In this document: positions 1 to 64,000 of the stretch, piece after piece
Layout: each line of letters starts with the position of its first letter
How positions within the stretch are numbered: the stretch's first letter is position 1
Assembly: GCF_900101435.1 (NCBI RefSeq)
Contig: NZ_FMZH01000008.1
Span: 124,001 to 188,000 of the forward strand
DNA from: Pedobacter soli
Lineage (GTDB): Bacteria > Bacteroidota > Bacteroidia > Sphingobacteriales > Sphingobacteriaceae
Reading direction: 5' to 3'
Length of the DNA: 64,000 bases
Made by a program: the position numbers and the translations under genes
Notes under the pieces: model-generated
Seen by the model: only the letters and a program-made list of their open reading frames with translations
Databases searched by the model: none
What the model was told of the DNA's origin: nothing

Positions 1-1626
1 TTTTTTGCTTAAGGATGTAATCATATAACTGATAGCCTTTTTAGTCTGAGTTAGGTTTACCCCATCTTGGGTAGTATAAATTGAAAATGTTTGTCCACCA
101 GGTAAAAAGCCAGAGCACGTATATCCAGCTTTGCCTAATTGTTCTTTAGCTAATATTAGGCAATTTACATTTTTTGGGTTTCCATCAGGACCAATAATTT
201 GTCGCATTGGAACAAATTTTTCAAAGGAAATAACTCTATCCACTGTAGGCCAAGGATCTGTGTCTTGATATTCTTGGTAAGCTGTTTGATCAGGATCAAA
301 TAAAACTTCATTATCAGAATCAATCCAGTTATCAGCATCGGGATCAGCTATGATTTCTGTTGCTGGCAAAAACTGATTTTTAAAATTTTCAAAACTGCCA
401 GGATTTGCCATTAAATACCCAACTGCCCATTGTCCAAATTCAATATTATCTTGTGTAATGATTTGGAGTTTATCTATATAATCGGCAAGTGCGGCAGTAA
501 TTTCTACATTATTAGGATCTCTTAAAAAACTTTGCTGTGCTTGTGTACCTATTCCCAAATTGGTAATCACATAATCTGCAGTAAGGGTGTTTACCGTTAC
601 ATTTGGGCCATGGCTATTTGGATAAGGTTCGAAACTGCCATCCAAACTTGTAGCATCTGGATTGCCTGAATCACCAGGATTAGGTTGCCCAGCCTGGTCT
701 GCAACAATATCCATTCCCTGGTAATATACTCCAGGCATATAGGCATTATAGATAGGCCAACCTGATGCTAAATAACCAGATGTACTATTGCTACCACCGC
801 CACTTCCAAATATTGATCCCCAATTTATATTTAATCTCCATCCTCCGGCGCCTTCGTTAAAATTCTCTGAATAGACAGATAAGCCAAATATATGCCCTAT
901 CCAACCAATTACATTATTTGCTAAATTTGCTATCCATTTCCAAAAATCAACAGCCGTTTTATCCTTTAAACCATTCTGTGATTGTAATTTACCGTTCTTT
1001 AATGTCAAAGCAAGGCTCTCAACAGGTGGTTCCTGCGCCAACTTCATACAATAAGATTCCTGCAAGACATTATTTTTTACCTGTTGTACAAAAATAGTAT
1101 CGCCTTTAAGGTTCCATTCATAAAGTTTACCATTTCGTTTGTCATTATTGTTATCTCCTTTATTTTCGGATATGAAATTGAGCAGATAAGCATGTAATTT
1201 ACCATTTCCACTGTCCTGTATAAAAAAAACTTCGGGCGGGTGCTGGGTATCGTAATTAATATTAGAGCCAGGTTTACGCGGAACAGTTACATTGTTTTTG
1301 GGTTTTAGGCTTTGGTTTGATACGTTTTGTTCACCTTTATTTAGCGAGCCTGTTATATTATCATTGTTCAGCGTAGGGATACGTACCACCTGTTTACCCC
1401 TTATATTGGCTTGCTTTGCCTTGCTCCAATCGAGTGTTAGGAGTTTTGCAGTTGGATTATCGTCAATCCAATGTTGAATAGTACTTTCTGTAATGAATTG
1501 TCTTTTTGGAAGATCTTCTGGGGCAATAAGATTGACGTTTTCTTTTCGGCAACCTTGCGCAAGAAACAGACAGATTAGCGTGAGGCAAGCCATGGCTTTA
1601 CCTTTGTTGAGCATTAATTTTTTCAT
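1..1626 (-). CDS. Large lipoprotein of unknown function (3' end cut by window edge)
   Basis: An open frame runs from ATG at 1626 to the left edge, giving 542 residues with no stop. The N-terminus is a lipoprotein signal: a short basic start, a hydrophobic stretch and the lipobox LAQGC followed by RKEN at about residues 21-26, so export and membrane anchoring are likely. The remainder is rich in N, G, D and S, with Gly/Ser-rich and Asp-rich stretches and no repeat or catalytic motif I recognise. It lies just past the terminator of the spike/effector operon and has its own promoter-like sequence, so it is probably a separate transcription unit. The missing C-terminus could hold the functional domain. 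Function unknown. Confidence 0.75.
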   Translation of the reverse strand, partial: MKKLMLNKGKAMACLTLICLFLAQGCRKENVNLIAPEDLPKRQFITESTIQHWIDDNPTAKLLTLDWSKAKQANIRGKQVVRIPTLNNDNITGSLNKGEQNVSNQSLKPKNNVTVPRKPGSNINYDTQHPPEVFFIQDSGNGKLHAYLLNFISENKGDNNNDKRNGKLYEWNLKGDTIFVQQVKNNVLQESYCMKLAQEPPVESLALTLKNGKLQSQNGLKDKTAVDFWKWIANLANNVIGWIGHIFGLSVYSENFNEGAGGWRLNINWGSIFGSGGGSNSTSGYLASGWPIYNAYMPGVYYQGMDIVADQAGQPNPGDSGNPDATSLDGSFEPYPNSHGPNVTVNTLTADYVITNLGIGTQAQQSFLRDPNNVEITAALADYIDKLQIITQDNIEFGQWAVGYLMANPGSFENFKNQFLPATEIIADPDADNWIDSDNEVLFDPDQTAYQEYQDTDPWPTVDRVISFEKFVPMRQIIGPDGNPKNVNCLILAKEQLGKAGYTCSGFLPGGQTFSIYTTQDGVNLTQTKKAISYMITSLSKK

Positions 1627-1663
1627 CGTTAATTTAAATTTAATTGTGAGAGGGACGTGGATG

Positions 1664-1696
1664 CAAACTTACGGTAATAGAATTGTTACCTACAAG
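1664..1696 (-). promoter_or_regulatory. Bacteroidota-type promoter for the 1626 lipoprotein gene
   Basis: On the minus strand, TAAGTTTG (1671-1664) matches the -7 consensus TAnnTTTG. A weaker CTTG lies 21 bp upstream (1696-1693), roughly where the -33 TTTG is expected. The predicted start site would leave an untranslated leader of about 30 nt. Assigned by motif only. Confidence 0.5.
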
Positions 1697-1783
1697 GGGT
1701 TTTCCGGAATTTTACATGAAATAGTTTGTATATTCATAGTTAGCTCATTAATCGCATAAATATTTCTTTTATTTTACATGTAC

Positions 1784-1810
1784 TCAAAAAAAACGCCTCC
1801 TAAGAGGCGG
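1784..1810 (-). terminator. Rho-independent terminator of the VgrG/effector operon
   Basis: A 6-bp GC-rich stem (CGCCTC/GAGGCG, 1794-1799 with 1804-1809) and a 4-nt loop are followed on the minus strand by a run of eight T. It sits 29 bp past the last gene of the minus-strand operon (stop at 1839). Confidence 0.85.
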
Positions 1811-1838
1811 CTTTGTAACGCAAGATGCAAATCAATTA

Positions 1839-2546
1839 TCACACTTTTAATTTTTTAAATGTTAAGCCTATAATGTGTTTGCGTTGTGGGTGATCTAATT
1901 TTAGCGATGCTTTGATGTAACTTTTAACCCCCAGTACGATATCCACTAATCCTGTTTGTTCTGCGTAAAAAACAATAGCTCTTTTTTTACGGGCATCATC
2001 AACCGGGGTTTTGGCAATGGCTACCGCATTAATACTGGCTTCCATGGTTTGGAGTAAGGATTGAAAAGATTTGATGGTAATGTCTTCTTCTGTAGGGGTA
2101 TATACATTACTGTTAAGCAAAACATCAATATACTGTTTAAAATTCTCGACCCTATTGTCATAAGATACCGCTCTTTGAGATCTGCTAACCGTACTATCAG
2201 CATCTTTCTGGTTTTTTATGATGCCCCTTAACTGGTCGGCAAGCGTTTTGGCTGTTTGTAATTCAGCAGGATTAGCAATCGCTGCCTTTAGATAATTAAA
2301 GCTTCTGGATACCAGATTATTGAAGGGTTTGAAAATAAGTTCCTGTTCATCAACAGCTTTTCTATATGCCGGTAGCACTTCACTAACTGCACGGTTTGCA
2401 TCTTCTGCTCTTTTAGATAATTCTTCTAATGCTTTTATCTCGTATATCGCTTTAGGCGGTTGGTAGTTGTCTAAAGTTTTTAGCCTGATAATTAGATCTT
2501 TGGTGTTGGCCGCATTTTTAGCGTAGCCACTTTCTGTGTTTGACAT
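1839..2546 (-). CDS. Conserved alpha-helical protein of unknown function (235 aa)
   Basis: This 235-residue cytoplasmic-looking protein has no signal peptide. It is rich in Ala, Lys, Glu and Leu and appears almost wholly helical. Its opening (MSNTESGYAKNAAN) and its end (a GLTFKK-type tail) resemble a family of similar-sized unknown proteins I recall from Bacteroidota, but I know no function for them. The middle (about residues 45-130) and the later part (150-215) look like two related helical halves. It is the last gene before the operon terminator, 92 bp after the lipoprotein gene, so it may be co-transcribed with the effector or may simply be a neighbour. Confidence 0.7.
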   Translation of the reverse strand: MSNTESGYAKNAANTKDLIIRLKTLDNYQPPKAIYEIKALEELSKRAEDANRAVSEVLPAYRKAVDEQELIFKPFNNLVSRSFNYLKAAIANPAELQTAKTLADQLRGIIKNQKDADSTVSRSQRAVSYDNRVENFKQYIDVLLNSNVYTPTEEDITIKSFQSLLQTMEASINAVAIAKTPVDDARKKRAIVFYAEQTGLVDIVLGVKSYIKASLKLDHPQRKHIIGLTFKKLKV

Positions 2547-2638
2547 AGGTTATTTGATTAGGTAAATATTTAATTATTGGTTCGGTAAACGATTTTGTTG
2601 CCTGTTTAAATCCTCGATAAACTTATTTCAATCCATCA

Positions 2639-3874
2639 CTATTCGGGATCTGCCCCGGTTGGCGGCGCTTCTTCCTGTAGTTTGGCAATTATTGCTTTCA
2701 TTTTGGGCAGGCCGAAATAATTGTGCTGCTCAATTATTTTAATCACCTCAGGATGTGAAACGGAAATATTGTACAAAGAAGAGCCGGCATTATTCCATAC
2801 ATCAGCAGATTCCAGTGATTTATATTTCTCTATTGCGGGGTTTTCGATATTGGCAATGTTGGCTACGATCTCTGCTTTTTCTACAGCAGTGAATTTTTTG
2901 GAGGGGTCTTCGTCGAAGATTTTGTAGCTGTCATCTTTTGAATCGCCATCGTACAAAGTGAATATAAAATAGCCCAATGCATAAATAAAACGGTTATCCG
3001 TAGCACTGGTGTTTTCTTCTACATATTTTAATAAACCTTTTCTTATTTCTAACTTATTATTACAATCTTTTACAAAAAAAAGATTGGCTATATATTGTCC
3101 TATTACAGGGTTAACTCGCGTGTTCTCCTTATATAGGGAATCTAGTACCATTTTATTTATTTTAGAATCTTTATCATAGCCAAAATCATTTAGAAGTGTA
3201 AATAGGAAGTGTTTTTCATTATTTAAAAGCCATGCCAGGCTAGCCTTATCATTATTGAATATATATTTATTTCGATGAACATTATGGAGATCTACCGTGG
3301 TTTTGTAGGTACCATCATCATTTATTTTTATTAAATCATCTAAGGTTTGAAAATCGGTGATTAAATGTTCCTTTCTCATTAAAAAATAATTTTCGTTATA
3401 AGAAAAAAAATCCATTTCGCCTTTTAAAAGATCTTCGTAGCTTTTATACTGTAAACCAAATAAAGTAATGTAATCTGTGGTTGAATGTATTCTATAGTGC
3501 TTGCTTTTTAAATTTTCTATACCAAATATTTCATTAATCCTTTGATAAAATATTTCATCAGTTACGGGTTTAAAACCATTGTTTTTTAATCCCTCAAGTA
3601 ATACTTTAGAGGCTAAATTCAGGTCTTTGGCAGTTAGTTCATAGGGGGCTTCCGGATCTTCTTCATCACCATCACTGACAAGCCTTTTTTGATACTCAAT
3701 ATGTTGTTTAATTTCATTTATTTCATCTTTTGTTAGCCCCATTGCAGTTTGTTTAATGTTGTTTTTTTCTACTTTATCAGGTTTGTTTTGACATGCATTA
3801 ATCACTAATAAGATAATGCAATAGATTAATGTTTTTCTAGTATAAATACTACACTTGTTAGTTAGTCTTTCCAT
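2639..3874 (-). CDS. Lipoprotein; candidate immunity protein for the peptidoglycan-hydrolase effector
   Basis: This 411-residue protein has a lipoprotein signal: basic start, hydrophobic core, lipobox INAC at about residues 25-28, then QNKPDK. The mature part is rich in Lys, Asn, Asp and Ile and ends in a Pro/Glu-rich tail; I recognise no domain. Its start codon lies 17 bp inside the 3' end of the effector gene, so the two are almost certainly translated together. Immunity proteins against wall-degrading effectors must act in the periplasm, and an exported lipoprotein encoded directly after such an effector fits. That role is inferred from position and export signal only. The gene looks more AT-rich than the first two thirds of the effector gene. 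Confidence 0.7.
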   Translation of the reverse strand: MERLTNKCSIYTRKTLIYCIILLVINACQNKPDKVEKNNIKQTAMGLTKDEINEIKQHIEYQKRLVSDGDEEDPEAPYELTAKDLNLASKVLLEGLKNNGFKPVTDEIFYQRINEIFGIENLKSKHYRIHSTTDYITLFGLQYKSYEDLLKGEMDFFSYNENYFLMRKEHLITDFQTLDDLIKINDDGTYKTTVDLHNVHRNKYIFNNDKASLAWLLNNEKHFLFTLLNDFGYDKDSKINKMVLDSLYKENTRVNPVIGQYIANLFFVKDCNNKLEIRKGLLKYVEENTSATDNRFIYALGYFIFTLYDGDSKDDSYKIFDEDPSKKFTAVEKAEIVANIANIENPAIEKYKSLESADVWNNAGSSLYNISVSHPEVIKIIEQHNYFGLPKMKAIIAKLQEEAPPTGADPE

Positions 3875-6800
3875 TTTGTTTATTATTGATACCGAACTTT
3901 TTATTTAATTTATTTATATCCCTATAGAGGTCATTATCAGTTAATTTGTCTATTTCGTTAATGGTGTAGTCAGTTGGTATGTAAAACCCATATAATTTTT
4001 TCTGTTTACTTTTACTTGTATACTCTCCATATTCACTAAAACGAATAGAGTCGTTTTGATTACCACCCAGTAATATGTATTTGCCATTTTTATTCTTGCC
4101 GTAAAGTAAACCTGTATGGCCATTTTTGCCGTTACTATGTCTATAAACGACAAAACAGCCATAAATTGGTTCAGCTATTTTTTTGTATTTTGAACTACCT
4201 ATAGGAGTTAGTGATCCGGCAGAATTTGAATGACTGTATGGTTTATTGTAGTTTTTCGGGTTTTTTGTTTTACTAATACACCAATTCATAAATGCGGCAC
4301 ACCATGGGCCTTTTTCGCCATTTGTTGGCTCGTAAAAATTGCCACAATACTCGAGGTACTGCTTAGCTTTGGAGTACATGGGGTCTTCTGATTCTGGGCA
4401 TCCTTTCATGGCTTTGGCTTCATTTAGGGCTATTTCCATCCATGGTGCACGCTTACCTGTTATTGTTATCTCAATACTTTTCCAATCGCATGCTTTTACT
4501 CTAAATATTTTTGAAGTATATTCATTAAATGCATTTTGTTTTAACGTATGACTATTGCCTACCTCGTTGCCAACTCCTTGTGAAACGGGTTTGTTTTCAG
4601 GAAATCCATTAGATTTAGCTATCAAACCATTCCATTTAAAAAATGCCATAGAAGTTAAAACTGCTATCCTGATATCTTTGGCAACAATGTCAGGATCTTT
4701 GAGGATATCAATCTTTTCGTATTTTAAGGTATAGGTATTTGCTTTTGCATAATTTTCTCTTCCGGTAAGCTGTATCAAACCCTTTCCCCTGAATTTCCAG
4801 CCATCGCCCTCCTGGGTATTGCCAACGCGGTTATTTATGCCCCGGTTTTTATCGGCATAAGCCAGGTTGGCAATCATTTGTTCATTGGCCGCATGATCTT
4901 TTGTGCGTCCGTATTTGTAGGCATCTTCGTGGTGTTTGGCGAAGTACGAAAAAGGCGGATTATCACGCTTACCTGTTTTTTTGTTCAGGTTGCCATTAAT
5001 TAAGGTATCGGCACTGTAATTCATGTTTTCGCCGGTTTTTACATGAAGTTTGGTGCTCGATTCTACCCTGATCTGGGCAAAAAAATGGGCTTTTACCCAG
5101 CAGGTATTCATGCCCAGTTCGGCTATATATTTATTGTAAGTTTCGGCTACCAGCTTAAGGGTATGGTCATCGGCATCTTCGAAAATCTTTTTCAGTTCAG
5201 CAGTGGTAATTGCTGCATTGCACCTCGGGCAGTCTCCCGAATGCTGGCCTTCCTGCCGCACAATCCCCACCAGGGCTTTCCCGCCATTGGCAGGTACATC
5301 ATTTTTAAAGGCAACCAGGGTATTGCTGATGCCCAGAAATTCCATTTCTGCTATTTCGGCATAAAAATGATGGAGTTTTTCGCTATAACTTTTCTCCCAA
5401 CTTTTTGAAAGGATAAAATCAAATTCAACAATGCCGTGCTGATTTAGCGTGTATTTTTTATGGTGCAGCAGGGTATCTTTCCTTAAATGATCTAAGCCCA
5501 GCCGGCTTTCTTTGCGGTATATTTTTACGTTTACTGTTTTTGCACTCAGGTTGCGGGTACGAATGCGGCATTTCATCTTGCTGCCATAAGTGGCTTGTAT
5601 TACGGGTTTACCATCCAATAAAAACTCAATACTTACAATTTCTTCCCTGGTAACCAGCTGTAGTTTCTGGAGCGGCTGGGGGATGTTGCCGTTCAGGATT
5701 TCATATTTTTTATCGGCAGCATGTACCTTGAAATAAAATGCTGTTCCCGCTTTTAAGTGTTTGCGGTATTTTTCTGCATGTGGTATAAAATCATATCCAT
5801 CAGTATTTAATACCTGGCTGGGGGGTGTTTTGAAGCCATTAATGACATGGATGGGTACTGCTTTACCGGTATCATCGAGGTAACCATATTCGAGGTTTAC
5901 CACAAGCCCCTCGGCAGCTCTGAATTTTATGTAGGCATGGTTGGCTTCCTCCCAGCCGGTCTTTGTTTTTTTACCACCTTCGGGGTATTCCCATTGTGCC
6001 AGCACCACTTCGGGTTGGGCTACCACAACTTTAACGGCTATTTTGTTATTTGGTTGTGCTAAATAAGCCTGCACGGTATATTCGCCGGGTTCTTCAAAAT
6101 GGTGACTGATTATTTCCCCGCTTTTTGAGTTAAAGGTAGCCACACAATTGCCCTTATTGTCTTTACAAACCCATTTTATTGCAGCAATTTCGTGGGGCAG
6201 GGCGGGTAGTATTTTAAACTGATCTTTTACGCTAAAGGTTATTTTCTCTTTTATCCGGGTACTTGCTGTAGAAGCGCTAACCGATGTAATTGCATTTTTT
6301 ACAGCCTTTATCAGTTCTGATTGTTTGGGTACTCCGTTAAACAAGGCCGAAACGACGTAATTACATTCCTCATCGCAGATTATCCTGGTGAGATTTCCAT
6401 TGGGAATAAGGAGTGTAGGGGAGCCCTTCCCGCTGATTTTGTTTACCTCCCAGCTAATAGTATTCATGTCGCCGGGAACGGCAAGGCCTGGAAAAAGGCT
6501 TTTGAGCCTGAATTCAACTGCTTCCTGTATCCTAACTTTGGTTCTGCCATCGGTTGTGGTAACGGTTTCAATTTGGTTTTCCTTAATGGTATAAGCTTTG
6601 GTTACTTTTTTATCACCAGCGGTTTTGCCATAGGCTTCAACCAGGTAAGTGCCTGTCTTTTTAAAAGTAAGGGTAAGGGTTTCGCCAGCATCACTGCGCA
6701 ATTGCATCGGGACACCATTTTCATTGTAAATAACCCAGTTAACGGCTTGCTTTTCAGCATCAGTTGGTTTACCTGTAAAACTTGCACGGAAAGTAACCGG

Positions 6801-7460
6801 GCTGTTGAGCGGTTGTTCGGTACCATAGCTTAAAACGGATATGGATTTTACTGTAGCGCCATCTTCGTCTTCATTTTTAGCTTCCTGTTCGGTATGTATG
6901 AGTTCTTCGGTAATTAATGGGCCATCGGCGGCCCAACTTCCCGGATTTGCATTTTCCAGCACCTGCTGGTTAATATCAGCCTGCTGGCCATGCTGTACAA
7001 TTTTAATATTTCCTCCCTTTGCAGTACATATTGCGCTGCTGCGGTTGGTCAGTGCATAAGCGCCATTGGGAAGTGCGATCTTTTCATCATAATCTTTCCA
7101 CTGTAACCGGGCAGTGCAGGGTACAGGTTTACCGGGATCGGGAACCTTGCACTGGCCAAAATTGAGGTTAAATAATTTGTTCTCCAGGGTAGTGGCAACA
7201 AGCTTATTTTCACCATTATCGTTAATGATGTATTTATTGTGGCTGAGTATATGCAGCGGTTTAGGTGAAGGATCTGCGGCTTTATCGCAGGTGCATTTAG
7301 CCCCCTGACAGATTAAAAGTTCATTGAGCTCCTTATTTTGTATGGGCTTATCTTCTTTCTCCGCTTTGTTATGGGCAGAAACTTCTTCTACACCAGTAAG
7401 TTCCTCATCTTTAAGGTTTGACTCGTCAGCTGTTATTTCCGGATCGATGTTCCAATTCAT
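3858..7460 (-). CDS. T6SS effector: DUF4280 PAAR-like cap + Ig-like modules + GH19 lysozyme-like + papain-like amidase domain
   Basis: This is a 1200-residue modular protein with no signal peptide. Residues about 48-165 match DUF4280, a PAAR-like spike cap, with LICQGAKCTC, an FGQC motif, a second PC pair and a Cys-containing SSAICTAKGG segment. Residues about 210-480 contain two or three Ig/PKD-like beta modules. Residues about 745-960 resemble GH19 chitinase/endolysin: FFAQIRVES carries the likely acid, followed by NRVGNT and the GWKFRGKGLIQLTGRENY core. Residues about 1000-1170 resemble the TIGR02594/NlpC-P60 type, with the Cys in GPWCAAF and the His in NGHTG. The likely action is VgrG-dependent delivery into a rival cell and cleavage of both glycan and peptide parts of peptidoglycan. 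Two hydrolase domains on one spike-cap protein is the notable feature. Confidence 0.85.
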   Translation of the reverse strand: MNWNIDPEITADESNLKDEELTGVEEVSAHNKAEKEDKPIQNKELNELLICQGAKCTCDKAADPSPKPLHILSHNKYIINDNGENKLVATTLENKLFNLNFGQCKVPDPGKPVPCTARLQWKDYDEKIALPNGAYALTNRSSAICTAKGGNIKIVQHGQQADINQQVLENANPGSWAADGPLITEELIHTEQEAKNEDEDGATVKSISVLSYGTEQPLNSPVTFRASFTGKPTDAEKQAVNWVIYNENGVPMQLRSDAGETLTLTFKKTGTYLVEAYGKTAGDKKVTKAYTIKENQIETVTTTDGRTKVRIQEAVEFRLKSLFPGLAVPGDMNTISWEVNKISGKGSPTLLIPNGNLTRIICDEECNYVVSALFNGVPKQSELIKAVKNAITSVSASTASTRIKEKITFSVKDQFKILPALPHEIAAIKWVCKDNKGNCVATFNSKSGEIISHHFEEPGEYTVQAYLAQPNNKIAVKVVVAQPEVVLAQWEYPEGGKKTKTGWEEANHAYIKFRAAEGLVVNLEYGYLDDTGKAVPIHVINGFKTPPSQVLNTDGYDFIPHAEKYRKHLKAGTAFYFKVHAADKKYEILNGNIPQPLQKLQLVTREEIVSIEFLLDGKPVIQATYGSKMKCRIRTRNLSAKTVNVKIYRKESRLGLDHLRKDTLLHHKKYTLNQHGIVEFDFILSKSWEKSYSEKLHHFYAEIAEMEFLGISNTLVAFKNDVPANGGKALVGIVRQEGQHSGDCPRCNAAITTAELKKIFEDADDHTLKLVAETYNKYIAELGMNTCWVKAHFFAQIRVESSTKLHVKTGENMNYSADTLINGNLNKKTGKRDNPPFSYFAKHHEDAYKYGRTKDHAANEQMIANLAYADKNRGINNRVGNTQEGDGWKFRGKGLIQLTGRENYAKANTYTLKYEKIDILKDPDIVAKDIRIAVLTSMAFFKWNGLIAKSNGFPENKPVSQGVGNEVGNSHTLKQNAFNEYTSKIFRVKACDWKSIEITITGKRAPWMEIALNEAKAMKGCPESEDPMYSKAKQYLEYCGNFYEPTNGEKGPWCAAFMNWCISKTKNPKNYNKPYSHSNSAGSLTPIGSSKYKKIAEPIYGCFVVYRHSNGKNGHTGLLYGKNKNGKYILLGGNQNDSIRFSEYGEYTSKSKQKKLYGFYIPTDYTINEIDKLTDNDLYRDINKLNKKFGINNKQNGKTN

Positions 7461-7472
7461 TTGCGCTATGTT

Positions 7473-8300
7473 TTACTCATGGGTGGTTAAAAAGATGTCG
7501 AGCGTTTTTTCAAAATTGCCGGTAGTTAACTGATAATGACTTTCTAATGCATTACACCAACCAGTAGCCGCATCAACCTGATAAAAACCATCTACACGTA
7601 TTTCTTCAATTCGATCATCGGTTTTGGTCTTTAGCCAACAGTTAAATCCGGGTTGATCATGGATTTCGGCTTTCTGGCCCGAAAATTTAATTAAGCAACC
7701 AGTTGGCAGAGGTTTAACCCGCCACTTTTCCCCGAATTGGATAGGTGCAGGGCAAAAGCCATATACCGTTCTTTCTCCACGGAAAATATTTTCGGTAAAA
7801 TTGACCTGGTAAACGTTTCTGAAATATTCATTCAGAAAAAGATCCTGCATCAGGTTATTTGTTAAATTGTCGCCGGGCAAAAGTTTACGATCGATTGTTG
7901 TCAATGCATTTTCAACCCAATTGCCAGCAAAACTATTTTCGATATTTGTTCTGGTGTTTAGCCATTTTTTCCAAAGTACTTCCTGTTGTTCAACAACGGT
8001 TGGCGAACCATTGAAATTTAATTTTAAACTTACCGGATTCAATACCGTTGAAACCTGTTGTACAAAGGCATCAGCATCGTTGTTGGGGAGATTATTTATG
8101 GCGTTAGGCTTACGGTAAACCGTTATACGCTGCGAGCCTGTCCAGAACGAAACCTTCCCGGGTACAATATTGATGTCGAAATCTTTATGGATGTATTCAA
8201 CCTTTTGATTTGTTCTTTCTGAAATCGCTATTTTCAAATGCATGTTTAAAGTTTCTTTTAAAGGTTTGTAATGGATTTTGCTAATGGTCATGCCTGTCAT
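7473..8300 (-). CDS. Unrecognised 275-aa protein between VgrG and effector; possible loading factor
   Basis: A 275-residue protein without a signal peptide or membrane segment. It is rich in aromatic and Asn residues (for example GERTVYGFCPAPIQFGEKW near residue 175) and I recognise no family. ATG at 8300 gives the longest form; a second in-frame Met at residue 20 (MHLKIAIS) is also reasonable. It ends 12 bp before the effector gene and lies in the same operon as VgrG. In many T6SS clusters the gene between VgrG and the effector encodes an adaptor that mounts the effector on the spike. That role is an inference from position. Confidence 0.65.
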   Translation of the reverse strand: MTGMTISKIHYKPLKETLNMHLKIAISERTNQKVEYIHKDFDINIVPGKVSFWTGSQRITVYRKPNAINNLPNNDADAFVQQVSTVLNPVSLKLNFNGSPTVVEQQEVLWKKWLNTRTNIENSFAGNWVENALTTIDRKLLPGDNLTNNLMQDLFLNEYFRNVYQVNFTENIFRGERTVYGFCPAPIQFGEKWRVKPLPTGCLIKFSGQKAEIHDQPGFNCWLKTKTDDRIEEIRVDGFYQVDAATGWCNALESHYQLTTGNFEKTLDIFLTTHE

Positions 8301-8348
8301 TGAAAGTGTTTTGCTTTTCTATATTTTTGTACAAAATTTACCGGGTAT

Positions 8349-8534
8349 TCAGGGCGATTTATTTTCTTTGATGGTTTCGCGAAATGATTCATACCTATCG
8401 TATTTTACTTTGTGCTTAGCCTGTAAAATCACATCCTTGAAGGCGTTGAAACTGATATGCCCTTGTGTAGCTGCATACACGATGTTTGCTGAAGACTCGG
8501 TTATCGTTTTGCCGATGTATTTTATGGTTCCCAT
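8349..8534 (-). CDS. Small protein (61 aa) directly behind VgrG
   Basis: This 61-residue protein starts only 3 bp after the VgrG stop codon and precedes the 275-aa gene by 48 bp, so it is in the operon. It begins MGTIKYIGKT and has a short hydrophobic segment (SSANIVYAATQGHISF) and a charged, Lys-rich C-terminal half. There is no signal peptide and I recognise no family. Its fixed place in a spike operon suggests a structural or assembly role, but nothing in the sequence proves this. Confidence 0.6.
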   Translation of the reverse strand: MGTIKYIGKTITESSANIVYAATQGHISFNAFKDVILQAKHKVKYDRYESFRETIKENKSP

Positions 8535-8537
8535 ATG

Positions 8538-10430
8538 CTAAAAGAGTTTAACCTTACCACCGCTTTTATTTATGATTTCTTTAGCACTGTGGATTTCAAT
8601 GTTATCGTTTGTGCTATTTAAACTGATGCTTTCAGCAGTTTTTTCGATATGGGTAGCAGTTTTGTTAATGTGATTATTGGCTATCATTGATATGTTATCG
8701 GCCGTTATCGAATGATTTTCGCCGGCATTGCTGGCAATATTTGCCCCTGCATTGGTATAAATATGTTCTCCGGCCGATATGGATATCAGCTGGCCGGCAT
8801 TAATTTGGATATTTTTTGCACTGATATTGATGTTTTCTGGTGCCGAGATTTCGATACTCGATGTCTGGGTATCAAACCTGATGATATTGTTATTTTTATC
8901 GGTGATGGTGATCGTCTCCGCTCCGGATGAATCGTTAAATTCAATCGTATGACCGCTTCTGGTGGCAATGGTTTTTAAATGGTTATCGGTATGGCCACCT
9001 GTACCATTTAAACCGTGGAAAATGCTGCCCAACACAATGGGTTTGGCAATATTTCCATCTTCGAAACCTACTACAACCTGATCGCCAATTTCGGGTATAA
9101 AAACAAAGCCCCTGTTGGTGTTTACTGTTACACTGCTACCTGCATCTGGTGTAACGATCCTTAACCAATCGCTCACATCATGGTTGGCGCATATCCATTT
9201 AAACTTTACTTTGATGCGGCCCTGGCCTAAAGGATCATTATTGTCTGTCACATCGGCTAGCTGCATTGCCGGATTTGGTTTTTGATAACCGCTTACATTT
9301 AAACATTCGGTGCTGGCTGTTAATCCTTCAAAAGTATGATGGTATTTGCCGGCAATATCTATATGGTGATTGATGCCCGTAATGAGGAATTTGCCGATAC
9401 TTTCTGTTATAAAGTCGGTTTCACGCCTCATACTCATAAATATTTCGGCAATGTTTCCAATACACAGTCCGGCATTATCACCTTTGCCGGTAATTTTTAG
9501 CAGCCGGGATGCATTGGCCTTGTCTTCGTTTTCCTGATGTTTTTTAATATCATCACCATTTTTCAGTCTGATAGGGGACGTATGGTTAAGCGTTTTGCTA
9601 TAGGTACGGTTGGAAGCCGTAACGGCATGTATATGATCAGGACTACCGGCTAAATCCACTTGCATGCCGCTTTGAAGTATTTCATCGGTTATGGGGTTAT
9701 AGTCGAAGCAATGCTGTTGCAAGGGAGCAATTTCCATCTCATATTGGAATTGATGTATATCGCGGCCATAATATATGGCTACTTCCTTTTGTTGATCTGG
9801 CTTACCAAAATGGAGTTGTTTGCCATCGTAGAAAAACCATTCATGGTATGCTGCAGCCAGGCGGTTTAAGAGATTAAAATCGCTTTCCTGATACTGGATT
9901 AGATAATCAACTGGTGTTTTTCGTGTGGGGTTACAAACAATTTTAAGATCGTTTTCCGCAATATCTTTTGTAACCAGGCTTACAATCTCGTTTAAAGTTT
10001 TATCGAGATAAGATCCCAGATCTGCACCACGATCGATTAAAATGGTTGGACTGTAGCCACTCACAATCAAAAGACCATGATAACCGTGATTTTGTGCCAG
10101 TGCCACATGGGTAACCAGGCCAATAAATTCCTGCATATTATCCTGGGAGTAACCAAATGAAGCCGTAAGGGTTTTCCCTATAAAATCGCGACAGGTATCG
10201 AGGTTGATTAAACCTGGGCGGCCTGCCTCATATTGTTTAAACCGGAGTTCGAAATAGTGATGACCATTAAACTGCTGCGCCAGATCGAAGGAGTCAAAGT
10301 AGTTAATCGCTTTGCCTTCGATATTAATTTCGGTAATAAGTTTGTTTTCCATGAGCGTATGTTTAGGAATACTGATGGTGTAGTTGTATGTAGTATTTGG
10401 CAAAACCCTCGCCAATTCTTTATTATACAC
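8538..10430 (-). CDS. vgrG: Type VI secretion spike protein VgrG (TssI family)
   Basis: A 630-residue protein with VgrG architecture. The N-terminal gp27-like part (about 30-370) includes the HHYFELRF strand; the gp5-like OB domain (about 395-475) contains DPLGQGRIKVKFKW, WLRIVTPDAG, IPEIGDQVVVGFEDG and PIVLGSIFHG; a C-terminal beta-helix needle of repeating I-x-I/N-x-A patterns (about 500-625) follows. It forms the trimeric tip of the T6SS tube and carries the DUF4280-capped effector encoded downstream. No extra catalytic domain follows the needle. ATG at 10430 gives the long form; Met27 (10352, MENKLITEI) is an alternative start. No Hcp, sheath or ATPase genes are in view, so this is an orphan spike cluster relying on a T6SS encoded elsewhere. 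Confidence 0.9.
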   Translation of the reverse strand: MYNKELARVLPNTTYNYTISIPKHTLMENKLITEINIEGKAINYFDSFDLAQQFNGHHYFELRFKQYEAGRPGLINLDTCRDFIGKTLTASFGYSQDNMQEFIGLVTHVALAQNHGYHGLLIVSGYSPTILIDRGADLGSYLDKTLNEIVSLVTKDIAENDLKIVCNPTRKTPVDYLIQYQESDFNLLNRLAAAYHEWFFYDGKQLHFGKPDQQKEVAIYYGRDIHQFQYEMEIAPLQQHCFDYNPITDEILQSGMQVDLAGSPDHIHAVTASNRTYSKTLNHTSPIRLKNGDDIKKHQENEDKANASRLLKITGKGDNAGLCIGNIAEIFMSMRRETDFITESIGKFLITGINHHIDIAGKYHHTFEGLTASTECLNVSGYQKPNPAMQLADVTDNNDPLGQGRIKVKFKWICANHDVSDWLRIVTPDAGSSVTVNTNRGFVFIPEIGDQVVVGFEDGNIAKPIVLGSIFHGLNGTGGHTDNHLKTIATRSGHTIEFNDSSGAETITITDKNNNIIRFDTQTSSIEISAPENINISAKNIQINAGQLISISAGEHIYTNAGANIASNAGENHSITADNISMIANNHINKTATHIEKTAESISLNSTNDNIEIHSAKEIINKSGGKVKLF

Positions 10431-10851
10431 CTGAATGTGAGTTAGTTTGGAAATGGTGCTGTGGTTAAATCTTCGATTAATGCGCCGCTAACGCTACTTT
10501 TTCTGAAAAAATAAATTTTAAACCACGCTTTAATGTTAAAGCATATCTTGGAACCTCAAATTGGAGAATGGGGAAAACTGGGGAAATATTTCTACAATAC
10601 GAGGTTTGATTTATCCCCAATAATGTCTTTTATGGCTGTAGTTTTAAACCTCATAACGCTTTTCTTTACAAAATGATTAGCAGTTTAAGAATCATCGGTT
10701 GTGAGTATTGATAAAAGGGATGGCTGATGTGCTGATAATTGGTAGCACTAAAATTAGACAATCGTTTGCGCTGACATTTCTATTGTTTTGCTCATTTGCT
10801 TGTTCTATTTTTAAACATACAAATCAACAAAACCGAACAGAACCTTAACCC
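10431..10851. other. Divergent intergenic region between vgrG and GH35 gene
   Basis: About 420 bp separate the minus-strand spike operon from the plus-strand GH35 gene. The region must hold both promoters, but I see no good TAnnTTTG element, no hairpin terminator and no convincing short gene. It is AT-rich. Confidence 0.5.
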
Positions 10852-13179
10852 ATGCACGTCCTACGGCTTAAAAAAATATTTGCTTTATTGCTGTTAATCA
10901 GCCTCTCAGCCGGTAGCTGGGCTCAGAAAGTGGCAACCTTTGCTATAGGTGCCGAGTCTTTTGAGCTAAATGGCAAGCCTTATATTATCCGTTGCGGCGA
11001 AATGCATTTTGCGCGGATACCGAAAGCGGAGTGGAAACAGCGTTTGCAAATGGCAAAAGCCATGGGCTTAAATACGGTTTGTGCTTACCTTTTTTGGAAC
11101 ATGCACGAAAAACAACCCGATACTTTTACCTGGACAGGGCAAAGTGATGCGGCCGAATTCTGTAAACTGGCAAAAGAGGTGGGTTTGTACGTAATATTAA
11201 GGCCCGGACCATATTCTTGCGCCGAATGGGAGTTTGGTGGCTTCCCCTGGTGGCTGCTTAAAGATAAAAACATCCGTTTGCGCACACAAAATCCATATTT
11301 TTTGGCACGGTCTAAAAAATACCTGCTTCAGGTAGGTAAACAACTTGCACCATTGCAAATTACCAATGGTGGCAATATCATTATGGTGCAGGTAGAAAAC
11401 GAGTACGGCAGTTACGGTAATGATAAAGATTATATGAATATCATTAAAGCCAACTTACAGGAAGCTGGTTTTACTGTGCCCTTGTTCCATTGCGATGGCC
11501 CTTCGCAGTTAAAGAACGACCATCCTGAAGGGTTGTTTGCCGTGGTAAACTTTGGCAGCGATCCGGAAGCTAACTTTAAAGCTTTAAGGGCTATACAACC
11601 AACAGGTCCATTAATGTGTGGCGAATACTATCCGGGCTGGTTTGATAGCTGGGGAAGGCCACACCATAAAGGCAATACCCAGCGTATTGTAGATGAACTT
11701 AAATACATGCTTGATCATAAAGCATCGTTTAGTATTTACATGGCACACGGTGGAACCAGTTTTGGTACTTACAGTGGCGCTAATGCACCTCCATACCTGC
11801 CACAAACCAGCAGTTACGATTACGATGCGCCAATTGATGAAGCTGGTAATGCCACGGAGAAATTTTATGCTATACGCAAGTTATTTGCCAATTACCTGCA
11901 GGAAGGAGAGGTTTTACCTGAGGTACCAGCAGCAAACAAAATACAGCAATTACAGCCTGTTACATTCTCATCGGTAGCGGTACTGACTAAAAATCTGCCT
12001 AAGCCGGTTTTAGCCGATACTGCACTGTTAATGGAAGATCTGAATCAGGCTTTCGGCTGTGTGCTATACGAAACCAGTTTAAAAGCCGGTAAAAAAGCAA
12101 ACCTGATTTTTAAAGATATACACGATTACGCATTGGTGTACATTGATGGAAAAAAGATTGGCGAACTGGATAGGAGAAAAGGCCGTTTTAGCATAGAAAT
12201 ACCAGCGAGACTAAGTAAAAGTGTGTTGAGGGTGTTGGTTGAGGCTACCGGCAGGGTAAACTATGGTTACCAGATGCACGATTGGAAAGGCATTCATGGC
12301 GAAGTTTATTTGAGCGAAAACGGAAAACAGACTGCTTTAAAAGGCTGGAAAAATTATCCGGTTAAACTTGGCGAGGAAAATATTCCGCTTCGTTACGAAA
12401 AACTTAACGGTCAGACTGCAGCTGCTGCATTTTACAAAGGCAGTTTTAAGGCCGATAAATTAGAAGATACTTACCTGGATATGGGTAAATGGAATAAAGG
12501 ATTAGTTTGGTTAAATGGAATGTGTCTGGGCAGATACTGGAATATCGGCCCAACACAAACCATGCTTGTGCCAGGCAGCTGGTTAAAAAAGGGCAACAAC
12601 GAAGTGGTTGTTTTCGATTTATTCGGTACCCAAAAACCCGCTTTAAGCTTTTTAAATCACCCCGTTTTGGATGTAGTAAACGAAAAACAGCCTCAGCTGC
12701 ACCGTAAAGCCGGTCAGAAATGGCTTGCCGATGCACAGCCACCTTATGCCGAAGGTACTTTTGCCAACGATAACAAATGGCAGACCGTAAACTTTAAACC
12801 GGTTACGGCCCGTTACTTCTGCCTCGAAGCACTTACTGAGCAAAAAGGGCAGCCTTTTACTTCAGTAGCCGAAATTGTACTGGTTGATGATAAGGGAAAT
12901 GAGATTCCGCGCAATGAATGGAAAGTTGTTTATGCCGATAGCGAAGAACTGGGTGGCGATGACGGCAATGCAGCCAATGTTTTCGATTTGCAGTTTACCA
13001 GTATCTGGCATACGCAATGGGAAAACCAGTCGCCAAAGCCACCACACCAGATTGTGATAGACCTGGGCAAGAATTACAGCATTAAAGCGCTTAAACTCTT
13101 ACCTCGGCAGGATAATGCCAACGGCAGAATTAAAGATTACCGTTTATATTTTAATCAGAAACCTTTTAAAAATTTATAA
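10852..13179 (+). CDS. Exported GH35 beta-galactosidase with C-terminal discoidin-like domain
   Basis: A 775-residue secreted enzyme with a signal peptide ending near GSWAQ (residue 24). The GH35 TIM barrel follows: the acid/base is Glu184 in VENEYGSYG and the nucleophile Glu258 in MCGEYYPGWF, both intact. Jelly-roll domains containing WNKGLVWLNG and GRYWNIGPT follow, and the last 140 residues or so look like an F5/8-type-C (discoidin) carbohydrate-binding module. It should release terminal beta-linked galactose from glycans in the periplasm. It precedes the GH109-type and kinase genes on the same strand but is 122 bp from the next gene. A second GH35 lies at 38572 in the PUL; the two share the barrel but not the C-terminal module. 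Confidence 0.9.
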   Translation: MHVLRLKKIFALLLLISLSAGSWAQKVATFAIGAESFELNGKPYIIRCGEMHFARIPKAEWKQRLQMAKAMGLNTVCAYLFWNMHEKQPDTFTWTGQSDAAEFCKLAKEVGLYVILRPGPYSCAEWEFGGFPWWLLKDKNIRLRTQNPYFLARSKKYLLQVGKQLAPLQITNGGNIIMVQVENEYGSYGNDKDYMNIIKANLQEAGFTVPLFHCDGPSQLKNDHPEGLFAVVNFGSDPEANFKALRAIQPTGPLMCGEYYPGWFDSWGRPHHKGNTQRIVDELKYMLDHKASFSIYMAHGGTSFGTYSGANAPPYLPQTSSYDYDAPIDEAGNATEKFYAIRKLFANYLQEGEVLPEVPAANKIQQLQPVTFSSVAVLTKNLPKPVLADTALLMEDLNQAFGCVLYETSLKAGKKANLIFKDIHDYALVYIDGKKIGELDRRKGRFSIEIPARLSKSVLRVLVEATGRVNYGYQMHDWKGIHGEVYLSENGKQTALKGWKNYPVKLGEENIPLRYEKLNGQTAAAAFYKGSFKADKLEDTYLDMGKWNKGLVWLNGMCLGRYWNIGPTQTMLVPGSWLKKGNNEVVVFDLFGTQKPALSFLNHPVLDVVNEKQPQLHRKAGQKWLADAQPPYAEGTFANDNKWQTVNFKPVTARYFCLEALTEQKGQPFTSVAEIVLVDDKGNEIPRNEWKVVYADSEELGGDDGNAANVFDLQFTSIWHTQWENQSPKPPHQIVIDLGKNYSIKALKLLPRQDNANGRIKDYRLYFNQKPFKNL

Positions 13180-13301
13180 TAGAACAGCGCTGAAGCTGAG
13201 CCGATATAAAAGGACAACAGTAAAATAAAGGTTAGTAAAACGTTTGTTCAAGTACAATTGCAATCAACTTAAAACTTAAATAATAAACATAAAAAACACA
13301 A

Positions 13302-14651
13302 ATGGAACGTAGAGATTTTATCAAAAGTGGTGCAGTCACAGCGGCGGGTTTAACCATCCTGCCAACAGGAAGTTTATTCGCATCATCAGACAGTGCAAAA
13401 GTGAGAGTGGGTTATATTGGTGTAGGTGCACGTGGAATGAGTCATATTTCTGAAGGCGCTTTGAGGGATGATGTAGAAATTGTAGCGATTTGCGATACCC
13501 AGGAAAGCTCGCTTAAAATTTGCCGTAATTACATTGCTAAAAAAGGCAGACCTGCGGCTACCGAATACACTGGTGGATTAGATGCTTATAAAAAACTTTT
13601 AGAACGTAAAGATATCGATGCCGTAATTATTGCTACCCCATGGCAGTTTCACCGTGATCAGGCAGTTGATGCCATGAAAGCCGGTAAATATGTAGGTTGC
13701 GAGGTTATTGCAGGTTTAAGCGTACAAGATCACTGGGATATTGTAAATACTTCTGAAAAAACCGGAATGCCTTACATGACTTTAGAGAATGTTTGTTACC
13801 GCAGAGACGTAATGGCAGCCTTAAACATGGTTCGTCAGGGTTTATTTGGTGAGTTGGTGCACTTAGAAGGTGGTTATCAGCACAATTTAAGAAACGTATT
13901 ATTTAACAACGGCAAAGATTATTATGGTGGTGGTGTAGAGTACGGACCGAAAGCTTTAAGCGAGGCACAATGGCGTACACAGTTCAACATCGATCAGGAT
14001 GGTGATTTGTATCCAACCCATGGTGTAGGGCCGTTAATGCAATATGCCAATATCAACAGAGGTAACAGCTTTACCAGTCTGGTATCTTTCAGTTCGAAAG
14101 CCAGAGGTTTGGCCGCTTACGTAGAAGAAATGTCGCCAGGTCACCCAAATGCTAAAATTAATTATAAAAATGGCGACGTTACCACTACCTTAATCAACTG
14201 TGCAAACGGCGAAACGATAATGTTAAGCCACGATACCCACTTGCCTCGCCCATATTCTATCGGTTTCAGGGTGCAGGGTACCAAAGGGCTTTGGATGGAT
14301 GTGGCCAAAGGAGTACACATTGAGCATCAATCGAAAGATCATGCCTGGGATAAAGCTGACGATTGGTTTGCCAAATACGATCACCCGCTTTGGAAAAAAT
14401 ACGAAGCAGAAGCTGTAGGCGCTGGTCACGGGGGTATGGATTGGTTTGTATTTAACGGTTTTATCCAGGCGGTAAAACAGAAAAAACAAACCCCTATTGA
14501 CGTATATGATTCAGTAACAATGAGTGTAATTACCCCTCTTTCTACCAAATCGTTAAAAGAAGGAAATATGCCACAAAAATTCCCTGATTTTACCAAAGGA
14601 AAATGGAAAGACCGTAAAAATACTTTCGCTTTAGACGATAGCGGATTTTAG
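13302..14651 (+). CDS. GH109-type Gfo/Idh/MocA family protein with Tat-like signal
   Basis: A 449-residue protein. The N-terminus MERRDFIKSGAVTAAG has the form of a Tat signal (RRDFIK). A Rossmann NAD-binding motif GYIGVGARG lies near residue 37. Segments such as GCEVIAGLSVQDHWDIV, ENVCYRRDVMAALNM and RQGLFGELVHLEGGY resemble GH109 alpha-N-acetylgalactosaminidases, which cleave by an NAD-dependent redox mechanism. The next gene encodes a HexNAc-kinase-like enzyme, which supports N-acetylhexosamine release. A plain sugar dehydrogenase remains possible because the superfamily is broad. Confidence 0.8.
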   Translation: MERRDFIKSGAVTAAGLTILPTGSLFASSDSAKVRVGYIGVGARGMSHISEGALRDDVEIVAICDTQESSLKICRNYIAKKGRPAATEYTGGLDAYKKLLERKDIDAVIIATPWQFHRDQAVDAMKAGKYVGCEVIAGLSVQDHWDIVNTSEKTGMPYMTLENVCYRRDVMAALNMVRQGLFGELVHLEGGYQHNLRNVLFNNGKDYYGGGVEYGPKALSEAQWRTQFNIDQDGDLYPTHGVGPLMQYANINRGNSFTSLVSFSSKARGLAAYVEEMSPGHPNAKINYKNGDVTTTLINCANGETIMLSHDTHLPRPYSIGFRVQGTKGLWMDVAKGVHIEHQSKDHAWDKADDWFAKYDHPLWKKYEAEAVGAGHGGMDWFVFNGFIQAVKQKKQTPIDVYDSVTMSVITPLSTKSLKEGNMPQKFPDFTKGKWKDRKNTFALDDSGF

Positions 14652-14660
14652 TCCTTTTTT

Positions 14661-14696
14661 GCGGGTAGTACTGCAAAGTATTACCCGCATATTTTT
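14661..14696 (+). terminator. Rho-independent terminator after GH109-type gene
   Basis: GCGGGTA pairs with TACCCGC (14661-14667 with 14682-14688), extended inward by imperfect TACT/AGTA pairing and followed by ATATTTTT. It lies 9 bp past the stop at 14651. Confidence 0.8.
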
Positions 14697-14762
14697 AACC
14701 AGAACTTATTCAGGATGGGAAAAACACCTGCCTGACACATTAATATATATTTATACCATCTT

Positions 14763-15854
14763 ATGTTTCAAGAAGTCTTAGGTGCTTATGGACTTAACGT
14801 AGAAAAATTAACAACAGAACCTTTTGGCTCTGGTCTCATTAACCATACCTGGAAAGTTTATGGCGACGGTGTTGCCTATATTTTGCAGGAGGTAAATACC
14901 GAAGTTTTTAGAGAGCCCCTAAACATAGCCCGGAATATTGAGGCAATAAAAAAATATCTGGATCAAACTGCACCCAAATATTTATTTGTTGCGCCGATTA
15001 GTGCATTAAACGGTGATGATTTTGTTGTGATCGACGATCATTTTTACCGCATTTTCCCTTTTGTAGAAAACTCTTGTTCTGTTGATTTTGTGCAGGAACC
15101 AGAGCAGGCTTACCATGCTGCAAAACAGTTTGGTAAATTTACCAGGATGCTGGGCGCTTTCAATGTAAATCAATTAAAGCCAACTATTTTAGATTTTCAT
15201 AACCTGCCGCTACGCGTTGAGCAGTTTAAAGTGGCTTTAGAAAATGCAGGTGATGCCAGAAAAGCCGAAGCCAGATTTGCGATTGAAGAAATTATCAAGC
15301 TTTACGAAATTGAAGAACAATATGTACACATGGTTGATAGCGGTGCACTTAACCCCCGTGTGATACACCACGATACTAAAATAAGCAATGTACTGCTGCA
15401 GGTAGAAACAGGTGTTGGCCTTTGTGTAATTGATTTAGATACGGTAATGCCGGGCTATTTTATCAGTGATGTAGGCGATATGATGCGTACTTACCTTTCT
15501 GAGGCCAATGAAGAAGAACGCGATTTTAATAAAATAGCCATCAGGGAAGATGTTTTTGCCGCTATACATAAAGGATATATGGAAGAAATGGATTCGGTTT
15601 TAAGTTTTGCCGAAAAACAGTTCTTCATTTACGCTGGTAAATTCATGATTTATATGCAGGCGGTTAGGTTTATTGCCGACTTTTTAAATGGCGATGTTTA
15701 TTATAAAACAAGTTATCCGGAGCATAACCTGGTTAGGGGCTTAAATCAGCTCGATTTGTTGAATAAATACATGGCTAAAGAAGCGCGTTTTGAAGAAATT
15801 GTAAAGCAGATCAATGCAGATAGAGTAAACGACCCTAAAAAGATCTTAAACTAA
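14763..15854 (+). CDS. Aminoglycoside-phosphotransferase-fold sugar kinase, N-acetylhexosamine 1-kinase (NahK)-like
   Basis: A 363-residue cytoplasmic protein of the APH kinase fold. VIHHDTKISNVLL (catalytic Asp204) is the Brenner-type loop and CVIDLDTVMPG the metal-binding DFD-equivalent; FGSGLINHTW near residue 22 fits the nucleotide-binding loop. The sequence resembles N-acetylhexosamine 1-kinases, which make GalNAc- or GlcNAc-1-phosphate; relatives are often misnamed mucin desulfatase. Placement after the GH109-type gene suggests use of GalNAc released outside. A terminator separates the two genes, so this one probably has its own promoter or depends on read-through. Other small-molecule kinase activities cannot be excluded. 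Confidence 0.8.
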   Translation: MFQEVLGAYGLNVEKLTTEPFGSGLINHTWKVYGDGVAYILQEVNTEVFREPLNIARNIEAIKKYLDQTAPKYLFVAPISALNGDDFVVIDDHFYRIFPFVENSCSVDFVQEPEQAYHAAKQFGKFTRMLGAFNVNQLKPTILDFHNLPLRVEQFKVALENAGDARKAEARFAIEEIIKLYEIEEQYVHMVDSGALNPRVIHHDTKISNVLLQVETGVGLCVIDLDTVMPGYFISDVGDMMRTYLSEANEEERDFNKIAIREDVFAAIHKGYMEEMDSVLSFAEKQFFIYAGKFMIYMQAVRFIADFLNGDVYYKTSYPEHNLVRGLNQLDLLNKYMAKEARFEEIVKQINADRVNDPKKILN

Positions 15855-16022
15855 TAAGGTAAAGGTAAGATGTTCAGTTTTTTATGCTTCATCGTTTGAG
15901 CTGGACATCACTTTTTACCTTTATTGCCTCAATTTCAGCGCAAACGTTTGTTATTTAAAGCAAATGGCTAATTTTTGCTTCGATTTTCCTGTTTTAAGCG
16001 CTGAATTTTAGCTTTTTATCAG

Positions 16023-16463
16023 TTAAGCCCGTGTTTGTTCTTCAACATATTCGCAGGCAATAATATTCGCTTTAAATACCCAGTATATCATTAAGGGGTA
16101 GTTAAATCCATAGGATACGATACTGTCTGTCAATAACCTGCCAATTTTATAATCTAAATTGAAACTGCTGTGGAGCAGGTAGGTTCCTGCAGATTTTAAA
16201 GAAATGCTCCCCAATACCACCATAAAAAAACGGATAAACTGGGTACTGGCATTGCCATGGTAACCATCGGTACTTTTAAAGGCCCAGAAACGGTTAATGC
16301 AAAAGTTTACCATACCACCTATCGATCCTGAAATGATGATAGAAATGGTAAAATGAATATGCAGGAGCTCGGTTAAGAGCACCATTAAACCATAATCCGT
16401 AAGTCCGCCCGAAAATGCTGATACCTGAGCCTTTAAGAAGAGTTTAACAGATTGCCAGCTCAT
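16023..16463 (-). CDS. GtrA-family membrane protein
   Basis: A 146-residue protein with four hydrophobic segments in the GtrA pattern (FSGGLTDYGLMVLLTELLH at the first helix, GGMVNFCINRFWAFKS after the second). GtrA proteins are thought to move lipid-linked sugars across the inner membrane or help glycosylate envelope polymers. It overlaps the preceding phosphatidyltransferase gene by 4 bp, so the two are translationally coupled and probably act in one lipid or envelope-glycan pathway. Confidence 0.85.
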   Translation of the reverse strand: MSWQSVKLFLKAQVSAFSGGLTDYGLMVLLTELLHIHFTISIIISGSIGGMVNFCINRFWAFKSTDGYHGNASTQFIRFFMVVLGSISLKSAGTYLLHSSFNLDYKIGRLLTDSIVSYGFNYPLMIYWVFKANIIACEYVEEQTRA

Positions 16464-17152
16464 CGTTTTGGTTCAGTATTGTCTCTGGCATCGCCTTCTT
16501 TCAGTAGCTTTTGTGTATCAACCGTGTTGATAATCAAAAGCAAAGCACATATAGCGATAGCAAAATAGCCGATAATACCCGGTATCAGGCTTTCGGCCAG
16601 TAAGATTAGCGAAATGATTACACGTAGTTCTGTAGGGCCCAGGTGCCCGGTATCAATCCGGTAGTTTCCAGTAATTTTATACCTCAGCAAAGCAATAATC
16701 ATCGACCAGCCATACAATACCACAAATAAGAAGGCCAGTACCTTGTAGGGGGGCGAAGCATAAATATAATAGCCCAAACCAATGAGTACAATACTCAGCC
16801 AATCCATAACAATATCGAGCGTAAAACCATACCACTTGCGTGGGATGTGCCGGTAATAAGCCAACCTGCCGTCTAACGAATCGCCGAGCCAGTTAATGAG
16901 CAAACCCCCAATACCAATTAATAAATAGGTATTGCCGTAATAGTGCGCCAGTATAAATGCAACGAAAACTACTACTGAGCCAAGCATGCCAATACCTGTC
17001 ATAAAGTTCGGTGTAACCCAATCGGGAACCTTTTTCAGTAGAAAAAGAATTAGTTTTTGCTCTCCACCGCGTAAAATGTTCGTCCTTTCCCTGTCGGTAA
17101 AAAGTTTTTGGTGCACAATAGCCACTTTTTCTCTTTTAGTATTACACTCCAT
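16460..17152 (-). CDS. CDP-alcohol phosphatidyltransferase family protein
   Basis: A 230-residue integral membrane protein with about six hydrophobic segments. The family signature DxxDGxxAR(x8)GxxxDxxxD is present near residues 88-116 as DSLDGRLAY, then GFTLD and VMD. All Asp and Gly spacing is kept, but the conserved Arg is replaced by Tyr. Such enzymes transfer a phosphatidyl group from CDP-diacylglycerol to an alcohol such as inositol phosphate or glycerol phosphate; the acceptor here is unknown. The start codon directly abuts the stop of the 50-aa gene upstream (TAAATG), and the end overlaps GtrA by 4 bp. The Tyr substitution may alter substrate or activity. Confidence 0.85.
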   Translation of the reverse strand: MECNTKREKVAIVHQKLFTDRERTNILRGGEQKLILFLLKKVPDWVTPNFMTGIGMLGSVVVFVAFILAHYYGNTYLLIGIGGLLINWLGDSLDGRLAYYRHIPRKWYGFTLDIVMDWLSIVLIGLGYYIYASPPYKVLAFLFVVLYGWSMIIALLRYKITGNYRIDTGHLGPTELRVIISLILLAESLIPGIIGYFAIAICALLLIINTVDTQKLLKEGDARDNTEPKR

Positions 17153-17305
17153 TTAAGCACCTGCTATAATAAATCCGAATATGAGCGCTGTTTCCGGGCG
17201 ATAAAATTTTAGCCCTATTTTTCTGGGCACTGTTTTAAAAAACAAAGCTGCGCGCTTCAGCTTCCCCGATCTGATCAGGTAGCTGAACAATAAAACAAAC
17301 AGCAT
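17153..17305 (-). CDS. Small basic membrane-type protein (50 aa) coupled to the phosphatidyltransferase
   Basis: A 50-residue frame begins at ATG 17305, 3 bp after the PhyH gene stop, and its TAA stop touches the ATG of the phosphatidyltransferase gene. It opens MLFVLLFSYLIRSG, has a basic middle (KLKRAALFFK, then RKIGLKFYRPE) and ends in a hydrophobic tail (ALIFGFIIAGA). An in-frame stop lies just upstream of the ATG, so this is the full frame. The gap-free packing of four genes is the main argument that it is real. It may be a small membrane subunit or merely a coupling peptide. I recognise no family. Confidence 0.6.
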   Translation of the reverse strand: MLFVLLFSYLIRSGKLKRAALFFKTVPRKIGLKFYRPETALIFGFIIAGA

Positions 17306-17308
17306 AAT

Positions 17309-18115
17309 CTATTTTACGATTCCGGCAAAGCGTTGATAAAATACAGTCGGACTGTTCTCGTTTTTAGGGGCGTATTTTCCGGCGATAATCGGCACATAAA
17401 TTACGCGTCGTCTGCTCGCTTCGCCCCGAACTGATGATTCGGCCACGCGGTGCCAAAGCCGGCCATCGTGTATGGTTAAATCGCCTGCCTGTGGTAATAT
17501 CGATACTTCCTGCGCGTCGGGTTTGTTATCTAAAAAGTATTTCTTACGGAAAAGCATCTGGTAAATACTTTGTTTATGGGTACCGGGAATAATTTTTAAA
17601 CCACCATTTTCGGGCTGCAAAGTGCTGAGGTGTATACCCACATTCAGCATCGGATTTAGTTTGGTACCATAGAATATATCTCGTAAGCCATCGGTATGCC
17701 AGCCCATTTTGCTAAACTTACTTTCGGGTCCGTTAATGTAGTGGTTAAACACCATGCCGTCTTTTTCTTCTGTACCTAAACGGGCACCATCACCAGCGAG
17801 TTGAAGCAGCGCATTAAAACGCGGATCGAGCAGTAAACCGCTTAAAGTTTGGTGGTGCTGGTTAATAAAAGCAAAACGTTGCACAATAGATGAGCCATCA
17901 AGGTCTTTGCCATATTTAATGGGCACGCCATTAATTTTCTTGATATCTTGCTGCAGCCATTTTTGTTCTACCTGTTTAGCGGCCTCAATAATGGCAGAAA
18001 CGGTTTCGGGTTCAATAAAATTTTTAAAATGGATAAACCCATGGGTATTAAAAAAATCGAGCTGTTGGCTTGTTAATTGGTCGGATAGGGTAAAGGTTGG
18101 ATACGATGTTGCCAT
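17309..18115 (-). CDS. Phytanoyl-CoA dioxygenase (PhyH) family 2-oxoglutarate oxygenase
   Basis: A protein of 268 residues from ATG 18115 (MATSYPTF); the frame extends 22 residues further upstream, but that extension is not protein-like for the family. The Fe(II) facial triad is visible as HTD near residue 139 and the distal His in HDGRLWHRVAES, with a basic RRRV segment for 2-oxoglutarate. FFNTHGFIHFKNF near residue 21 is the usual PhyH opening. It hydroxylates an unknown, probably lipid or small-molecule, substrate. It heads an operon with a 50-aa protein, a CDP-alcohol phosphatidyltransferase and GtrA, which suggests a role in modifying a lipid or headgroup. Confidence 0.85.
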   Translation of the reverse strand: MATSYPTFTLSDQLTSQQLDFFNTHGFIHFKNFIEPETVSAIIEAAKQVEQKWLQQDIKKINGVPIKYGKDLDGSSIVQRFAFINQHHQTLSGLLLDPRFNALLQLAGDGARLGTEEKDGMVFNHYINGPESKFSKMGWHTDGLRDIFYGTKLNPMLNVGIHLSTLQPENGGLKIIPGTHKQSIYQMLFRKKYFLDNKPDAQEVSILPQAGDLTIHDGRLWHRVAESSVRGEASRRRVIYVPIIAGKYAPKNENSPTVFYQRFAGIVK

Positions 18116-18270
18116 GTGACAAAAAATTAAAGGTTTAGGAAAAAGATAAATTGGATTTAGTATTATGCGCAACAACAGCACATTCGCATGGGCGAGTGGT
18201 TCGGTACTGAAAGGAAATAAAACAAAAATGTTTTATTCGACATAATCTATAGATTTAGTAGTATTTAATA

Positions 18271-18299
18271 CAAACGTAATCTTTTTTTAACATTCCAAA
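18271..18299 (-). promoter_or_regulatory. Promoter of the PhyH operon
   Basis: On the minus strand TTTG (18299-18296) and TACGTTTG (18278-18271) match the Bacteroidota -33 TTTG and -7 TAnnTTTG elements with 17 bp between them. This would leave a leader of about 150 nt before ATG 18115. Confidence 0.6.
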
Positions 18300-18446
18300 G
18301 AATTTTATTTCATTTTTTTGTTTTTTTTATGCTGATTCAGAATTTAATACGGAAGGTGCAGTGAAAAGCTGGAGCCGCCGTACGTTCAATGACGCTAATT
18401 ATAAATTTTCCAAATATGGTTCATTGACCCTTTTATAGCATTAGCA

Positions 18447-18560
18447 TTGCCATCCAGTAGCTATCGGATCGAGCTGGCAAGACGGTTAGTGCTAAAGGGA
18501 CTGTGAAAATGGCTCATTTATTCTTCTATTGCATTAAGATTGCCAGTCAAGCTGGCAATG
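18447..18560. repeat. Pair of REP-like palindromes
   Basis: Two related stem-loops lie about 95 bp apart: TTGCCA/TGGCAA (18447-18480) and TTGCCAG/CTGGCAA with a 5-nt loop (18540-18558). Both are followed by a similar GACGGTnAGT flank. They lie in a gene-free stretch (18182-18794) that otherwise holds only the PhyH promoter and a tandem repeat. Confidence 0.55.
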
Positions 18561-18708
18561 ACGGTCAGTACTACGTCCGCATTAAGAATTGCCTACATGG
18601 GAGGGGGCATTGCAGTGCATTAATGGCTATCTATGGTGATAGTATAGTGGTATTATTGAAGCGGCTTGAAAATTGTTTATTGAAAATTGTTTATTGATAA
18701 TTGTTAAC

Positions 18709-18792
18709 TGCTAACTGGAAACTGCTAACTGGAAACTGCTAACTGGAAATTGCTAACTGGAAATTGCCAACTGAAAACTGCTAACTGAAAAC
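18709..18792. repeat. 14-bp tandem repeat, six copies
   Basis: Six head-to-tail copies of TGCTAACTGGAAAC or one- to three-base variants (starts at 18709, 18723, 18737, 18751, 18765, 18779) end 2 bp before the stop codon of the minus-strand dehydrogenase gene. A decayed seventh copy may precede them at 18695. Confidence 0.85.
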
Positions 18793-18794
18793 TG

Positions 18795-19583
18795 TTAAAC
18801 CTTATAAATCCCTGCGGCCATTTTCTCAATAAAGGCTTTTGGCAAAATCCGGTTGGCGTAAACGCTGATGATATTGGTAAAACCGGGAATAATTTCAGAT
18901 TTTTTGGCAAACATGCCTTTGAGTGCAATTTCAGCAACTTCATCGGGTTTCATGTTAAATTTTTCGGCCATTTTGCTAAAGGCATCCAATCCGGCACGTT
19001 CGGCAAAACCCGTATCAACCGGCCCCGGACTAAAGCAGGTTACCGAAACCCGACTGTCTTTCAGCTCGAACCTTAGGGCCCTGGTAAACAACAATACATA
19101 AGCTTTGGTAGCCGAATAAACAGCCATGGTAGGTACCGCCTGGTATGCTGCGGTGCTGCACACATTCATGATGTAGGCCTGTTTTTGTTTTTGCAGCATG
19201 GGCAGGAAATAATGGCATAGTGAGGTAATCATATTCATATTCAACTGGCACATTTCCAGCTGTTCGCTAAGCTTCAGTTCGCTGAATTTGCCCCACAGGC
19301 CAAAGCCTGCATTGTTTATGAGTATCGAAATATTGATCTGTTTTTTTTCTACCCATTGATAGAGTTCGGAAGCAGCGTTTGGTTCGCTTAAATCGATTGA
19401 TAGACTAAACACTTTTATATCGTAGCTAGCTTGAATTTCCTCCTGCAAGTGAGTTAGTGCAGTAAGGGAGCGGGCAACAAGCAATAGGTTAACTTTTCTT
19501 TTGGCCAGCGCAATAGCCATTGCTTTTCCTATTCCTTTACTCGCACCGGTAATCAGTGCGTAAGTTGCTTGTGTTTCAGCCAT
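18795..19583 (-). CDS. Short-chain dehydrogenase/reductase (SDR)
   Basis: A 262-residue classical SDR. The NAD(P)-binding GASKGIGKA lies at about residues 13-21, NNAGFG near 92, and the catalytic Ser plus YSATK (Tyr and Lys) near 140-162. The overall form resembles DltE-like reductases of 250-270 residues. The substrate cannot be read from sequence. It is divergent from the TonB receptor gene (133 bp between the starts) and its 3' end abuts a 14-bp tandem repeat. Confidence 0.9.
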   Translation of the reverse strand: MAETQATYALITGASKGIGKAMAIALAKRKVNLLLVARSLTALTHLQEEIQASYDIKVFSLSIDLSEPNAASELYQWVEKKQINISILINNAGFGLWGKFSELKLSEQLEMCQLNMNMITSLCHYFLPMLQKQKQAYIMNVCSTAAYQAVPTMAVYSATKAYVLLFTRALRFELKDSRVSVTCFSPGPVDTGFAERAGLDAFSKMAEKFNMKPDEVAEIALKGMFAKKSEIIPGFTNIISVYANRILPKAFIEKMAAGIYKV

Positions 19584-19690
19584 ATCGTATAAAAGGTAGT
19601 TTTTTGGCTAATATCAATAATTCGCGGCGAACAAAGGAAGTTTAAAACAATCTTTTTTCTTTTATTATTTTTAACGAGTCTAAATAATGT

Positions 19691-19698
19691 TAGCTTTG
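19691..19698 (+). promoter_or_regulatory. -7 promoter element for the TonB receptor gene
   Basis: TAGCTTTG is an exact match to TAnnTTTG, 17 bp upstream of the ATG at 19716, implying a very short leader. No clear -33 TTTG is visible. No Fur-box-like palindrome was recognised here, although iron control would be expected. Confidence 0.45.
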
Positions 19699-19715
19699 CC
19701 GAAATTTTATTTTTA

Positions 19716-22067
19716 ATGAAACACACATACTTCAGATTACTTGTACTAACACTCTCTATTTTATCAGCCTTACCACTTTTTGCGCAAACCGAAAAGGGAA
19801 GCATTCGCGGTAAAGTAGTCGATTCGTTAGGCAACAATATTCCCTTTGCCAACATCCAGGTTAAAAAGCAGAACCTTAAAACTACTTCCGATAAGTTGGG
19901 TGCATTTAAACTAAATGCTGTACCTGCAGGGAACCAGCAAATCAGGGTTTCGATTACAGGTTATAACCAGTTGGAGCAAAGCGTGGTGGTTAAGGCAAAT
20001 GATACTACCACTATTACTTTTACTTTAAAGGAGCAGCAATCAGATCTAAACGACGTAATTGTTTCGGCCAGCAGAAGACCTGAATCTTTATCGCAAACAC
20101 CTTCATCGGTGACGGTATTAACTGCGAAGGAGCTGTCTACCCAATCAACCATTAGTCCTAATTTAGCCAATATACTTTCTTACAGCGTACCGGGATTGGG
20201 TTTTTCGACCAATCAGACCGGTAACTCAGGTCAAACCTTACGCGGACGTAATGTACTCGTTTTAATTGATGGTATTCCGCAGTCTACACCACTAAGGGCA
20301 GGGGGAAGGGATATCCGCAGTATCGATCCTTCGGTTGTGGAACGTGTTGAAGTAATTAAAGGCGCTACTGCCATTTATGGTAATGGTGCCGAAGGTGGTT
20401 TAATTAACTACATTACTAAAAACGGAGATAAAGGAAAAGCTTTTGGTGGTTATACACAAGCTGGCTTAACCGGAAACTTAAAAGGCGATAGCACCATTGG
20501 TTACCGCTTTTCGCAACAGTTTTATGGTAAAGTAGCCAAATTCGACTATCTGGTAAGCGGTATGTACGAGAAAACCGGCGTATACCGCGATGCTGAAGGT
20601 TTGGTTATTTCGCCTGAATATGGTCTTGGTGAAACCAAATCGTATAATGGTTTTGTAAAACTAGGGTATAACTTTACGGCAAAACAACGCCTGCAATTGA
20701 TGTACAATTATTTCAGTTCGCGCCAGCATTCGCTTTACACCACCAAAGATGGGGTTTATGGTCAATCGCCAGCCATTGGTGTTTATGGTACACGCTTAGG
20801 TGTTGATGAAGGTACACGCTTTAACCACAACGCCAATTTACAATATACCAGTCAGCAGATTTTTGGTAAAACTGATTTAACAGCCAATTTGTATTACCAG
20901 GATTTTTATACCATTTATTCTAATTCAGCTTCGTTTTTTGGTGGTGGTCAATCGGCCATTACCTCAACCAAAAAAGGTGCAAGGGTAAACTTAAACACGC
21001 CATTTAACCTTACTGCAAATGTACCGGTAACTTTAAATTATGGTTTGGATTTAATGAACGATAAAACGGCCCAGAGTTTAACCGACGGACGTTTATGGGT
21101 GCCTAACATGAACATGGTTAACTTTGCACCGTATTTGCAGGCATCGACTACATTATTTAACGATTTAACCATTAAAGGTGGTTTAAGGGCCGAAAATATC
21201 AATATTGATGTTGATGATTTTAACACCCTGGCAACTGGTGCAAACGGTGCCGGTAGTATTGCAGTACAGGGTGGAAAGTTAAACTACAATGCCTTTGTAT
21301 TTAATGCGGGCGCAAGGTATTCTAAATTTAAATTTTTTAACCCTTTTATCAGCTATGCACAATCGTTTTCGGTTTTCGAGCTGGGCAGGGTTTTAAGGGC
21401 AGCCAAAAGCAATACCTTATCGCAACTGGAAACCAAGCCGATTATTGTAAACAATTACGAGGCGGGTTTTAGCAGCACGGTTGGTAAGTTAAACTTCAGT
21501 GCAGCTTATTATTATAGCACCTCTAAGCTAGGCGCAAACCTGCTTGAAGTAAATGGTACTTACATTTCTCAGCGTATTCCGGAGCGCGTATATGGCTTCG
21601 AAATCCAGGCCGATTACCAGGTCTTACGCGATTTAAGCGTTGGCGGTAACTACGCACAGGTAGAAGGAAAAGGGGATGTAGATAATGATGGCACTTTTAA
21701 CGGAAACGTAGATGTGTACCTCAATACTACCCGGATCCCGCCTTCTAAAACAACGGTTTACTTCAAATATTCGGGCGTTAAAAACCTGACTTTAGATGTA
21801 AACTGGATGCGAGTGGGTAACCGCGATCGCTTTAAAACAAATGCTGCCGGTAAATATTTAATCGGTGAGGGGCCGGTAAAAGCGTTTAACTTATTTAACT
21901 TAGCGGCAGCTTATCAGGTTACTCAACCATTAAGGTTATCGCTTGGTGTAGAGAACCTGTTAAACAAGGTTTATTATCCGGCCATATCGCAGTTTTATGG
22001 CAGTAACGTAAATTATGTAAGGGGAAATGGACGCAGGTTTAACCTTTCAGCTGGTTACGCATTTTAA
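19716..22067 (+). CDS. TonB-dependent receptor, siderophore type, with carboxypeptidase-regulatory N-terminal domain
   Basis: A 783-residue outer-membrane receptor. A signal peptide ends near LPLFAQ (residue 25). A CarboxypepD_reg-like beta domain (about 28-110) is followed by a plug domain (from about 120, ASRRPESLSQTPSSVTVL, GNGAEGGLINYIT) and a 22-strand barrel ending in aromatic Phe (LSAGYAF). The length and plug resemble FecA/ferrichrome-type receptors rather than the longer SusC type. The next gene encodes a PepSY membrane protein of the kind paired with siderophore receptors, so iron-chelate uptake is the likely role. It lacks a SusD partner. Confidence 0.88.
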   Translation: MKHTYFRLLVLTLSILSALPLFAQTEKGSIRGKVVDSLGNNIPFANIQVKKQNLKTTSDKLGAFKLNAVPAGNQQIRVSITGYNQLEQSVVVKANDTTTITFTLKEQQSDLNDVIVSASRRPESLSQTPSSVTVLTAKELSTQSTISPNLANILSYSVPGLGFSTNQTGNSGQTLRGRNVLVLIDGIPQSTPLRAGGRDIRSIDPSVVERVEVIKGATAIYGNGAEGGLINYITKNGDKGKAFGGYTQAGLTGNLKGDSTIGYRFSQQFYGKVAKFDYLVSGMYEKTGVYRDAEGLVISPEYGLGETKSYNGFVKLGYNFTAKQRLQLMYNYFSSRQHSLYTTKDGVYGQSPAIGVYGTRLGVDEGTRFNHNANLQYTSQQIFGKTDLTANLYYQDFYTIYSNSASFFGGGQSAITSTKKGARVNLNTPFNLTANVPVTLNYGLDLMNDKTAQSLTDGRLWVPNMNMVNFAPYLQASTTLFNDLTIKGGLRAENINIDVDDFNTLATGANGAGSIAVQGGKLNYNAFVFNAGARYSKFKFFNPFISYAQSFSVFELGRVLRAAKSNTLSQLETKPIIVNNYEAGFSSTVGKLNFSAAYYYSTSKLGANLLEVNGTYISQRIPERVYGFEIQADYQVLRDLSVGGNYAQVEGKGDVDNDGTFNGNVDVYLNTTRIPPSKTTVYFKYSGVKNLTLDVNWMRVGNRDRFKTNAAGKYLIGEGPVKAFNLFNLAAAYQVTQPLRLSLGVENLLNKVYYPAISQFYGSNVNYVRGNGRRFNLSAGYAF

Positions 22068-22070
22068 TTG

Positions 22071-23174
22071 ATGAAGAAAAAGAATTTAAAAAATACCATC
22101 AGGAACATTCACTTATGGCTTGGCCTGGCGACTGGCCTGGTGGTATTTATAATTGCTATTACCGGATCGATTTATGTATTTGAAGAAGAGATCAGGGAAT
22201 TTACACAAAAAGATTTTCGTTACGTAGGGCTTCAACAGAAGCCCTTTGTGGGTTTAGATAGGGTGATTACTGCTTTTGAAAAATTATCGCCTAAAGATCC
22301 CATCAGGCTGATCCGTATGGAAGAAGCTTTCCCTAATGCAACCGTAGAAATTACCACCAAAAAAGGAGCGGCCTACTACTTTAATCCTTACAATGCCGAA
22401 CTGGTAAAGAAAGGTAGAGAAGATTGGCTCGCAATCGTAGAGCATATCCATACCTCGCTTTTGCTGGGTAAAACTGGAGAATTTATCATGCAATGGTCGG
22501 TGGTGATTTTTGTGATCATGCTCATAACCGGTCTTATACTTTGGTTTCCGGGGCAGATGCGTTTATTAAAGCAATCGCTCACCATTAAACGCAAAGCTTC
22601 TTTTAAGCGCCTAAACTACGATTTGCATAATGTTTTGGGTTTCTATGCCTCGCTCGTACTGTTGGTAACGGCACTAACCGGCTTATACTTTGCTTTTAAG
22701 GGAGTAAAAAATGCGGCGAGTTTCTTTACGGGGAGCAAACTTAGTCAAGGGAAAGCAGTAGTTGCACCAAAACCTGCACAGATTGATCCTTTAGCTGTGC
22801 GTTACAATAAAATTTATACCGCTGCCCAAAAACAATATCCTGGTGCCATTTCGAGTAGTTTTTCTGTTCGCGGTAAAGGCGAACTGCGCTTGCGGATGAT
22901 CTATCCCTACCGATGGGCGCGCAAACAGAACACTTTTTTCTATGATGAAGCAACAGGAGCGATGTTAAGGTCGAAACTTTATGCTGATTTTAACAGAGCC
23001 GATTTGATTGAAGCCACCAATTACGATTTGCATACCGGGAGGCTTTTTGGCTTACCACATAAAATTGTATCTTTTTTCGCTGCCCTGATAGCGGCCAGTC
23101 TACCCATTACCGGTTTTATCATCTGGTGGAAGAAAAGAAAAAAGAAGCCTAAACAGACAGTGCGTATTGCTTAA
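22071..23174 (+). CDS. PepSY-associated membrane protein, siderophore-iron reductase type (PiuB-like)
   Basis: A 367-residue inner-membrane protein with four hydrophobic helices: near residues 15-35 (HLWLGLATGLVVFIIAITGS), 140-160, 185-210 and 330-350. The cytoplasmic tail is basic (KKRKKKPK). It belongs to the PepSY-TM family whose members reduce or release iron from imported siderophores. The frame can start at TTG 22068, but ATG 22071, 3 bp after the receptor's stop, is more likely. Tight spacing with the receptor indicates one operon. Confidence 0.85.
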   Translation: MKKKNLKNTIRNIHLWLGLATGLVVFIIAITGSIYVFEEEIREFTQKDFRYVGLQQKPFVGLDRVITAFEKLSPKDPIRLIRMEEAFPNATVEITTKKGAAYYFNPYNAELVKKGREDWLAIVEHIHTSLLLGKTGEFIMQWSVVIFVIMLITGLILWFPGQMRLLKQSLTIKRKASFKRLNYDLHNVLGFYASLVLLVTALTGLYFAFKGVKNAASFFTGSKLSQGKAVVAPKPAQIDPLAVRYNKIYTAAQKQYPGAISSSFSVRGKGELRLRMIYPYRWARKQNTFFYDEATGAMLRSKLYADFNRADLIEATNYDLHTGRLFGLPHKIVSFFAALIAASLPITGFIIWWKKRKKKPKQTVRIA

Positions 23175-23559
23175 ACCGCTCTAAAACGGATTGGCAGAAT
23201 GCCTGCTGCATGCCTAAATCAAGATTAGCCACAGGCTCGAAATTTTCGGTGATGGTAACAGGATCTTCGCCCGTAAAAGTAAGTTGTGTTTTCCGGCCAT
23301 CTGTTAAGGTATAGGCTATAAACTGATAGGTGCGTATTTCATCGTAAGTACCTTGAAAATCAAAGCTTTCACTGCCGTCTTTTTTAGCCATGGCAAATAA
23401 GAAGCTTTTACCTGTATGGAGATCATTTTCTACATGGGTATTGGTCCATTCGTCATTCGGGCAATTCCATATAGCAATGTGGGCCGGGCTTGTCCACAAA
23501 TTCCAGACTTGCGATATAGGCAGGTTAATGGTAACGGTTGCACTTAAGGTGTTTTTCAT
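23149..23559 (-). CDS. SRPBCC (AHSA1/START-like) domain protein
   Basis: A 136-residue protein with the helix-grip pattern of AHSA1-like proteins: NLPISQVWNLWTSPAHIAIW near the start, FDFQGTYDEI in the middle and TENFEPVANLDLGMQQAFCQ before the long C-terminal helix. Such proteins bind hydrophobic ligands or act as Hsp90-type cofactors; no ligand can be assigned. It is convergent with the PepSY gene and their 3' ends overlap by 26 bp. Confidence 0.85.
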   Translation of the reverse strand: MKNTLSATVTINLPISQVWNLWTSPAHIAIWNCPNDEWTNTHVENDLHTGKSFLFAMAKKDGSESFDFQGTYDEIRTYQFIAYTLTDGRKTQLTFTGEDPVTITENFEPVANLDLGMQQAFCQSVLERFKQYALSV

Positions 23560-23670
23560 CTTTAGGAGTTTAATAAAAGTAAAGTTAAACCGGAGATTGT
23601 ACTTCGTACAGGGGCATTACAGACAAATAAAGTGGGGATTCAGGATTTTTTAACCGCAAAGAGAAGACGC

Positions 23671-24205
23671 CGTCCGACGCATAGGCTAATCACTAAAGAT
23701 GATCGTCATCCTGAACTTGTTTCAGGAACTCTTCTAATTTTTAACCACAAAGCACACAAAGAAAAATACACGGAGCACACAGAGCAGGTTGCAGATTTTT
23801 TTCTGCAGAGAACTATTCAGAGCGTCCGACGCATAGGCTAATCACTAAAGATGATCGTTATCCTGAACTTGTTTCAGGATCTCTTCCAATTTAACCGCAA
23901 AGCACGCAAAAAGAAAAACAAAGAGAACACAAAGCAAATTGCAGATTTTTTCTGCAGAGAACTATTCAGAGCGTCCGACGCATAGGCTAATCACTAAAGA
24001 TGATCGTTATCCTGAACTTGTTTCAGGATCTCTTCCAATTTAACCGCAAAGCACGCAAAGAAAAATACACGGAGTACACAGAGCAGGTTGCAGATTTTTT
24101 CTGCAGAGAACTATTCAGAGCGTCCGACACATAGGCTAATCACTAAAGATGATCGTCATCCTGAACTTGTTTCAGGATCTCTTCCAATTTTTAACCACAA
24201 AGAAA
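23671..24205. repeat. 149-bp tandem repeat array (3.6 copies)
   Basis: The motif CGTCCGACGCATAGG recurs at 23671, 23823, 23972 and (as CGTCCGACAC) 24121, giving units of 152, 149, 149 and a partial of about 85 bp. Each unit contains a hairpin ATCCTGA/TCAGGAT, a stretch of the TTAACCGCAAAGCACGCAAAG type, and a second hairpin TGCAGA/TCTGCA around a T-run. Copies 2 and 3 are nearly identical. Frames across it are not coding. Confidence 0.9.
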
Positions 24206-24539
24206 AGACGTCGAGCTGTTGCCCGCAGATAACCGCAGAATAGGTTTTAAGCACACTATCTTCCGACCTCCGACTTTTTGACTCTTGACTAAGTGCGCTT
24301 TTTTCTTGTATGATAATCAAGACTTTGCAAACAAAAAGTGCTTAAATGTTGTAATACTAATTCCTCTAACACGGGAGTAATTGGAAAGGGATAGCTATGG
24401 ATGTAGTTATCCTTTTCTTTTAAAATTAACGATCGGGGCTTTAATTTGTTTAGTTCATTTTGTTCAGTGTAGCATTTTTATAGCCGCACAGGTTGTATGT
24501 TTTTTGCCAACCATTTGTGGAAGGGGCTGTTGTTTAGGG

Positions 24540-24641
24540 ATGGATGATCGGTTGAACTTTATTTTAGGCATAGTATTTTTATTGGCAGGAGTAATCGTTT
24601 TTTATTTCATTTTCAAACCCGACCGGGAAAAAAGAAGATAG
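24540..24641 (+). CDS. Possible 33-aa single-span membrane protein
   Basis: The frame MDDRLNF followed by a hydrophobic helix (ILGIVFLLAGVIVFYFIF) and a basic tail (KPDREKRR) has the form of a small membrane protein with its C-terminus inside. A longer reading needs a TTG start at 24381 and gives an implausible Cys-rich extension. No ribosome-binding site is clear. It may not be expressed. Confidence 0.35.
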   Translation: MDDRLNFILGIVFLLAGVIVFYFIFKPDREKRR

Positions 24642-24687
24642 TATTATTGTTCAATTGTATTTTTTATTACTCTTGTAAAAAAATAAA

Positions 24688-24969
24688 ATGGACAAACCAC
24701 TCATACATATCACTTATTGCCCTAAATGTGGCTGGATGTTGCGTTCGGCTTACATGGCGCAAGAAATTTTAACCACTTTTGTTGATCAGGTAAAAGGAGT
24801 AACGTTGTTGCCGAGTGAAACATCGGGTGTTTTTACCGTGTATGTAGGCGAAAAGCTGATCTTCGATAGAAAACAGATGCAGCGTTTTCCGGAAATTAAA
24901 GAACTGAAACAGTTAATCCGCGATGAGGTAAATCCTGAAATGAGTTTGGGCCATTCGGATGTTAAGTAG
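24688..24969 (+). CDS. SelT/SelW/SelH (Rdx) family thioredoxin-fold protein, Cys form
   Basis: A 93-residue cytoplasmic protein with the redox motif CPKC at residues 11-14, after ITY, and a following amphipathic helix (RSAYMAQEILTTF). The SGVFTVYVGEKLIFDRK segment matches the Rdx beta-strand region. Selenoprotein W relatives have Sec at the second position; here both positions are Cys. The role is probably a thiol redox activity of unknown partner. Confidence 0.85.
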   Translation: MDKPLIHITYCPKCGWMLRSAYMAQEILTTFVDQVKGVTLLPSETSGVFTVYVGEKLIFDRKQMQRFPEIKELKQLIRDEVNPEMSLGHSDVK

Positions 24970-25143
24970 TTGTTTATCAGTGGTGACCGAATATAGGTTA
25001 AGCCTTTTTTTATTGCAGAACTAGATTAAAAAAATTATTTCTAAAAAGCATTTAAATCTTTTTGATAAAAAAGTATATTAATTCTATAGATTTTGTATAT
25101 ATTTGAATTGTCGATGTTATTTTAATGCATCCCGACAATAGAA

Positions 25144-25214
25144 AGTCATGTGGCCGAGTGGTTAGGCAGAGGTCTGCAAAACCTTTTACAGCGGTTCGAA
25201 CCCGTTCATGACGT
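25144..25214 (+). tRNA. tRNA-Cys (GCA anticodon)
   Basis: A complete cloverleaf of 71 nt folds here. The D stem is GCC/GGC, the anticodon stem GAGGT/ACCTT with loop CTGCAAA (anticodon GCA at 25176-25178), and the T arm AGCGG/CCGTT with loop TTCGAAC. The discriminator base is T (U73), typical of tRNA-Cys. No CCA is encoded. The first acceptor pair is A1 against G72, a mismatch; the other six pairs are sound. Confidence 0.9.
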
Positions 25215-25230
25215 CAGGTTTTAGATTTAC

Positions 25231-25260
25231 AAAAAGCTCAATGTACAATTGAGTTTTTTG
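25231..25260 (+). terminator. Terminator downstream of tRNA-Cys
   Basis: AAAAAGCTCAAT and ATTGAGTTTTTT pair around a short GTACA loop, giving a stem flanked by A- and T-runs, 17 nt after the tRNA. Confidence 0.75.
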
Positions 25261-25382
25261 TTTTTTAGTGTTTTGGTAACAAGAGTTTTATCATTTGCTA
25301 AAAAATAAATCCTCAAATTTAAATCAGAAAAAAATACCTAACCCGCAGAGTTGCTTCTGCTGCCCTATGCTAACCATTGATT

Positions 25383-27035
25383 ATGAATAAGTTGATTTCC
25401 GTTTTTAGCTGCTTCGCATTACTGTTATTTTTTAGTGGAACCAAACCCCATTTTTCTGCACCTGCAAAAGCACCAAATATTTTGCTCATTATGGCCGATG
25501 ATATGGGGTTTGCCGATATTGGTTGTTATGGTAGTGAGGTAGCTACTCCAAATTTAGACAGGCTTGCAGCAAAGGGCATCCGTTTCAGGCAATTTTACAA
25601 TAACGCGCGGTGTTGCCCAACGCGGGCATCTTTGCTTACCGGCGTATATCCACACCAGGCGGGCATCGGGCACATGTCTAACGATCCGGAAGATAGTACC
25701 AGTTTTAATTATAACCTGCCAGGTTATCAGGGCAGTTTAAACAATAAATGTGTAACCATTGCCGAAGTGCTGAAAACAAAAGGTTATCAAACTTTAATGA
25801 GTGGTAAATGGCATGTGGGTTATCACGGCGAACAGCGGTGGCCAATGCAAAGAGGTTTCGATAAATATTATGGCCTGCTGGCTGGGGCAACCAATTACTT
25901 TAATCCTTCGGGCGGACGTGGATTGATGCTGATGAATGAAAAAGTAAAGCCCCAGGGAGAAAATTTCTACCTAACCGATGCCATTACCGATTATGCGGTT
26001 AAATTTCTTGATGAAAATAAAAAGGAAAGTAAAGCACCTTTCTTCATGTACCTGGCTTATACCAGTCCGCACTGGCCTTTAAATGCTTTGGAAGCGGATG
26101 TGAAGAAATACCGTGGCCAATATAAAAAAGGCTGGAAGGCACTTCGTCAAGCCCGCTACGAAAAGATGAAAGCTTTAGGGGTAATTGATAAAAACGCGGG
26201 GCTTAGCGATGCTGATGGCGCCGATTGGGATGAGTTATCGGCTGCTAAACAAGATGAAATGGATCACCGCATGGCGCTTTATGCAGCGCAGATTGATCGG
26301 ATGGACCAGAACATTGGCCGTGTAATTAAGCAACTGGAAACTTCGGGCGAGTTAGACAATACACTTATCTTTTTCCTTTCTGATAATGGTGCATGTGCCG
26401 AAGGTGGCCTCCTTGGTGGCGGTTTACCCGAAAACCTGGGTACGAAGTTGGGGTATCTGCTCAGTTATGGTCAATCGTGGGCCAATGTTTCCAATACACC
26501 TTTCAAAAAATTTAAGCACTGGGTTCACGAAGGCGGAATCAGCACGCCGCTTATTGTACACTGGCCTAAGGCCATTCCTCAGGGCCGTTTGGGTAAATTT
26601 ACCGATCAATATGGTTTTTTGCCCGATATTATGGCTACTATTGTTGACGTAAGTAAAGCTCAATATCCTTCAACCTATAAAGGTAATGAGATTGTTCCTT
26701 TGCAGGGAAAAAGTTTGCTGCCCTTAATTTATGGAAAAGAAACTCCTGTACATACTGCACCCGTTTTCTGGGAACATGAAGGAAATGCAGCTGTCAGGCA
26801 GGGTAACCTGAAACTGGTTAGTGAGTACCACACCGGGCAACCAGTTCAATGGGAGTTATATGATATCAGTAAAGACCGCTCAGAACTGAACAATCTGGCT
26901 GCTACCATGCCTCAAAAAGTTGCCGAATTAAGCGCAGCTTACCAAAACTGGGCGAGATACGTCGGGGTGATTCCTTATAGCGAAGTCATTAAAATCAGGG
27001 AAGGAAAGCGGAAAGCACCAAAGACAGGAATTTAA
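25383..27035 (+). CDS. Exported arylsulfatase (S1 family)
   Basis: A 550-residue sulfatase from ATG 25383; the frame extends 2 codons upstream to a TTG. It has a signal peptide and the N-terminal metal site MADDMGFADIGCYG. The activation motif is RCCPTRASLLTG, with Cys77 as the likely formylglycine site in C-x-P-T-R. GKWHVGYHG and FLSDNGACAEGG supply other active-site residues. It removes sulfate esters from a glycan; the exact substrate is not readable, but the form resembles arylsulfatase A-type enzymes. It lies 130 bp upstream of the HTCS regulator, so a role with the PUL is plausible. A sulfatase-maturating enzyme would have to be encoded elsewhere. Confidence 0.88.
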   Translation: MNKLISVFSCFALLLFFSGTKPHFSAPAKAPNILLIMADDMGFADIGCYGSEVATPNLDRLAAKGIRFRQFYNNARCCPTRASLLTGVYPHQAGIGHMSNDPEDSTSFNYNLPGYQGSLNNKCVTIAEVLKTKGYQTLMSGKWHVGYHGEQRWPMQRGFDKYYGLLAGATNYFNPSGGRGLMLMNEKVKPQGENFYLTDAITDYAVKFLDENKKESKAPFFMYLAYTSPHWPLNALEADVKKYRGQYKKGWKALRQARYEKMKALGVIDKNAGLSDADGADWDELSAAKQDEMDHRMALYAAQIDRMDQNIGRVIKQLETSGELDNTLIFFLSDNGACAEGGLLGGGLPENLGTKLGYLLSYGQSWANVSNTPFKKFKHWVHEGGISTPLIVHWPKAIPQGRLGKFTDQYGFLPDIMATIVDVSKAQYPSTYKGNEIVPLQGKSLLPLIYGKETPVHTAPVFWEHEGNAAVRQGNLKLVSEYHTGQPVQWELYDISKDRSELNNLAATMPQKVAELSAAYQNWARYVGVIPYSEVIKIREGKRKAPKTGI

Positions 27036-27165
27036 CCTGGATACCTATTTGTAAGTAGTTTGTGTATGGATTAACATACAGCGCAAAATCGGGGCAAATA
27101 CTGGGCTTTTTAGGAAAATATGTATATTCGTTTCCTGCCAAGTATATCCAGGTACTGATTTTTCT

Positions 27166-30100
27166 ATGTTCCCTATCCATAAAACGATTGTATGTTCCAT
27201 ATTTTGCTTATGGCTAAATATCAGTGTTTGCTTTTCGCAGACACCTGCTTTTACCATTAAATATTTAGGGGTAGAAAACGGGCTATCGAACAACGTAGTA
27301 AACTCTTTATACCTTGATGGTTTTGGTTTTATGTGGATGGGCACTTATGATGGCCTGAACCGTTATGATGGTTACCATTTTAAGATCTTTAGAAATGGCT
27401 GGGGCGATGAGCATTCGCTGGTTAACAACCACATTACCGTACTTAATGGTGATAAGAAAAACCGCATTTGGGTGGGCACGCAAAAAGGAATATCTTATTA
27501 CGATTATGCTGATTCAAAATTTCATCAGCTATTTTATCAGGAGCAAGGCAAAAGAAACGAGGTTGGCTATTCTATTAATGCCATTGCGGTAAGCAAAGCC
27601 ACATCTGTTTATATTGCTACCGATGAAAAAGGGCTTTTTGTACTTAAAAAGGATAGTCAGCTGGCCGAACAAATTCCCTTTGGTAAAAACCGGAATTATA
27701 CCGTAAAAGCATTGTACGCGGATAGTGAAGAAACCCTTTGGCTTTTTATTAAAGATGTGGGGTTATGCCGGTTTGATGCCGCTAAAAATGCGATTAGTTT
27801 AGTCAATTCTGCACTGCGTTCAGTAACCAGTATTGCTGAAGGGGCTAACCAAATTTTATGGGTTGGAACAGAACGCGGACTTTTTCAGTTTAATAAAGCG
27901 ACCAATAGTTTAAGCCGGTTTAACCAGCATTTGGCCAACGAAAATATTATGGGACTGTTGCTTGATAAGCAACAAAAGCTTTGGATTTCGACAGATGGTG
28001 GCGGCATAACCATTTACAATACCAGGAGCCAGAAAACGAGCTACCTGGCAGCTGGAAAAGAAAAAGACGTGCTGAGCAGTAATTCGGTTGCGCAGGTTTA
28101 CGAAGATCACGAATCGCGCAAATGGATTGCTACTTTACGTGGTGGAGTAAATATTATCGATCAGGAAAACGAGCAGTTTAAAACCATCAAACACGATCCT
28201 TTAAAAAGCAATTCGCTCATCAATAATTTCGTGCTTTCTTTTAGTGAAGACGAAAATAAAAACATCTGGATTGGTACCGATGGGGGAGGTTTAAGTGTGT
28301 GGAACCAAAAGCAGAATACCTTTACCAACTACGCAAAAACTGCCGATGCGGGCTCTTTAACCAGTAATTTTGTAACCAGTATTTTAAACGATGCCAATCA
28401 CAATACCTGGGTAGCAACCTTTAGTGGCGGAATTGATCGTTTTGACAAGACCAGAGGTAAATTTATCCATTACACCTGCTACAACACAGTAAAAGGGGTT
28501 GAGGAAGTTAATCTGTGGAAACTGTATCAGGATAAACAGCAAAACCTTTGGGCCGGTACAACCAAAGGCGGGGCATTGTATCGTTACAATAAAGCAACCG
28601 ATAAATTTGACCTTTTTGATAACCGTCTTAAGGACATTCATACGCTTTTTCAGGATTCGAAAGGCAGGCTTTGGGGAGGTAATTATACGGAGCTGATTAA
28701 AATCGACCCGGTAAATAAAAAACACGAATATTTTAAAATCAATTTTGCCATCAGAGCCATTCACGAAGACACCCGTCATCAGTTATGGATTGGTACCGAG
28801 GGTGGGGGACTACTGCTTTTTGATCCGGCAACGCAAAAAATAAAACGCTACATTCAGCGCGATGGCCTTCCGGGCAATTCGGTATTAAACATCCTCGAAG
28901 ATAATCAAGGTAATTTATGGTGCAGTACCTATAACGGCCTTTCTAAATTTGATACTAAAAACAATACTTTTAAAAACTACTATGCAACCGATGGTTTGCA
29001 AAGCAATCAATTTAACTATAATGCAGCCTTAAAATTATCAAACGGAAACCTTTTGTTTGGCGGTATTGGTGGTTTTAACCTGTTTTCGCCTGATAGCATT
29101 AAAAAGAATAAGCGGATTCCGAAAATTGTGCTTACCGATTTCCGGATCAACAACGTACCGCTCGACCAGGATTCCAATTACAGAAATGTTTCGGTCGTTA
29201 ATCTCGAACGGATTTCCATTCCATTCAATTCAGCCGTAATTTCGGTTGATTATGCTGCGGTAGAATTTTCTTTTCAGGATCAGATTTCTTACGCTTATTA
29301 CCTCGAAGGCTGGGATCGTGATTGGAACTACGTAAATAAACTAAGTACAGCCTATTATTCGCGCTTAAATGAAGGGAAATACAAGCTGCACATTAAAAGT
29401 ACCGATACTGAAGGGGCCTGGAGTAACAACGAAAAAATAGTAATCATTACCATTTTGCCGCCCTGGTACCGCACCTGGTGGGCTTATGCCATTTATTTAA
29501 TCATTGGTTCGTCGTTATTTTACCTGTTCCAAACCTACCGTAACCGCCAGCGTAGATTAAAACATGAGGTAGAAATTACCAACCTGAAAATGGAACGCGA
29601 AAAAGATCTGAACGAGAAAAAACTCAGTTTCTTTACCAACATTTCGCACGAGTTGAGAACACCATTAACCCTGATTGTTAACCCGATTAAAGATATCCTG
29701 TACAAAAAAGAAGCCGGCCAGGAAAAGAACGATCTTAATGTGGTTTATCGCAATTCGAGGCGTTTGCTCAGCCTGGTCGATCAGTTGTTGCTTTTCAGGA
29801 AAACAGAAAGCGAAAACGATATCCTCAAAATTGTTCGGATTAACCTGTATAAGTTTACCAACGAAATTTTCCTGTGTTTTAATTATCTGGCCAAGAATAA
29901 CCATATCAATTACATTTTTGAATGCGAGGATGAAGAACAGGATATTTTTGCCGATAAAGATAAACTCGAAATCGTCTTGTTTAACCTCCTGTCTAACGCG
30001 CTTAAATTTACGCCAAAAGGAGGTTACGTTAAATTTAGCGTTAAAACTGATGGTTCACGCGTGCAAATTGAGGTGCGCGACAGTGGTCCGGGTATTCCGG

Positions 30101-31212
30101 CCGATGTAGGTGAGAAGCTTTTTGATAAGTTTTATAAGGTAATGACCAACGAATCGCTAAAAATGGGATTTGGTATTGGGCTTTATTTGGCCAAAAACTT
30201 TGTCGAGCTGCACAAGGGGAAAATCTCTTTCAGTGCAAATCCGGGCATGGGTACTACCTTTCTGGTCGATATTCCGGTTGGCGAAGCGCATTTACCACAA
30301 CACAGCAGTACTTTACAGAACGAACTTACCTATGTTAACGAGCTCATTGCCCAGGAAGAAGAAATTGAAAATAGCGAAACCGAAAATGTAGGCAACCTCG
30401 AATTATTGATCTCAGATCTGCATTCAATTCTGATTATTGACGATAATCCGGAGATTATCGACTACATTAAACATATTTTTCAGGATAGCTTTAAGGTGTA
30501 CAGGGCCGAAAATGGTTTCGATGGTTTGCGTTTATGTAAAGAATACCTGCCCGATATTGTAATTTCGGATGTAAACATGGATGGTCTTAATGGAATTGAG
30601 CTCTGCAAGGCCATTAAAGATGATTCTGCGCTGAGCCACATTCCGGTAATTTTGCTTACCGGCGATCCAAGCCCCGAAATTAAGCTCAAAGGAATTGAAG
30701 TGGGTGCCTACGATTTTATCAGTAAACCTTTTGATAAAGAGTTGTTTACTGCTAAGATTAACAGCATTATAAAGAACCACACCAATTTACAGTCGTATTT
30801 TTATAACGAAATTACGCTGAAATCTGATACGCATAAGGTATCGCAGGAGGATAAGGGCTTTTTGCAGAAATGTATCACCATTATTGAAGAAAATTTAATG
30901 GAAGATAGTTTTAATGTGAAAACACTGGCTTCCGATCTGGGGATGAGCCACTCTAATCTCTACAAAAAGATTAAAACTACCTCAGGACAGAGCATTAATG
31001 GCTTTATCAGGTTTATCCGTTTGCGTAAGGCAGCCGAACTTTTAATTAACACCAATTTAAATATTAACGAAGCCGCTTTCAGGGTGGGAATCAACGATAG
31101 CAAATACTTTAGAGAACAGTTTCAGAAGCTCTTTAAATTAACTCCTTCTGAGTTTATTAAAAAGCACCGCAAAAGTTTTCATAAATACTATAATATTAAC
31201 GCTACCACATAA
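27166..31212 (+). CDS. Hybrid two-component system regulator (HTCS) of the PUL
   Basis: A 1348-residue one-protein signalling system. Order: signal peptide (to about 26); two seven-bladed Reg_prop propellers (about 30-690, with recurring W-x-G-T and GGGL motifs); Y_Y_Y domain (about 695-765); membrane helix (about 771-793); histidine kinase with phospho-acceptor His828 in SHELRTPLTLI, N box NLLSNALKFTP and G boxes DSGPGIP and FGIGLYLAK; receiver domain with Asp1135 in ISDVNMDG; C-terminal AraC-type DNA-binding domain (about 1240-1340). It senses a periplasmic oligosaccharide and activates PUL promoters. The 70-bp cassettes ahead of both susC genes are the best candidate targets. Confidence 0.95.
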   Translation: MFPIHKTIVCSIFCLWLNISVCFSQTPAFTIKYLGVENGLSNNVVNSLYLDGFGFMWMGTYDGLNRYDGYHFKIFRNGWGDEHSLVNNHITVLNGDKKNRIWVGTQKGISYYDYADSKFHQLFYQEQGKRNEVGYSINAIAVSKATSVYIATDEKGLFVLKKDSQLAEQIPFGKNRNYTVKALYADSEETLWLFIKDVGLCRFDAAKNAISLVNSALRSVTSIAEGANQILWVGTERGLFQFNKATNSLSRFNQHLANENIMGLLLDKQQKLWISTDGGGITIYNTRSQKTSYLAAGKEKDVLSSNSVAQVYEDHESRKWIATLRGGVNIIDQENEQFKTIKHDPLKSNSLINNFVLSFSEDENKNIWIGTDGGGLSVWNQKQNTFTNYAKTADAGSLTSNFVTSILNDANHNTWVATFSGGIDRFDKTRGKFIHYTCYNTVKGVEEVNLWKLYQDKQQNLWAGTTKGGALYRYNKATDKFDLFDNRLKDIHTLFQDSKGRLWGGNYTELIKIDPVNKKHEYFKINFAIRAIHEDTRHQLWIGTEGGGLLLFDPATQKIKRYIQRDGLPGNSVLNILEDNQGNLWCSTYNGLSKFDTKNNTFKNYYATDGLQSNQFNYNAALKLSNGNLLFGGIGGFNLFSPDSIKKNKRIPKIVLTDFRINNVPLDQDSNYRNVSVVNLERISIPFNSAVISVDYAAVEFSFQDQISYAYYLEGWDRDWNYVNKLSTAYYSRLNEGKYKLHIKSTDTEGAWSNNEKIVIITILPPWYRTWWAYAIYLIIGSSLFYLFQTYRNRQRRLKHEVEITNLKMEREKDLNEKKLSFFTNISHELRTPLTLIVNPIKDILYKKEAGQEKNDLNVVYRNSRRLLSLVDQLLLFRKTESENDILKIVRINLYKFTNEIFLCFNYLAKNNHINYIFECEDEEQDIFADKDKLEIVLFNLLSNALKFTPKGGYVKFSVKTDGSRVQIEVRDSGPGIPADVGEKLFDKFYKVMTNESLKMGFGIGLYLAKNFVELHKGKISFSANPGMGTTFLVDIPVGEAHLPQHSSTLQNELTYVNELIAQEEEIENSETENVGNLELLISDLHSILIIDDNPEIIDYIKHIFQDSFKVYRAENGFDGLRLCKEYLPDIVISDVNMDGLNGIELCKAIKDDSALSHIPVILLTGDPSPEIKLKGIEVGAYDFISKPFDKELFTAKINSIIKNHTNLQSYFYNEITLKSDTHKVSQEDKGFLQKCITIIEENLMEDSFNVKTLASDLGMSHSNLYKKIKTTSGQSINGFIRFIRLRKAAELLINTNLNINEAAFRVGINDSKYFREQFQKLFKLTPSEFIKKHRKSFHKYYNINATT

Positions 31213-31272
31213 AAGTTACTCGAATTTGAAGTTTAAGGCATGTTTTTCTTAAAACGCCCCCTTCAAAGTATG

Positions 31273-31294
31273 ATTTAGCCCCCTGTTTATAGTC
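31273..31294 (+). promoter_or_regulatory. Possible third HTCS-type site ahead of the PUL enzyme operon
   Basis: ATTTAGCCCCCTGTTTATA resembles the left part of the cassette found before both susC genes (ATTTAACCCCTATTTATTA and ATTTGCCCCCTTTTTATTA). It lies about 57 bp before the BNR_4 gene. The right half of the cassette is not conserved here. Confidence 0.35.
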
Positions 31295-31350
31295 TAAAAA
31301 AAGCGGTACTTCGGCATTACCAAATAAAACTGAGCAGCCTAAATCTGAAT

Positions 31351-32676
31351 ATGTACCAAGCGCCTTTTAAAAATATATTTTTTATCTGTTTATGCTTCCT
31401 TGTAAGCCTTAACTGTGTTGCACAAGAAACTCAATTGAGTACCATTGCCGGTAACGGCTGGGCCAATAATTCGGTCAATACGGTTATCTATCGCAAAAAT
31501 GCACTGGTTACTTATAGGCAAACTCAATTTGCGGCTTATTATGATCACGAGCAGTATGTTGTGCTCGCCAGTCGCAAAGCAGGCGCTCAAAAATGGACAA
31601 TACAAAGGACAGTTTATAAAGGAGATGCGACTGATGCCCATAAATCGATCAGTATTATGGTTGATGGAGCTGGTTTTTTGCATCTGGCCTGGGGGCAGCA
31701 CAATAACAAGCTAAACTATGCCAAATCTGTAGCAGCAGGTTCGTTAACGATGGGTGATAAAGAGCCCATGGTTTCGGCAAAAGAAAATAAGGTCAGTTAC
31801 CCTGAGTTTTATAAGCTGGCCAATGGCGATTTGTTATTCTTTTATCGGGATGGTGGCTCTGGTAACGGAAACCTGATGATTAACCGCTACAGTTTAAAAA
31901 CAAAAAAATGGACACGTGTACAAGATGGCATGATTGATGGCGAAGGCCAGCGCAATGCCTATTGGCAGGTGGCTGTAGATCAGGTGGGGACCATCCATTT
32001 ATCGTGGGTATGGCGCGAAAGTCCTGATGTGGCCAGTAACCACGATTTAGCTTATGCCAAATCCAGAGATGGCGGTATAACCTGGTTAAAATCTACCAAT
32101 GAAAAATACACCCTCCCCATCAGGGCTGCAAATGCCGAGTATGCGCTTAAAATTCCTCAGAAAAGTGAGCTGATTAACCAGACTTCGATGTTTGCCGATG
32201 CACAGGGAAAAGTATTTATTGCCGGTTACTGGCGCGAAGCCAATGAAAGTATCCCGCAATACCACCTCGTTTTTAAAACAGCTGGAAAATGGAAAGTAAG
32301 CAATCTTAATTTCAGGAAAACACCTTTTAGTTTAAGCGGCGGTGGAACCAAAAAGATTCCCATATCGCGACCACAGATTATTGTTTGGCCGAATGGTAAA
32401 AATTATGCTGCAGGTTTATTGTTTAGAGATGCCGAACGTGGAAATAAAGCTTCAATTGCTTTAAACAACAATTTAGGCGCAGGACTTTGGACCCTTAAAG
32501 ACCTAACCAAAACCAGTGTAGGAGATTGGGAACCCACTTACGATACGGAACTTTGGACGAGCAAAGGCATTTTAAGCCTGTTTTTGCAAAATGTAACCCA
32601 GGTTGATGGCGAAGGCATGGCCAACCAGGCGCCAACAGCCATACAGGTATTAGATTGGAAACCAAATAACAAATAG
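31351..32676 (+). CDS. Exported BNR_4 beta-propeller glycan-active enzyme (GH145/ulvan-lyase fold)
   Basis: A 441-residue secreted protein with a signal peptide ending near NCVAQ. It has the seven-bladed BNR_4 propeller (PF15892): GFLHLAWGQHNNKLNYAKS, NGDLLFFYRDGGSGNG, AVDQVGTIHLSWVWRESP and AYAKSRDGGITW are successive blades. This fold includes GH145 rhamnosidases acting on Rha-alpha-1,4-GlcA caps of arabinogalactan and PL24/PL25 ulvan lyases. The neighbours (GH105, DUF2264, GH43, GH35) suit arabinogalactan, so a rhamnosidase role is the better guess, but activity cannot be decided from sequence alone. It heads a five-gene run: 15 bp to the double GH43 gene. Confidence 0.78.
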   Translation: MYQAPFKNIFFICLCFLVSLNCVAQETQLSTIAGNGWANNSVNTVIYRKNALVTYRQTQFAAYYDHEQYVVLASRKAGAQKWTIQRTVYKGDATDAHKSISIMVDGAGFLHLAWGQHNNKLNYAKSVAAGSLTMGDKEPMVSAKENKVSYPEFYKLANGDLLFFYRDGGSGNGNLMINRYSLKTKKWTRVQDGMIDGEGQRNAYWQVAVDQVGTIHLSWVWRESPDVASNHDLAYAKSRDGGITWLKSTNEKYTLPIRAANAEYALKIPQKSELINQTSMFADAQGKVFIAGYWREANESIPQYHLVFKTAGKWKVSNLNFRKTPFSLSGGGTKKIPISRPQIIVWPNGKNYAAGLLFRDAERGNKASIALNNNLGAGLWTLKDLTKTSVGDWEPTYDTELWTSKGILSLFLQNVTQVDGEGMANQAPTAIQVLDWKPNNK

Positions 32677-32691
32677 CCATTCAACTCATAT

Positions 32692-34860
32692 ATGATACGT
32701 CCCCTTTTAAGATATTTTTCTCTGGCAGGTATAGCCTTGTTTGTTTCGGCAAATGTAGCGCAGGCACAAGTTAAAAAAGCCTCTGGTGCAGCAACCGGAA
32801 ATACAGCCTATTTGTTTACTTATTTCACAGGTAATTCGAAAGCAGAAGAGGCTATTCGTTTCGCCATAAGTAGTGATGGCTACCATTACAGGGCTTTGAA
32901 CGGCAACAATCCCATAATTTCTTCCGAGAAAATAAGCAGTACAGGTGGGGTGCGCGATCCGCATATTTTGCGTGGTGCCGATAACAAAACCTTTTACATG
33001 GTAGCTACCGATATGGTTTCGGCAAAAGGCTGGAATTCCAATCGGGCTATGCTACTGTTAAAATCAATAGATCTCATCCACTGGACTTCAAGCGTTGTAA
33101 ATATCCAGGAGCGTTTTCCAAACAATGAAAACCTGTTGCGTGTGTGGGCACCACAAACCATTTACGATGCCAAAGCCAAAAAGTACATGGTGTACTGGTC
33201 AATGAAGCACGGTAATGATCCTGATAAAATTTATTATGCTTACGCCAATGCCGCTTTTACTGATTTCGAAACTGAGCCCAAACAGCTTTTTTTCAGTCCT
33301 ACAAATGGTTCTTGCATTGATGGCGATATTATTTACGACAAAGGTAAATACAACTTGTTTTTTAAAACCGAAGGAAATGGCAATGGTATTAAAAAGGCCG
33401 TTTCTGATGAGTTAACTGGTGGTTATAAACTTCAGGATAAGTATTTACAACAAACTACCGAAGCGGTAGAAGGAGCGGGTGTATTTAAACTCAATCAGGG
33501 CGATGGCTACATCCTGATGTACGATGTGTATATGAAAGGCCGTTACCAGTTTACCAAAAGTACCGACCTGGAGCATTTTACCGTAGTAGATCAGGATATC
33601 ACGATGGATTTTCATCCCCGTCATGGTACCGTTCTGCCCATTACACAGGCAGAAGCTAATAGGCTGTTAACCCAATGGTATAAGCCATCTGCGGTATTGC
33701 AAAAGGTTGGTAACAAAGCAATAAAGCAGCATAATATTGTAGTCGATTCGGTTGCCCAAACCGTTTATTTACCTGTTCAGACAGGTACCAGCCTAAAAGC
33801 TTTCAATCCACAGTTTTCAAATGCTTTTGGTGTAACGGTTTCGCCAGCAGGTAATGCCGATTTTAGCAAAGGACCAGTAAAATACGCGGTTAAGGTAGGC
33901 AATCAAGCTCCTGAAAGCTATTCGGTTAGTGTATCAGAAGATCACAACCCGGTTTTAAATGGGTATTATGCCGATCCGGAAATTCTTTATTCAAACAAAA
34001 ACAAAAAGTATTACTTATATCCCACCAGCGATGGCTTTACCGGTTGGAGCGGTACTTACTTTAAAACTTTTTCCTCAACCGATTTGGTCAACTGGAAAGA
34101 TGAGGGCATAATCCTCGATCTGGAAAAAGACGTTTCGTGGGCCAAAAAGAATGCCTGGGCGCCTACCATTACCGAGAAAAAGATAAATGGCAGCTACAAA
34201 TACTTCTATTACTTTACAGCTGCGCAAAAAATAGGGGTAGCGTTTGCCGACGATCCTGCCGGACCTTTTAAAGACAGCGGTAAGGCTTTAATTGCTAAAA
34301 GGCCTGCAGGTACGCGTGGTGGTCAGGAAATTGATCCTGATGTTTTTACCGACCCAAAAACCGGAAAAAGTTACCTGTTCTGGGGTAACGGGCACATGGC
34401 TGTAGTACCGCTAAATGATGATATGGTTTCTGTTGATACCACTTCCATCCGGGTAATTACGCCTAATAACAGTTTCCGCGAAGGCACTGAAGTCTTTTAC
34501 CGCAAAGGGAAATATTACTTCCTCTGGTCGGAAGATGATACCCGGAGCGAAAATTACCGCGTGCGCTATGGTTATTCCGATACGTTTGATGGAAAAATGA
34601 TTATCCCCAACGATAACCTGATCCTATCCAAAAGACCCGAAAAAGGAATTTATGGTACCGGGCATAACAGCGTAATCCAGGTACCTGGTAAAGATGAGTG
34701 GTACATGGTTTACCATCGCTTTAACCGGCCAAAAGGAATTACCATGGGCGATGCCGCAGGTTACAACCGCGAAGTTTGTATCGATAAGATGGAATTCAAT
34801 GCCGATGGAACCATTAAAGCCGTAGAGCCTACTTTAACAGGAATAAAACCAGTAAAATAA
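32692..34860 (+). CDS. Double GH43 enzyme, alpha-L-arabinofuranosidase-type
   Basis: A 722-residue exported protein with a signal peptide ending near AQAQ (about 25) and two five-bladed GH43 propellers in tandem. The first (about 35-330) has base Asp in GGVRDPHIL, a modulating Asp in CIDGDIIYD and acid Glu in EAVEGAGVF. The second (about 420-715) has GYYADPEIL, EIDPDVFTD and REGTEVFY. Both triads appear intact. A linker of about 90 residues, probably a beta-sandwich, joins them. The pair probably removes two types of arabinose or galactose side residue. Its stop overlaps the next start by 1 bp (TAATG). Subfamily numbers for each half need a database search. Confidence 0.85.
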   Translation: MIRPLLRYFSLAGIALFVSANVAQAQVKKASGAATGNTAYLFTYFTGNSKAEEAIRFAISSDGYHYRALNGNNPIISSEKISSTGGVRDPHILRGADNKTFYMVATDMVSAKGWNSNRAMLLLKSIDLIHWTSSVVNIQERFPNNENLLRVWAPQTIYDAKAKKYMVYWSMKHGNDPDKIYYAYANAAFTDFETEPKQLFFSPTNGSCIDGDIIYDKGKYNLFFKTEGNGNGIKKAVSDELTGGYKLQDKYLQQTTEAVEGAGVFKLNQGDGYILMYDVYMKGRYQFTKSTDLEHFTVVDQDITMDFHPRHGTVLPITQAEANRLLTQWYKPSAVLQKVGNKAIKQHNIVVDSVAQTVYLPVQTGTSLKAFNPQFSNAFGVTVSPAGNADFSKGPVKYAVKVGNQAPESYSVSVSEDHNPVLNGYYADPEILYSNKNKKYYLYPTSDGFTGWSGTYFKTFSSTDLVNWKDEGIILDLEKDVSWAKKNAWAPTITEKKINGSYKYFYYFTAAQKIGVAFADDPAGPFKDSGKALIAKRPAGTRGGQEIDPDVFTDPKTGKSYLFWGNGHMAVVPLNDDMVSVDTTSIRVITPNNSFREGTEVFYRKGKYYFLWSEDDTRSENYRVRYGYSDTFDGKMIIPNDNLILSKRPEKGIYGTGHNSVIQVPGKDEWYMVYHRFNRPKGITMGDAAGYNREVCIDKMEFNADGTIKAVEPTLTGIKPVK

Positions 34861-35993
34861 TGAACCTATTCAAATTATATAAATCAGTTTTTACAGCCCT
34901 TTGCTTAGCCTTGCTTTCGATAACGGGCTATGCGCAATCTAAAGCAGATGTGCTGGCCAGAATTAACCTGGCGAACCAATACTGGCAAACAAACAATAAA
35001 CCACAGGTACGCGCCTTTTGGGATCATGCCGCTTACCACACCGGTAATATGGAGCTTTATGCGCTCACCAAAAATGAAACTTATCTCAAATATTCGGAAG
35101 ATTGGGCCGAACACAATAAATGGATGGGGGCAAAATCAACTGATAAGACCAAATGGAAATATAAATATGGGGAAACAGATGAACATGTGCTTTTTGGCGA
35201 CTGGCAAATCTGTTTTCAAACCTATATCGATTTATACCACATTAAACCCGAAGCTTATAAAGTTGCCCGGGCTAAGGAAGTAATGGAGTACGAAATGAGT
35301 ACACCAAACAACGATTACTGGTGGTGGGCCGACGGACTTTACATGGTAATGCCCGTAATGACCAAATTGTACAAGCTTACCGGCAACAAACAATATTCGG
35401 ATAAGCTTTATGAATACTTTATGTATGCCAACAGCATTATGTACGATAAAGGAGAGAAACTCTACTACCGCGATGCCAAATATGTTTACCCGCAACACAA
35501 AAGCGTAAACGGTAAAAAAGATTTCTGGGCGAGGGGAGATGGCTGGGTGTTTGCCGGCCTGGCTAAGGTTTTGAAAGATTTGCCTGCAAACGATCCGCAC
35601 CGTGCCGAATATCTAACCAAATACACAAATATGGCCAAAGCCATCATTAAAAGCCAGCAGGCCGAAGGTTACTGGACAAGAAGCATTCTAGATGCAGCTC
35701 ATGCACCCGGACCGGAAACCAGCGGTACCGCATTTTTTACTTATGGTTTATTATGGGGAATCAACAATGGTTATTTAAAAGAAAAGACCTATTTACCTGC
35801 TGCTAAAAAAGGCTGGGATTACCTTACTAAAACGGCTTTACAGCAAGACGGGAAACTAGGTTATGTGCAACCCATTGGCGAAAAAGCCATTCCAGGGCAG
35901 GTAGTTGATGCCAACTCCACAGCCAATTTTGGCGTAGGCGCATTTTTATTGGCCGGCTGCGAAATGTACCGTTATTTATCAAACACCAAATAG
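34860..35993 (+). CDS. GH105 unsaturated glucuronyl/galacturonyl hydrolase
   Basis: A 377-residue (alpha/alpha)6-barrel enzyme with a signal peptide ending near GYAQ. The catalytic Asp lies in WWWADGLYMVMPVM, and RGDGWVFAGLAKVL and ARSILDAAHAPGPETSGTAF-like segments fit GH105. It hydrolyses the unsaturated uronic acid left by a polysaccharide lyase. No obvious lyase is in the PUL unless the BNR_4 protein is one. It starts within the stop of the GH43 gene and is followed after 12 bp by the DUF2264 gene. Confidence 0.85.
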   Translation: MNLFKLYKSVFTALCLALLSITGYAQSKADVLARINLANQYWQTNNKPQVRAFWDHAAYHTGNMELYALTKNETYLKYSEDWAEHNKWMGAKSTDKTKWKYKYGETDEHVLFGDWQICFQTYIDLYHIKPEAYKVARAKEVMEYEMSTPNNDYWWWADGLYMVMPVMTKLYKLTGNKQYSDKLYEYFMYANSIMYDKGEKLYYRDAKYVYPQHKSVNGKKDFWARGDGWVFAGLAKVLKDLPANDPHRAEYLTKYTNMAKAIIKSQQAEGYWTRSILDAAHAPGPETSGTAFFTYGLLWGINNGYLKEKTYLPAAKKGWDYLTKTALQQDGKLGYVQPIGEKAIPGQVVDANSTANFGVGAFLLAGCEMYRYLSNTK

Positions 35994-36005
35994 TTTTTAT
36001 TAGCA

Positions 36006-37253
36006 ATGAAATTCAGAAATATAGTTTTAACCTTTGCAGTACTCCTTATACTTGGTGCCCCTGCAATGGCGCAAAAGAAAGCCAAAAATGCAAAAGCCGA
36101 AGTGTTAACCGACAGGCAATTCTGGTTACAGCAAATGGACAAAATGGTTCGTCCGGTGCTGTACAACCTGGCTAAAGATAGTTTACGCATAGCCATGCCT
36201 AAAGTTACCTCTATCCATATCGACAACAAGGAACACCGCATAAAAGTACAGTACGTAGAAGTTTTAGGCCGCGTTTTGAGTGGTATTGCCCCATGGTTAC
36301 AACTGGAAGGAGGCTCGCCTGCCGAAGTTGCTTTACGCAAGCAGTACCGCGAGTGGGCCATTCAAGGCTTAAAAAATGCTTTAGATTCGAATGCAAAAGA
36401 CTTTATGAATTTCGATATCGGTGGGCAGCAGCTGGTAGATGCTTCTTATGTAGCTTTTGCTTTGGTACGCGCGCCTTGGTTATGGGAAAACCTGGATAAG
36501 AAAAACCAGGAGCTGATGATGAAATCGATCGTTACTACCCGTCGTTTTAAACCTGTTTTTTCTAACTGGTTATTGTTCTCGGCCATGAACGAAGCCTTTT
36601 TAGCCAAATTTGGTTACAGCTGGGATCCTATGCGTGTTGATTATGCCCTGCAGCAAATGGAACAATGGTATACCGGCGATGGCATGTACACGGATGGTAC
36701 TTCTTTTGCTTTCGATTACTACAACAGCTACGTCATTCATCCTTATCTGGCCGCTTTGGTCGATATTATCGGTTCCAAAACGAATGCATACAAAGAAATG
36801 TTCGAAAAAATTAAAAAGCGCAACGAACGTTACGCCGTTATTCAGGAGCGTTTAATTAATGCTGACGGTACTTATCCGGCCACTGGCCGTTCTATTATTT
36901 ACCGTGGTGCAGCCTTTCATCATTTAGCCGATATGGCCTGGAGGAAAGCCTTGCCTAAACAGTTAAGTCCGGCGCAGGTACGTTGTGCGTTAACAGCGGT
37001 AATCAGAAAAACCTTAGAAAACTCCACTACCTATAAAAATGGCTGGCTAACCATCGGGCTTTATGGCGATCAGCCTAATCTTGGCGATTTTTATAACAAT
37101 CAGGGCAGCCCCTACATCGCATCCAATATCTTTTTGCCTTTGGGTTTGCCCGAAACAGATACTTTTTGGTCGGCACCTGCAGCTAAATGGAGTGCACAGA
37201 AGATCTGGAGTGGCGAGAATTTTGAAAACGATCATAGCGCAAGCTTAAAATAA
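36006..37253 (+). CDS. DUF2264 protein, GH154-type putative beta-glucuronidase
   Basis: A 415-residue exported protein with a signal peptide ending near APAMAQ (about 23). The body matches DUF2264 (PF10022): GRVLSGIAPWLQLEGG, NWLLFSAMNEAF, YTGDGMYTDGTSFAFDYYN and TYPATGRSIIYRGAAFH. CAZy family GH154, which includes glucuronidases acting on arabinogalactan, is drawn from this family. The order GH105, DUF2264 fits stepwise removal of uronic acid. Exact specificity is inferred from family and context. Confidence 0.82.
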   Translation: MKFRNIVLTFAVLLILGAPAMAQKKAKNAKAEVLTDRQFWLQQMDKMVRPVLYNLAKDSLRIAMPKVTSIHIDNKEHRIKVQYVEVLGRVLSGIAPWLQLEGGSPAEVALRKQYREWAIQGLKNALDSNAKDFMNFDIGGQQLVDASYVAFALVRAPWLWENLDKKNQELMMKSIVTTRRFKPVFSNWLLFSAMNEAFLAKFGYSWDPMRVDYALQQMEQWYTGDGMYTDGTSFAFDYYNSYVIHPYLAALVDIIGSKTNAYKEMFEKIKKRNERYAVIQERLINADGTYPATGRSIIYRGAAFHHLADMAWRKALPKQLSPAQVRCALTAVIRKTLENSTTYKNGWLTIGLYGDQPNLGDFYNNQGSPYIASNIFLPLGLPETDTFWSAPAAKWSAQKIWSGENFENDHSASLK

Positions 37254-37344
37254 ACAGATAAATTAATTGGTGTATATCCCGTGAGCCAAGTAGATGATGA
37301 TTAAATTACACTTTTAATAACCTTAAAAAACATTAGTAAAAATT

Positions 37345-38463
37345 ATGCGTACAAAAATCAAATTTATAACTGGATTTATAGCTTTCAGTTTACTGCTGAG
37401 CAGTTACGTTTCGGCACAGCAGGCTTACACGTCTTTTACTCCGGGTAAAATCTGGAAAGATGATAAAGGTGTACACATTAATGCCCACGGTGGCGGTATT
37501 GTGGAGCATAAAGGTATTTATTACTGGTTTGGAGAACATAAAATTGAAGGAGAAAAAGGGAACACCGCCCAGGTGGGTGTGCATTGCTATTCTTCAAAAG
37601 ATTTATACAACTGGAAAGATGAAGGCATTGCTTTACCGGTTTCAGAAGATTTGACCAGCGACATTGCCAAAGGCTGTATTTTAGAAAGGCCTAAAGTGGT
37701 TTACAACAAAAAAACTAAAAAGTTTGTGATGTGGTTCCACCTTGAGCTTGTGGGTAAAGGTTATGCTGCGGCCAGATCGGGTGTGGCGGTAGCCGATCGT
37801 CCTACGGGCCCATATACTTTTATCAAAAGTTATCGCCCAAATCCAGGTAAAATGCCTTTTTATGCTGCCGGAACACCAGAAAAAGATCAGGTAAACTGCA
37901 CGCAGCCTGCCAATAAAAGCGATGGCTTTTTCTGCAGGGATTTCCCGGGCGGACAAATGGCGCGTGATATGACCGTTTTTGTTGATGATGATGGTAAAGC
38001 TTATCACGTTTTTTCATCAGAAGAAAACTTTACGCTGCATTTGGCAGAGTTAACGCCCGATTATCTCGGCCATACCGGAAAGTTTATCCGCATTTATGTA
38101 GGTCAGCAAACCGAAGCACCTGCTTTATTTAAGAAAAACGGTACTTATTATATGGTTGGCTCAGGTTGTACCGGTTGGGCACCAAACCCGGCGCGATGGT
38201 TCAAAGCCAGTTCTATCTGGGGGCCATGGACTTACATGGGCAATCCTTGTCAGGGAGAGGGCGCTAAGCTTACTTACGGCGGACAAAGCACACATGTATT
38301 GCCTGCACCTGGTAAAAAAGGTGAATTTATTTTTATGGCCGATAAATGGGAACCTAAAAATGCGATAGATGGTCGCTATTTATGGCTGCCAATCAAATTT
38401 GAAAACGATAAAATCACTATAAACTGGCTCGATCAATGGGATCTGAGCGTGTTTAAGAAATAG
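37345..38463 (+). CDS. GH43 (subfamily 24-type) exo-beta-1,3-galactosidase
   Basis: A 372-residue exported single-domain GH43 with a signal peptide ending near YVSAQQ. VHINAHGGGIVEHKGIYYWF and YGGQSTHVLP are typical of GH43_24 exo-beta-1,3-galactanases. The usual catalytic base Asp is absent from the first blade (Asn-Ala-His instead), as expected for this subfamily, where a Gln is thought to take the role. The acid is probably Glu in TEAPALF and the modulating Asp lies in ARDMTVFVDDDG. This enzyme is a strong marker for a beta-1,3-galactan backbone, hence type II arabinogalactan. It lies 91 bp after the DUF2264 gene. Confidence 0.85.
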   Translation: MRTKIKFITGFIAFSLLLSSYVSAQQAYTSFTPGKIWKDDKGVHINAHGGGIVEHKGIYYWFGEHKIEGEKGNTAQVGVHCYSSKDLYNWKDEGIALPVSEDLTSDIAKGCILERPKVVYNKKTKKFVMWFHLELVGKGYAAARSGVAVADRPTGPYTFIKSYRPNPGKMPFYAAGTPEKDQVNCTQPANKSDGFFCRDFPGGQMARDMTVFVDDDGKAYHVFSSEENFTLHLAELTPDYLGHTGKFIRIYVGQQTEAPALFKKNGTYYMVGSGCTGWAPNPARWFKASSIWGPWTYMGNPCQGEGAKLTYGGQSTHVLPAPGKKGEFIFMADKWEPKNAIDGRYLWLPIKFENDKITINWLDQWDLSVFKK

Positions 38464-38571
38464 CAAAAAATCAATTTTTAAATATTGAAACAAGATAATG
38501 AATTGCGCAAAAAGCGCAACAGGGGATTTTTTTGTCCAAAAAATCCGATTAATAAAAACAAAAATTACAGC

Positions 38572-40413
38572 ATGAAAAAGAAATTACTATGGTTGGTGGC
38601 GATATGCATTTCCTTATCTGCCACGGCGCAGCAGGCAAAGCATAGCTTTACACTAGGCGAATCAGATTTTTTATTAGATGGAAAGCCCTTCCAGATTATA
38701 TCGGGCGAACTTCATTATCCTCGCGTACCCAAAGAAGCCTGGCGCGAACGCATGAAAATGGCTAAAGCCATGGGACTGAATACCATTGGTACCTACGTAT
38801 TCTGGAACCTGCACGAGCCACAGAAAGATAAATTCGACTTCAGTGGCAACAAGAACATTGCCGAGTTTGTAAAAATTGCACAGGAGGAAGGACTATGGGT
38901 TATTTTAAGACCAAGCCCCTATGTGTGTGCAGAGTGGGAGTTTGGCGGTTATCCTTACTGGTTGCAAAACGAAAAAGGACTGGTGGTAAGAAGTACCGAA
39001 AAGCAATACCTCGAAGAGTACCGGAAATACATTCAACAGGTGGGTAAACAACTTGCACCTTTGCAAATTAACCATGGAGGCAACATTATCATGGTGCAGG
39101 TTGAAAATGAATACGGTTCGTATGCGGCTGATAAAAAGTACCTCGACATTAACCGGAAAATGTTTATCGATGCCGGTTTTGATGGCTTGTTGTACACCTG
39201 CGATCCGGCAGCCGATGTAAAAGACGGACATTTGCCTGGTTTATTGCCAGGAGTAAACGGTATCGACAATCCAGAGAAAATCAGAAAACTGGTAAATGAA
39301 AACCACAATGGCAAAGGACCATATTTTATTGCAGAATGGTATCCAGCCTGGTTCGATTGGTGGGGGACGGCACATCACACTGTGCCAGCTGCACAATACA
39401 CTAAAAAGCTGGATTCTGTTTTAGCTGCAGGTATTTCCATCAATATGTATATGTTTCATGGCGGTACCACCCGCGATTTTATGAATGGAGCCAATTATAA
39501 AGACATTTCACCATACGAGCCGCAAACCAGTAGCTATGATTACGATGCACCTTTAAACGAAGCTGGTAATGCTACCGATAAATTTATGCAGTTTAGAAGC
39601 GTAATTGAGAAGCATTTGCCTGCCGGACAAACTTTACCAGCTGTGCCCGCTGCAAAGCCCAGCATGGCTATTGCACCCTTTAAATTAACTGAAAAAACAG
39701 CGCTGTTTAACGCATTGCCCGCACCAGTAAAAAATGCCACTCCTTTAACTTTCGAAGACCTTAAGCAAGATTATGGCTATGTACTTTACCGTACCACTAT
39801 TCAAGGCGGTAGAGAAGGCGAATTGCAGCTTAAACAACTCCGTGATTATGCAATTATCTACGTAAACCAAAAATGGGCAGGTATTTTAGATCGACGGTTA
39901 AATCAGAATGCAATAACGATTACGCTGCCTAAAGGAAAGGTACAGCTTGATATTTTTGTAGAAAACATGGGGCGTGTAAACTTTGGCAAGTATCTGCTCG
40001 AGAATAAAAAAGGAATTACCGAACAGGTGAGCTTTGCCGGTAAAGAAATCAAAAACTGGTCAATGTATGGTTTTCCGTTTAATGATATCAATAGTTACAA
40101 AACTAAACCTGCTGCCTTATACGAAAATGGAAATGGTCCGGCGGTGCTTAGAGGTACATTTGATATCAATACTGTAGCCGATACTTATCTCGATATGACC
40201 GATTGGGGTAAAGGTGTAGTTTGGATTAACGGGCATAACCTGGGCAAGTACTGGGCAATTGGTCCGCAACAAACTTTATACGTACCGAAGGAGTGGTTAA
40301 AGCAGGGCAAAAACGAAGTGGCTGTTCTGGAACTCCTGCAAACCGATCTTCAAATGCTAAAGGCGATAGACCAACCAATCCTGAATACATTAAAAAAATT
40401 AAACGTCGATTAA
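38572..40413 (+). CDS. Exported GH35 beta-galactosidase of the PUL
   Basis: A 613-residue enzyme from ATG 38572 (MKKKLLWLVAICISLSATAQQ, a clear signal peptide); the frame extends 29 codons upstream but that part is not signal-like. The GH35 barrel has acid/base Glu180 in VENEYGSYA and nucleophile Glu255 in IAEWYPAWF. Jelly-roll domains follow, including WGKGVVWINGHNLGKYW. It lacks the C-terminal discoidin-like module of the GH35 at 10852. It probably trims beta-galactose from arabinogalactan oligosaccharides. Its stop codon lies within an AAACGT-rich element that may be regulatory for susC. Confidence 0.9.
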   Translation: MKKKLLWLVAICISLSATAQQAKHSFTLGESDFLLDGKPFQIISGELHYPRVPKEAWRERMKMAKAMGLNTIGTYVFWNLHEPQKDKFDFSGNKNIAEFVKIAQEEGLWVILRPSPYVCAEWEFGGYPYWLQNEKGLVVRSTEKQYLEEYRKYIQQVGKQLAPLQINHGGNIIMVQVENEYGSYAADKKYLDINRKMFIDAGFDGLLYTCDPAADVKDGHLPGLLPGVNGIDNPEKIRKLVNENHNGKGPYFIAEWYPAWFDWWGTAHHTVPAAQYTKKLDSVLAAGISINMYMFHGGTTRDFMNGANYKDISPYEPQTSSYDYDAPLNEAGNATDKFMQFRSVIEKHLPAGQTLPAVPAAKPSMAIAPFKLTEKTALFNALPAPVKNATPLTFEDLKQDYGYVLYRTTIQGGREGELQLKQLRDYAIIYVNQKWAGILDRRLNQNAITITLPKGKVQLDIFVENMGRVNFGKYLLENKKGITEQVSFAGKEIKNWSMYGFPFNDINSYKTKPAALYENGNGPAVLRGTFDINTVADTYLDMTDWGKGVVWINGHNLGKYWAIGPQQTLYVPKEWLKQGKNEVAVLELLQTDLQMLKAIDQPILNTLKKLNVD

Positions 40414-40534
40414 ACGTTTAAAAAATCAAAAAATAGGGGTTAAAGGCCAAAATTTAACAAAAAGTAACAATTTAACCCCTATTTATTACCGTATTGCCCC
40501 TCACTCCACCGATGTTTTAAATGGTTACTTTGTT
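40401..40534 (+). promoter_or_regulatory. susC-1 control region: AAACGT half-sites plus conserved 70-bp cassette
   Basis: Half-sites AAACGT (40401-40406) and the palindrome TAAACGTTTA (40411-40420) precede a 70-bp block (40465-40534). That block is identical at 54 of 70 ungapped positions to one ahead of susC-2 (45938-46007). Fully conserved parts are TAACAATTT, TTATTACCG, CCCCTCACT and ATGGTTA. It ends in TTACTTTG, one base off the -7 consensus TAnnTTTG, and no -33 TTTG is visible, as expected for an activator-dependent promoter. The predicted leader is about 120 nt. Confidence 0.7.
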
Positions 40535-40656
40535 GTAATCAATCCATCCCTATTCATGAATAATTTACACAACAGGTCAGATTAATGCTTAATAAATAAG
40601 CCTTTGTTGAATCTTGTTAACGATTCAATTATTATCTAACCAAATAATCTTTAAAA

Positions 40657-43653
40657 ATGAAAAGAAAACTACTAGACACATCTAAGTGTGCGGTAATATT
40701 TTTGTTTGCTTTATTCTTATCATTAGGTAAATCAAACGATGCCATTGCGCAAACAAACGCTCAAATCTCAATTTCAGGAAAAATAAAAGATAGTCAGAAC
40801 AATCCAATTCCCGGGGCTTCCATTACGGTTAAGGGAACCACCCGAATTGTGGCCAGCGATGGGAATGGAAATTTTAAAATAACCGCCCAAAATGGAGAAA
40901 GTTTAGTGATTACCTTTGTTGGATACGAAACCCAAACAATCTTAATTGGTAATCAGACACAGTTTAACATTATTCTTGCAGAAGACAAGGGGAAAAGCTT
41001 AAACGACGTAGTGGTAATTGGATATGGTACACAAAAAAGATCAGATGTAACCGGTTCGGTTGTATCGGTACCTAAAGCCAGGTTATCACAATTACCGGTT
41101 ACCAACGTACTTCAATCTATTGAAGGTGCTGTTGCGGGGGTTAACATTACCACCACTTCATCTGTGCCAGGTAAAGAGCCCAGTGCTTTAATCAGGGGAC
41201 AGAATTCGATTACCGCTTCGGCCGGGCCATATGTGGTGGTAGATGGGGTGCCATTAACGAAAACCGGTGGATCTTTAAACGATATCAACCCAAATGATAT
41301 TGCATCAGTAGAGGTTTTAAAAGATGCAAGTGCCACTGCGATTTACGGTACCAATGGTTCGAACGGGGTTATTTTAATTACCACAAAAAGAGGAACTTCG
41401 GGTAAACCGGTGATCCGTTATGGTGGATATTACGGAATAGAAAACCTGACTAATATTTTAGAACCACGTACAGGGGCTGAATACGTACAGAAATACGCAG
41501 ATTACATGAAACAAACCGGTCAAACACAAACTAAACCGGTGCCAAATAATGGCGAGCTTGCAGCTTACAATGCAGGTACTACTACCGATTGGGTTGCCGA
41601 AGCTACCCAAACCGGAAAAATACAGGATCATAATGTAAGTATTTCTGGCGGAAGCCCGGATGTGAAATATTTTATTTCGGGCGATTACCTGGATCAGAAA
41701 GGGGTAGTGAAAGGTTACCAGTTCAAACGCCTTGGTCTACGTTCTAATCTTGATGTAAATGTAACCAGCTTTTTAACTGTTGGAACCTCGCTGTTTTTGG
41801 CCAGCAACAATTACGATGGGGGCAGAGCGAATCTCTTACTGGCAACTGCTATGAGCCCTTATGGTAAAGAGTATAATGCCAACGGGACCTATGCTATTTA
41901 TCCGATGGACCCGGAGCAACTTTATGTAAATCCGCTGTTAGGGTTAACCACCACACAGATTAGCAGAACCACTAATATTAATGGTAATGGTTATGCTGAA
42001 ATTAAATTTCCGGGTGTATTAACAGGGCTTAAATACAGATTGAACGCCGGGTACACTTATTTTCCGAAGCGTGAAGGAAGTTATACTGGCCGTTTAGCTA
42101 ATGATATGCTTGGAACTGCCAGAAGTTTCAACGCATCTACAAACAGTTATACCATAGAAAATATCTTGACCTATGCGAAAGATATTAAAAAACACCATTT
42201 TGATATTACCGCATTATATAGTGCTCAGGAACGCAAATACAATGAAACTACAGCTGGTGCTACGGGTTTTATTAATGACGAACTTGGCCTGGATAACATT
42301 GGTGCCGGAGCAACGCAAACCAGTGCTTCTTACCGCGATCGCTATGGTCTTAATTCGCAAATGGCACGTGTTTTTTATGCTTACGATAGCCGCTACCTGC
42401 TAACCTTAACTGCGCGTAGAGATGGTTCTTCGGTGTTTGGATCGAGCACTACAAAATATGGGGTGTTTCCATCTGCTGCTATTGGCTGGAATATTATTAA
42501 CGAAAATTTTATGAAAAATGTTTCATTCATTAACAACCTGAAACTTAGATTATCTTATGGTAAAACCGGTAATGAGGCTGTTAGTGTTTATCGGACCATT
42601 ACAACCGAAAGTTCTTCGCGCTCGCCTTTTAATGGCATTAGCACCATTGGGGTTATTGCAGCCAATTTAGGTAATACCTCACTGCAGTGGGAAACCACTA
42701 AAACAGCCAATATCGGTTTAGACTTCGGTTTGTTTAATAACCGGATTTCAGGTAGCATTGAGGCCTACCAGAATAAAACCAGCGGTTTATTATTAAGCAG
42801 AAGCCTCCCCATTATTACAGGTTATGTAAATGTACTGGAGAATATCGGTAAAACATCAAATAAAGGGCTGGAGCTGACCTTAAATACACAAAATATTAAA
42901 GGAGAGGGCTTCCGTTGGGAAACCAGTGTTGTTTTTGCGGCTAATAAAAATAAAATCGTTGATTTGTATGGCGACGGTAAATCAGATCTTGGAAACAGGT
43001 GGTTTATCGGCAGCCCGATTGGGGTAGTTTACGATTACCAGATGACGGGTGTTTGGCAAACAGGAGAGGATGTATCTAAACAAGATCCTACCGCGAAACC
43101 AGGCAGTTTAAAATTTGCCGACCTCAATGGCGATGGCAAAATTACAGCTGACGACAGGACTATTTTAGGTCAAACTGCACCAAAGTGGACCGGTGGTATA
43201 ACCAATACTTTCCATTATAAAAACTTTAACCTGAGCGTCTTTATTCAAACGGCCCAGGGTATGACAAAAAATAACCCTGATTTAACCTATGGCGATGAAA
43301 CAGGCAGAAGAAATACGCCTGCAGAAATTGGTTACTGGACTCCTGAAAATCAAAGCCAAACCCGTCCGGCATTGTCTTACAACAATACTTTAGGTTATGG
43401 ATATGCATCCGATGCAAGTTATACGAGGATTAAGGACGTTACTTTAAGTTATGTTTTTGCGCAAAACCTGTTAGATAAACTTCATTTAGGTGGTTTAACC
43501 GTATATGCAAGCGGCCGTAACCTGCATACGTTTACCAATTGGATTGGTTGGGATCCGGAGAACAATTATTCTACCCGTGGTTCTGGAGACTGGACCAATA
43601 ACTATCCTTTAACCAAAACGTTCGTAGTGGGTTTAAATGTTTCGTTACGTTAA
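40657..43653 (+). CDS. SusC-like TonB-dependent glycan transporter 1
   Basis: A 998-residue outer-membrane transporter with a signal peptide ending near NDAIAQ (about 32). A CarboxypepD_reg domain (about 38-115, IPGASITVKGT), a plug (about 120-240, VVIGYGTQKRSDVTGSV and SATAIYGTNGSNGVILITT) and a large barrel ending VGLNVSLR follow. It imports oligosaccharides through the lid formed by the SusD encoded 11 bp downstream. The pair lies at the end of the PUL enzyme run and shares its promoter cassette with susC-2. Confidence 0.93.
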   Translation: MKRKLLDTSKCAVIFLFALFLSLGKSNDAIAQTNAQISISGKIKDSQNNPIPGASITVKGTTRIVASDGNGNFKITAQNGESLVITFVGYETQTILIGNQTQFNIILAEDKGKSLNDVVVIGYGTQKRSDVTGSVVSVPKARLSQLPVTNVLQSIEGAVAGVNITTTSSVPGKEPSALIRGQNSITASAGPYVVVDGVPLTKTGGSLNDINPNDIASVEVLKDASATAIYGTNGSNGVILITTKRGTSGKPVIRYGGYYGIENLTNILEPRTGAEYVQKYADYMKQTGQTQTKPVPNNGELAAYNAGTTTDWVAEATQTGKIQDHNVSISGGSPDVKYFISGDYLDQKGVVKGYQFKRLGLRSNLDVNVTSFLTVGTSLFLASNNYDGGRANLLLATAMSPYGKEYNANGTYAIYPMDPEQLYVNPLLGLTTTQISRTTNINGNGYAEIKFPGVLTGLKYRLNAGYTYFPKREGSYTGRLANDMLGTARSFNASTNSYTIENILTYAKDIKKHHFDITALYSAQERKYNETTAGATGFINDELGLDNIGAGATQTSASYRDRYGLNSQMARVFYAYDSRYLLTLTARRDGSSVFGSSTTKYGVFPSAAIGWNIINENFMKNVSFINNLKLRLSYGKTGNEAVSVYRTITTESSSRSPFNGISTIGVIAANLGNTSLQWETTKTANIGLDFGLFNNRISGSIEAYQNKTSGLLLSRSLPIITGYVNVLENIGKTSNKGLELTLNTQNIKGEGFRWETSVVFAANKNKIVDLYGDGKSDLGNRWFIGSPIGVVYDYQMTGVWQTGEDVSKQDPTAKPGSLKFADLNGDGKITADDRTILGQTAPKWTGGITNTFHYKNFNLSVFIQTAQGMTKNNPDLTYGDETGRRNTPAEIGYWTPENQSQTRPALSYNNTLGYGYASDASYTRIKDVTLSYVFAQNLLDKLHLGGLTVYASGRNLHTFTNWIGWDPENNYSTRGSGDWTNNYPLTKTFVVGLNVSLR

Positions 43654-43664
43654 TATTAATTATC

Positions 43665-45290
43665 ATGAAAAAGTATAGCATCATTATAGCATCATTAACC
43701 GTTTTGTTTTTTACATTTTCCTCATGTAAAAAGGCATTTCTGGATGAGAAACCATTTTCTTCATACACTCCATTAACACTTACCGATTCTTTAGGGTTTG
43801 AGGCCTCGCTAATTGGTTTGTATAACCATACCAGTACCATATTTTCATGGTCCGATCAGCAAGGCTGGCCAAGTGTTTGGCAGGTAGGTACGGATGTGGC
43901 CAATGCCACCAATAACCAGCAGGGAGTAGAAATTCCATATTATAATTACGCCACTTTAACACCAACAGATGTAGGTTCGGCACGTACCTGGAACAGGAAC
44001 TTTGTTATGGTTAACCTAACCAATATCATTATCGATGGTATCGAAAATCCTGCGGTGAGCAGCATCAGCGCCAAAGGAAAAAGTTTAGTTAATGCCGAAG
44101 CCAGGTTTTTTAGAGCTTATGCTTACAATAATCTAGCTACCTGCTATGGCGGGGTGCCTTTAATTTTGCATGCATTAACAGGACCGAAAACCGATTTTGT
44201 GCGTGCCCCCTTAGCCGATGTAAACAATCAGATTGTAAACGATTTGATTTACGCTTCAAGCAATTTGCCGGATATTGAATCGGTGAAAACCAATGCTAAA
44301 GGTAAAATGTATGGCCGTGCAAACAAATTTATGGCCATGCAGCTATTGGCTGAGGTTTATTTAAGGATGGGCAAGCCGGATTTGGCTGAACAACAGGCAC
44401 AAGCCATTATTTCCAGTGGTAAGTTTAGCTTGATTAAGGCCCGTTATGGCGTTAAAACCGGTCAGGCGGGCGATTACTATTCGGATATGTTTCAGTATGG
44501 TAATCAAAGAAGATCGCAAGGCAATACCGAAGCCATTTGGGTACTGGAGCAGGAGAATCCAACAAGTGTAGTAGGTGGAATTACCGATAACCCGCAACAG
44601 CGCAGGGTTTGGGGTGCTGCATATTACAATATTGCCGGTATGTCTATTGCTGATTCATTGGGAGGCAGATCCATAGGCAGGTTGAGATTGAGCAATTGGG
44701 TTTTATACGGTCTGTATAAAGGAAACGATATTAGAAATTCACAATACAATATACGCAGAAGGTATTATTACAATAATCCGGCTGCACAATATGCCAGTAT
44801 TTATGGTAAGCAGGTTCCCTTTACTGGTCCTGATACTTTAATTAATATTTGCCCGAGTACAACCAAATGGGGAGCTTTTGACCCCAACGATAGTTTTGGT
44901 TATGCCATGATTAAAGATTTTATTTTGATGCGTTTAGGCGAAACTTATTTGTTGTTGGCTGAAGCACAGGTAGCGCAAGGCAAAACCGGCGAAGCCGCTA
45001 CAACCATTAATGTGTTGAGAACCAGGGCTGGTGCCGATCAGGTTACCGCTGCTCAAATGACAAAAGATTTTATCCTTGATGAAAGAGCCAGAGAACTTAT
45101 TGGGGAGGAAAACCGTAGGATGACCTTAATGCGTACCGGAACATTGGTAGAACGCGCACTTCGTTTAAATGCAAATGATGCTGTAAAACCAATTACCGGC
45201 TTAACTTCAAAGAATTTATTACTTCCTATTCCATTAACTGAAATCCAGTTGAATAAGGATGCGGTTTTAACACAAAACCCAGGTTATTAG
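43665..45290 (+). CDS. SusD-like glycan-binding lipoprotein 1
   Basis: A 541-residue SusD/RagB-family lipoprotein with lipobox SSC at about residue 21 (FSSCKKAFLDEKPF). Helical TPR-like segments (AEARFFRAYAYNNLA, KFMAMQLLAEVYLRMGK) and a C-terminal RARELIGEENRRMTL form the usual SusD core. It captures the glycan at the cell surface and closes over SusC-1. It is followed by a terminator at 45320. Confidence 0.92.
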   Translation: MKKYSIIIASLTVLFFTFSSCKKAFLDEKPFSSYTPLTLTDSLGFEASLIGLYNHTSTIFSWSDQQGWPSVWQVGTDVANATNNQQGVEIPYYNYATLTPTDVGSARTWNRNFVMVNLTNIIIDGIENPAVSSISAKGKSLVNAEARFFRAYAYNNLATCYGGVPLILHALTGPKTDFVRAPLADVNNQIVNDLIYASSNLPDIESVKTNAKGKMYGRANKFMAMQLLAEVYLRMGKPDLAEQQAQAIISSGKFSLIKARYGVKTGQAGDYYSDMFQYGNQRRSQGNTEAIWVLEQENPTSVVGGITDNPQQRRVWGAAYYNIAGMSIADSLGGRSIGRLRLSNWVLYGLYKGNDIRNSQYNIRRRYYYNNPAAQYASIYGKQVPFTGPDTLINICPSTTKWGAFDPNDSFGYAMIKDFILMRLGETYLLLAEAQVAQGKTGEAATTINVLRTRAGADQVTAAQMTKDFILDERARELIGEENRRMTLMRTGTLVERALRLNANDAVKPITGLTSKNLLLPIPLTEIQLNKDAVLTQNPGY

Positions 45291-45319
45291 CATATTTCGG
45301 TTAGTATGATTAATTGCAG

Positions 45320-45353
45320 CTCCCCGGATCTTAATTGATTTGGGGAGTTTTTT
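45320..45353 (+). terminator. Terminator after SusC/SusD pair 1
   Basis: CTCCCC (45320-45325) pairs with GGGGAG (45342-45347) and is followed by six T. It closes the first SusCD unit and separates it from the second. Confidence 0.85.
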
Positions 45354-45379
45354 AGTTTTAGCTGCAAAGCATGCTAATC

Positions 45380-45800
45380 TTAAAAGTTTAAACCACAAAG
45401 GATACTAAGTTTCAGGTTTTTTCATGTTGCGCCTATCAGCGTTATCTGAGGGAATAAATTTACGAATTTGCCTTTCTCTTTGCGTGCTTTGTGCCTTCAC
45501 TCTGTTTTCTCTGTGGTTAATAACTAGTGCAGTGGTTAAACTGCGTACTTAGCGCTTTTTTTGCGCCCTCTGGCTTAAAAATGAGTTGATCTCATCATCG
45601 CATGCTTTAATTAACCACAAAGCGCTAAGGCACGAAGTGTCATATACCTTTGCAAATACTGCTCAAAATGTAACTTTATGTCCACTGTGCTCCGCTCTGT
45701 GTCCTCTGTGGTTAAATTAATTATTAGCGCCGTGGTTAAATTGTGTGCTTTGCGCTTTTTCTTCGCGCCCTCTGCGGTTAAAAACGCGCTAATCTCACAC
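45380..45800. repeat. Dispersed AACCACAAAG-type repeats with an imperfect direct repeat
   Basis: Within the 1.1-kb gap between SusD-1 and SusC-2, AACCACAAAG appears twice on the plus strand (near 45392 and 45615) and CTCTGTGGTTAA or GTGGTTAAA several times in the opposite orientation. Two imperfect copies of about 100 bp (from about 45505 and about 45700, offset 195-200 bp) share GTGGTTAAA, TTAGCGC/TTTGCGC and GCGCCCTCTG. The same AACCGCAAAG core occurs in the 24-kb tandem array. Frames here are not convincing genes. Confidence 0.65.
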
Positions 45801-45860
45801 GTTAACTGGCAACTATTTAAGCTTATTATTTGTCAGGAATTCCTGAATGAAGGTTTGTAT

Positions 45861-46007
45861 TATAAACGTATAATTAACGTTTATAAAAATGAAATTTTAT
45901 CCAAAAAACTCAAAAAAGGCCAAAAAGTGACTAAAAATAACAATTTGCCCCCTTTTTATTACCGGATTACCCCTCACTAGCAGCGTCTTTTTTATGGTTA
46001 ATTTGTT
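45861..46007 (+). promoter_or_regulatory. susC-2 control region: AAACGT inverted repeat plus conserved 70-bp cassette
   Basis: TATAAACGT (45861-45869) and ACGTTTATA (45877-45885) form a perfect inverted repeat. Downstream, 45938-46007 is the second copy of the 70-bp cassette described for susC-1, again ending in a near -7 element (TTAATTTG). The gap between the AACGTTT element and the cassette is about 10 bp longer than at susC-1, one helical turn, which would keep both elements on the same DNA face. Confidence 0.7.
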
Positions 46008-46390
46008 AAAACCAAGTATAAGATATAAGCCGTGCCAAAATTATTCGAAGATTAACTACCGAGAATAATTGATGAATGTAACGAATAAAAATTGTTACTA
46101 CCAGTTTTTGCGAACCAAAACCAAATCGAAAACCAATCCCTAAAATAAAATATATGAAGAAAGCCAAATTTACGCTACCCCATTTACAGCATAGGTAAAA
46201 AAACATCGTACTGCTTCTTTAAAAAGCAATCAAATTAATTAAGAAACAACCTGGAATTTGGAGCCTAAGCTCCTGGTTCCAAATACTAACTGACGAAAAA
46301 TATTTTCGATCGGATGAGCAGCCTTTTGCCTTTTCAATTTAAGGGGCGATCGGAATCCGGTTAAAAATAACTAACCAATTAAACCATTTT
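46008..46390 (+). other. Long structured 5' leader of susC-2
   Basis: If transcription starts just after 46007, the leader is about 380 nt. It contains a stem AATTATTC/GAATAATT (46039-46046 with 46063-46070) and a two-part hairpin, GGAA/TTCC outside GGAGC/GCTCC (46253-46280). The last 20 bases, CTAACCAATTAAACCATTTT, recur before the GH127-like gene. No open frame of note. Confidence 0.45.
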
Positions 46391-49300
46391 ATGAAGAAAA
46401 AATTACCGAAGAAAGTCCCGCTCTACAAGCTGGGAAAAGCTTTAAGACCAATTTTACAGTTTTTGGTCTGTCTCGTAATTACCGCCTCTTATTTAACGGC
46501 ATCGGCACAAACAGATGTAACCGTTAAAGGGATGGTAAAAGACACTGTTGGCGGTTTGCCCGGCGTAAACGTAAAAGTATCGGGCACCAACCGCGGTATT
46601 TCTACCGATGAGTTTGGACGCTATACCATCAAATTGCCCCGCACAGGAAAATTGTTATTCACCCTGGTAGGTTACAAACCTAAAAATGTGGCTGTTGCCA
46701 ATTACGATAAAAATGCAGACGGCACTTATACCATCAACGTTACCCTCCAATCAGATGCCAACTCGCTGGATGAGGTGGCTGTAGTAGGTTTTGGTACACA
46801 GAAAAAAACAAGTGTAATCAGCTCCATTACGGCCATTAACCCAAAAGAACTGAAAGGGCCAACCAGTAACCTTACCACCATGATGGCCGGTAGGGTAGCC
46901 GGTATGATTGCCTATCAGCGTAGTGGCGAACCCGGCGCCGATAACGCGCAGTTTTTCATCCGTGGGTTGGGTACATTCGGTGCCGGTAAACAAGATCCGC
47001 TAATTTTGATCGATGGTATCGAATCGACCCAAAACGATATGGCGCGTTTGCAACCCGACGATATTTCTTCATTTAACGTATTGAAAGACGCTACTGCATC
47101 GGCCGTATACGGTGCAAGGGGGGCAAATGGGGTAGTGCTCATTTTAACCAAATCGGGTGTGGCTGGTCAAACCAAGTTTGGTTTCAGGGCCGAATCATCG
47201 CTATCTGCCAACACCAAAAATTTCCAGTTTGCCGATAACGTTACCTACATGAAACTGGCTAACGAAGCAGCCCTTACGCGTAACAGGCTGGCCATTTTGC
47301 CTTACCTGCAAACCAAAATAGATGCTACCGCTGCGGGCGAGAATGAATTGCTTTACCCCAATAACAACTGGATTGAGCAATTAATTAAAGATTATACCAT
47401 TAACCAAAGGTATAACCTCAATATTTCGGGTGGGGGTACAAAAGCGAGTTACTATATAGCGGGTACCTACAATATCGATAATGGTGTACTGAAGGTGGCC
47501 GATTTAAATAACTTTAACAACAACATCAAGTTAAAAAACTATTCGGTCCGCTCTAATGTAAACATTAACCTTACCAATACTACAGAGGCTATTATCAGGG
47601 TATATGGCCAGTTTGATGATTATACCGGGCCAGTGGGTGGTGGTGGAGCTACTTTTAACCGGGCCATTTGGTCTAACCCGGTAATGTTCCCGGCGGTTTA
47701 TCCGGCCAGTTTATCGCCCTACAGCAATCACCCTTTATTTGGTAATGCAATTTCGCCACGAGGCGGATTGTACATGAATCCTTATGCCGAAATGGTGAAA
47801 GGGTACCAGGATAAAAATTCATCCACATTACAAACGCAGATTGAAATTAAGCAGGATTTGAAATTCATTACCCCAGGTTTAACTGCCCGGATGATGAGTT
47901 ATGCCCGCAGGTATTCATATTTCGATATTTCACGCGCGTACAATCCTTTCTATTATACCGCAACCGAACAACCCGATAAATCTATCGGATTAACTTTAAT
48001 GAATGGAGGAGGAGCTTTATCAGTAGGAACTGTAGGTACAGAGTATCTGGGGTATTCTGAAGGAACAAAAGACTTAAATTCTACCTTCTATGCTGAGTTT
48101 TCTGCTAACTACAGCCGTACTTTTAAAGATAAACATGCTGTAAGCGGTATGTTAATTACCACCATGCGTAATTATCTGGCGGCAAATCCGGGTAGTCTTC
48201 AGCTTTCGCTGCCATCGCGCAACCAGGGTGTATCGGGTAGGGCTACTTATGGTTACGATAACCGTTACCTGGCCGAGTTTAACTTCGGTTACAATGGTTC
48301 CGAGCGTTTTGCAGAAAATAACCGCTTTGGTTTCTTCCCTTCTTTTGGTTTAGGCTATATCATCTCTAACGAAAATTATTTTAAACCTTTAACCAAAGTC
48401 ATTAACAGTTTAAAACTCAGAGCAACTTATGGTTTGGTAGGTAACGATCAGATTGGTAATGCAGCCGACCGTTTCTTCTATCTTTCGGAAGTAAATATGA
48501 ATAACGGAACTTTCGGCACAAGGTTCGGCGAAGATGGATTGTATTATCGTGATGGTATTTTGGTTTCCCGTTATTCCAATCCGCTAATTACCTGGGAAAG
48601 ATCTAAACAAACCAACATTGGTTTGGACATGACCTTGTTTAACAGCCTGAACCTGACCTTCGATATTTATAAAAACGAACGTTCTAATATTTTAACCGAC
48701 CGTACTTTTATACCAAGTACCATGGGCTTACAAGCTGCTGTAAGGGCCAATACCAATAAAGCCGAAAGCAAAGGTGTCGATTTTTCGGCCAGCTATAACA
48801 AATCTTTCAGCAACAGCATGTTTTTGCAAATGCGTGGTAATTTTACCTATGCTACCAACAAAATTTTAATTTACGATGAACCTTCTTTTAACGCAAATGA
48901 GGCTTATCGTACACATGTGGGCTTACCCACCACACAAGCCTTTGGTTACATTGCTGAGCGTTTGTTTGTTGATGATGCAGAAGCGAAAAACTCACCGGTT
49001 CAGTTTGCGGGTGTACCCGGCCTTGATTACGGAGGAGGAGACATTAAATACCGCGACGTAAATGGCGATGGCATTATCAGTGATGTAGATCAGGTGCCTA
49101 TTGGCTTGCCAACCAGCCCTGAAATTGTGTATGGTTTTGGTGGTACATTTGGTTTCAAAGGATTCGATATTTCTGCGTTCTTTCAGGGATCGGCCAGATC
49201 TTCGTTCTTCATCAATCCTGGTAATATTTCTCCTTTTGTGCTTAACAACGAATCAGGCAATCCTAACGTTACCCAAAATGGATTGTTGCAGGTAATTGCC

Positions 49301-49624
49301 GATAGTCACTGGTCTGAGCAAAACCGCGATAGCTACGCTTTCTGGCCACGTTTAAGCCCAAATTTTGTAAACAACAATACCCGTACCTCAACCTGGTGGA
49401 TGCGTAACGGAGCCTTTTTAAGGCTAAAAAGCGTAGAGCTGGGCTACAACCTGCAAAGCAAATTGCAGAAAAGGCTGGGCTTAAGCAGTGCACGTTTTTA
49501 TGTTAACGCTACCAATCTTGGTGCTTTAAGTGCTTTCAAACTCTGGGATCCTGAAATGGGTGGCAACGGTTTGGGTTATCCTGTTCAAACCGTATACAAT
49601 TTAGGTTTAAATGTTTCATTCTAA
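46391..49624 (+). CDS. SusC-like TonB-dependent glycan transporter 2
   Basis: A 1077-residue SusC with a long basic N-terminus (KKKLPKKVPLYKLGK) before the signal helix, cleavage near TASAQ (about 40), a CarboxypepD_reg domain (LPGVNVKVSGTNRG), a plug (VAVVGFGTQKKTSVISS, SAVYGARGANGVVLI) and a barrel ending LGLNVSF. It is about 80 residues longer than SusC-1 and not a close duplicate. It heads a cluster with SusD-2, two surface glycan-binding lipoproteins and a GH16 enzyme. Confidence 0.93.
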   Translation: MKKKLPKKVPLYKLGKALRPILQFLVCLVITASYLTASAQTDVTVKGMVKDTVGGLPGVNVKVSGTNRGISTDEFGRYTIKLPRTGKLLFTLVGYKPKNVAVANYDKNADGTYTINVTLQSDANSLDEVAVVGFGTQKKTSVISSITAINPKELKGPTSNLTTMMAGRVAGMIAYQRSGEPGADNAQFFIRGLGTFGAGKQDPLILIDGIESTQNDMARLQPDDISSFNVLKDATASAVYGARGANGVVLILTKSGVAGQTKFGFRAESSLSANTKNFQFADNVTYMKLANEAALTRNRLAILPYLQTKIDATAAGENELLYPNNNWIEQLIKDYTINQRYNLNISGGGTKASYYIAGTYNIDNGVLKVADLNNFNNNIKLKNYSVRSNVNINLTNTTEAIIRVYGQFDDYTGPVGGGGATFNRAIWSNPVMFPAVYPASLSPYSNHPLFGNAISPRGGLYMNPYAEMVKGYQDKNSSTLQTQIEIKQDLKFITPGLTARMMSYARRYSYFDISRAYNPFYYTATEQPDKSIGLTLMNGGGALSVGTVGTEYLGYSEGTKDLNSTFYAEFSANYSRTFKDKHAVSGMLITTMRNYLAANPGSLQLSLPSRNQGVSGRATYGYDNRYLAEFNFGYNGSERFAENNRFGFFPSFGLGYIISNENYFKPLTKVINSLKLRATYGLVGNDQIGNAADRFFYLSEVNMNNGTFGTRFGEDGLYYRDGILVSRYSNPLITWERSKQTNIGLDMTLFNSLNLTFDIYKNERSNILTDRTFIPSTMGLQAAVRANTNKAESKGVDFSASYNKSFSNSMFLQMRGNFTYATNKILIYDEPSFNANEAYRTHVGLPTTQAFGYIAERLFVDDAEAKNSPVQFAGVPGLDYGGGDIKYRDVNGDGIISDVDQVPIGLPTSPEIVYGFGGTFGFKGFDISAFFQGSARSSFFINPGNISPFVLNNESGNPNVTQNGLLQVIADSHWSEQNRDSYAFWPRLSPNFVNNNTRTSTWWMRNGAFLRLKSVELGYNLQSKLQKRLGLSSARFYVNATNLGALSAFKLWDPEMGGNGLGYPVQTVYNLGLNVSF

Positions 49625-49647
49625 CCATTAAGCTTAAAAATAACAAT

Positions 49648-51651
49648 ATGAAAATCAATAATATTTTATTTAAAAAATACATGGCAAAGCCAGGTTTGGC
49701 TAAGCTAACTGCGGCTGCGCTGGTTATCGTTTTATCGGTGAGCTCCTGCAAAAAGTACCTCGATATCGTTCCCGATAACGTAGCTACAATCGATAATGCC
49801 TTTACCTTAAGGAACGAAGCCGAAAAATACCTGTTTACCTGTTATTCTTTCCTGCCAAAAGATGGCGAACCATTGCTAAACGCCGGTTTTATGGCTGGCG
49901 ATGAAATCTGGACCTCGCTGGATGAAAGGGAATTTATTTCTTATGGCTGGAGGCTGGCAAGGGGAGGACAAGGAGCAGAAAACCCATTACTGGATGCCTG
50001 GAATGGTCGTTATCAGGGTGGCGGTAACGTTTATAATTACAATGATAATCCCGGTGGAGATTATGGTTTGTTTAAAGCCATCAGAAACTGCAACATCTTT
50101 TTAGAAAATGTGCAGGACCAGAGTAAAATACCAGATTTGAGCTTAAACGAACGCGAGCGCTGGATTGCCGAGGTGAAATTTTTAAAAGCCTATTACAATT
50201 TCTATTTGTTGCGCATGTATGGCCCCATTCCGATTGTAGATACCAATATCGGGATTAGTGCAACAGAAGAAGAAGTGCGGATTAAAAGAATGCCATTTGA
50301 TGAATGTGTAAATTACATCTCAGGCTTACTGGATCAGGCCATTCCGGGCTTGCCGCAAATTATTACCGATAAAAGTACCGAGCTGGGCCGCATTACCAGG
50401 CCTATAGCACTCGCTATTAAAGCCAAACTTTTATTAACAGCTGCCAGTCCTTTGTTTAATGGCAATACCGATTACAGTAACTTTAGAGATAAAGACGGAG
50501 TAGTGTTATTTAACACCGCTTACGATGCCAATAAATGGAAAAAAGCAGCCGATGCTGCCAAAGCCGCTATTGATGCTGCCGAAGCTGCAGGTTTTAAATT
50601 GTACCAGTTTCCGGGTACTACTTTTAAATTATCTGATACCACACTAAGACAGCTTACCATTAAAGGTGCAGTAACTGAGCGTTTTAACGTTAACCTCGAA
50701 CATGTTTGGGCCAATCCGAACAGCCGTACCTTTAACATGCAAAGGGCTGCCATGCCACGCTTAACTTCTGCTGTTGTAGTAGGAAGTGCACGTCAGCAAC
50801 TGGCTCCTCCATTAAAAATTGCCGAAATGTTTTACAGTAAAAACGGTGTGCCGATCAACGAAGATAAAACACTCGATTTTACCAACAAATATACGCTGCG
50901 CACTGCAGTTAAAAGCGAGCGCTTTTATGTAAAGGAAGGCTACACTACAGCCAGGATCAATTTTGACCGCGAACCGAGGTTTTATGCCGATTTAGGTTTT
51001 GATGGTGGAATCTGGTATAAATACGATAGCCCAACCAATTCGGATGAAGGCACTTTCGTACTCGAAGGCAAATCGAACCAGGTGGCTGGTGCAAACAATT
51101 TCGGCTGGTACAACGAAACAGGTTATTTCATCAAAAAACTGGTCGATTGGAACATGATTAACGGAACAAACGGAGCCAGCTACCGCGATTATCCATGGCC
51201 CGAAATCAGAATGGCCGACCTTTATTTAATGTATGCCGAAGCCCTAAACGAAACCCTGGCAGCACCATCGGCCGATGTATACGAATACATTAACCGCATC
51301 AGAACGAGGGCCGGTTTGCCAACCGTACAAAACGCATGGACCAACTTTTCAAACAACCCGGGTAAGTATACAACCAAAGATGGGATGCGCGAAATTGTCC
51401 AGCAGGAAAGACTGATTGAAATGGCGTTTGAAGGAAGCCGTTTTTGGGATATCAGACGCTGGAAACGTGCTGCAGAAATGTTTAACCAACCCATTACCGG
51501 ATGGAGCGTTTACCAACCTACCTCTGCAGAATATTACCGTGTACGAACCATTTTTAACCAAAATTTTGTGGCTCCACGCGATTATTTGTGGCCATTGCGC
51601 GCATACGATTTAACTGTTAACCCTAAACTGGTTCAAAACCCAGGCTGGTAG
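49648..51651 (+). CDS. SusD-like glycan-binding lipoprotein 2
   Basis: A 667-residue SusD/RagB-family lipoprotein, larger than SusD-1. The lipobox is SVSSC (about residues 31-35), followed by KKYLDIVPD. An in-frame Met at residue 12 (MAKPGLAKLT) is an alternative start giving a more normal signal length. The C-terminal FEGSRFWDIRRWKRA and NPKLVQNPGW are typical. It sits 23 bp after susC-2. Confidence 0.92.
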   Translation: MKINNILFKKYMAKPGLAKLTAAALVIVLSVSSCKKYLDIVPDNVATIDNAFTLRNEAEKYLFTCYSFLPKDGEPLLNAGFMAGDEIWTSLDEREFISYGWRLARGGQGAENPLLDAWNGRYQGGGNVYNYNDNPGGDYGLFKAIRNCNIFLENVQDQSKIPDLSLNERERWIAEVKFLKAYYNFYLLRMYGPIPIVDTNIGISATEEEVRIKRMPFDECVNYISGLLDQAIPGLPQIITDKSTELGRITRPIALAIKAKLLLTAASPLFNGNTDYSNFRDKDGVVLFNTAYDANKWKKAADAAKAAIDAAEAAGFKLYQFPGTTFKLSDTTLRQLTIKGAVTERFNVNLEHVWANPNSRTFNMQRAAMPRLTSAVVVGSARQQLAPPLKIAEMFYSKNGVPINEDKTLDFTNKYTLRTAVKSERFYVKEGYTTARINFDREPRFYADLGFDGGIWYKYDSPTNSDEGTFVLEGKSNQVAGANNFGWYNETGYFIKKLVDWNMINGTNGASYRDYPWPEIRMADLYLMYAEALNETLAAPSADVYEYINRIRTRAGLPTVQNAWTNFSNNPGKYTTKDGMREIVQQERLIEMAFEGSRFWDIRRWKRAAEMFNQPITGWSVYQPTSAEYYRVRTIFNQNFVAPRDYLWPLRAYDLTVNPKLVQNPGW

Positions 51652-51677
51652 TATGAATTGATTAAAAAATATTCGAT

Positions 51678-52877
51678 ATGAAAAGAATAAATAAAAACCT
51701 GCTGTTATTCCTGTTAAGCTTAACAGTAGCATTTTCGGGCTGTAAAGAGGATCAGTTAGGCCCCTTAGAAAATAACACCACGCCTCCGGGCAAAGTAAGT
51801 AATGTTACCATTAAAAACGGAGCAGGTAATGCCAGCATTACTTTCAGCTTACCTGCCGATAAAGATTTATTGTATGTTAAAGCTGTTTACTATCTGGCTA
51901 ACGGTCAGGAAATGGAAGTAAAAACTTCCTATTATGGCAATACTTTATTGGTAGAAGGTTTTGGCGATACCAATGAACATGAGGTGAAAATTTACGCCGT
52001 AAACAGAAGCGAAGTGGCTTCAGAACCGACCATTGTGAAGGTTAAACCACTCGAAAACCCGATCTGGGGGGTATACCGTAGCCTTAAGGCTGTTGCCGAT
52101 TTTGGTGGATTAAACTTTAAAGGAAGCAATCCCGCTAAAGCCGACCTCGCCATAGAAGTATTGGTTCTGTCGAAAGGGAAATATGTGCCAACGGCAAAGA
52201 ACATTTATACTGCCGCTCCTGAGATCGATCAGTCGATCAGGGGACTGGATACATTGACCCAGAAATTTGCCATTACCATTCGCGACAGGTGGTTAAATTA
52301 CAGCGATACGCTTTTTACCACTTTAAAGCCGCTATATGAAACTGTATTGCCTAAATCAACTTATAAAGAGGTGATTTTACCTACCGATTCGCCACAGGAA
52401 TATACCTCTACAGGCGTATCCAAAATGTGGGATGGCAATATTATCGACTGGCCGAGTGTGTGTTTAACCAAAACCACTGTATTAACACCACAATGGGTAA
52501 CTTTCGATCTGGGCAGAACAGCAACCTTAAGCCGTATAGTAGTGTGGAATTATCCCGAATACCTCAATGCCGGACGTACTTATTACTATGGAGGCAATTT
52601 AAAGGATTTTGAAATCTGGGGAACCGATAATCCGCCAGCTGATGGCAGCTTTAACAACTGGGTAATGTTGGGTAAATACAGTTCTACCAAACCTTCTAAA
52701 AGTGCCTATGGGGTACAAACCAGCGAAGATTATGCTTTTGCCAATGCCGGTATCAGTTACAATTTTGCCGTTGGACTTAAAAAAGTACGCTATATCCGCA
52801 TTAAATCTATTAACAACTGGCAGGGCACTTCTTTCATGAGTGTTTCTGAAGTACAGCTTTATGGCGATCCGAGGTAA
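51678..52877 (+). CDS. Surface glycan-binding lipoprotein (DUF4959-DUF5126-DUF5000)
   Basis: A 399-residue lipoprotein with lipobox AFSGC (about 18-22). It has three domains in the order usual for PUL surface proteins: a fibronectin-like DUF4959 (about 35-125, PPGKVSNVTIKNGAGNASI), DUF5126 (about 130-235) and a discoidin-like DUF5000 (about 245-395, ending VRYIRIKSINNWQG and SVSEVQLYGD). It probably holds substrate at the cell surface for the SusCD-2 complex. It is 26 bp downstream of susD-2. Confidence 0.87.
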   Translation: MKRINKNLLLFLLSLTVAFSGCKEDQLGPLENNTTPPGKVSNVTIKNGAGNASITFSLPADKDLLYVKAVYYLANGQEMEVKTSYYGNTLLVEGFGDTNEHEVKIYAVNRSEVASEPTIVKVKPLENPIWGVYRSLKAVADFGGLNFKGSNPAKADLAIEVLVLSKGKYVPTAKNIYTAAPEIDQSIRGLDTLTQKFAITIRDRWLNYSDTLFTTLKPLYETVLPKSTYKEVILPTDSPQEYTSTGVSKMWDGNIIDWPSVCLTKTTVLTPQWVTFDLGRTATLSRIVVWNYPEYLNAGRTYYYGGNLKDFEIWGTDNPPADGSFNNWVMLGKYSSTKPSKSAYGVQTSEDYAFANAGISYNFAVGLKKVRYIRIKSINNWQGTSFMSVSEVQLYGDPR

Positions 52878-52896
52878 TTAAAAAAGCATTTTAAAG

Positions 52897-54090
52897 ATGA
52901 ATAATCAAAAAACATATATCAGAACCATAAAACTAGCTTTTATGTGTTTGTGGGCAGGTACTTTCGTGGCCTGTACCAAATCCGACGATTATAAAAAGTA
53001 TACCGAGAAAGGAGAAATTTCCTATACCGGCAAGTTAGATTCGGTAAAAATAATGTCGGGTAACAACCGGGTGTACATCAGTGGCTTGTTTCTTTCCGAT
53101 CCGAAAGTAACCCAGTGCAAAATTTTCTGGAACAACAAGGCCGATTCGGTAGTAATACCCGTAAAGAAAAAGTATGCTACCGATACGCTGAAATATTTTA
53201 TAGAGCGTGTACAGGAAGGTGTTCAGAATTTCCAGATTTATACTTACGATGCAGTTGGAAATAAATCTATTCCGGTATACAAAACCGGAAGGTCTTATGG
53301 CTCAAGGTATCAGTCGTCGTTGTTTAACAGGCCTATCGAATCGGCTTTTACCAATGCCAGTGGTGCAACTACCATTACCTGGCAGGGCATGGACCGCTTA
53401 ACCGGGGTTTTTGCCACAGAGGTAGAATACACCAGTTTAAGCAATGTAATTAAAAAGATCAGGACCAAAATCGACGAAACTACAACGGCTATTCCCGATA
53501 TTAAGCCGGGTACAAGTTTAAGGTATCGCACCCTGTTTTTGCCCGATACCGTTTCTATCGATACCTTTTCTACAGCTTTTCAAACGCAGCGTGTAGGGGC
53601 CGATATTACCGCAACTTATTTTAAAAACAAGGGAAATCCTTTCCAACCTGCAGCAAGCGGGGGCAGATGGCGTAATATTGCCGACTGGACCGTTACCGAT
53701 AACATCCGTAACCATGGAGGTTTAGGAGGCTGGTGTTCCGATCAGGGAGGATGCCTGGCCATGGAAATGGGTTGGGATGGTTCCGCTCAGATTATCAATG
53801 GTAAAATATTCCAAACCTTTACGCTTCCGGCTGGCAGTTATAGTTTTGAAATTACGATGGCAAAAAATGAAGCAAAAGATCCGGTTTACATTGTAGCAGC
53901 AGCGGGTAATACGCTACCAGATGTTGCCAATGTGTCTACATCATTAGGTTACACCAACTTTGCCAACAATAAGTTTCAATTTACCTTAACACAATCAACA
54001 ACAGTATCAATTGGCTTTCTGGCATCGATGACCTCCGCATCAGGAAATCAGTTTTGGATTGTAAAAGAGGTGGCGCTCAAATCTCTCTAG
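52897..54090 (+). CDS. Surface glycan-binding lipoprotein (DUF4998-DUF5013)
   Basis: A 397-residue lipoprotein with lipobox FVAC (about 25-28). DUF4998 covers about residues 40-240 (ISYTGKLDSVKIMSGNNRVYI-like strands, SDPKVTQCKIFWN) and a DUF5013-type beta-sandwich covers about 250-397. The last residues form a galactose-binding-like fold with GGRWRNIADWTV and GWCSDQGG. It follows the preceding gene by 19 bp and is the second glycan-binding protein of the unit. Confidence 0.85.
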   Translation: MNNQKTYIRTIKLAFMCLWAGTFVACTKSDDYKKYTEKGEISYTGKLDSVKIMSGNNRVYISGLFLSDPKVTQCKIFWNNKADSVVIPVKKKYATDTLKYFIERVQEGVQNFQIYTYDAVGNKSIPVYKTGRSYGSRYQSSLFNRPIESAFTNASGATTITWQGMDRLTGVFATEVEYTSLSNVIKKIRTKIDETTTAIPDIKPGTSLRYRTLFLPDTVSIDTFSTAFQTQRVGADITATYFKNKGNPFQPAASGGRWRNIADWTVTDNIRNHGGLGGWCSDQGGCLAMEMGWDGSAQIINGKIFQTFTLPAGSYSFEITMAKNEAKDPVYIVAAAGNTLPDVANVSTSLGYTNFANNKFQFTLTQSTTVSIGFLASMTSASGNQFWIVKEVALKSL

Positions 54091-54128
54091 TACTGTTTGG
54101 TTTAATACTTAAGCCAATTAGTAAATTT

Positions 54129-54169
54129 ATTCTCAGGGCTTTCTGTAAAGAAACCCTGAGAATTTTTAT
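54129..54169 (+). terminator. Strong hairpin between SGBP-2 and GH16 genes
   Basis: A 10-bp perfect stem, ATTCTCAGGG with CCCTGAGAAT (54129-54138 and 54154-54163), contains an inner CTTT/AAAG pair and is followed by TTTTATTT. It lies 39 bp after the SGBP-2 stop and 40 bp before the GH16 start, so it may reduce or stop read-through into GH16. Confidence 0.8.
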
Positions 54170-54208
54170 TTCAAAAGAATATTAATTTAGTCAACCAAAA
54201 AACACGCC

Positions 54209-55066
54209 ATGCAAAAGCAAGTTCAAACCTGCATTATCCTGTTAGTCACAATTGTTACTCAATCTTGTGCGGTAAAAAAAACGAAACATATTGCTGCCAG
54301 ATATGAAACCGAAGGTTATAAATTGGTTTGGAACGACGAATTTGAAAAAGATGGAACACTCAATCCGGCAAACTGGACTTATGAAAAAGGTTTTGTACGG
54401 AATGAAGAATTACAATGGTATCAGCCCGAAAATGCTTTTTGTAAAGACGGGAAATTGATCATCGAAGCACGCAAAGAGCAGAAACCTAATCCATTATACG
54501 TAGCAGGGAGTAAAGATTGGCGTAAAAAACCTCAAAATATTGAATATACTTCGGCCTGTATTATCACTAAAGATCTGCAAAGCTGGCAGTACGGCCGCTT
54601 TGAAATGAAAGCTAAAATCGATATTTCAGCTGGTTTATGGCCGGCATTCTGGACTTTGGGCCTCAACGGTCGCTGGCCTGCCAATGGCGAAATTGATATT
54701 ATGGAATATTACCGGGGTAAATTATTGGCCAATATTGCCAGCATGGGTAAAAATGGTAAACCCAAATGGTTCAGCAATACCAAATCAACCGATTCGCTGG
54801 GTGGTAAAAAATGGGCTGCTCAATTTCATACCTGGCGTATGGACTGGGATGAAGAAGCAATAAGCCTTTTTGTTGATGATGTTTTGTTGAATAAGACTTT
54901 ATTGAGCCAGCTGGAAAACGAAAACGGAACTTCGTTTCATCCTTTTAAACAAAAGCATTATATCTTGTTCGATTTGGCTTTGGGAGGTATGAATGGGGGT
55001 GACCTGAAAGATACCCGCTTCCCAAACCGGATGGAAGTAGAATATGTGAGGGTTTATCAGAAATAA
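54209..55066 (+). CDS. GH16 endo-beta-glycanase lipoprotein
   Basis: A 285-residue GH16 jelly-roll enzyme with lipobox TQSC (about 20-23), so it is likely displayed on the cell surface. The catalytic ExDxxE motif is GEIDIMEY, with Glu161 nucleophile and Glu166 acid/base. WPAFWTLGLNGRWP precedes it. The form matches GH16 subfamily 3, which includes laminarinases and endo-beta-1,3-galactanases. In a PUL with GH43_24 and GH35 enzymes, initial endo-cleavage of the galactan backbone outside the cell is the natural role. A laminarinase function cannot be excluded by reading. Confidence 0.88.
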   Translation: MQKQVQTCIILLVTIVTQSCAVKKTKHIAARYETEGYKLVWNDEFEKDGTLNPANWTYEKGFVRNEELQWYQPENAFCKDGKLIIEARKEQKPNPLYVAGSKDWRKKPQNIEYTSACIITKDLQSWQYGRFEMKAKIDISAGLWPAFWTLGLNGRWPANGEIDIMEYYRGKLLANIASMGKNGKPKWFSNTKSTDSLGGKKWAAQFHTWRMDWDEEAISLFVDDVLLNKTLLSQLENENGTSFHPFKQKHYILFDLALGGMNGGDLKDTRFPNRMEVEYVRVYQK

Positions 55067-55067
55067 A

Positions 55068-55100
55068 AGACCTTACAGGTTTTTAAAACTTGTAAGGTCT
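55068..55100. terminator. Bidirectional terminator between GH16 and OmpA genes
   Basis: AGACCTTACAGGT (55068-55080) pairs with ACTTGTAAGGTCT (55088-55100) with one G-T pair, flanked by A-rich and T-containing stretches. It serves the convergent GH16 (plus) and OmpA lipoprotein (minus) genes. Confidence 0.85.
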
Positions 55101-55110
55101 AAAATAGGTT

Positions 55111-55641
55111 TTAGTTCTGAACCTTAATTTCGGTTCTTCTGTTTATAATCCGGCCTTCTTCGCTATTGTTGTTGCTAATCGGGTTTTTCTCTCCATGACC
55201 AACAACTGTAAAATTGCTTCCGTTTAAGCCAGCATTTACAAAATAAGATTTTACTGCATTAGCACGGTCAACAGATAATTGCATATTATGCTCAGGTGTT
55301 CCTTCTGCTGATGAATAACCATTAAGTACAAATTTAGTTTCAGGCGATTTTTTCATTTCAGTAACCGCTTTATCTAAAATCGGGAATGATGCGGTTTTCA
55401 ATACAAACGAGTTAAATTCAAACTGGATATTATCCAGGTTAAAATTGGGTTTTTCAACCGGTGCTGGTTTCTCTGGTTCCTTTTCAGGTGCCGGAGCTGG
55501 TTTTTTCTCTTCAACCGGAGCAGGTTTTTCAACAGGTGCCGGAGCAGGTTTAGCTACCAGTTTTTTTGTTTTACAAGAGTAAAGGCTTAAGGTTAATGAG
55601 GCAACGAGCGCTGTAAATAATAGTTTTTTGGTAATGTTCAT
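55111..55641 (-). CDS. OmpA-family peptidoglycan-associated lipoprotein
   Basis: A 176-residue protein with lipobox LYSC (about 20-23), a Pro/Lys/Glu-rich linker (about 30-65, repeated APAPVEKP units) and an OmpA domain (about 70-175). NGYSSAEGTPEHNMQLSVDRA, VVGHGEKNP and NRRTEI carry the peptidoglycan-binding residues. It probably ties the outer membrane to the wall. The -7 element TATGTTTG lies 40 bp upstream on the minus strand. Confidence 0.9.
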   Translation of the reverse strand: MNITKKLLFTALVASLTLSLYSCKTKKLVAKPAPAPVEKPAPVEEKKPAPAPEKEPEKPAPVEKPNFNLDNIQFEFNSFVLKTASFPILDKAVTEMKKSPETKFVLNGYSSAEGTPEHNMQLSVDRANAVKSYFVNAGLNGSNFTVVGHGEKNPISNNNSEEGRIINRRTEIKVQN

Positions 55642-55680
55642 TGTTTTAAGATTAATTTAAGTTTATTGTGTGTTTGTTGC

Positions 55681-55688
55681 CAAACATA
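55681..55688 (-). promoter_or_regulatory. -7 promoter element of the OmpA lipoprotein gene
   Basis: TATGTTTG on the minus strand (55688-55681) is an exact match to TAnnTTTG. No clear -33 TTTG is at the usual spacing. The leader would be about 35 nt. Confidence 0.5.
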
Positions 55689-55792
55689 CTAATAAATGAT
55701 TACAGCTATAACGATCAATTTGTAAAGAACTTGTATCGTTACCATTTAACTGTAAAAATTAAATCCCATTAAAACATCATAATTTATGTTCG

Positions 55793-56491
55793 TTAAGCCC
55801 TTAAATTTGGCATTAAGTTTAAGAAAGCCTGTGAGTTGGCTGTATATTTCTTTTTATCCAGTTTAAAATAAAATGCACCTTTTTTTGATCCTGTTTTATC
55901 CTTTTCTTCCAGCTTAATCAACAAACCCGTTGAAGTAATTTTACGGCTGAAATTGCGGGTGTCGATTTTCGTATCGTTTACTTCCTCAAAAAGAATATGC
56001 AGCTGCGGGATGGTAAATTTCTTAGGCAGCATTTCAAACAAAATAGGATGGAGCGATGCTTTATAACGCAGTTTTTTTCGCGCATCAGCCACCATTTTGT
56101 TATGGTCGAAAATTAATTTAGGCCGTTCGTTAATTAAAAACCATTCTGCTTCGTAATCGTCGTTTAATTGCGTTTCATATTTATGGATATCAATCAATGC
56201 AAAATAACCAACTGATAAAGTACGCTCTATCGGATCGCGCTTTGGTTCGCCATAAATCTGCATTTGCTCCAGGTAAACCCCTTCCAGGCCAGTCATTTTC
56301 TTCAATACGCGGTTGGCTGCATCATCAGGACTCTCATCTGGCCCAACAAAACCTCCCATTAAACTCCACTTGTTAATTTCGGGTTCCAGACCTCTTTTTA
56401 CCAACAAAATTTTTAGGTGCTCGCCATCAAAGCCAAATACAATACAATCAACAGCTACAAGGTAATGTGGCTGCCCGGGATATTCAATCAT
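55793..56491 (-). CDS. Nudix-fold transcriptional regulator (NrtR/AraR type), probable galactose-operon regulator
   Basis: A 232-residue protein with an N-terminal Nudix domain (about 8-140) and a C-terminal winged-helix domain (about 150-225; TIPQLHILFEEVN, then NFSRKITSTGLL). The Nudix box runs GGFVGPDESPDDAANRVLKK. The Glu pair of REUxEE is replaced (RVLKKM), so pyrophosphatase activity is probably lost, as in NrtR-type sugar-responsive regulators of Bacteroidota. It is divergent from galT-galK, with a large perfect palindrome between them. The likely role is repressor or activator of the gal operon and of itself. Confidence 0.82.
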   Translation of the reverse strand: MIEYPGQPHYLVAVDCIVFGFDGEHLKILLVKRGLEPEINKWSLMGGFVGPDESPDDAANRVLKKMTGLEGVYLEQMQIYGEPKRDPIERTLSVGYFALIDIHKYETQLNDDYEAEWFLINERPKLIFDHNKMVADARKKLRYKASLHPILFEMLPKKFTIPQLHILFEEVNDTKIDTRNFSRKITSTGLLIKLEEKDKTGSKKGAFYFKLDKKKYTANSQAFLNLMPNLRA

Positions 56492-56542
56492 TTTTAATTC
56501 ATGTTTTGAGCCGTTAATATGTTCAATTTTTCAGACATATAA

Positions 56543-56583
56543 AAATAATTATTAATTGTCGTTTTGACAATTAATAATTATTT
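56543..56583. promoter_or_regulatory. 41-bp perfect palindromic operator between Nudix regulator and galT
   Basis: Two perfect 18-nt arms (56543-56560 and 56566-56583) flank the spacer GTTTT. The inner part is TTGTC-GTTTT-GACAA and the outer part is AT-only. It overlaps the galT promoter's -33 element, so a protein bound here would block RNA polymerase. It lies 52 bp from the regulator's start and 69 bp from galT. Confidence 0.8.
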
Positions 56584-56592
56584 CATAATTTG
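56563..56592 (+). promoter_or_regulatory. Putative galT promoter overlapping the operator
   Basis: TTTG (56563-56566) and TAATTTG (56586-56592) lie 19 bp apart, the spacing of Bacteroidota -33 and -7 elements. The -7 part is one base short of TAnnTTTG. The -33 box sits in the spacer and right arm of the palindrome. Confidence 0.5.
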
Positions 56593-56651
56593 GCAGCGTA
56601 GATTAGTCAGGCAAATCAGGCCGGCTGTTCTAACCAATTATAACAAATATA

Positions 56652-57710
56652 ATGAACCAGACATTCGAACTCGACAGTAATCCGCATACCCGGTTAAACA
56701 TATTAACGGGAGAGTGGATTTTAGTATCGCCACACCGTACTAAAAGACCGTGGCAAGGTAAGGTTGAAGACATTACACCCGATAACCGACCTGAATACGA
56801 TCCAAAATGCTATTTATGCCCGGGTAATGGCAGGGCAGATGGCGATAGCAATCCCGAGTATACCGAAAGCTTCGTTTTTAATAACGATTTTGCGGCATTG
56901 CTCGAAGATACGCCTCAAAACGAAATGAACGAAGGCGATTTGCTGGTAGCCAATAACCAGCGGGGGCTTTGCAGGGTAATTAGTTTCAGCCCGAAACACA
57001 ACCTTACCTTACCCGAAATGAGTGTTGAAGGGATTACTGCTGTAGTAAATGTCTGGCAAAATGAATTTAACACCCTGGCTAAAAAGGAGTGGATCAAATA
57101 CATTCAGATTTTCGAAAATAAAGGCGAGATCATGGGTTGCAGCAATCCGCACCCGCACGGACAAATTTGGTCGCAGAGCGATATCCCGCTCGAAATTGCC
57201 AAAGAAACCGAGCGCCAGAAATCGCATTACGCCATTCATAGAACCAGTTTGCTGGGCGATTATTTAAAACTCGAACTGAAAAAAAATGAGCGTATCATTT
57301 TTGAGAACGATCATTTCGCAGTGCTGGTACCATTTTGGGCAGTTTGGCCATACGAGACAATGATTATCAGCAAACGCCATGTTAACAGCATCAAATTATT
57401 TACTGAAGACGAGAAACGGTCGCTGGCTGAGGCCATTAAAGTTTTAACCACGAAATACGATAACCTTTTCGAAACTTCATTTCCTTATTCGGCAGGGATG
57501 CACCAGGCACCCGTAAATAATGGCGATTATCCGGAGTGGCACTGGCACATGCACTTTTACCCGCCATTGCTGCGCTCGGCTACCGTTAAAAAATTTATGG
57601 TGGGTTATGAAATGCTGGCCAATCCGCAACGCGATATTACTGCCGAATTTGCAGCAGGCAGGTTAAGGGAAATGTCTACCGAACATTATAAAAACATTAA
57701 GAAAGACTAA
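56652..57710 (+). CDS. galT: Galactose-1-phosphate uridylyltransferase
   Basis: A 352-residue Leloir-pathway enzyme that exchanges UMP between UDP-glucose and galactose-1-phosphate. The active site NPHPHGQIW holds nucleophile His169. CYLCPGNGRADGD near residue 54 gives the metal-binding Cys pair, and the C-terminal EWHWHMHFYPP supplies further metal ligands. Full length for the family. It is followed by galK after 11 bp. Galactose from the nearby GH35 and GH43 enzymes would enter metabolism here. Confidence 0.96.
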   Translation: MNQTFELDSNPHTRLNILTGEWILVSPHRTKRPWQGKVEDITPDNRPEYDPKCYLCPGNGRADGDSNPEYTESFVFNNDFAALLEDTPQNEMNEGDLLVANNQRGLCRVISFSPKHNLTLPEMSVEGITAVVNVWQNEFNTLAKKEWIKYIQIFENKGEIMGCSNPHPHGQIWSQSDIPLEIAKETERQKSHYAIHRTSLLGDYLKLELKKNERIIFENDHFAVLVPFWAVWPYETMIISKRHVNSIKLFTEDEKRSLAEAIKVLTTKYDNLFETSFPYSAGMHQAPVNNGDYPEWHWHMHFYPPLLRSATVKKFMVGYEMLANPQRDITAEFAAGRLREMSTEHYKNIKKD

Positions 57711-57721
57711 CGCGTAAATCC

Positions 57722-58873
57722 ATGAATGCACAACATTTAAAAAATACCTTTAAAAAGCTTTTCAATGCTGAGCCAATTTTGGTCCGTTCTCCCGGAAGGA
57801 TCAATATTATTGGCGAACATACCGATTACAATGAAGGATTTGTAATGCCTGCGGCGATTAACAAAGCTATTTATGTGGCCATATCGAAAAGAGACGATCA
57901 AGAAATTCATCTTTTTTCAGAAAGCTATCAGGAATTTGATATTTCATCTGTTAACGATTTAAAACAATCAAAAAACAGCTGGGCCAATTACATATTGGGC
58001 GTGGCCGATCAGTTCAAAGAACGTGGCTACAAGCTGGGAGGTTTTAACTTTTACATCGATGGCGATGTACCTTTGGGAGCTGGCTTATCGTCTTCTGCGG
58101 CGGTTGAGTGTGCTACCGGTTTTGCTTTAGATCAGCTTTTTTCGCTGTCGGTACCTAAAATGGACCTCGCACTCATTGCCCAAAAAGCCGAACAAACATT
58201 TGCCGGCGTTAACTGTGGTATTATGGATCAGTTTGCCTCAGTGTTCGGTAAGAAAGATCATGCCATGATGCTCGACTGCCGTTCCATGAAGCATATTTAC
58301 ATTCCGCTAAAACTGGATGGATATAAATTGCTACTTTTAAATACCAACGTAAAACATGCCCTTTCTGATTCGGCCTACAACAAAAGAAGGCAGCAATGCG
58401 AGCAGGGCGTAAGCTGGATAAAAGCACATCACCCACAAGTAAAAAGCCTGCGTGATGTAGATTTGAACATGCTGGAAGAGTTTGTAAAGCCAAAAGATGC
58501 TGAGGTTTATACCAAATGCCGTTACGTTGTTGAAGAAATTAGCCGTTTGCTAAATGCAGCCGAGCAGTTGAAGAACGGTAATTTAGCAAGTTTGGGTAAA
58601 CTGATGTTCGAAACACATGAAGGTTTAAGCGCTGCGTACGAGGTAAGTTGTAAAGAACTCGATTTCCTGGTTGATGCTGTAAAACCTTTAGATTATGTTT
58701 TGGGTGCCAGAATGATGGGCGGTGGTTTTGGTGGTTGTACCATTAACATTGTAAAAGAAGAAAATATTCCGGCCCTGATTGAAGAGCTTGCTACTAAGTA
58801 CCAGATGCAGTTTGGACTAAAGTTAGACGCTTATACCGTACAAACCGATAACGGAACCAGCTTATTTAGCTAA
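57722..58873 (+). CDS. galK: Galactokinase
   Basis: A 383-residue GHMP kinase. The signature GRINIIGEHTDY lies at residues 25-36, the ATP loop PLGAGLSSSAAVE near 119-131, and the third motif GARMMGGGFGGC near 335-346. It phosphorylates alpha-galactose at C1. It forms an operon with galT that ends at the hairpin at 58960. A mutarotase or transporter is not in view. Confidence 0.96.
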   Translation: MNAQHLKNTFKKLFNAEPILVRSPGRINIIGEHTDYNEGFVMPAAINKAIYVAISKRDDQEIHLFSESYQEFDISSVNDLKQSKNSWANYILGVADQFKERGYKLGGFNFYIDGDVPLGAGLSSSAAVECATGFALDQLFSLSVPKMDLALIAQKAEQTFAGVNCGIMDQFASVFGKKDHAMMLDCRSMKHIYIPLKLDGYKLLLLNTNVKHALSDSAYNKRRQQCEQGVSWIKAHHPQVKSLRDVDLNMLEEFVKPKDAEVYTKCRYVVEEISRLLNAAEQLKNGNLASLGKLMFETHEGLSAAYEVSCKELDFLVDAVKPLDYVLGARMMGGGFGGCTINIVKEENIPALIEELATKYQMQFGLKLDAYTVQTDNGTSLFS

Positions 58874-58959
58874 AAAACAATATTAGTTTGTCGAAGGACC
58901 TAACGAAATACCCCTAAATGTTTCGATCCTTCATCAGGCTCAGTTTGATAAATTCCAGG

Positions 58960-58993
58960 AAAAGCTAAAGCGGGCAAAACCGCTTTAGCTTTT
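58960..58993. terminator. Bidirectional terminator between galK and antiporter genes
   Basis: A 14-bp perfect stem (AAAAGCTAAAGCGG with CCGCTTTAGCTTTT) and a 6-nt loop lie here, flanked by A- and T-runs. The stop codon of the minus-strand antiporter gene (58985-58987) is inside the right arm. Confidence 0.9.
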
Positions 58994-60238
58994 CTTTTCA
59001 TCAGCCAGTTTTTTTACAATCCACGGTAAGCTTAATCCCTGGCCAATTAATGTAAACAATACCACCACTACCGAAATAAATATAATTGCATTGCGCTGTG
59101 GAAAAGCACTTCCATTAGTCAGGTTTGTCGGTAACCCGATGGCAATGGCCAGCGAAACAATGCCGCGCATACCCGACCAGCTGATGATCAGACTGTTTTT
59201 AAAATCAAGCAATGCTGCTTCCGTAATCCGGTGTTTCCCTTTTTGAAATGCTTTTTGAAGGTTGATTTTTTGCAGAAAAACACGGGCCATTCTCAGTAAC
59301 AGGGCTACAATCGTAATCACCAGCGAATATCCAATGTAAGGCAAAATATCGGCTTGATTAATACTCTTGTACACATAAGGAAACTGCAAACCAATTAAAA
59401 TGAAAATTAATCCGTTTAAGAGGAAAATGATAATATCCCAAATGTTTTTAGATTGGGTTTTAAGCTGTTCGGGAAATACGTGGTTACTAAACCTCGATAT
59501 GCCCAAACCTAAAATTACAACGGCAATAACACCCGAGACATGAATTTCTTCTGCAATTAAATAGGTTACAAAAGGCATTAACAACATAAAACTGATGGTT
59601 GCCAGCCGGTTATCGTGAATTCTTTTCAGAATAAAAGCCAAAATTCTTGCCATTACCATTCCTGTTATAAAACCACCTGCCATTAAAATGGCGAATGATA
59701 ACGAGGCTTTCCAAAATACAAATGCGGTTCCCGTTACTGCCGCTACCGCAAAGCGATAAGCCACCAGGGCCGATGCATCGTTAACCAGGCTTTCTCCTTC
59801 TAAAATCGTATTGGTTTTGTGCGAGAGACCAAGCCCTTTGGTAATACTCATGGCTGCAACGGCATCGGTAGCCGATAAAATGGCACCCAAAACAAAAGAA
59901 ACAGGCCAGCTCATTCCCGGAATCATGTAATGCGCAACAACAGCAATACCGATGGCCGTAATAAATACCAAACCTATAGATAGCGTGGCAATGGTATTCA
60001 TGTTGGTTTTAAACTCCTTAAACGAAATGTTAAAAGCAGCATCGTAAAGTAACGGCGGGAGGAAAATCAAAAAAATAATTTCAGGATTAATATCAATAGG
60101 CCGCAAAGCAGGGATAAAGCCAACCGCTATTCCGGCAATAATGAGTAAAACAGGGTAGGGAATTTTAATGTGATCGGCAACCGATGACAGGCCAATCATT
60201 ACCACTAAAATGAATATAACGATGGTGTAGTTTTCCAT
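58985..60238 (-). CDS. Na+/H+ antiporter, CPA1 (NhaP-like)
   Basis: A 417-residue membrane protein with about twelve helices. ATDAVAAMSI and GESLVNDASALVAYRFA (the Asn-Asp ion-binding pair) match CPA1 exchangers. SGMRGIVSLAIAI near residue 350 is the conserved later motif. There is no long cytoplasmic C-terminal domain. It exchanges Na+ or K+ for protons for pH and salt balance. It is unrelated to the neighbouring sugar genes. Confidence 0.9.
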   Translation of the reverse strand: MENYTIVIFILVVMIGLSSVADHIKIPYPVLLIIAGIAVGFIPALRPIDINPEIIFLIFLPPLLYDAAFNISFKEFKTNMNTIATLSIGLVFITAIGIAVVAHYMIPGMSWPVSFVLGAILSATDAVAAMSITKGLGLSHKTNTILEGESLVNDASALVAYRFAVAAVTGTAFVFWKASLSFAILMAGGFITGMVMARILAFILKRIHDNRLATISFMLLMPFVTYLIAEEIHVSGVIAVVILGLGISRFSNHVFPEQLKTQSKNIWDIIIFLLNGLIFILIGLQFPYVYKSINQADILPYIGYSLVITIVALLLRMARVFLQKINLQKAFQKGKHRITEAALLDFKNSLIISWSGMRGIVSLAIAIGLPTNLTNGSAFPQRNAIIFISVVVVLFTLIGQGLSLPWIVKKLADEKKS

Positions 60239-60415
60239 AGCGAAGCTTAACTAGCCTGCAAAATATGGGTTTGAAACTAATTTGCAAAAGCAAGCCTCAA
60301 AAAATCGTTCGGGTTTAAGCAATTTAAACGTAGCAAATTTGCTTCGCTAATCCTCTATCGGAATAATTATTTATAGGATGAAAAACCGAGAAATTAGCGT
60401 TTGAATGATAAAAGC

Positions 60416-60730
60416 TTAGCGCTGTAAACGTGGTCTTTTGGCTTTGAAAGGCTGGTTGGCTTTAGGTTTAAAGGCCTGGGTTTTGTTTTCTTCCTCCGAA
60501 ATTTTTACCGTAATAATATTGCCTTTAAAAGATTCCCCGTTTAGCGTAGAAACAATGTTTTTAGCATCAGGAAGGCTAAAGATTTCTAAAAAAGCATAGC
60601 CTTTGCATTTTCCGGTAGCTCTGTCGCGAACAACTTTAATTGTTTCTACTCTGCCATGAAGGCTAACAAAAATTGCCAGATCCATCTCTTGGATGTTATC
60701 TGGGAGGCCGCCTATAAAAATCTTAACCAT
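60416..60730 (-). CDS. RNA-binding protein with one RRM domain
   Basis: A 104-residue RRM protein. RNP2 is KIFIGGLP near the start and RNP1 is CKGYAFLEI near residue 48. A basic, low-complexity tail (KPKANQPFKAKRPRLQR) follows. I prefer ATG 60730 (MVKIF), which puts the first strand at the usual distance; ATG 60742 and a third upstream Met at 60760 are alternatives. Such single-RRM proteins are common in Bacteroidota and probably bind AU-rich mRNA. Confidence 0.88.
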   Translation of the reverse strand: MVKIFIGGLPDNIQEMDLAIFVSLHGRVETIKVVRDRATGKCKGYAFLEIFSLPDAKNIVSTLNGESFKGNIITVKISEEENKTQAFKPKANQPFKAKRPRLQR

Positions 60731-60945
60731 TTGTATTGTCATTTTTAGAACACAAACCAAAACGATTTCCGGTTCTGAGCTGTTCTTTAGGTCTGCAAAA
60801 TAAGTAAAATGATGCGTTTCCCCAAACTAATTGGCTAAAAACTGAATGGTTTTAACATTATCTTATAAATGATACTGATAAATATTGATGTAAAGTATTA
60901 GAAAATGTACATTCGCTTTCTAATCATAAAAACCCATCCCGCTAT

Positions 60946-62931
60946 ATGAGCCTCAACAAGTTAAAATCTTTGCCTTTTATTGCTTTATTGCTGTTTAGTT
61001 CGTCGTTATTGCAGGCGAAAATTATTTTGCCTTCGGTATTTAGCGATAATATGGTATTGCAACAGAAAACCAATGCTGCTATCTGGGGTAAAACCGATGC
61101 CGGCAAAGCAGTAAAAATTACAGTATCCTGGAATAAAATCAATTATGGCGCCATTGCCGATGCCAATGGAAACTGGAAAATTAAGGTCGCTACACCTGGT
61201 TATGGTGGGCCTTATACCATTACCATTTCTGATGGCGAAGCAATTGTGCTTAACAATGTTTTAATTGGCGATGTTTGGATTTGCTCCGGACAATCCAATA
61301 TGGAAATGCCTTTGGCTGGCTGGGGTAAAATTTTAAACTATGAAAAAGAAATTGCCGATGCCAAATTTCCCAATATCCGCTTACTACAGGCCGACCACAT
61401 TACCAGCAATATTCCGTTAAATGATGCGAAAGTGGCGAATGGCGGCTGGCAGGAATGCAATCCGAAATACGTTGCCGGTTTTTCATCTACCGCATATTTC
61501 TTTGCGCGCCAGGTTTACGAGAAAACCAAAATTCCGATAGGATTAATCCATACCTCATGGGGCGGTACCATTGCCGAGGCCTGGACCAGTGCCGAATCCT
61601 TAAAAAAGATGCCCGATTTTACAGCTGCGGTTGATAAAATCCAAAAATCTGTTAAAAATCCTTCGCCACTTAGTTACGAAGAAAAAGTAACAAACTGGGT
61701 TAAAACCATTAACGAAAAAGATTCTGGTTACCTGAACGGCCAGGTAAAATGGGCTACTACGGATGCCAATGGCTGGAAGAGTATGGCTATCCCAACCTTG
61801 TGGGAAGATGCTGCACTTAAAAATTTCGATGGCATTGTATGGTTCACCAAAAAAATCAATATTCCCGAAAACTGGAAAAAAAATGGCGCCAAACTTAGCT
61901 TAGGCACCATTGATGATAATGATATCACCTTTGTAAATGGCGTAAAAGTTGGTGAAACCGAAGGTTATAATGTGGCTCGAACATACACTTTACCAGCTGA
62001 TTTGTTGAAAACAGGCGAAAATACTATCACAGTACGCGTTTTTGATAGCGGCGGTGGCGGCGGTATTTATGGGGAGGCCAAAGAGTTAAATCTGAATAAC
62101 GTCAGTGGAGAGCAAATCGCTTTAACGGGTAACTGGAGTTATAAAATAGGTCTCGATTTTAAAAAAGCTGAGCCAAAACCTTTCGAAGAAAATGGTCCGA
62201 ACCGCCCAACAGTGCTCTACAATGCTATGCTTCATCCTTATATTCAGTTTGCCATTAAAGGTGCCATCTGGTACCAGGGCGAAAGCAATGCCGACAGGGC
62301 TTATCAATATCGCGAACTTTTCCCAACCATGATTAAAGATTGGCGCCAGAAATGGGGGCAAGGCGATTTCCCTTTTTATTTTGTGCAACTGGCCAACTTT
62401 ATGCAGGTAGACCAGGCACCTGCCGAATCGGCCTGGGCCGAACTACGCGAAGCTCAGCTAAAAACACTTGCACTGCCTAATACCGGCATGGCCACCATTA
62501 TCGATATTGGCGAGGCTAAAGATATTCATCCGAAAAACAAGCAGGATGTTGGCAAAAGATTGGGGCTAATTGCCTTAGCTAAAACCTATGGCCAGAAAAT
62601 AAACTATTCAGGACCGGTTTACCAATCGCAAAAAGTAGATGGAAGGCAGATTACCCTAACTTTTGGTAATACCGAAAATGGCCTTAAAGCACGTGATGGA
62701 GCAGAACTTAAAGGCTTTGCTATTGCCGGTGCTGACAAGAAATTTTACTGGGCAAATGCTACAGTAAAGGGAACCCAGGTAGTGCTAAGCAGCAACGAAG
62801 TAGCCAATCCGGTAGCGGTTCGTTATGCCTGGGGGAATAATCCTGTTTGTAACCTGGTTAGTAACGATGGTTTGCCGGCATCACCATTCAGAACCGATAC
62901 CTGGCAGGGCGTTACCTTCGGTAAGAAGTAA
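60946..62931 (+). CDS. Exported sialate O-acetylesterase-type SGNH esterase
   Basis: A 661-residue secreted protein with a signal peptide ending near LLQAK. The SGNH domain has nucleophile Ser in CSGQSNMEMP, the oxyanion-type Gly/Asn in WYQGESNA and the Asp-x-x-His dyad in DIHPKNK. A jelly-roll insert (about 260-400) resembles GH2-type sugar-binding domains. It removes acetyl groups from sugars; although the family name refers to sialate, many relatives in PULs act on plant glycans. It is the first gene of a new plus-strand region, possibly linked to the GH127-like gene downstream. Confidence 0.85.
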   Translation: MSLNKLKSLPFIALLLFSSSLLQAKIILPSVFSDNMVLQQKTNAAIWGKTDAGKAVKITVSWNKINYGAIADANGNWKIKVATPGYGGPYTITISDGEAIVLNNVLIGDVWICSGQSNMEMPLAGWGKILNYEKEIADAKFPNIRLLQADHITSNIPLNDAKVANGGWQECNPKYVAGFSSTAYFFARQVYEKTKIPIGLIHTSWGGTIAEAWTSAESLKKMPDFTAAVDKIQKSVKNPSPLSYEEKVTNWVKTINEKDSGYLNGQVKWATTDANGWKSMAIPTLWEDAALKNFDGIVWFTKKINIPENWKKNGAKLSLGTIDDNDITFVNGVKVGETEGYNVARTYTLPADLLKTGENTITVRVFDSGGGGGIYGEAKELNLNNVSGEQIALTGNWSYKIGLDFKKAEPKPFEENGPNRPTVLYNAMLHPYIQFAIKGAIWYQGESNADRAYQYRELFPTMIKDWRQKWGQGDFPFYFVQLANFMQVDQAPAESAWAELREAQLKTLALPNTGMATIIDIGEAKDIHPKNKQDVGKRLGLIALAKTYGQKINYSGPVYQSQKVDGRQITLTFGNTENGLKARDGAELKGFAIAGADKKFYWANATVKGTQVVLSSNEVANPVAVRYAWGNNPVCNLVSNDGLPASPFRTDTWQGVTFGKK

Positions 62932-63000
62932 GTTTCTGGTTTGCAGTAAATTTGTGCAATTTGTGTGTTTAAAAACGTGCAATTGCGGCAATATTTAAAG

Positions 63001-63035
63001 AGCCACATTTTTTTGTGGCTTACTTTATATTTTTA
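63001..63035 (+). terminator. Terminator after the esterase gene
   Basis: AGCCACA (63001-63007) pairs with TGTGGCT (63014-63020) around a T-rich loop, followed by TACTTTATATTTTT. It precedes the NTF2-like gene by about 20 bp. Confidence 0.7.
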
Positions 63036-63052
63036 CAGCATAACCGGAAATT

Positions 63053-63445
63053 ATGCCTAACACTTTGTCCGATCAGGAAACCATTCTCCTCATTGCCGAT
63101 CTTGAAGAAAAATTATTGGATGGCTTTAAAACAACAGATCTTAGAACACTGGATCTTTTGTTTGCCGATGGCATGATTTTTCACGATCAGTATGGTAATG
63201 TCCTGGATAAGGAAATGGATATGGATGCCTACCGCAACGGCCTGGTTTCAATCAACAAAATCAACGTCTCCAAGCGCGAAATACGTGTTTTCGATTCTAT
63301 TGTGGTGGTTTCGGCAAGTCTTTTTATTAAAGGTAGGTATGCCGATATACTGCTTAACGGCAAATACCAATGGCTAAGGGTATGGGCAAAGGTGCAGGAA
63401 GACTGGAAAGTTATTTCGGCCAGCTGTACCAGCATTTCTATTTAA
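63053..63445 (+). CDS. NTF2-like (DUF4440) protein
   Basis: A 130-residue cytoplasmic protein of the SnoaL/NTF2 fold: an opening helix pair (LIADLEEKLLDGFKTTDLRTLDLLFADGMIFHD), then beta strands ending WLRVWAKVQEDWKVISAS. No catalytic residues are certain. Ligand-binding or minor enzyme roles are typical of the family. Confidence 0.8.
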   Translation: MPNTLSDQETILLIADLEEKLLDGFKTTDLRTLDLLFADGMIFHDQYGNVLDKEMDMDAYRNGLVSINKINVSKREIRVFDSIVVVSASLFIKGRYADILLNGKYQWLRVWAKVQEDWKVISASCTSISI

Positions 63446-63803
63446 TTAACGAGCTTAAAAAAAGAACGGGGAATAACCATTAAGGCTATCCCCCGATTCT
63501 AAATTAACGCTCTCTGATACTAATATAGAACTAATCTCAACTTTCTCCAAAAAACGAACATGCCCAGGCCACTGGTGTGTAGTCGCATACACCAAAATGT
63601 GGTTAAGATTCATGATTAACTGTAAACTTTACACCTTCAGGTTGTGAAGTGTTTTTCTTATTTAAATCCTGCTTAACCAGGCAGTGTGTCGGTAACCTGA
63701 AAAATAATGGCGTCAGATTATTTTAAAACAGCTTACTAAATCGTTTTATTATTGCTTTGAATTTATTAGTTTTATAAAAAAATAGCTAACCAATTAACCT
63801 TTT
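63446..63803. other. Intergenic stretch with stem-loop and GH127-like promoter region
   Basis: A GC-rich stem-loop (CGGGG/CCCCG with inner ATAACC/GGCTAT, 63467-63495) lies 22 bp after the NTF2-like gene. No T-run follows on the plus strand; on the minus strand a T-run does follow. Near the end, TTGCTTTG (one base off TAnnTTTG) and then CTAACCAATTAACCTTTT directly precede the next ATG. No convincing short gene. Confidence 0.5.
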
Positions 63804-64000
63804 ATGAAAAGAATAGCCAAACCACTTTTTTTCCTAGTTTCCTGTCTGTCAATCCATACTTCGTACGCACAAAATTTAAATGAGTTTAATAAAGCACCGC
63901 TTAAGCAAGATGTTTATGTACAATTGCCACTAGGCAGCATTAAGGCCAAAGGTTGGTTATTAAAACAGTTAGAACAGCAGCGCGATGGAGCTACCGGGAT
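63804..64000 (+). CDS. GH127-like (beta-L-arabinofuranosidase family) protein, 5' end only
   Basis: The first 65 residues are in view. A signal peptide ends near SYAQ (about 23). QDVYVQLPLGSIKAKGWLLK followed by QLEQQRDGATG matches the opening of the large DUF1680/GH127-type proteins of Bacteroidota, which run to 600-800 residues. The domain itself is outside the window, so the call rests on the N-terminal pattern alone. Confidence 0.6.
   Translation, partial: MKRIAKPLFFLVSCLSIHTSYAQNLNEFNKAPLKQDVYVQLPLGSIKAKGWLLKQLEQQRDGATG

Follow-up and report, generated by a model that had tools for sequence, protein, structure and literature searches.

Two susC promoters in a single PUL of Pedobacter soli share a matching cassette, and we propose with considerable confidence, on the basis of sequence comparison, that both are composite promoters in which a tandem repeat would be bound by an HTCS and an upstream palindrome by AraR. 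The repeats, their spacing, conservation and exclusivity, and their co-occurrence with the HTCS are direct observations. Coordinates refer to the window, the 64,000-nucleotide stretch of P. soli DNA that was analyzed as a whole, and features lie on the + strand unless stated otherwise.

Matching cassettes and their tandem half-sites

Positions 40465-40534 and 45938-46007 are identical at 54 of 70 positions without gaps, reproducing the match reported in an earlier, sequence-only reading of this DNA. For 1,000 pairs of upstream regions after Markov shuffling, the best 70-mer match had a mean of 36.4 and a maximum of 43, and nothing else in the window matches either copy at more than 36/70. The blocks TAACAATTT, TTATTACCG, CCCCTCACT, and ATGGTTA, listed in that reading as perfectly shared, are all present, as is a near -7 element at the end of each cassette (TACTTTG at 40526-40532 for susC1, TAATTTG at 45999-46005 for susC2). 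A whole-genome search, which the same reading had suggested as a check, found two copies of the core in 6.0 Mb (query TTATTACCGNNTTNCCCCTCACT, up to 3 mismatches), both in the susC promoters of the window. The genome-wide scans were pattern searches; a 44-bp profile was run on the window, on 19 other stretches of the same genome, and on 41 HTCS loci. Across the window and the 19 stretches, no place other than the two cassettes, at 75 and 65 bits, exceeds 8 bits. An RNA element was considered and rejected: because the cassette is located upstream of the -7 box and no Rfam match was found in positions 31100-46500, a DNA site is the likelier reading. Between susD1 and the susC2 promoter (45610-45785), phrases like 'TGTGGTTAAATTA' and 'CTCTGCGGTTAAA' are repeated, and this region resembles a small repeat element.

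In an alignment of 47 related promoters, the core of the cassette is a tandem direct repeat of 17-bp half-sites, TAACAATTTAACCCCTA and TTACCGTATTACCCCTC. Profile and alignment together place the predicted HTCS half-sites of the susC1 promoter at 40465-40481 (TAACAATTTAACCCCTA) and 40486-40502 (TTACCGTATTGCCCCTC), and those of the susC2 promoter at 45938-45954 (TAACAATTTGCCCCCTT) and 45959-45975 (TTACCGGATTACCCCTC), with a spacing of exactly 21 bp in both. Because the promoters were collected with a pattern that covers half-site 2 only, the conservation of half-site 1, which is about as strong as that of half-site 2 across the 47 promoters, provides independent support for the tandem. Self-similarity of the half-sites in these promoters is highest at lag 21, closely followed by lag 22 due to the C run. 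The distance from the second CCCC to the TAnTTTG -7-like box is 29 bp in both susC promoters of the window. A degenerate tandem CCCC pattern, used alone and genome-wide, gave 5/3 against 5/2 for a control pattern, which is not significant. Predicted HTCS sites in Bacteroides are direct repeats with a mean spacing of 21 bp (Ravcheev et al., PMC3878776), and the predicted layout of the cassette is the same.

An inverted copy of half-site 1, ATAGGGGTTAAA, lies on the - strand at 40433-40444 and pairs with TTTAACCCCTAT at 40471-40482 as a perfect inverted repeat of 12 bp. Many promoters of the first transporter slot have this copy as well, but the susC2 promoter does not. In six related loci (L131, L132, L134, L140, L015, and L019), an inverted copy directly follows half-site 2 (e.g., CCCCTCAAT-TGAGGGGTAA), and copies of this type create a palindrome between the half-site and the -7 box.

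The sequence-only reading missed a third, diverged tandem ahead of the enzyme operon. This repeat (31257-31284, GCCCCCTTCAAAGTATGATTTAGCCCCCT) consists of CCCCCT/CCCCCT elements 22 bp apart, and a -7-like element, TACTTCG (31307-31313), is found 49-50 bp from its first CCCC, a distance equal to that in both susC promoters. Among orthologues, the diverged tandem occurs in 26 of 36 gaps between the HTCS gene and the next gene by a strict pattern, with related forms in several others; the 44-bp susC-cassette profile, run over the 31257 tandem, gave no match. We consider it reasonably probable that the same HTCS controls the enzyme operon through this tandem.

The HTCS and the cassette across Pedobacter

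The protein encoded at 27166-31212 combines a Reg_prop propeller, Y_Y_Y, HisKA, HATPase_c, Response_reg, and HTH_18 domains (Pfam), with SHELRTPL in the HisKA region and a SHIP motif at residue 1157; the S/CHIP motif is a feature of HTCS receivers (PMC11253607). Judged by these predicted sensor, kinase, receiver, and AraC-type HTH domains and by SHIP, it is an HTCS, the one encoded in the PUL and complete in its expected domains. The host is a Pedobacter, and the gene is close to that of P. kyungheensis. Downstream are the enzyme operon (31351-40413; BNR_4, GH43/GH32N, GH88, DUF2264, GH43, and GH35 by Pfam), susC1 (40657-43653; Pfam Plug/CarbopepD), susD1 (43665-45290; Pfam), susC2 (46391-49624), whose product is 25% identical to SusC1, and a segment encoding SusD2, two surface-type proteins, and a GH16 enzyme (49648-55066; Pfam). 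The sulfatase, BNR_4, GH43, GH88, DUF2264, GH35, and GH16 genes and the neighboring galT/galK fit an arabinogalactan-protein-like glycan as the putative substrate. In B. plebeius, a PUL for sulfated AGP has been described (PMC8406133).

A nine-codon upstream ORF, MNNLHNRSD*, lies at 40556-40585, about 50 nt past half-site 2. About 17 related promoters, which precede different susC genes, have a version of it (MxN[FL][YH]x[R]SD*), once per genome where found, and it varies most at third codon positions (0.475 versus 0.29 and 0.32). It is possibly a leader peptide.

We compared 145 Pedobacter genomes, counting as an HTCS orthologue any protein with at least 75% in the C-terminal region. Such an orthologue is present in 31 of the 34 genomes that carry the core and in 15 of the 111 others (Fisher's test, P = 5e−17), a P value that overstates the evidence because the species are related, so that genome counts share ancestry and are not independent, and because HTCS and susC are linked within one PUL. 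Three genomes with a two-mismatch core and no HTCS orthologue look like chance matches, and the two of these loci that were read are both without the tandem. Placement at susC promoters is stronger evidence than this co-occurrence statistic. Across the 41 HTCS loci (about 0.8 Mb), every match to the 44-bp profile is 49-535 bp upstream of a susC-like gene, with two exceptions that precede genes whose starts read like lipoproteins. The cassette is thus placed almost only at susC promoters, rather than being common before unrelated genes, as the sequence-only reading had said would count against it. It is also kept ahead of non-orthologous susC lines with about 30% identity. The promoter was retained as transporters were exchanged. 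Between GH35 and SusC2, loci L130-L145 have a transporter slot in which non-orthologous susCD pairs differ by Pedobacter species, while the flanking enzymes and the promoter stay constant.

One could explain the two cassettes as leftovers of a single duplicated transporter promoter that share no regulator. The match does run beyond the 70 bp, through a shared AAAGGCCAAAA and the predicted AraR box, and common promoter ancestry may well hold. However, SusC1 and SusC2 are only 25% identical, yet the cassettes agree at 54 of 70 positions and persist in dozens of species in front of susC genes that are not orthologues, and drift would not keep exactly the half-sites and their spacing. We regard duplication without a shared regulator as very improbable.

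Binding of the tandem by another regulator, either a different AraC-family protein or a paralogous HTCS, is somewhat less implausible but still quite unlikely. Several other HTCS genes are present in the genome, and one of them, on contig 25, has a related CCCC tandem ahead of its own susC (L173, 8400-8890). Some HTCS paralogues may therefore share half-site preferences, and specificity among HTCSs is not absolute. Against this alternative, the tandem sites and the HTCS gene belong to one PUL, the sites co-occur with orthologues of this HTCS, and no other locus scanned in the genome exceeds 8 bits. As expected of predicted HTCS sites, the cassettes precede operons of the PUL that encodes the HTCS, and their conservation follows that of the HTCS. 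The central proposal of the sequence-only reading, a single HTCS driving both transport systems, is strongly supported by comparison, through the 21-bp tandem, the co-occurrence with HTCS orthologues, and the near-exclusive placement at susC genes; the proposal was nonetheless incomplete, for it took the predicted AraR palindrome for AAACGT-type half-sites and did not include the enzyme-operon repeat.

The upstream palindrome and its helical phasing

Both susC promoters have an exact palindrome, TAAACGT-N7-ACGTTTA, upstream of the cassette (40400-40420 and 45863-45883; no strand assigned), which we predict to be an AraR box. The AAACGT-type half-sites noted in the sequence-only reading are real and shifted by one helical turn, but they were under-described, since they form perfect 21-bp inverted repeats and are not HTCS half-sites. 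There are seven perfect palindromes with TAAWCGT arms in the genome. Besides the two at the cassettes, they are associated with araB-araD-araA, a GDSL-GH127 operon, a GH51 gene, a GH2 gene, and a pair of GH32N-like and GH51-type genes. The araBDA copy (C14:144133) directly precedes araB-araD-araA, and a PIN/PhoH gene is oriented divergently from it. A further copy, with one mismatch, is flanked on one side by the gene for a Nudix-type AraR homologue, together with its HAD partner, and on the other by the gene for an aldose 1-epimerase. The best solved match of this homologue (C14:34941-35639) is BtAraR (PDB 5bs6, E = 8e−64), whose site at BT0365, AAAGTGT-AAAAAAG-ACACTTA, is 21 bp long with a 7+N7+7 layout (PMC4666351). 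TAAACGT-N7-ACGTTTA likewise has the 7+N7+7 layout of an AraR operator and precedes arabinose catabolic genes in a genome that encodes an AraR homologue. Given this layout, the placement at araBDA and arabinosidase genes, and the one-mismatch site beside the homologue, we assign the palindrome to AraR, and it is most likely the operator of the Pedobacter protein. An NrtR-type gene on contig 9, which was first suspected to be AraR, was rejected when those of its neighbors that were checked proved not to be arabinose genes. Several HTCS-bearing genomes with AraR lack the palindrome (e.g., G027, G028, G057, G058, and G066), and the box is therefore not obligatory.

The PUL is flanked by a second candidate for the palindrome, a galTK-linked Nudix regulator (55793-56491) that is a 62% identical paralogue of AraR; were it the binding protein, the second signal would be galactose and not arabinose. 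Its own promoter, however, has a different arm: TAATTGT-N7-ACAATTA, at 56553-56573 between the regulator gene and galT, is a probable autoregulatory site of this AraR-related galactose regulator. Moreover, the palindrome is retained in four genomes that have AraR and lack the second paralogue (G005, G040, G079, and G131), while two without a close AraR are also without it (G012 and G045). Control by the galactose regulator is thus unlikely, although less so than the other alternatives considered here.

The palindrome could also represent a global catabolite site of the CRP/Cur type. An upstream position and helical phasing, both seen here, are typical of CRP-like activators. However, the genome copies of the palindrome cluster on arabinose genes, and the Bacteroides Crp consensus, wwwTATGTTnTAnAACATAwww, differs from it in sequence and spacing (PMC3878776). 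We give such a catabolite site very little credence.

Relative to the core, the palindrome is offset by −83 in the susC1 promoter and −93 in the susC2 promoter, so that the shift of about one helical turn claimed in the sequence-only reading is exact in the window. It is also a rule: in 37 promoters with a palindrome of at most 2 mismatches, offsets are either −82 to −84 or −92 to −94, with none between, and further loci agree. Both spacings are seen in SusC1 orthologues, SusC2 orthologues, and distant SusCs. This one-turn rule suggests that the two regulators contact each other or polymerase. We tentatively raise the possibility, which we hold to be less probable than its opposite, that AraR and the HTCS touch on the same DNA face, directly or via a short DNA bend, and form one composite switch that reads a polymer signal and free arabinose. 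Such contact would explain why, in three classes of susC, the only change in the gap is one of 10 bp, or one turn.

Proposed mechanism and relation to known systems

From these observations we infer the binding proteins, an activating role for the HTCS, and the sign of the effect of AraR. The HTCS (27166-31212) would sense an oligosaccharide, and its AraC-type domain would bind the two direct half-sites, 21 bp apart and on one DNA face. With the downstream half-site 29 bp from the -7-like box (CCCC to TAnTTTG), bound HTCS would be well placed to recruit RNA polymerase at both susC promoters, and the diverged copy at 31257 probably does likewise for the enzyme operon. The predicted palindrome of the Nudix-type AraR, 63 bp (susC1) or 73 bp (susC2) upstream of half-site 1, center to center, and in helical phase with the HTCS sites, would add arabinose control to both transporters. 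Because BtAraR dissociates from DNA when arabinose is present, a repressor is the default reading for AraR here.

The analysis gives a promoter map for a PUL outside gut Bacteroides, with the base blocks predicted for the sensor, the operons that it would switch, and the predicted entry point of a second sugar signal. With the promoter constant and the susC genes behind it changing, the PUL illustrates how new transporters can enter a control circuit that already exists. The spacing rule of one turn suggests physical coupling of two regulator families whose only known connection, as far as we could find, is that they share target operons.

At I1-I2 of E. coli araBAD, tandem half-sites of an AraC-family protein lie 21 bp apart beside the promoter. 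There, the protein is the ligand-binding AraC and no AraR box is present, whereas the Pedobacter regulator would be a membrane two-component hybrid. The predicted HTCS regulons of B. thetaiotaomicron are similar in having tandem repeats about 21 bp apart ahead of the operons of the HTCS's own PUL, and one such regulon can hold two SusC/D systems (HTCS_Rgu-1; Ravcheev et al. 2013, PMC3878776). The likeness noted here is one of layout, and Pedobacter adds a linked palindrome, predicted to be an AraR box, at fixed phase. BtAraR (BT0354; PDB 5bs6, 5deq) is an NrtR-family arabinose regulator of arabinose genes and arabinosidases, and three B. theta PULs are under dual HTCS and AraR control (PMC4666351). 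A 21-bp 7+N7+7 operator and arabinose and arabinosidase gene targets are common to both systems. In contrast, the arm in Pedobacter is TAAACGT instead of AAAGTGT, and in dozens of Pedobacter promoters the predicted AraR box keeps a fixed helical phase upstream of the HTCS repeat. Both kinds of feature, tandem HTCS sites and dual control by HTCS and AraR, are already known from Bacteroides; new here is an unusually well conserved, phase-locked composite promoter that is kept across dozens of Pedobacter species while the susC genes behind it are exchanged.
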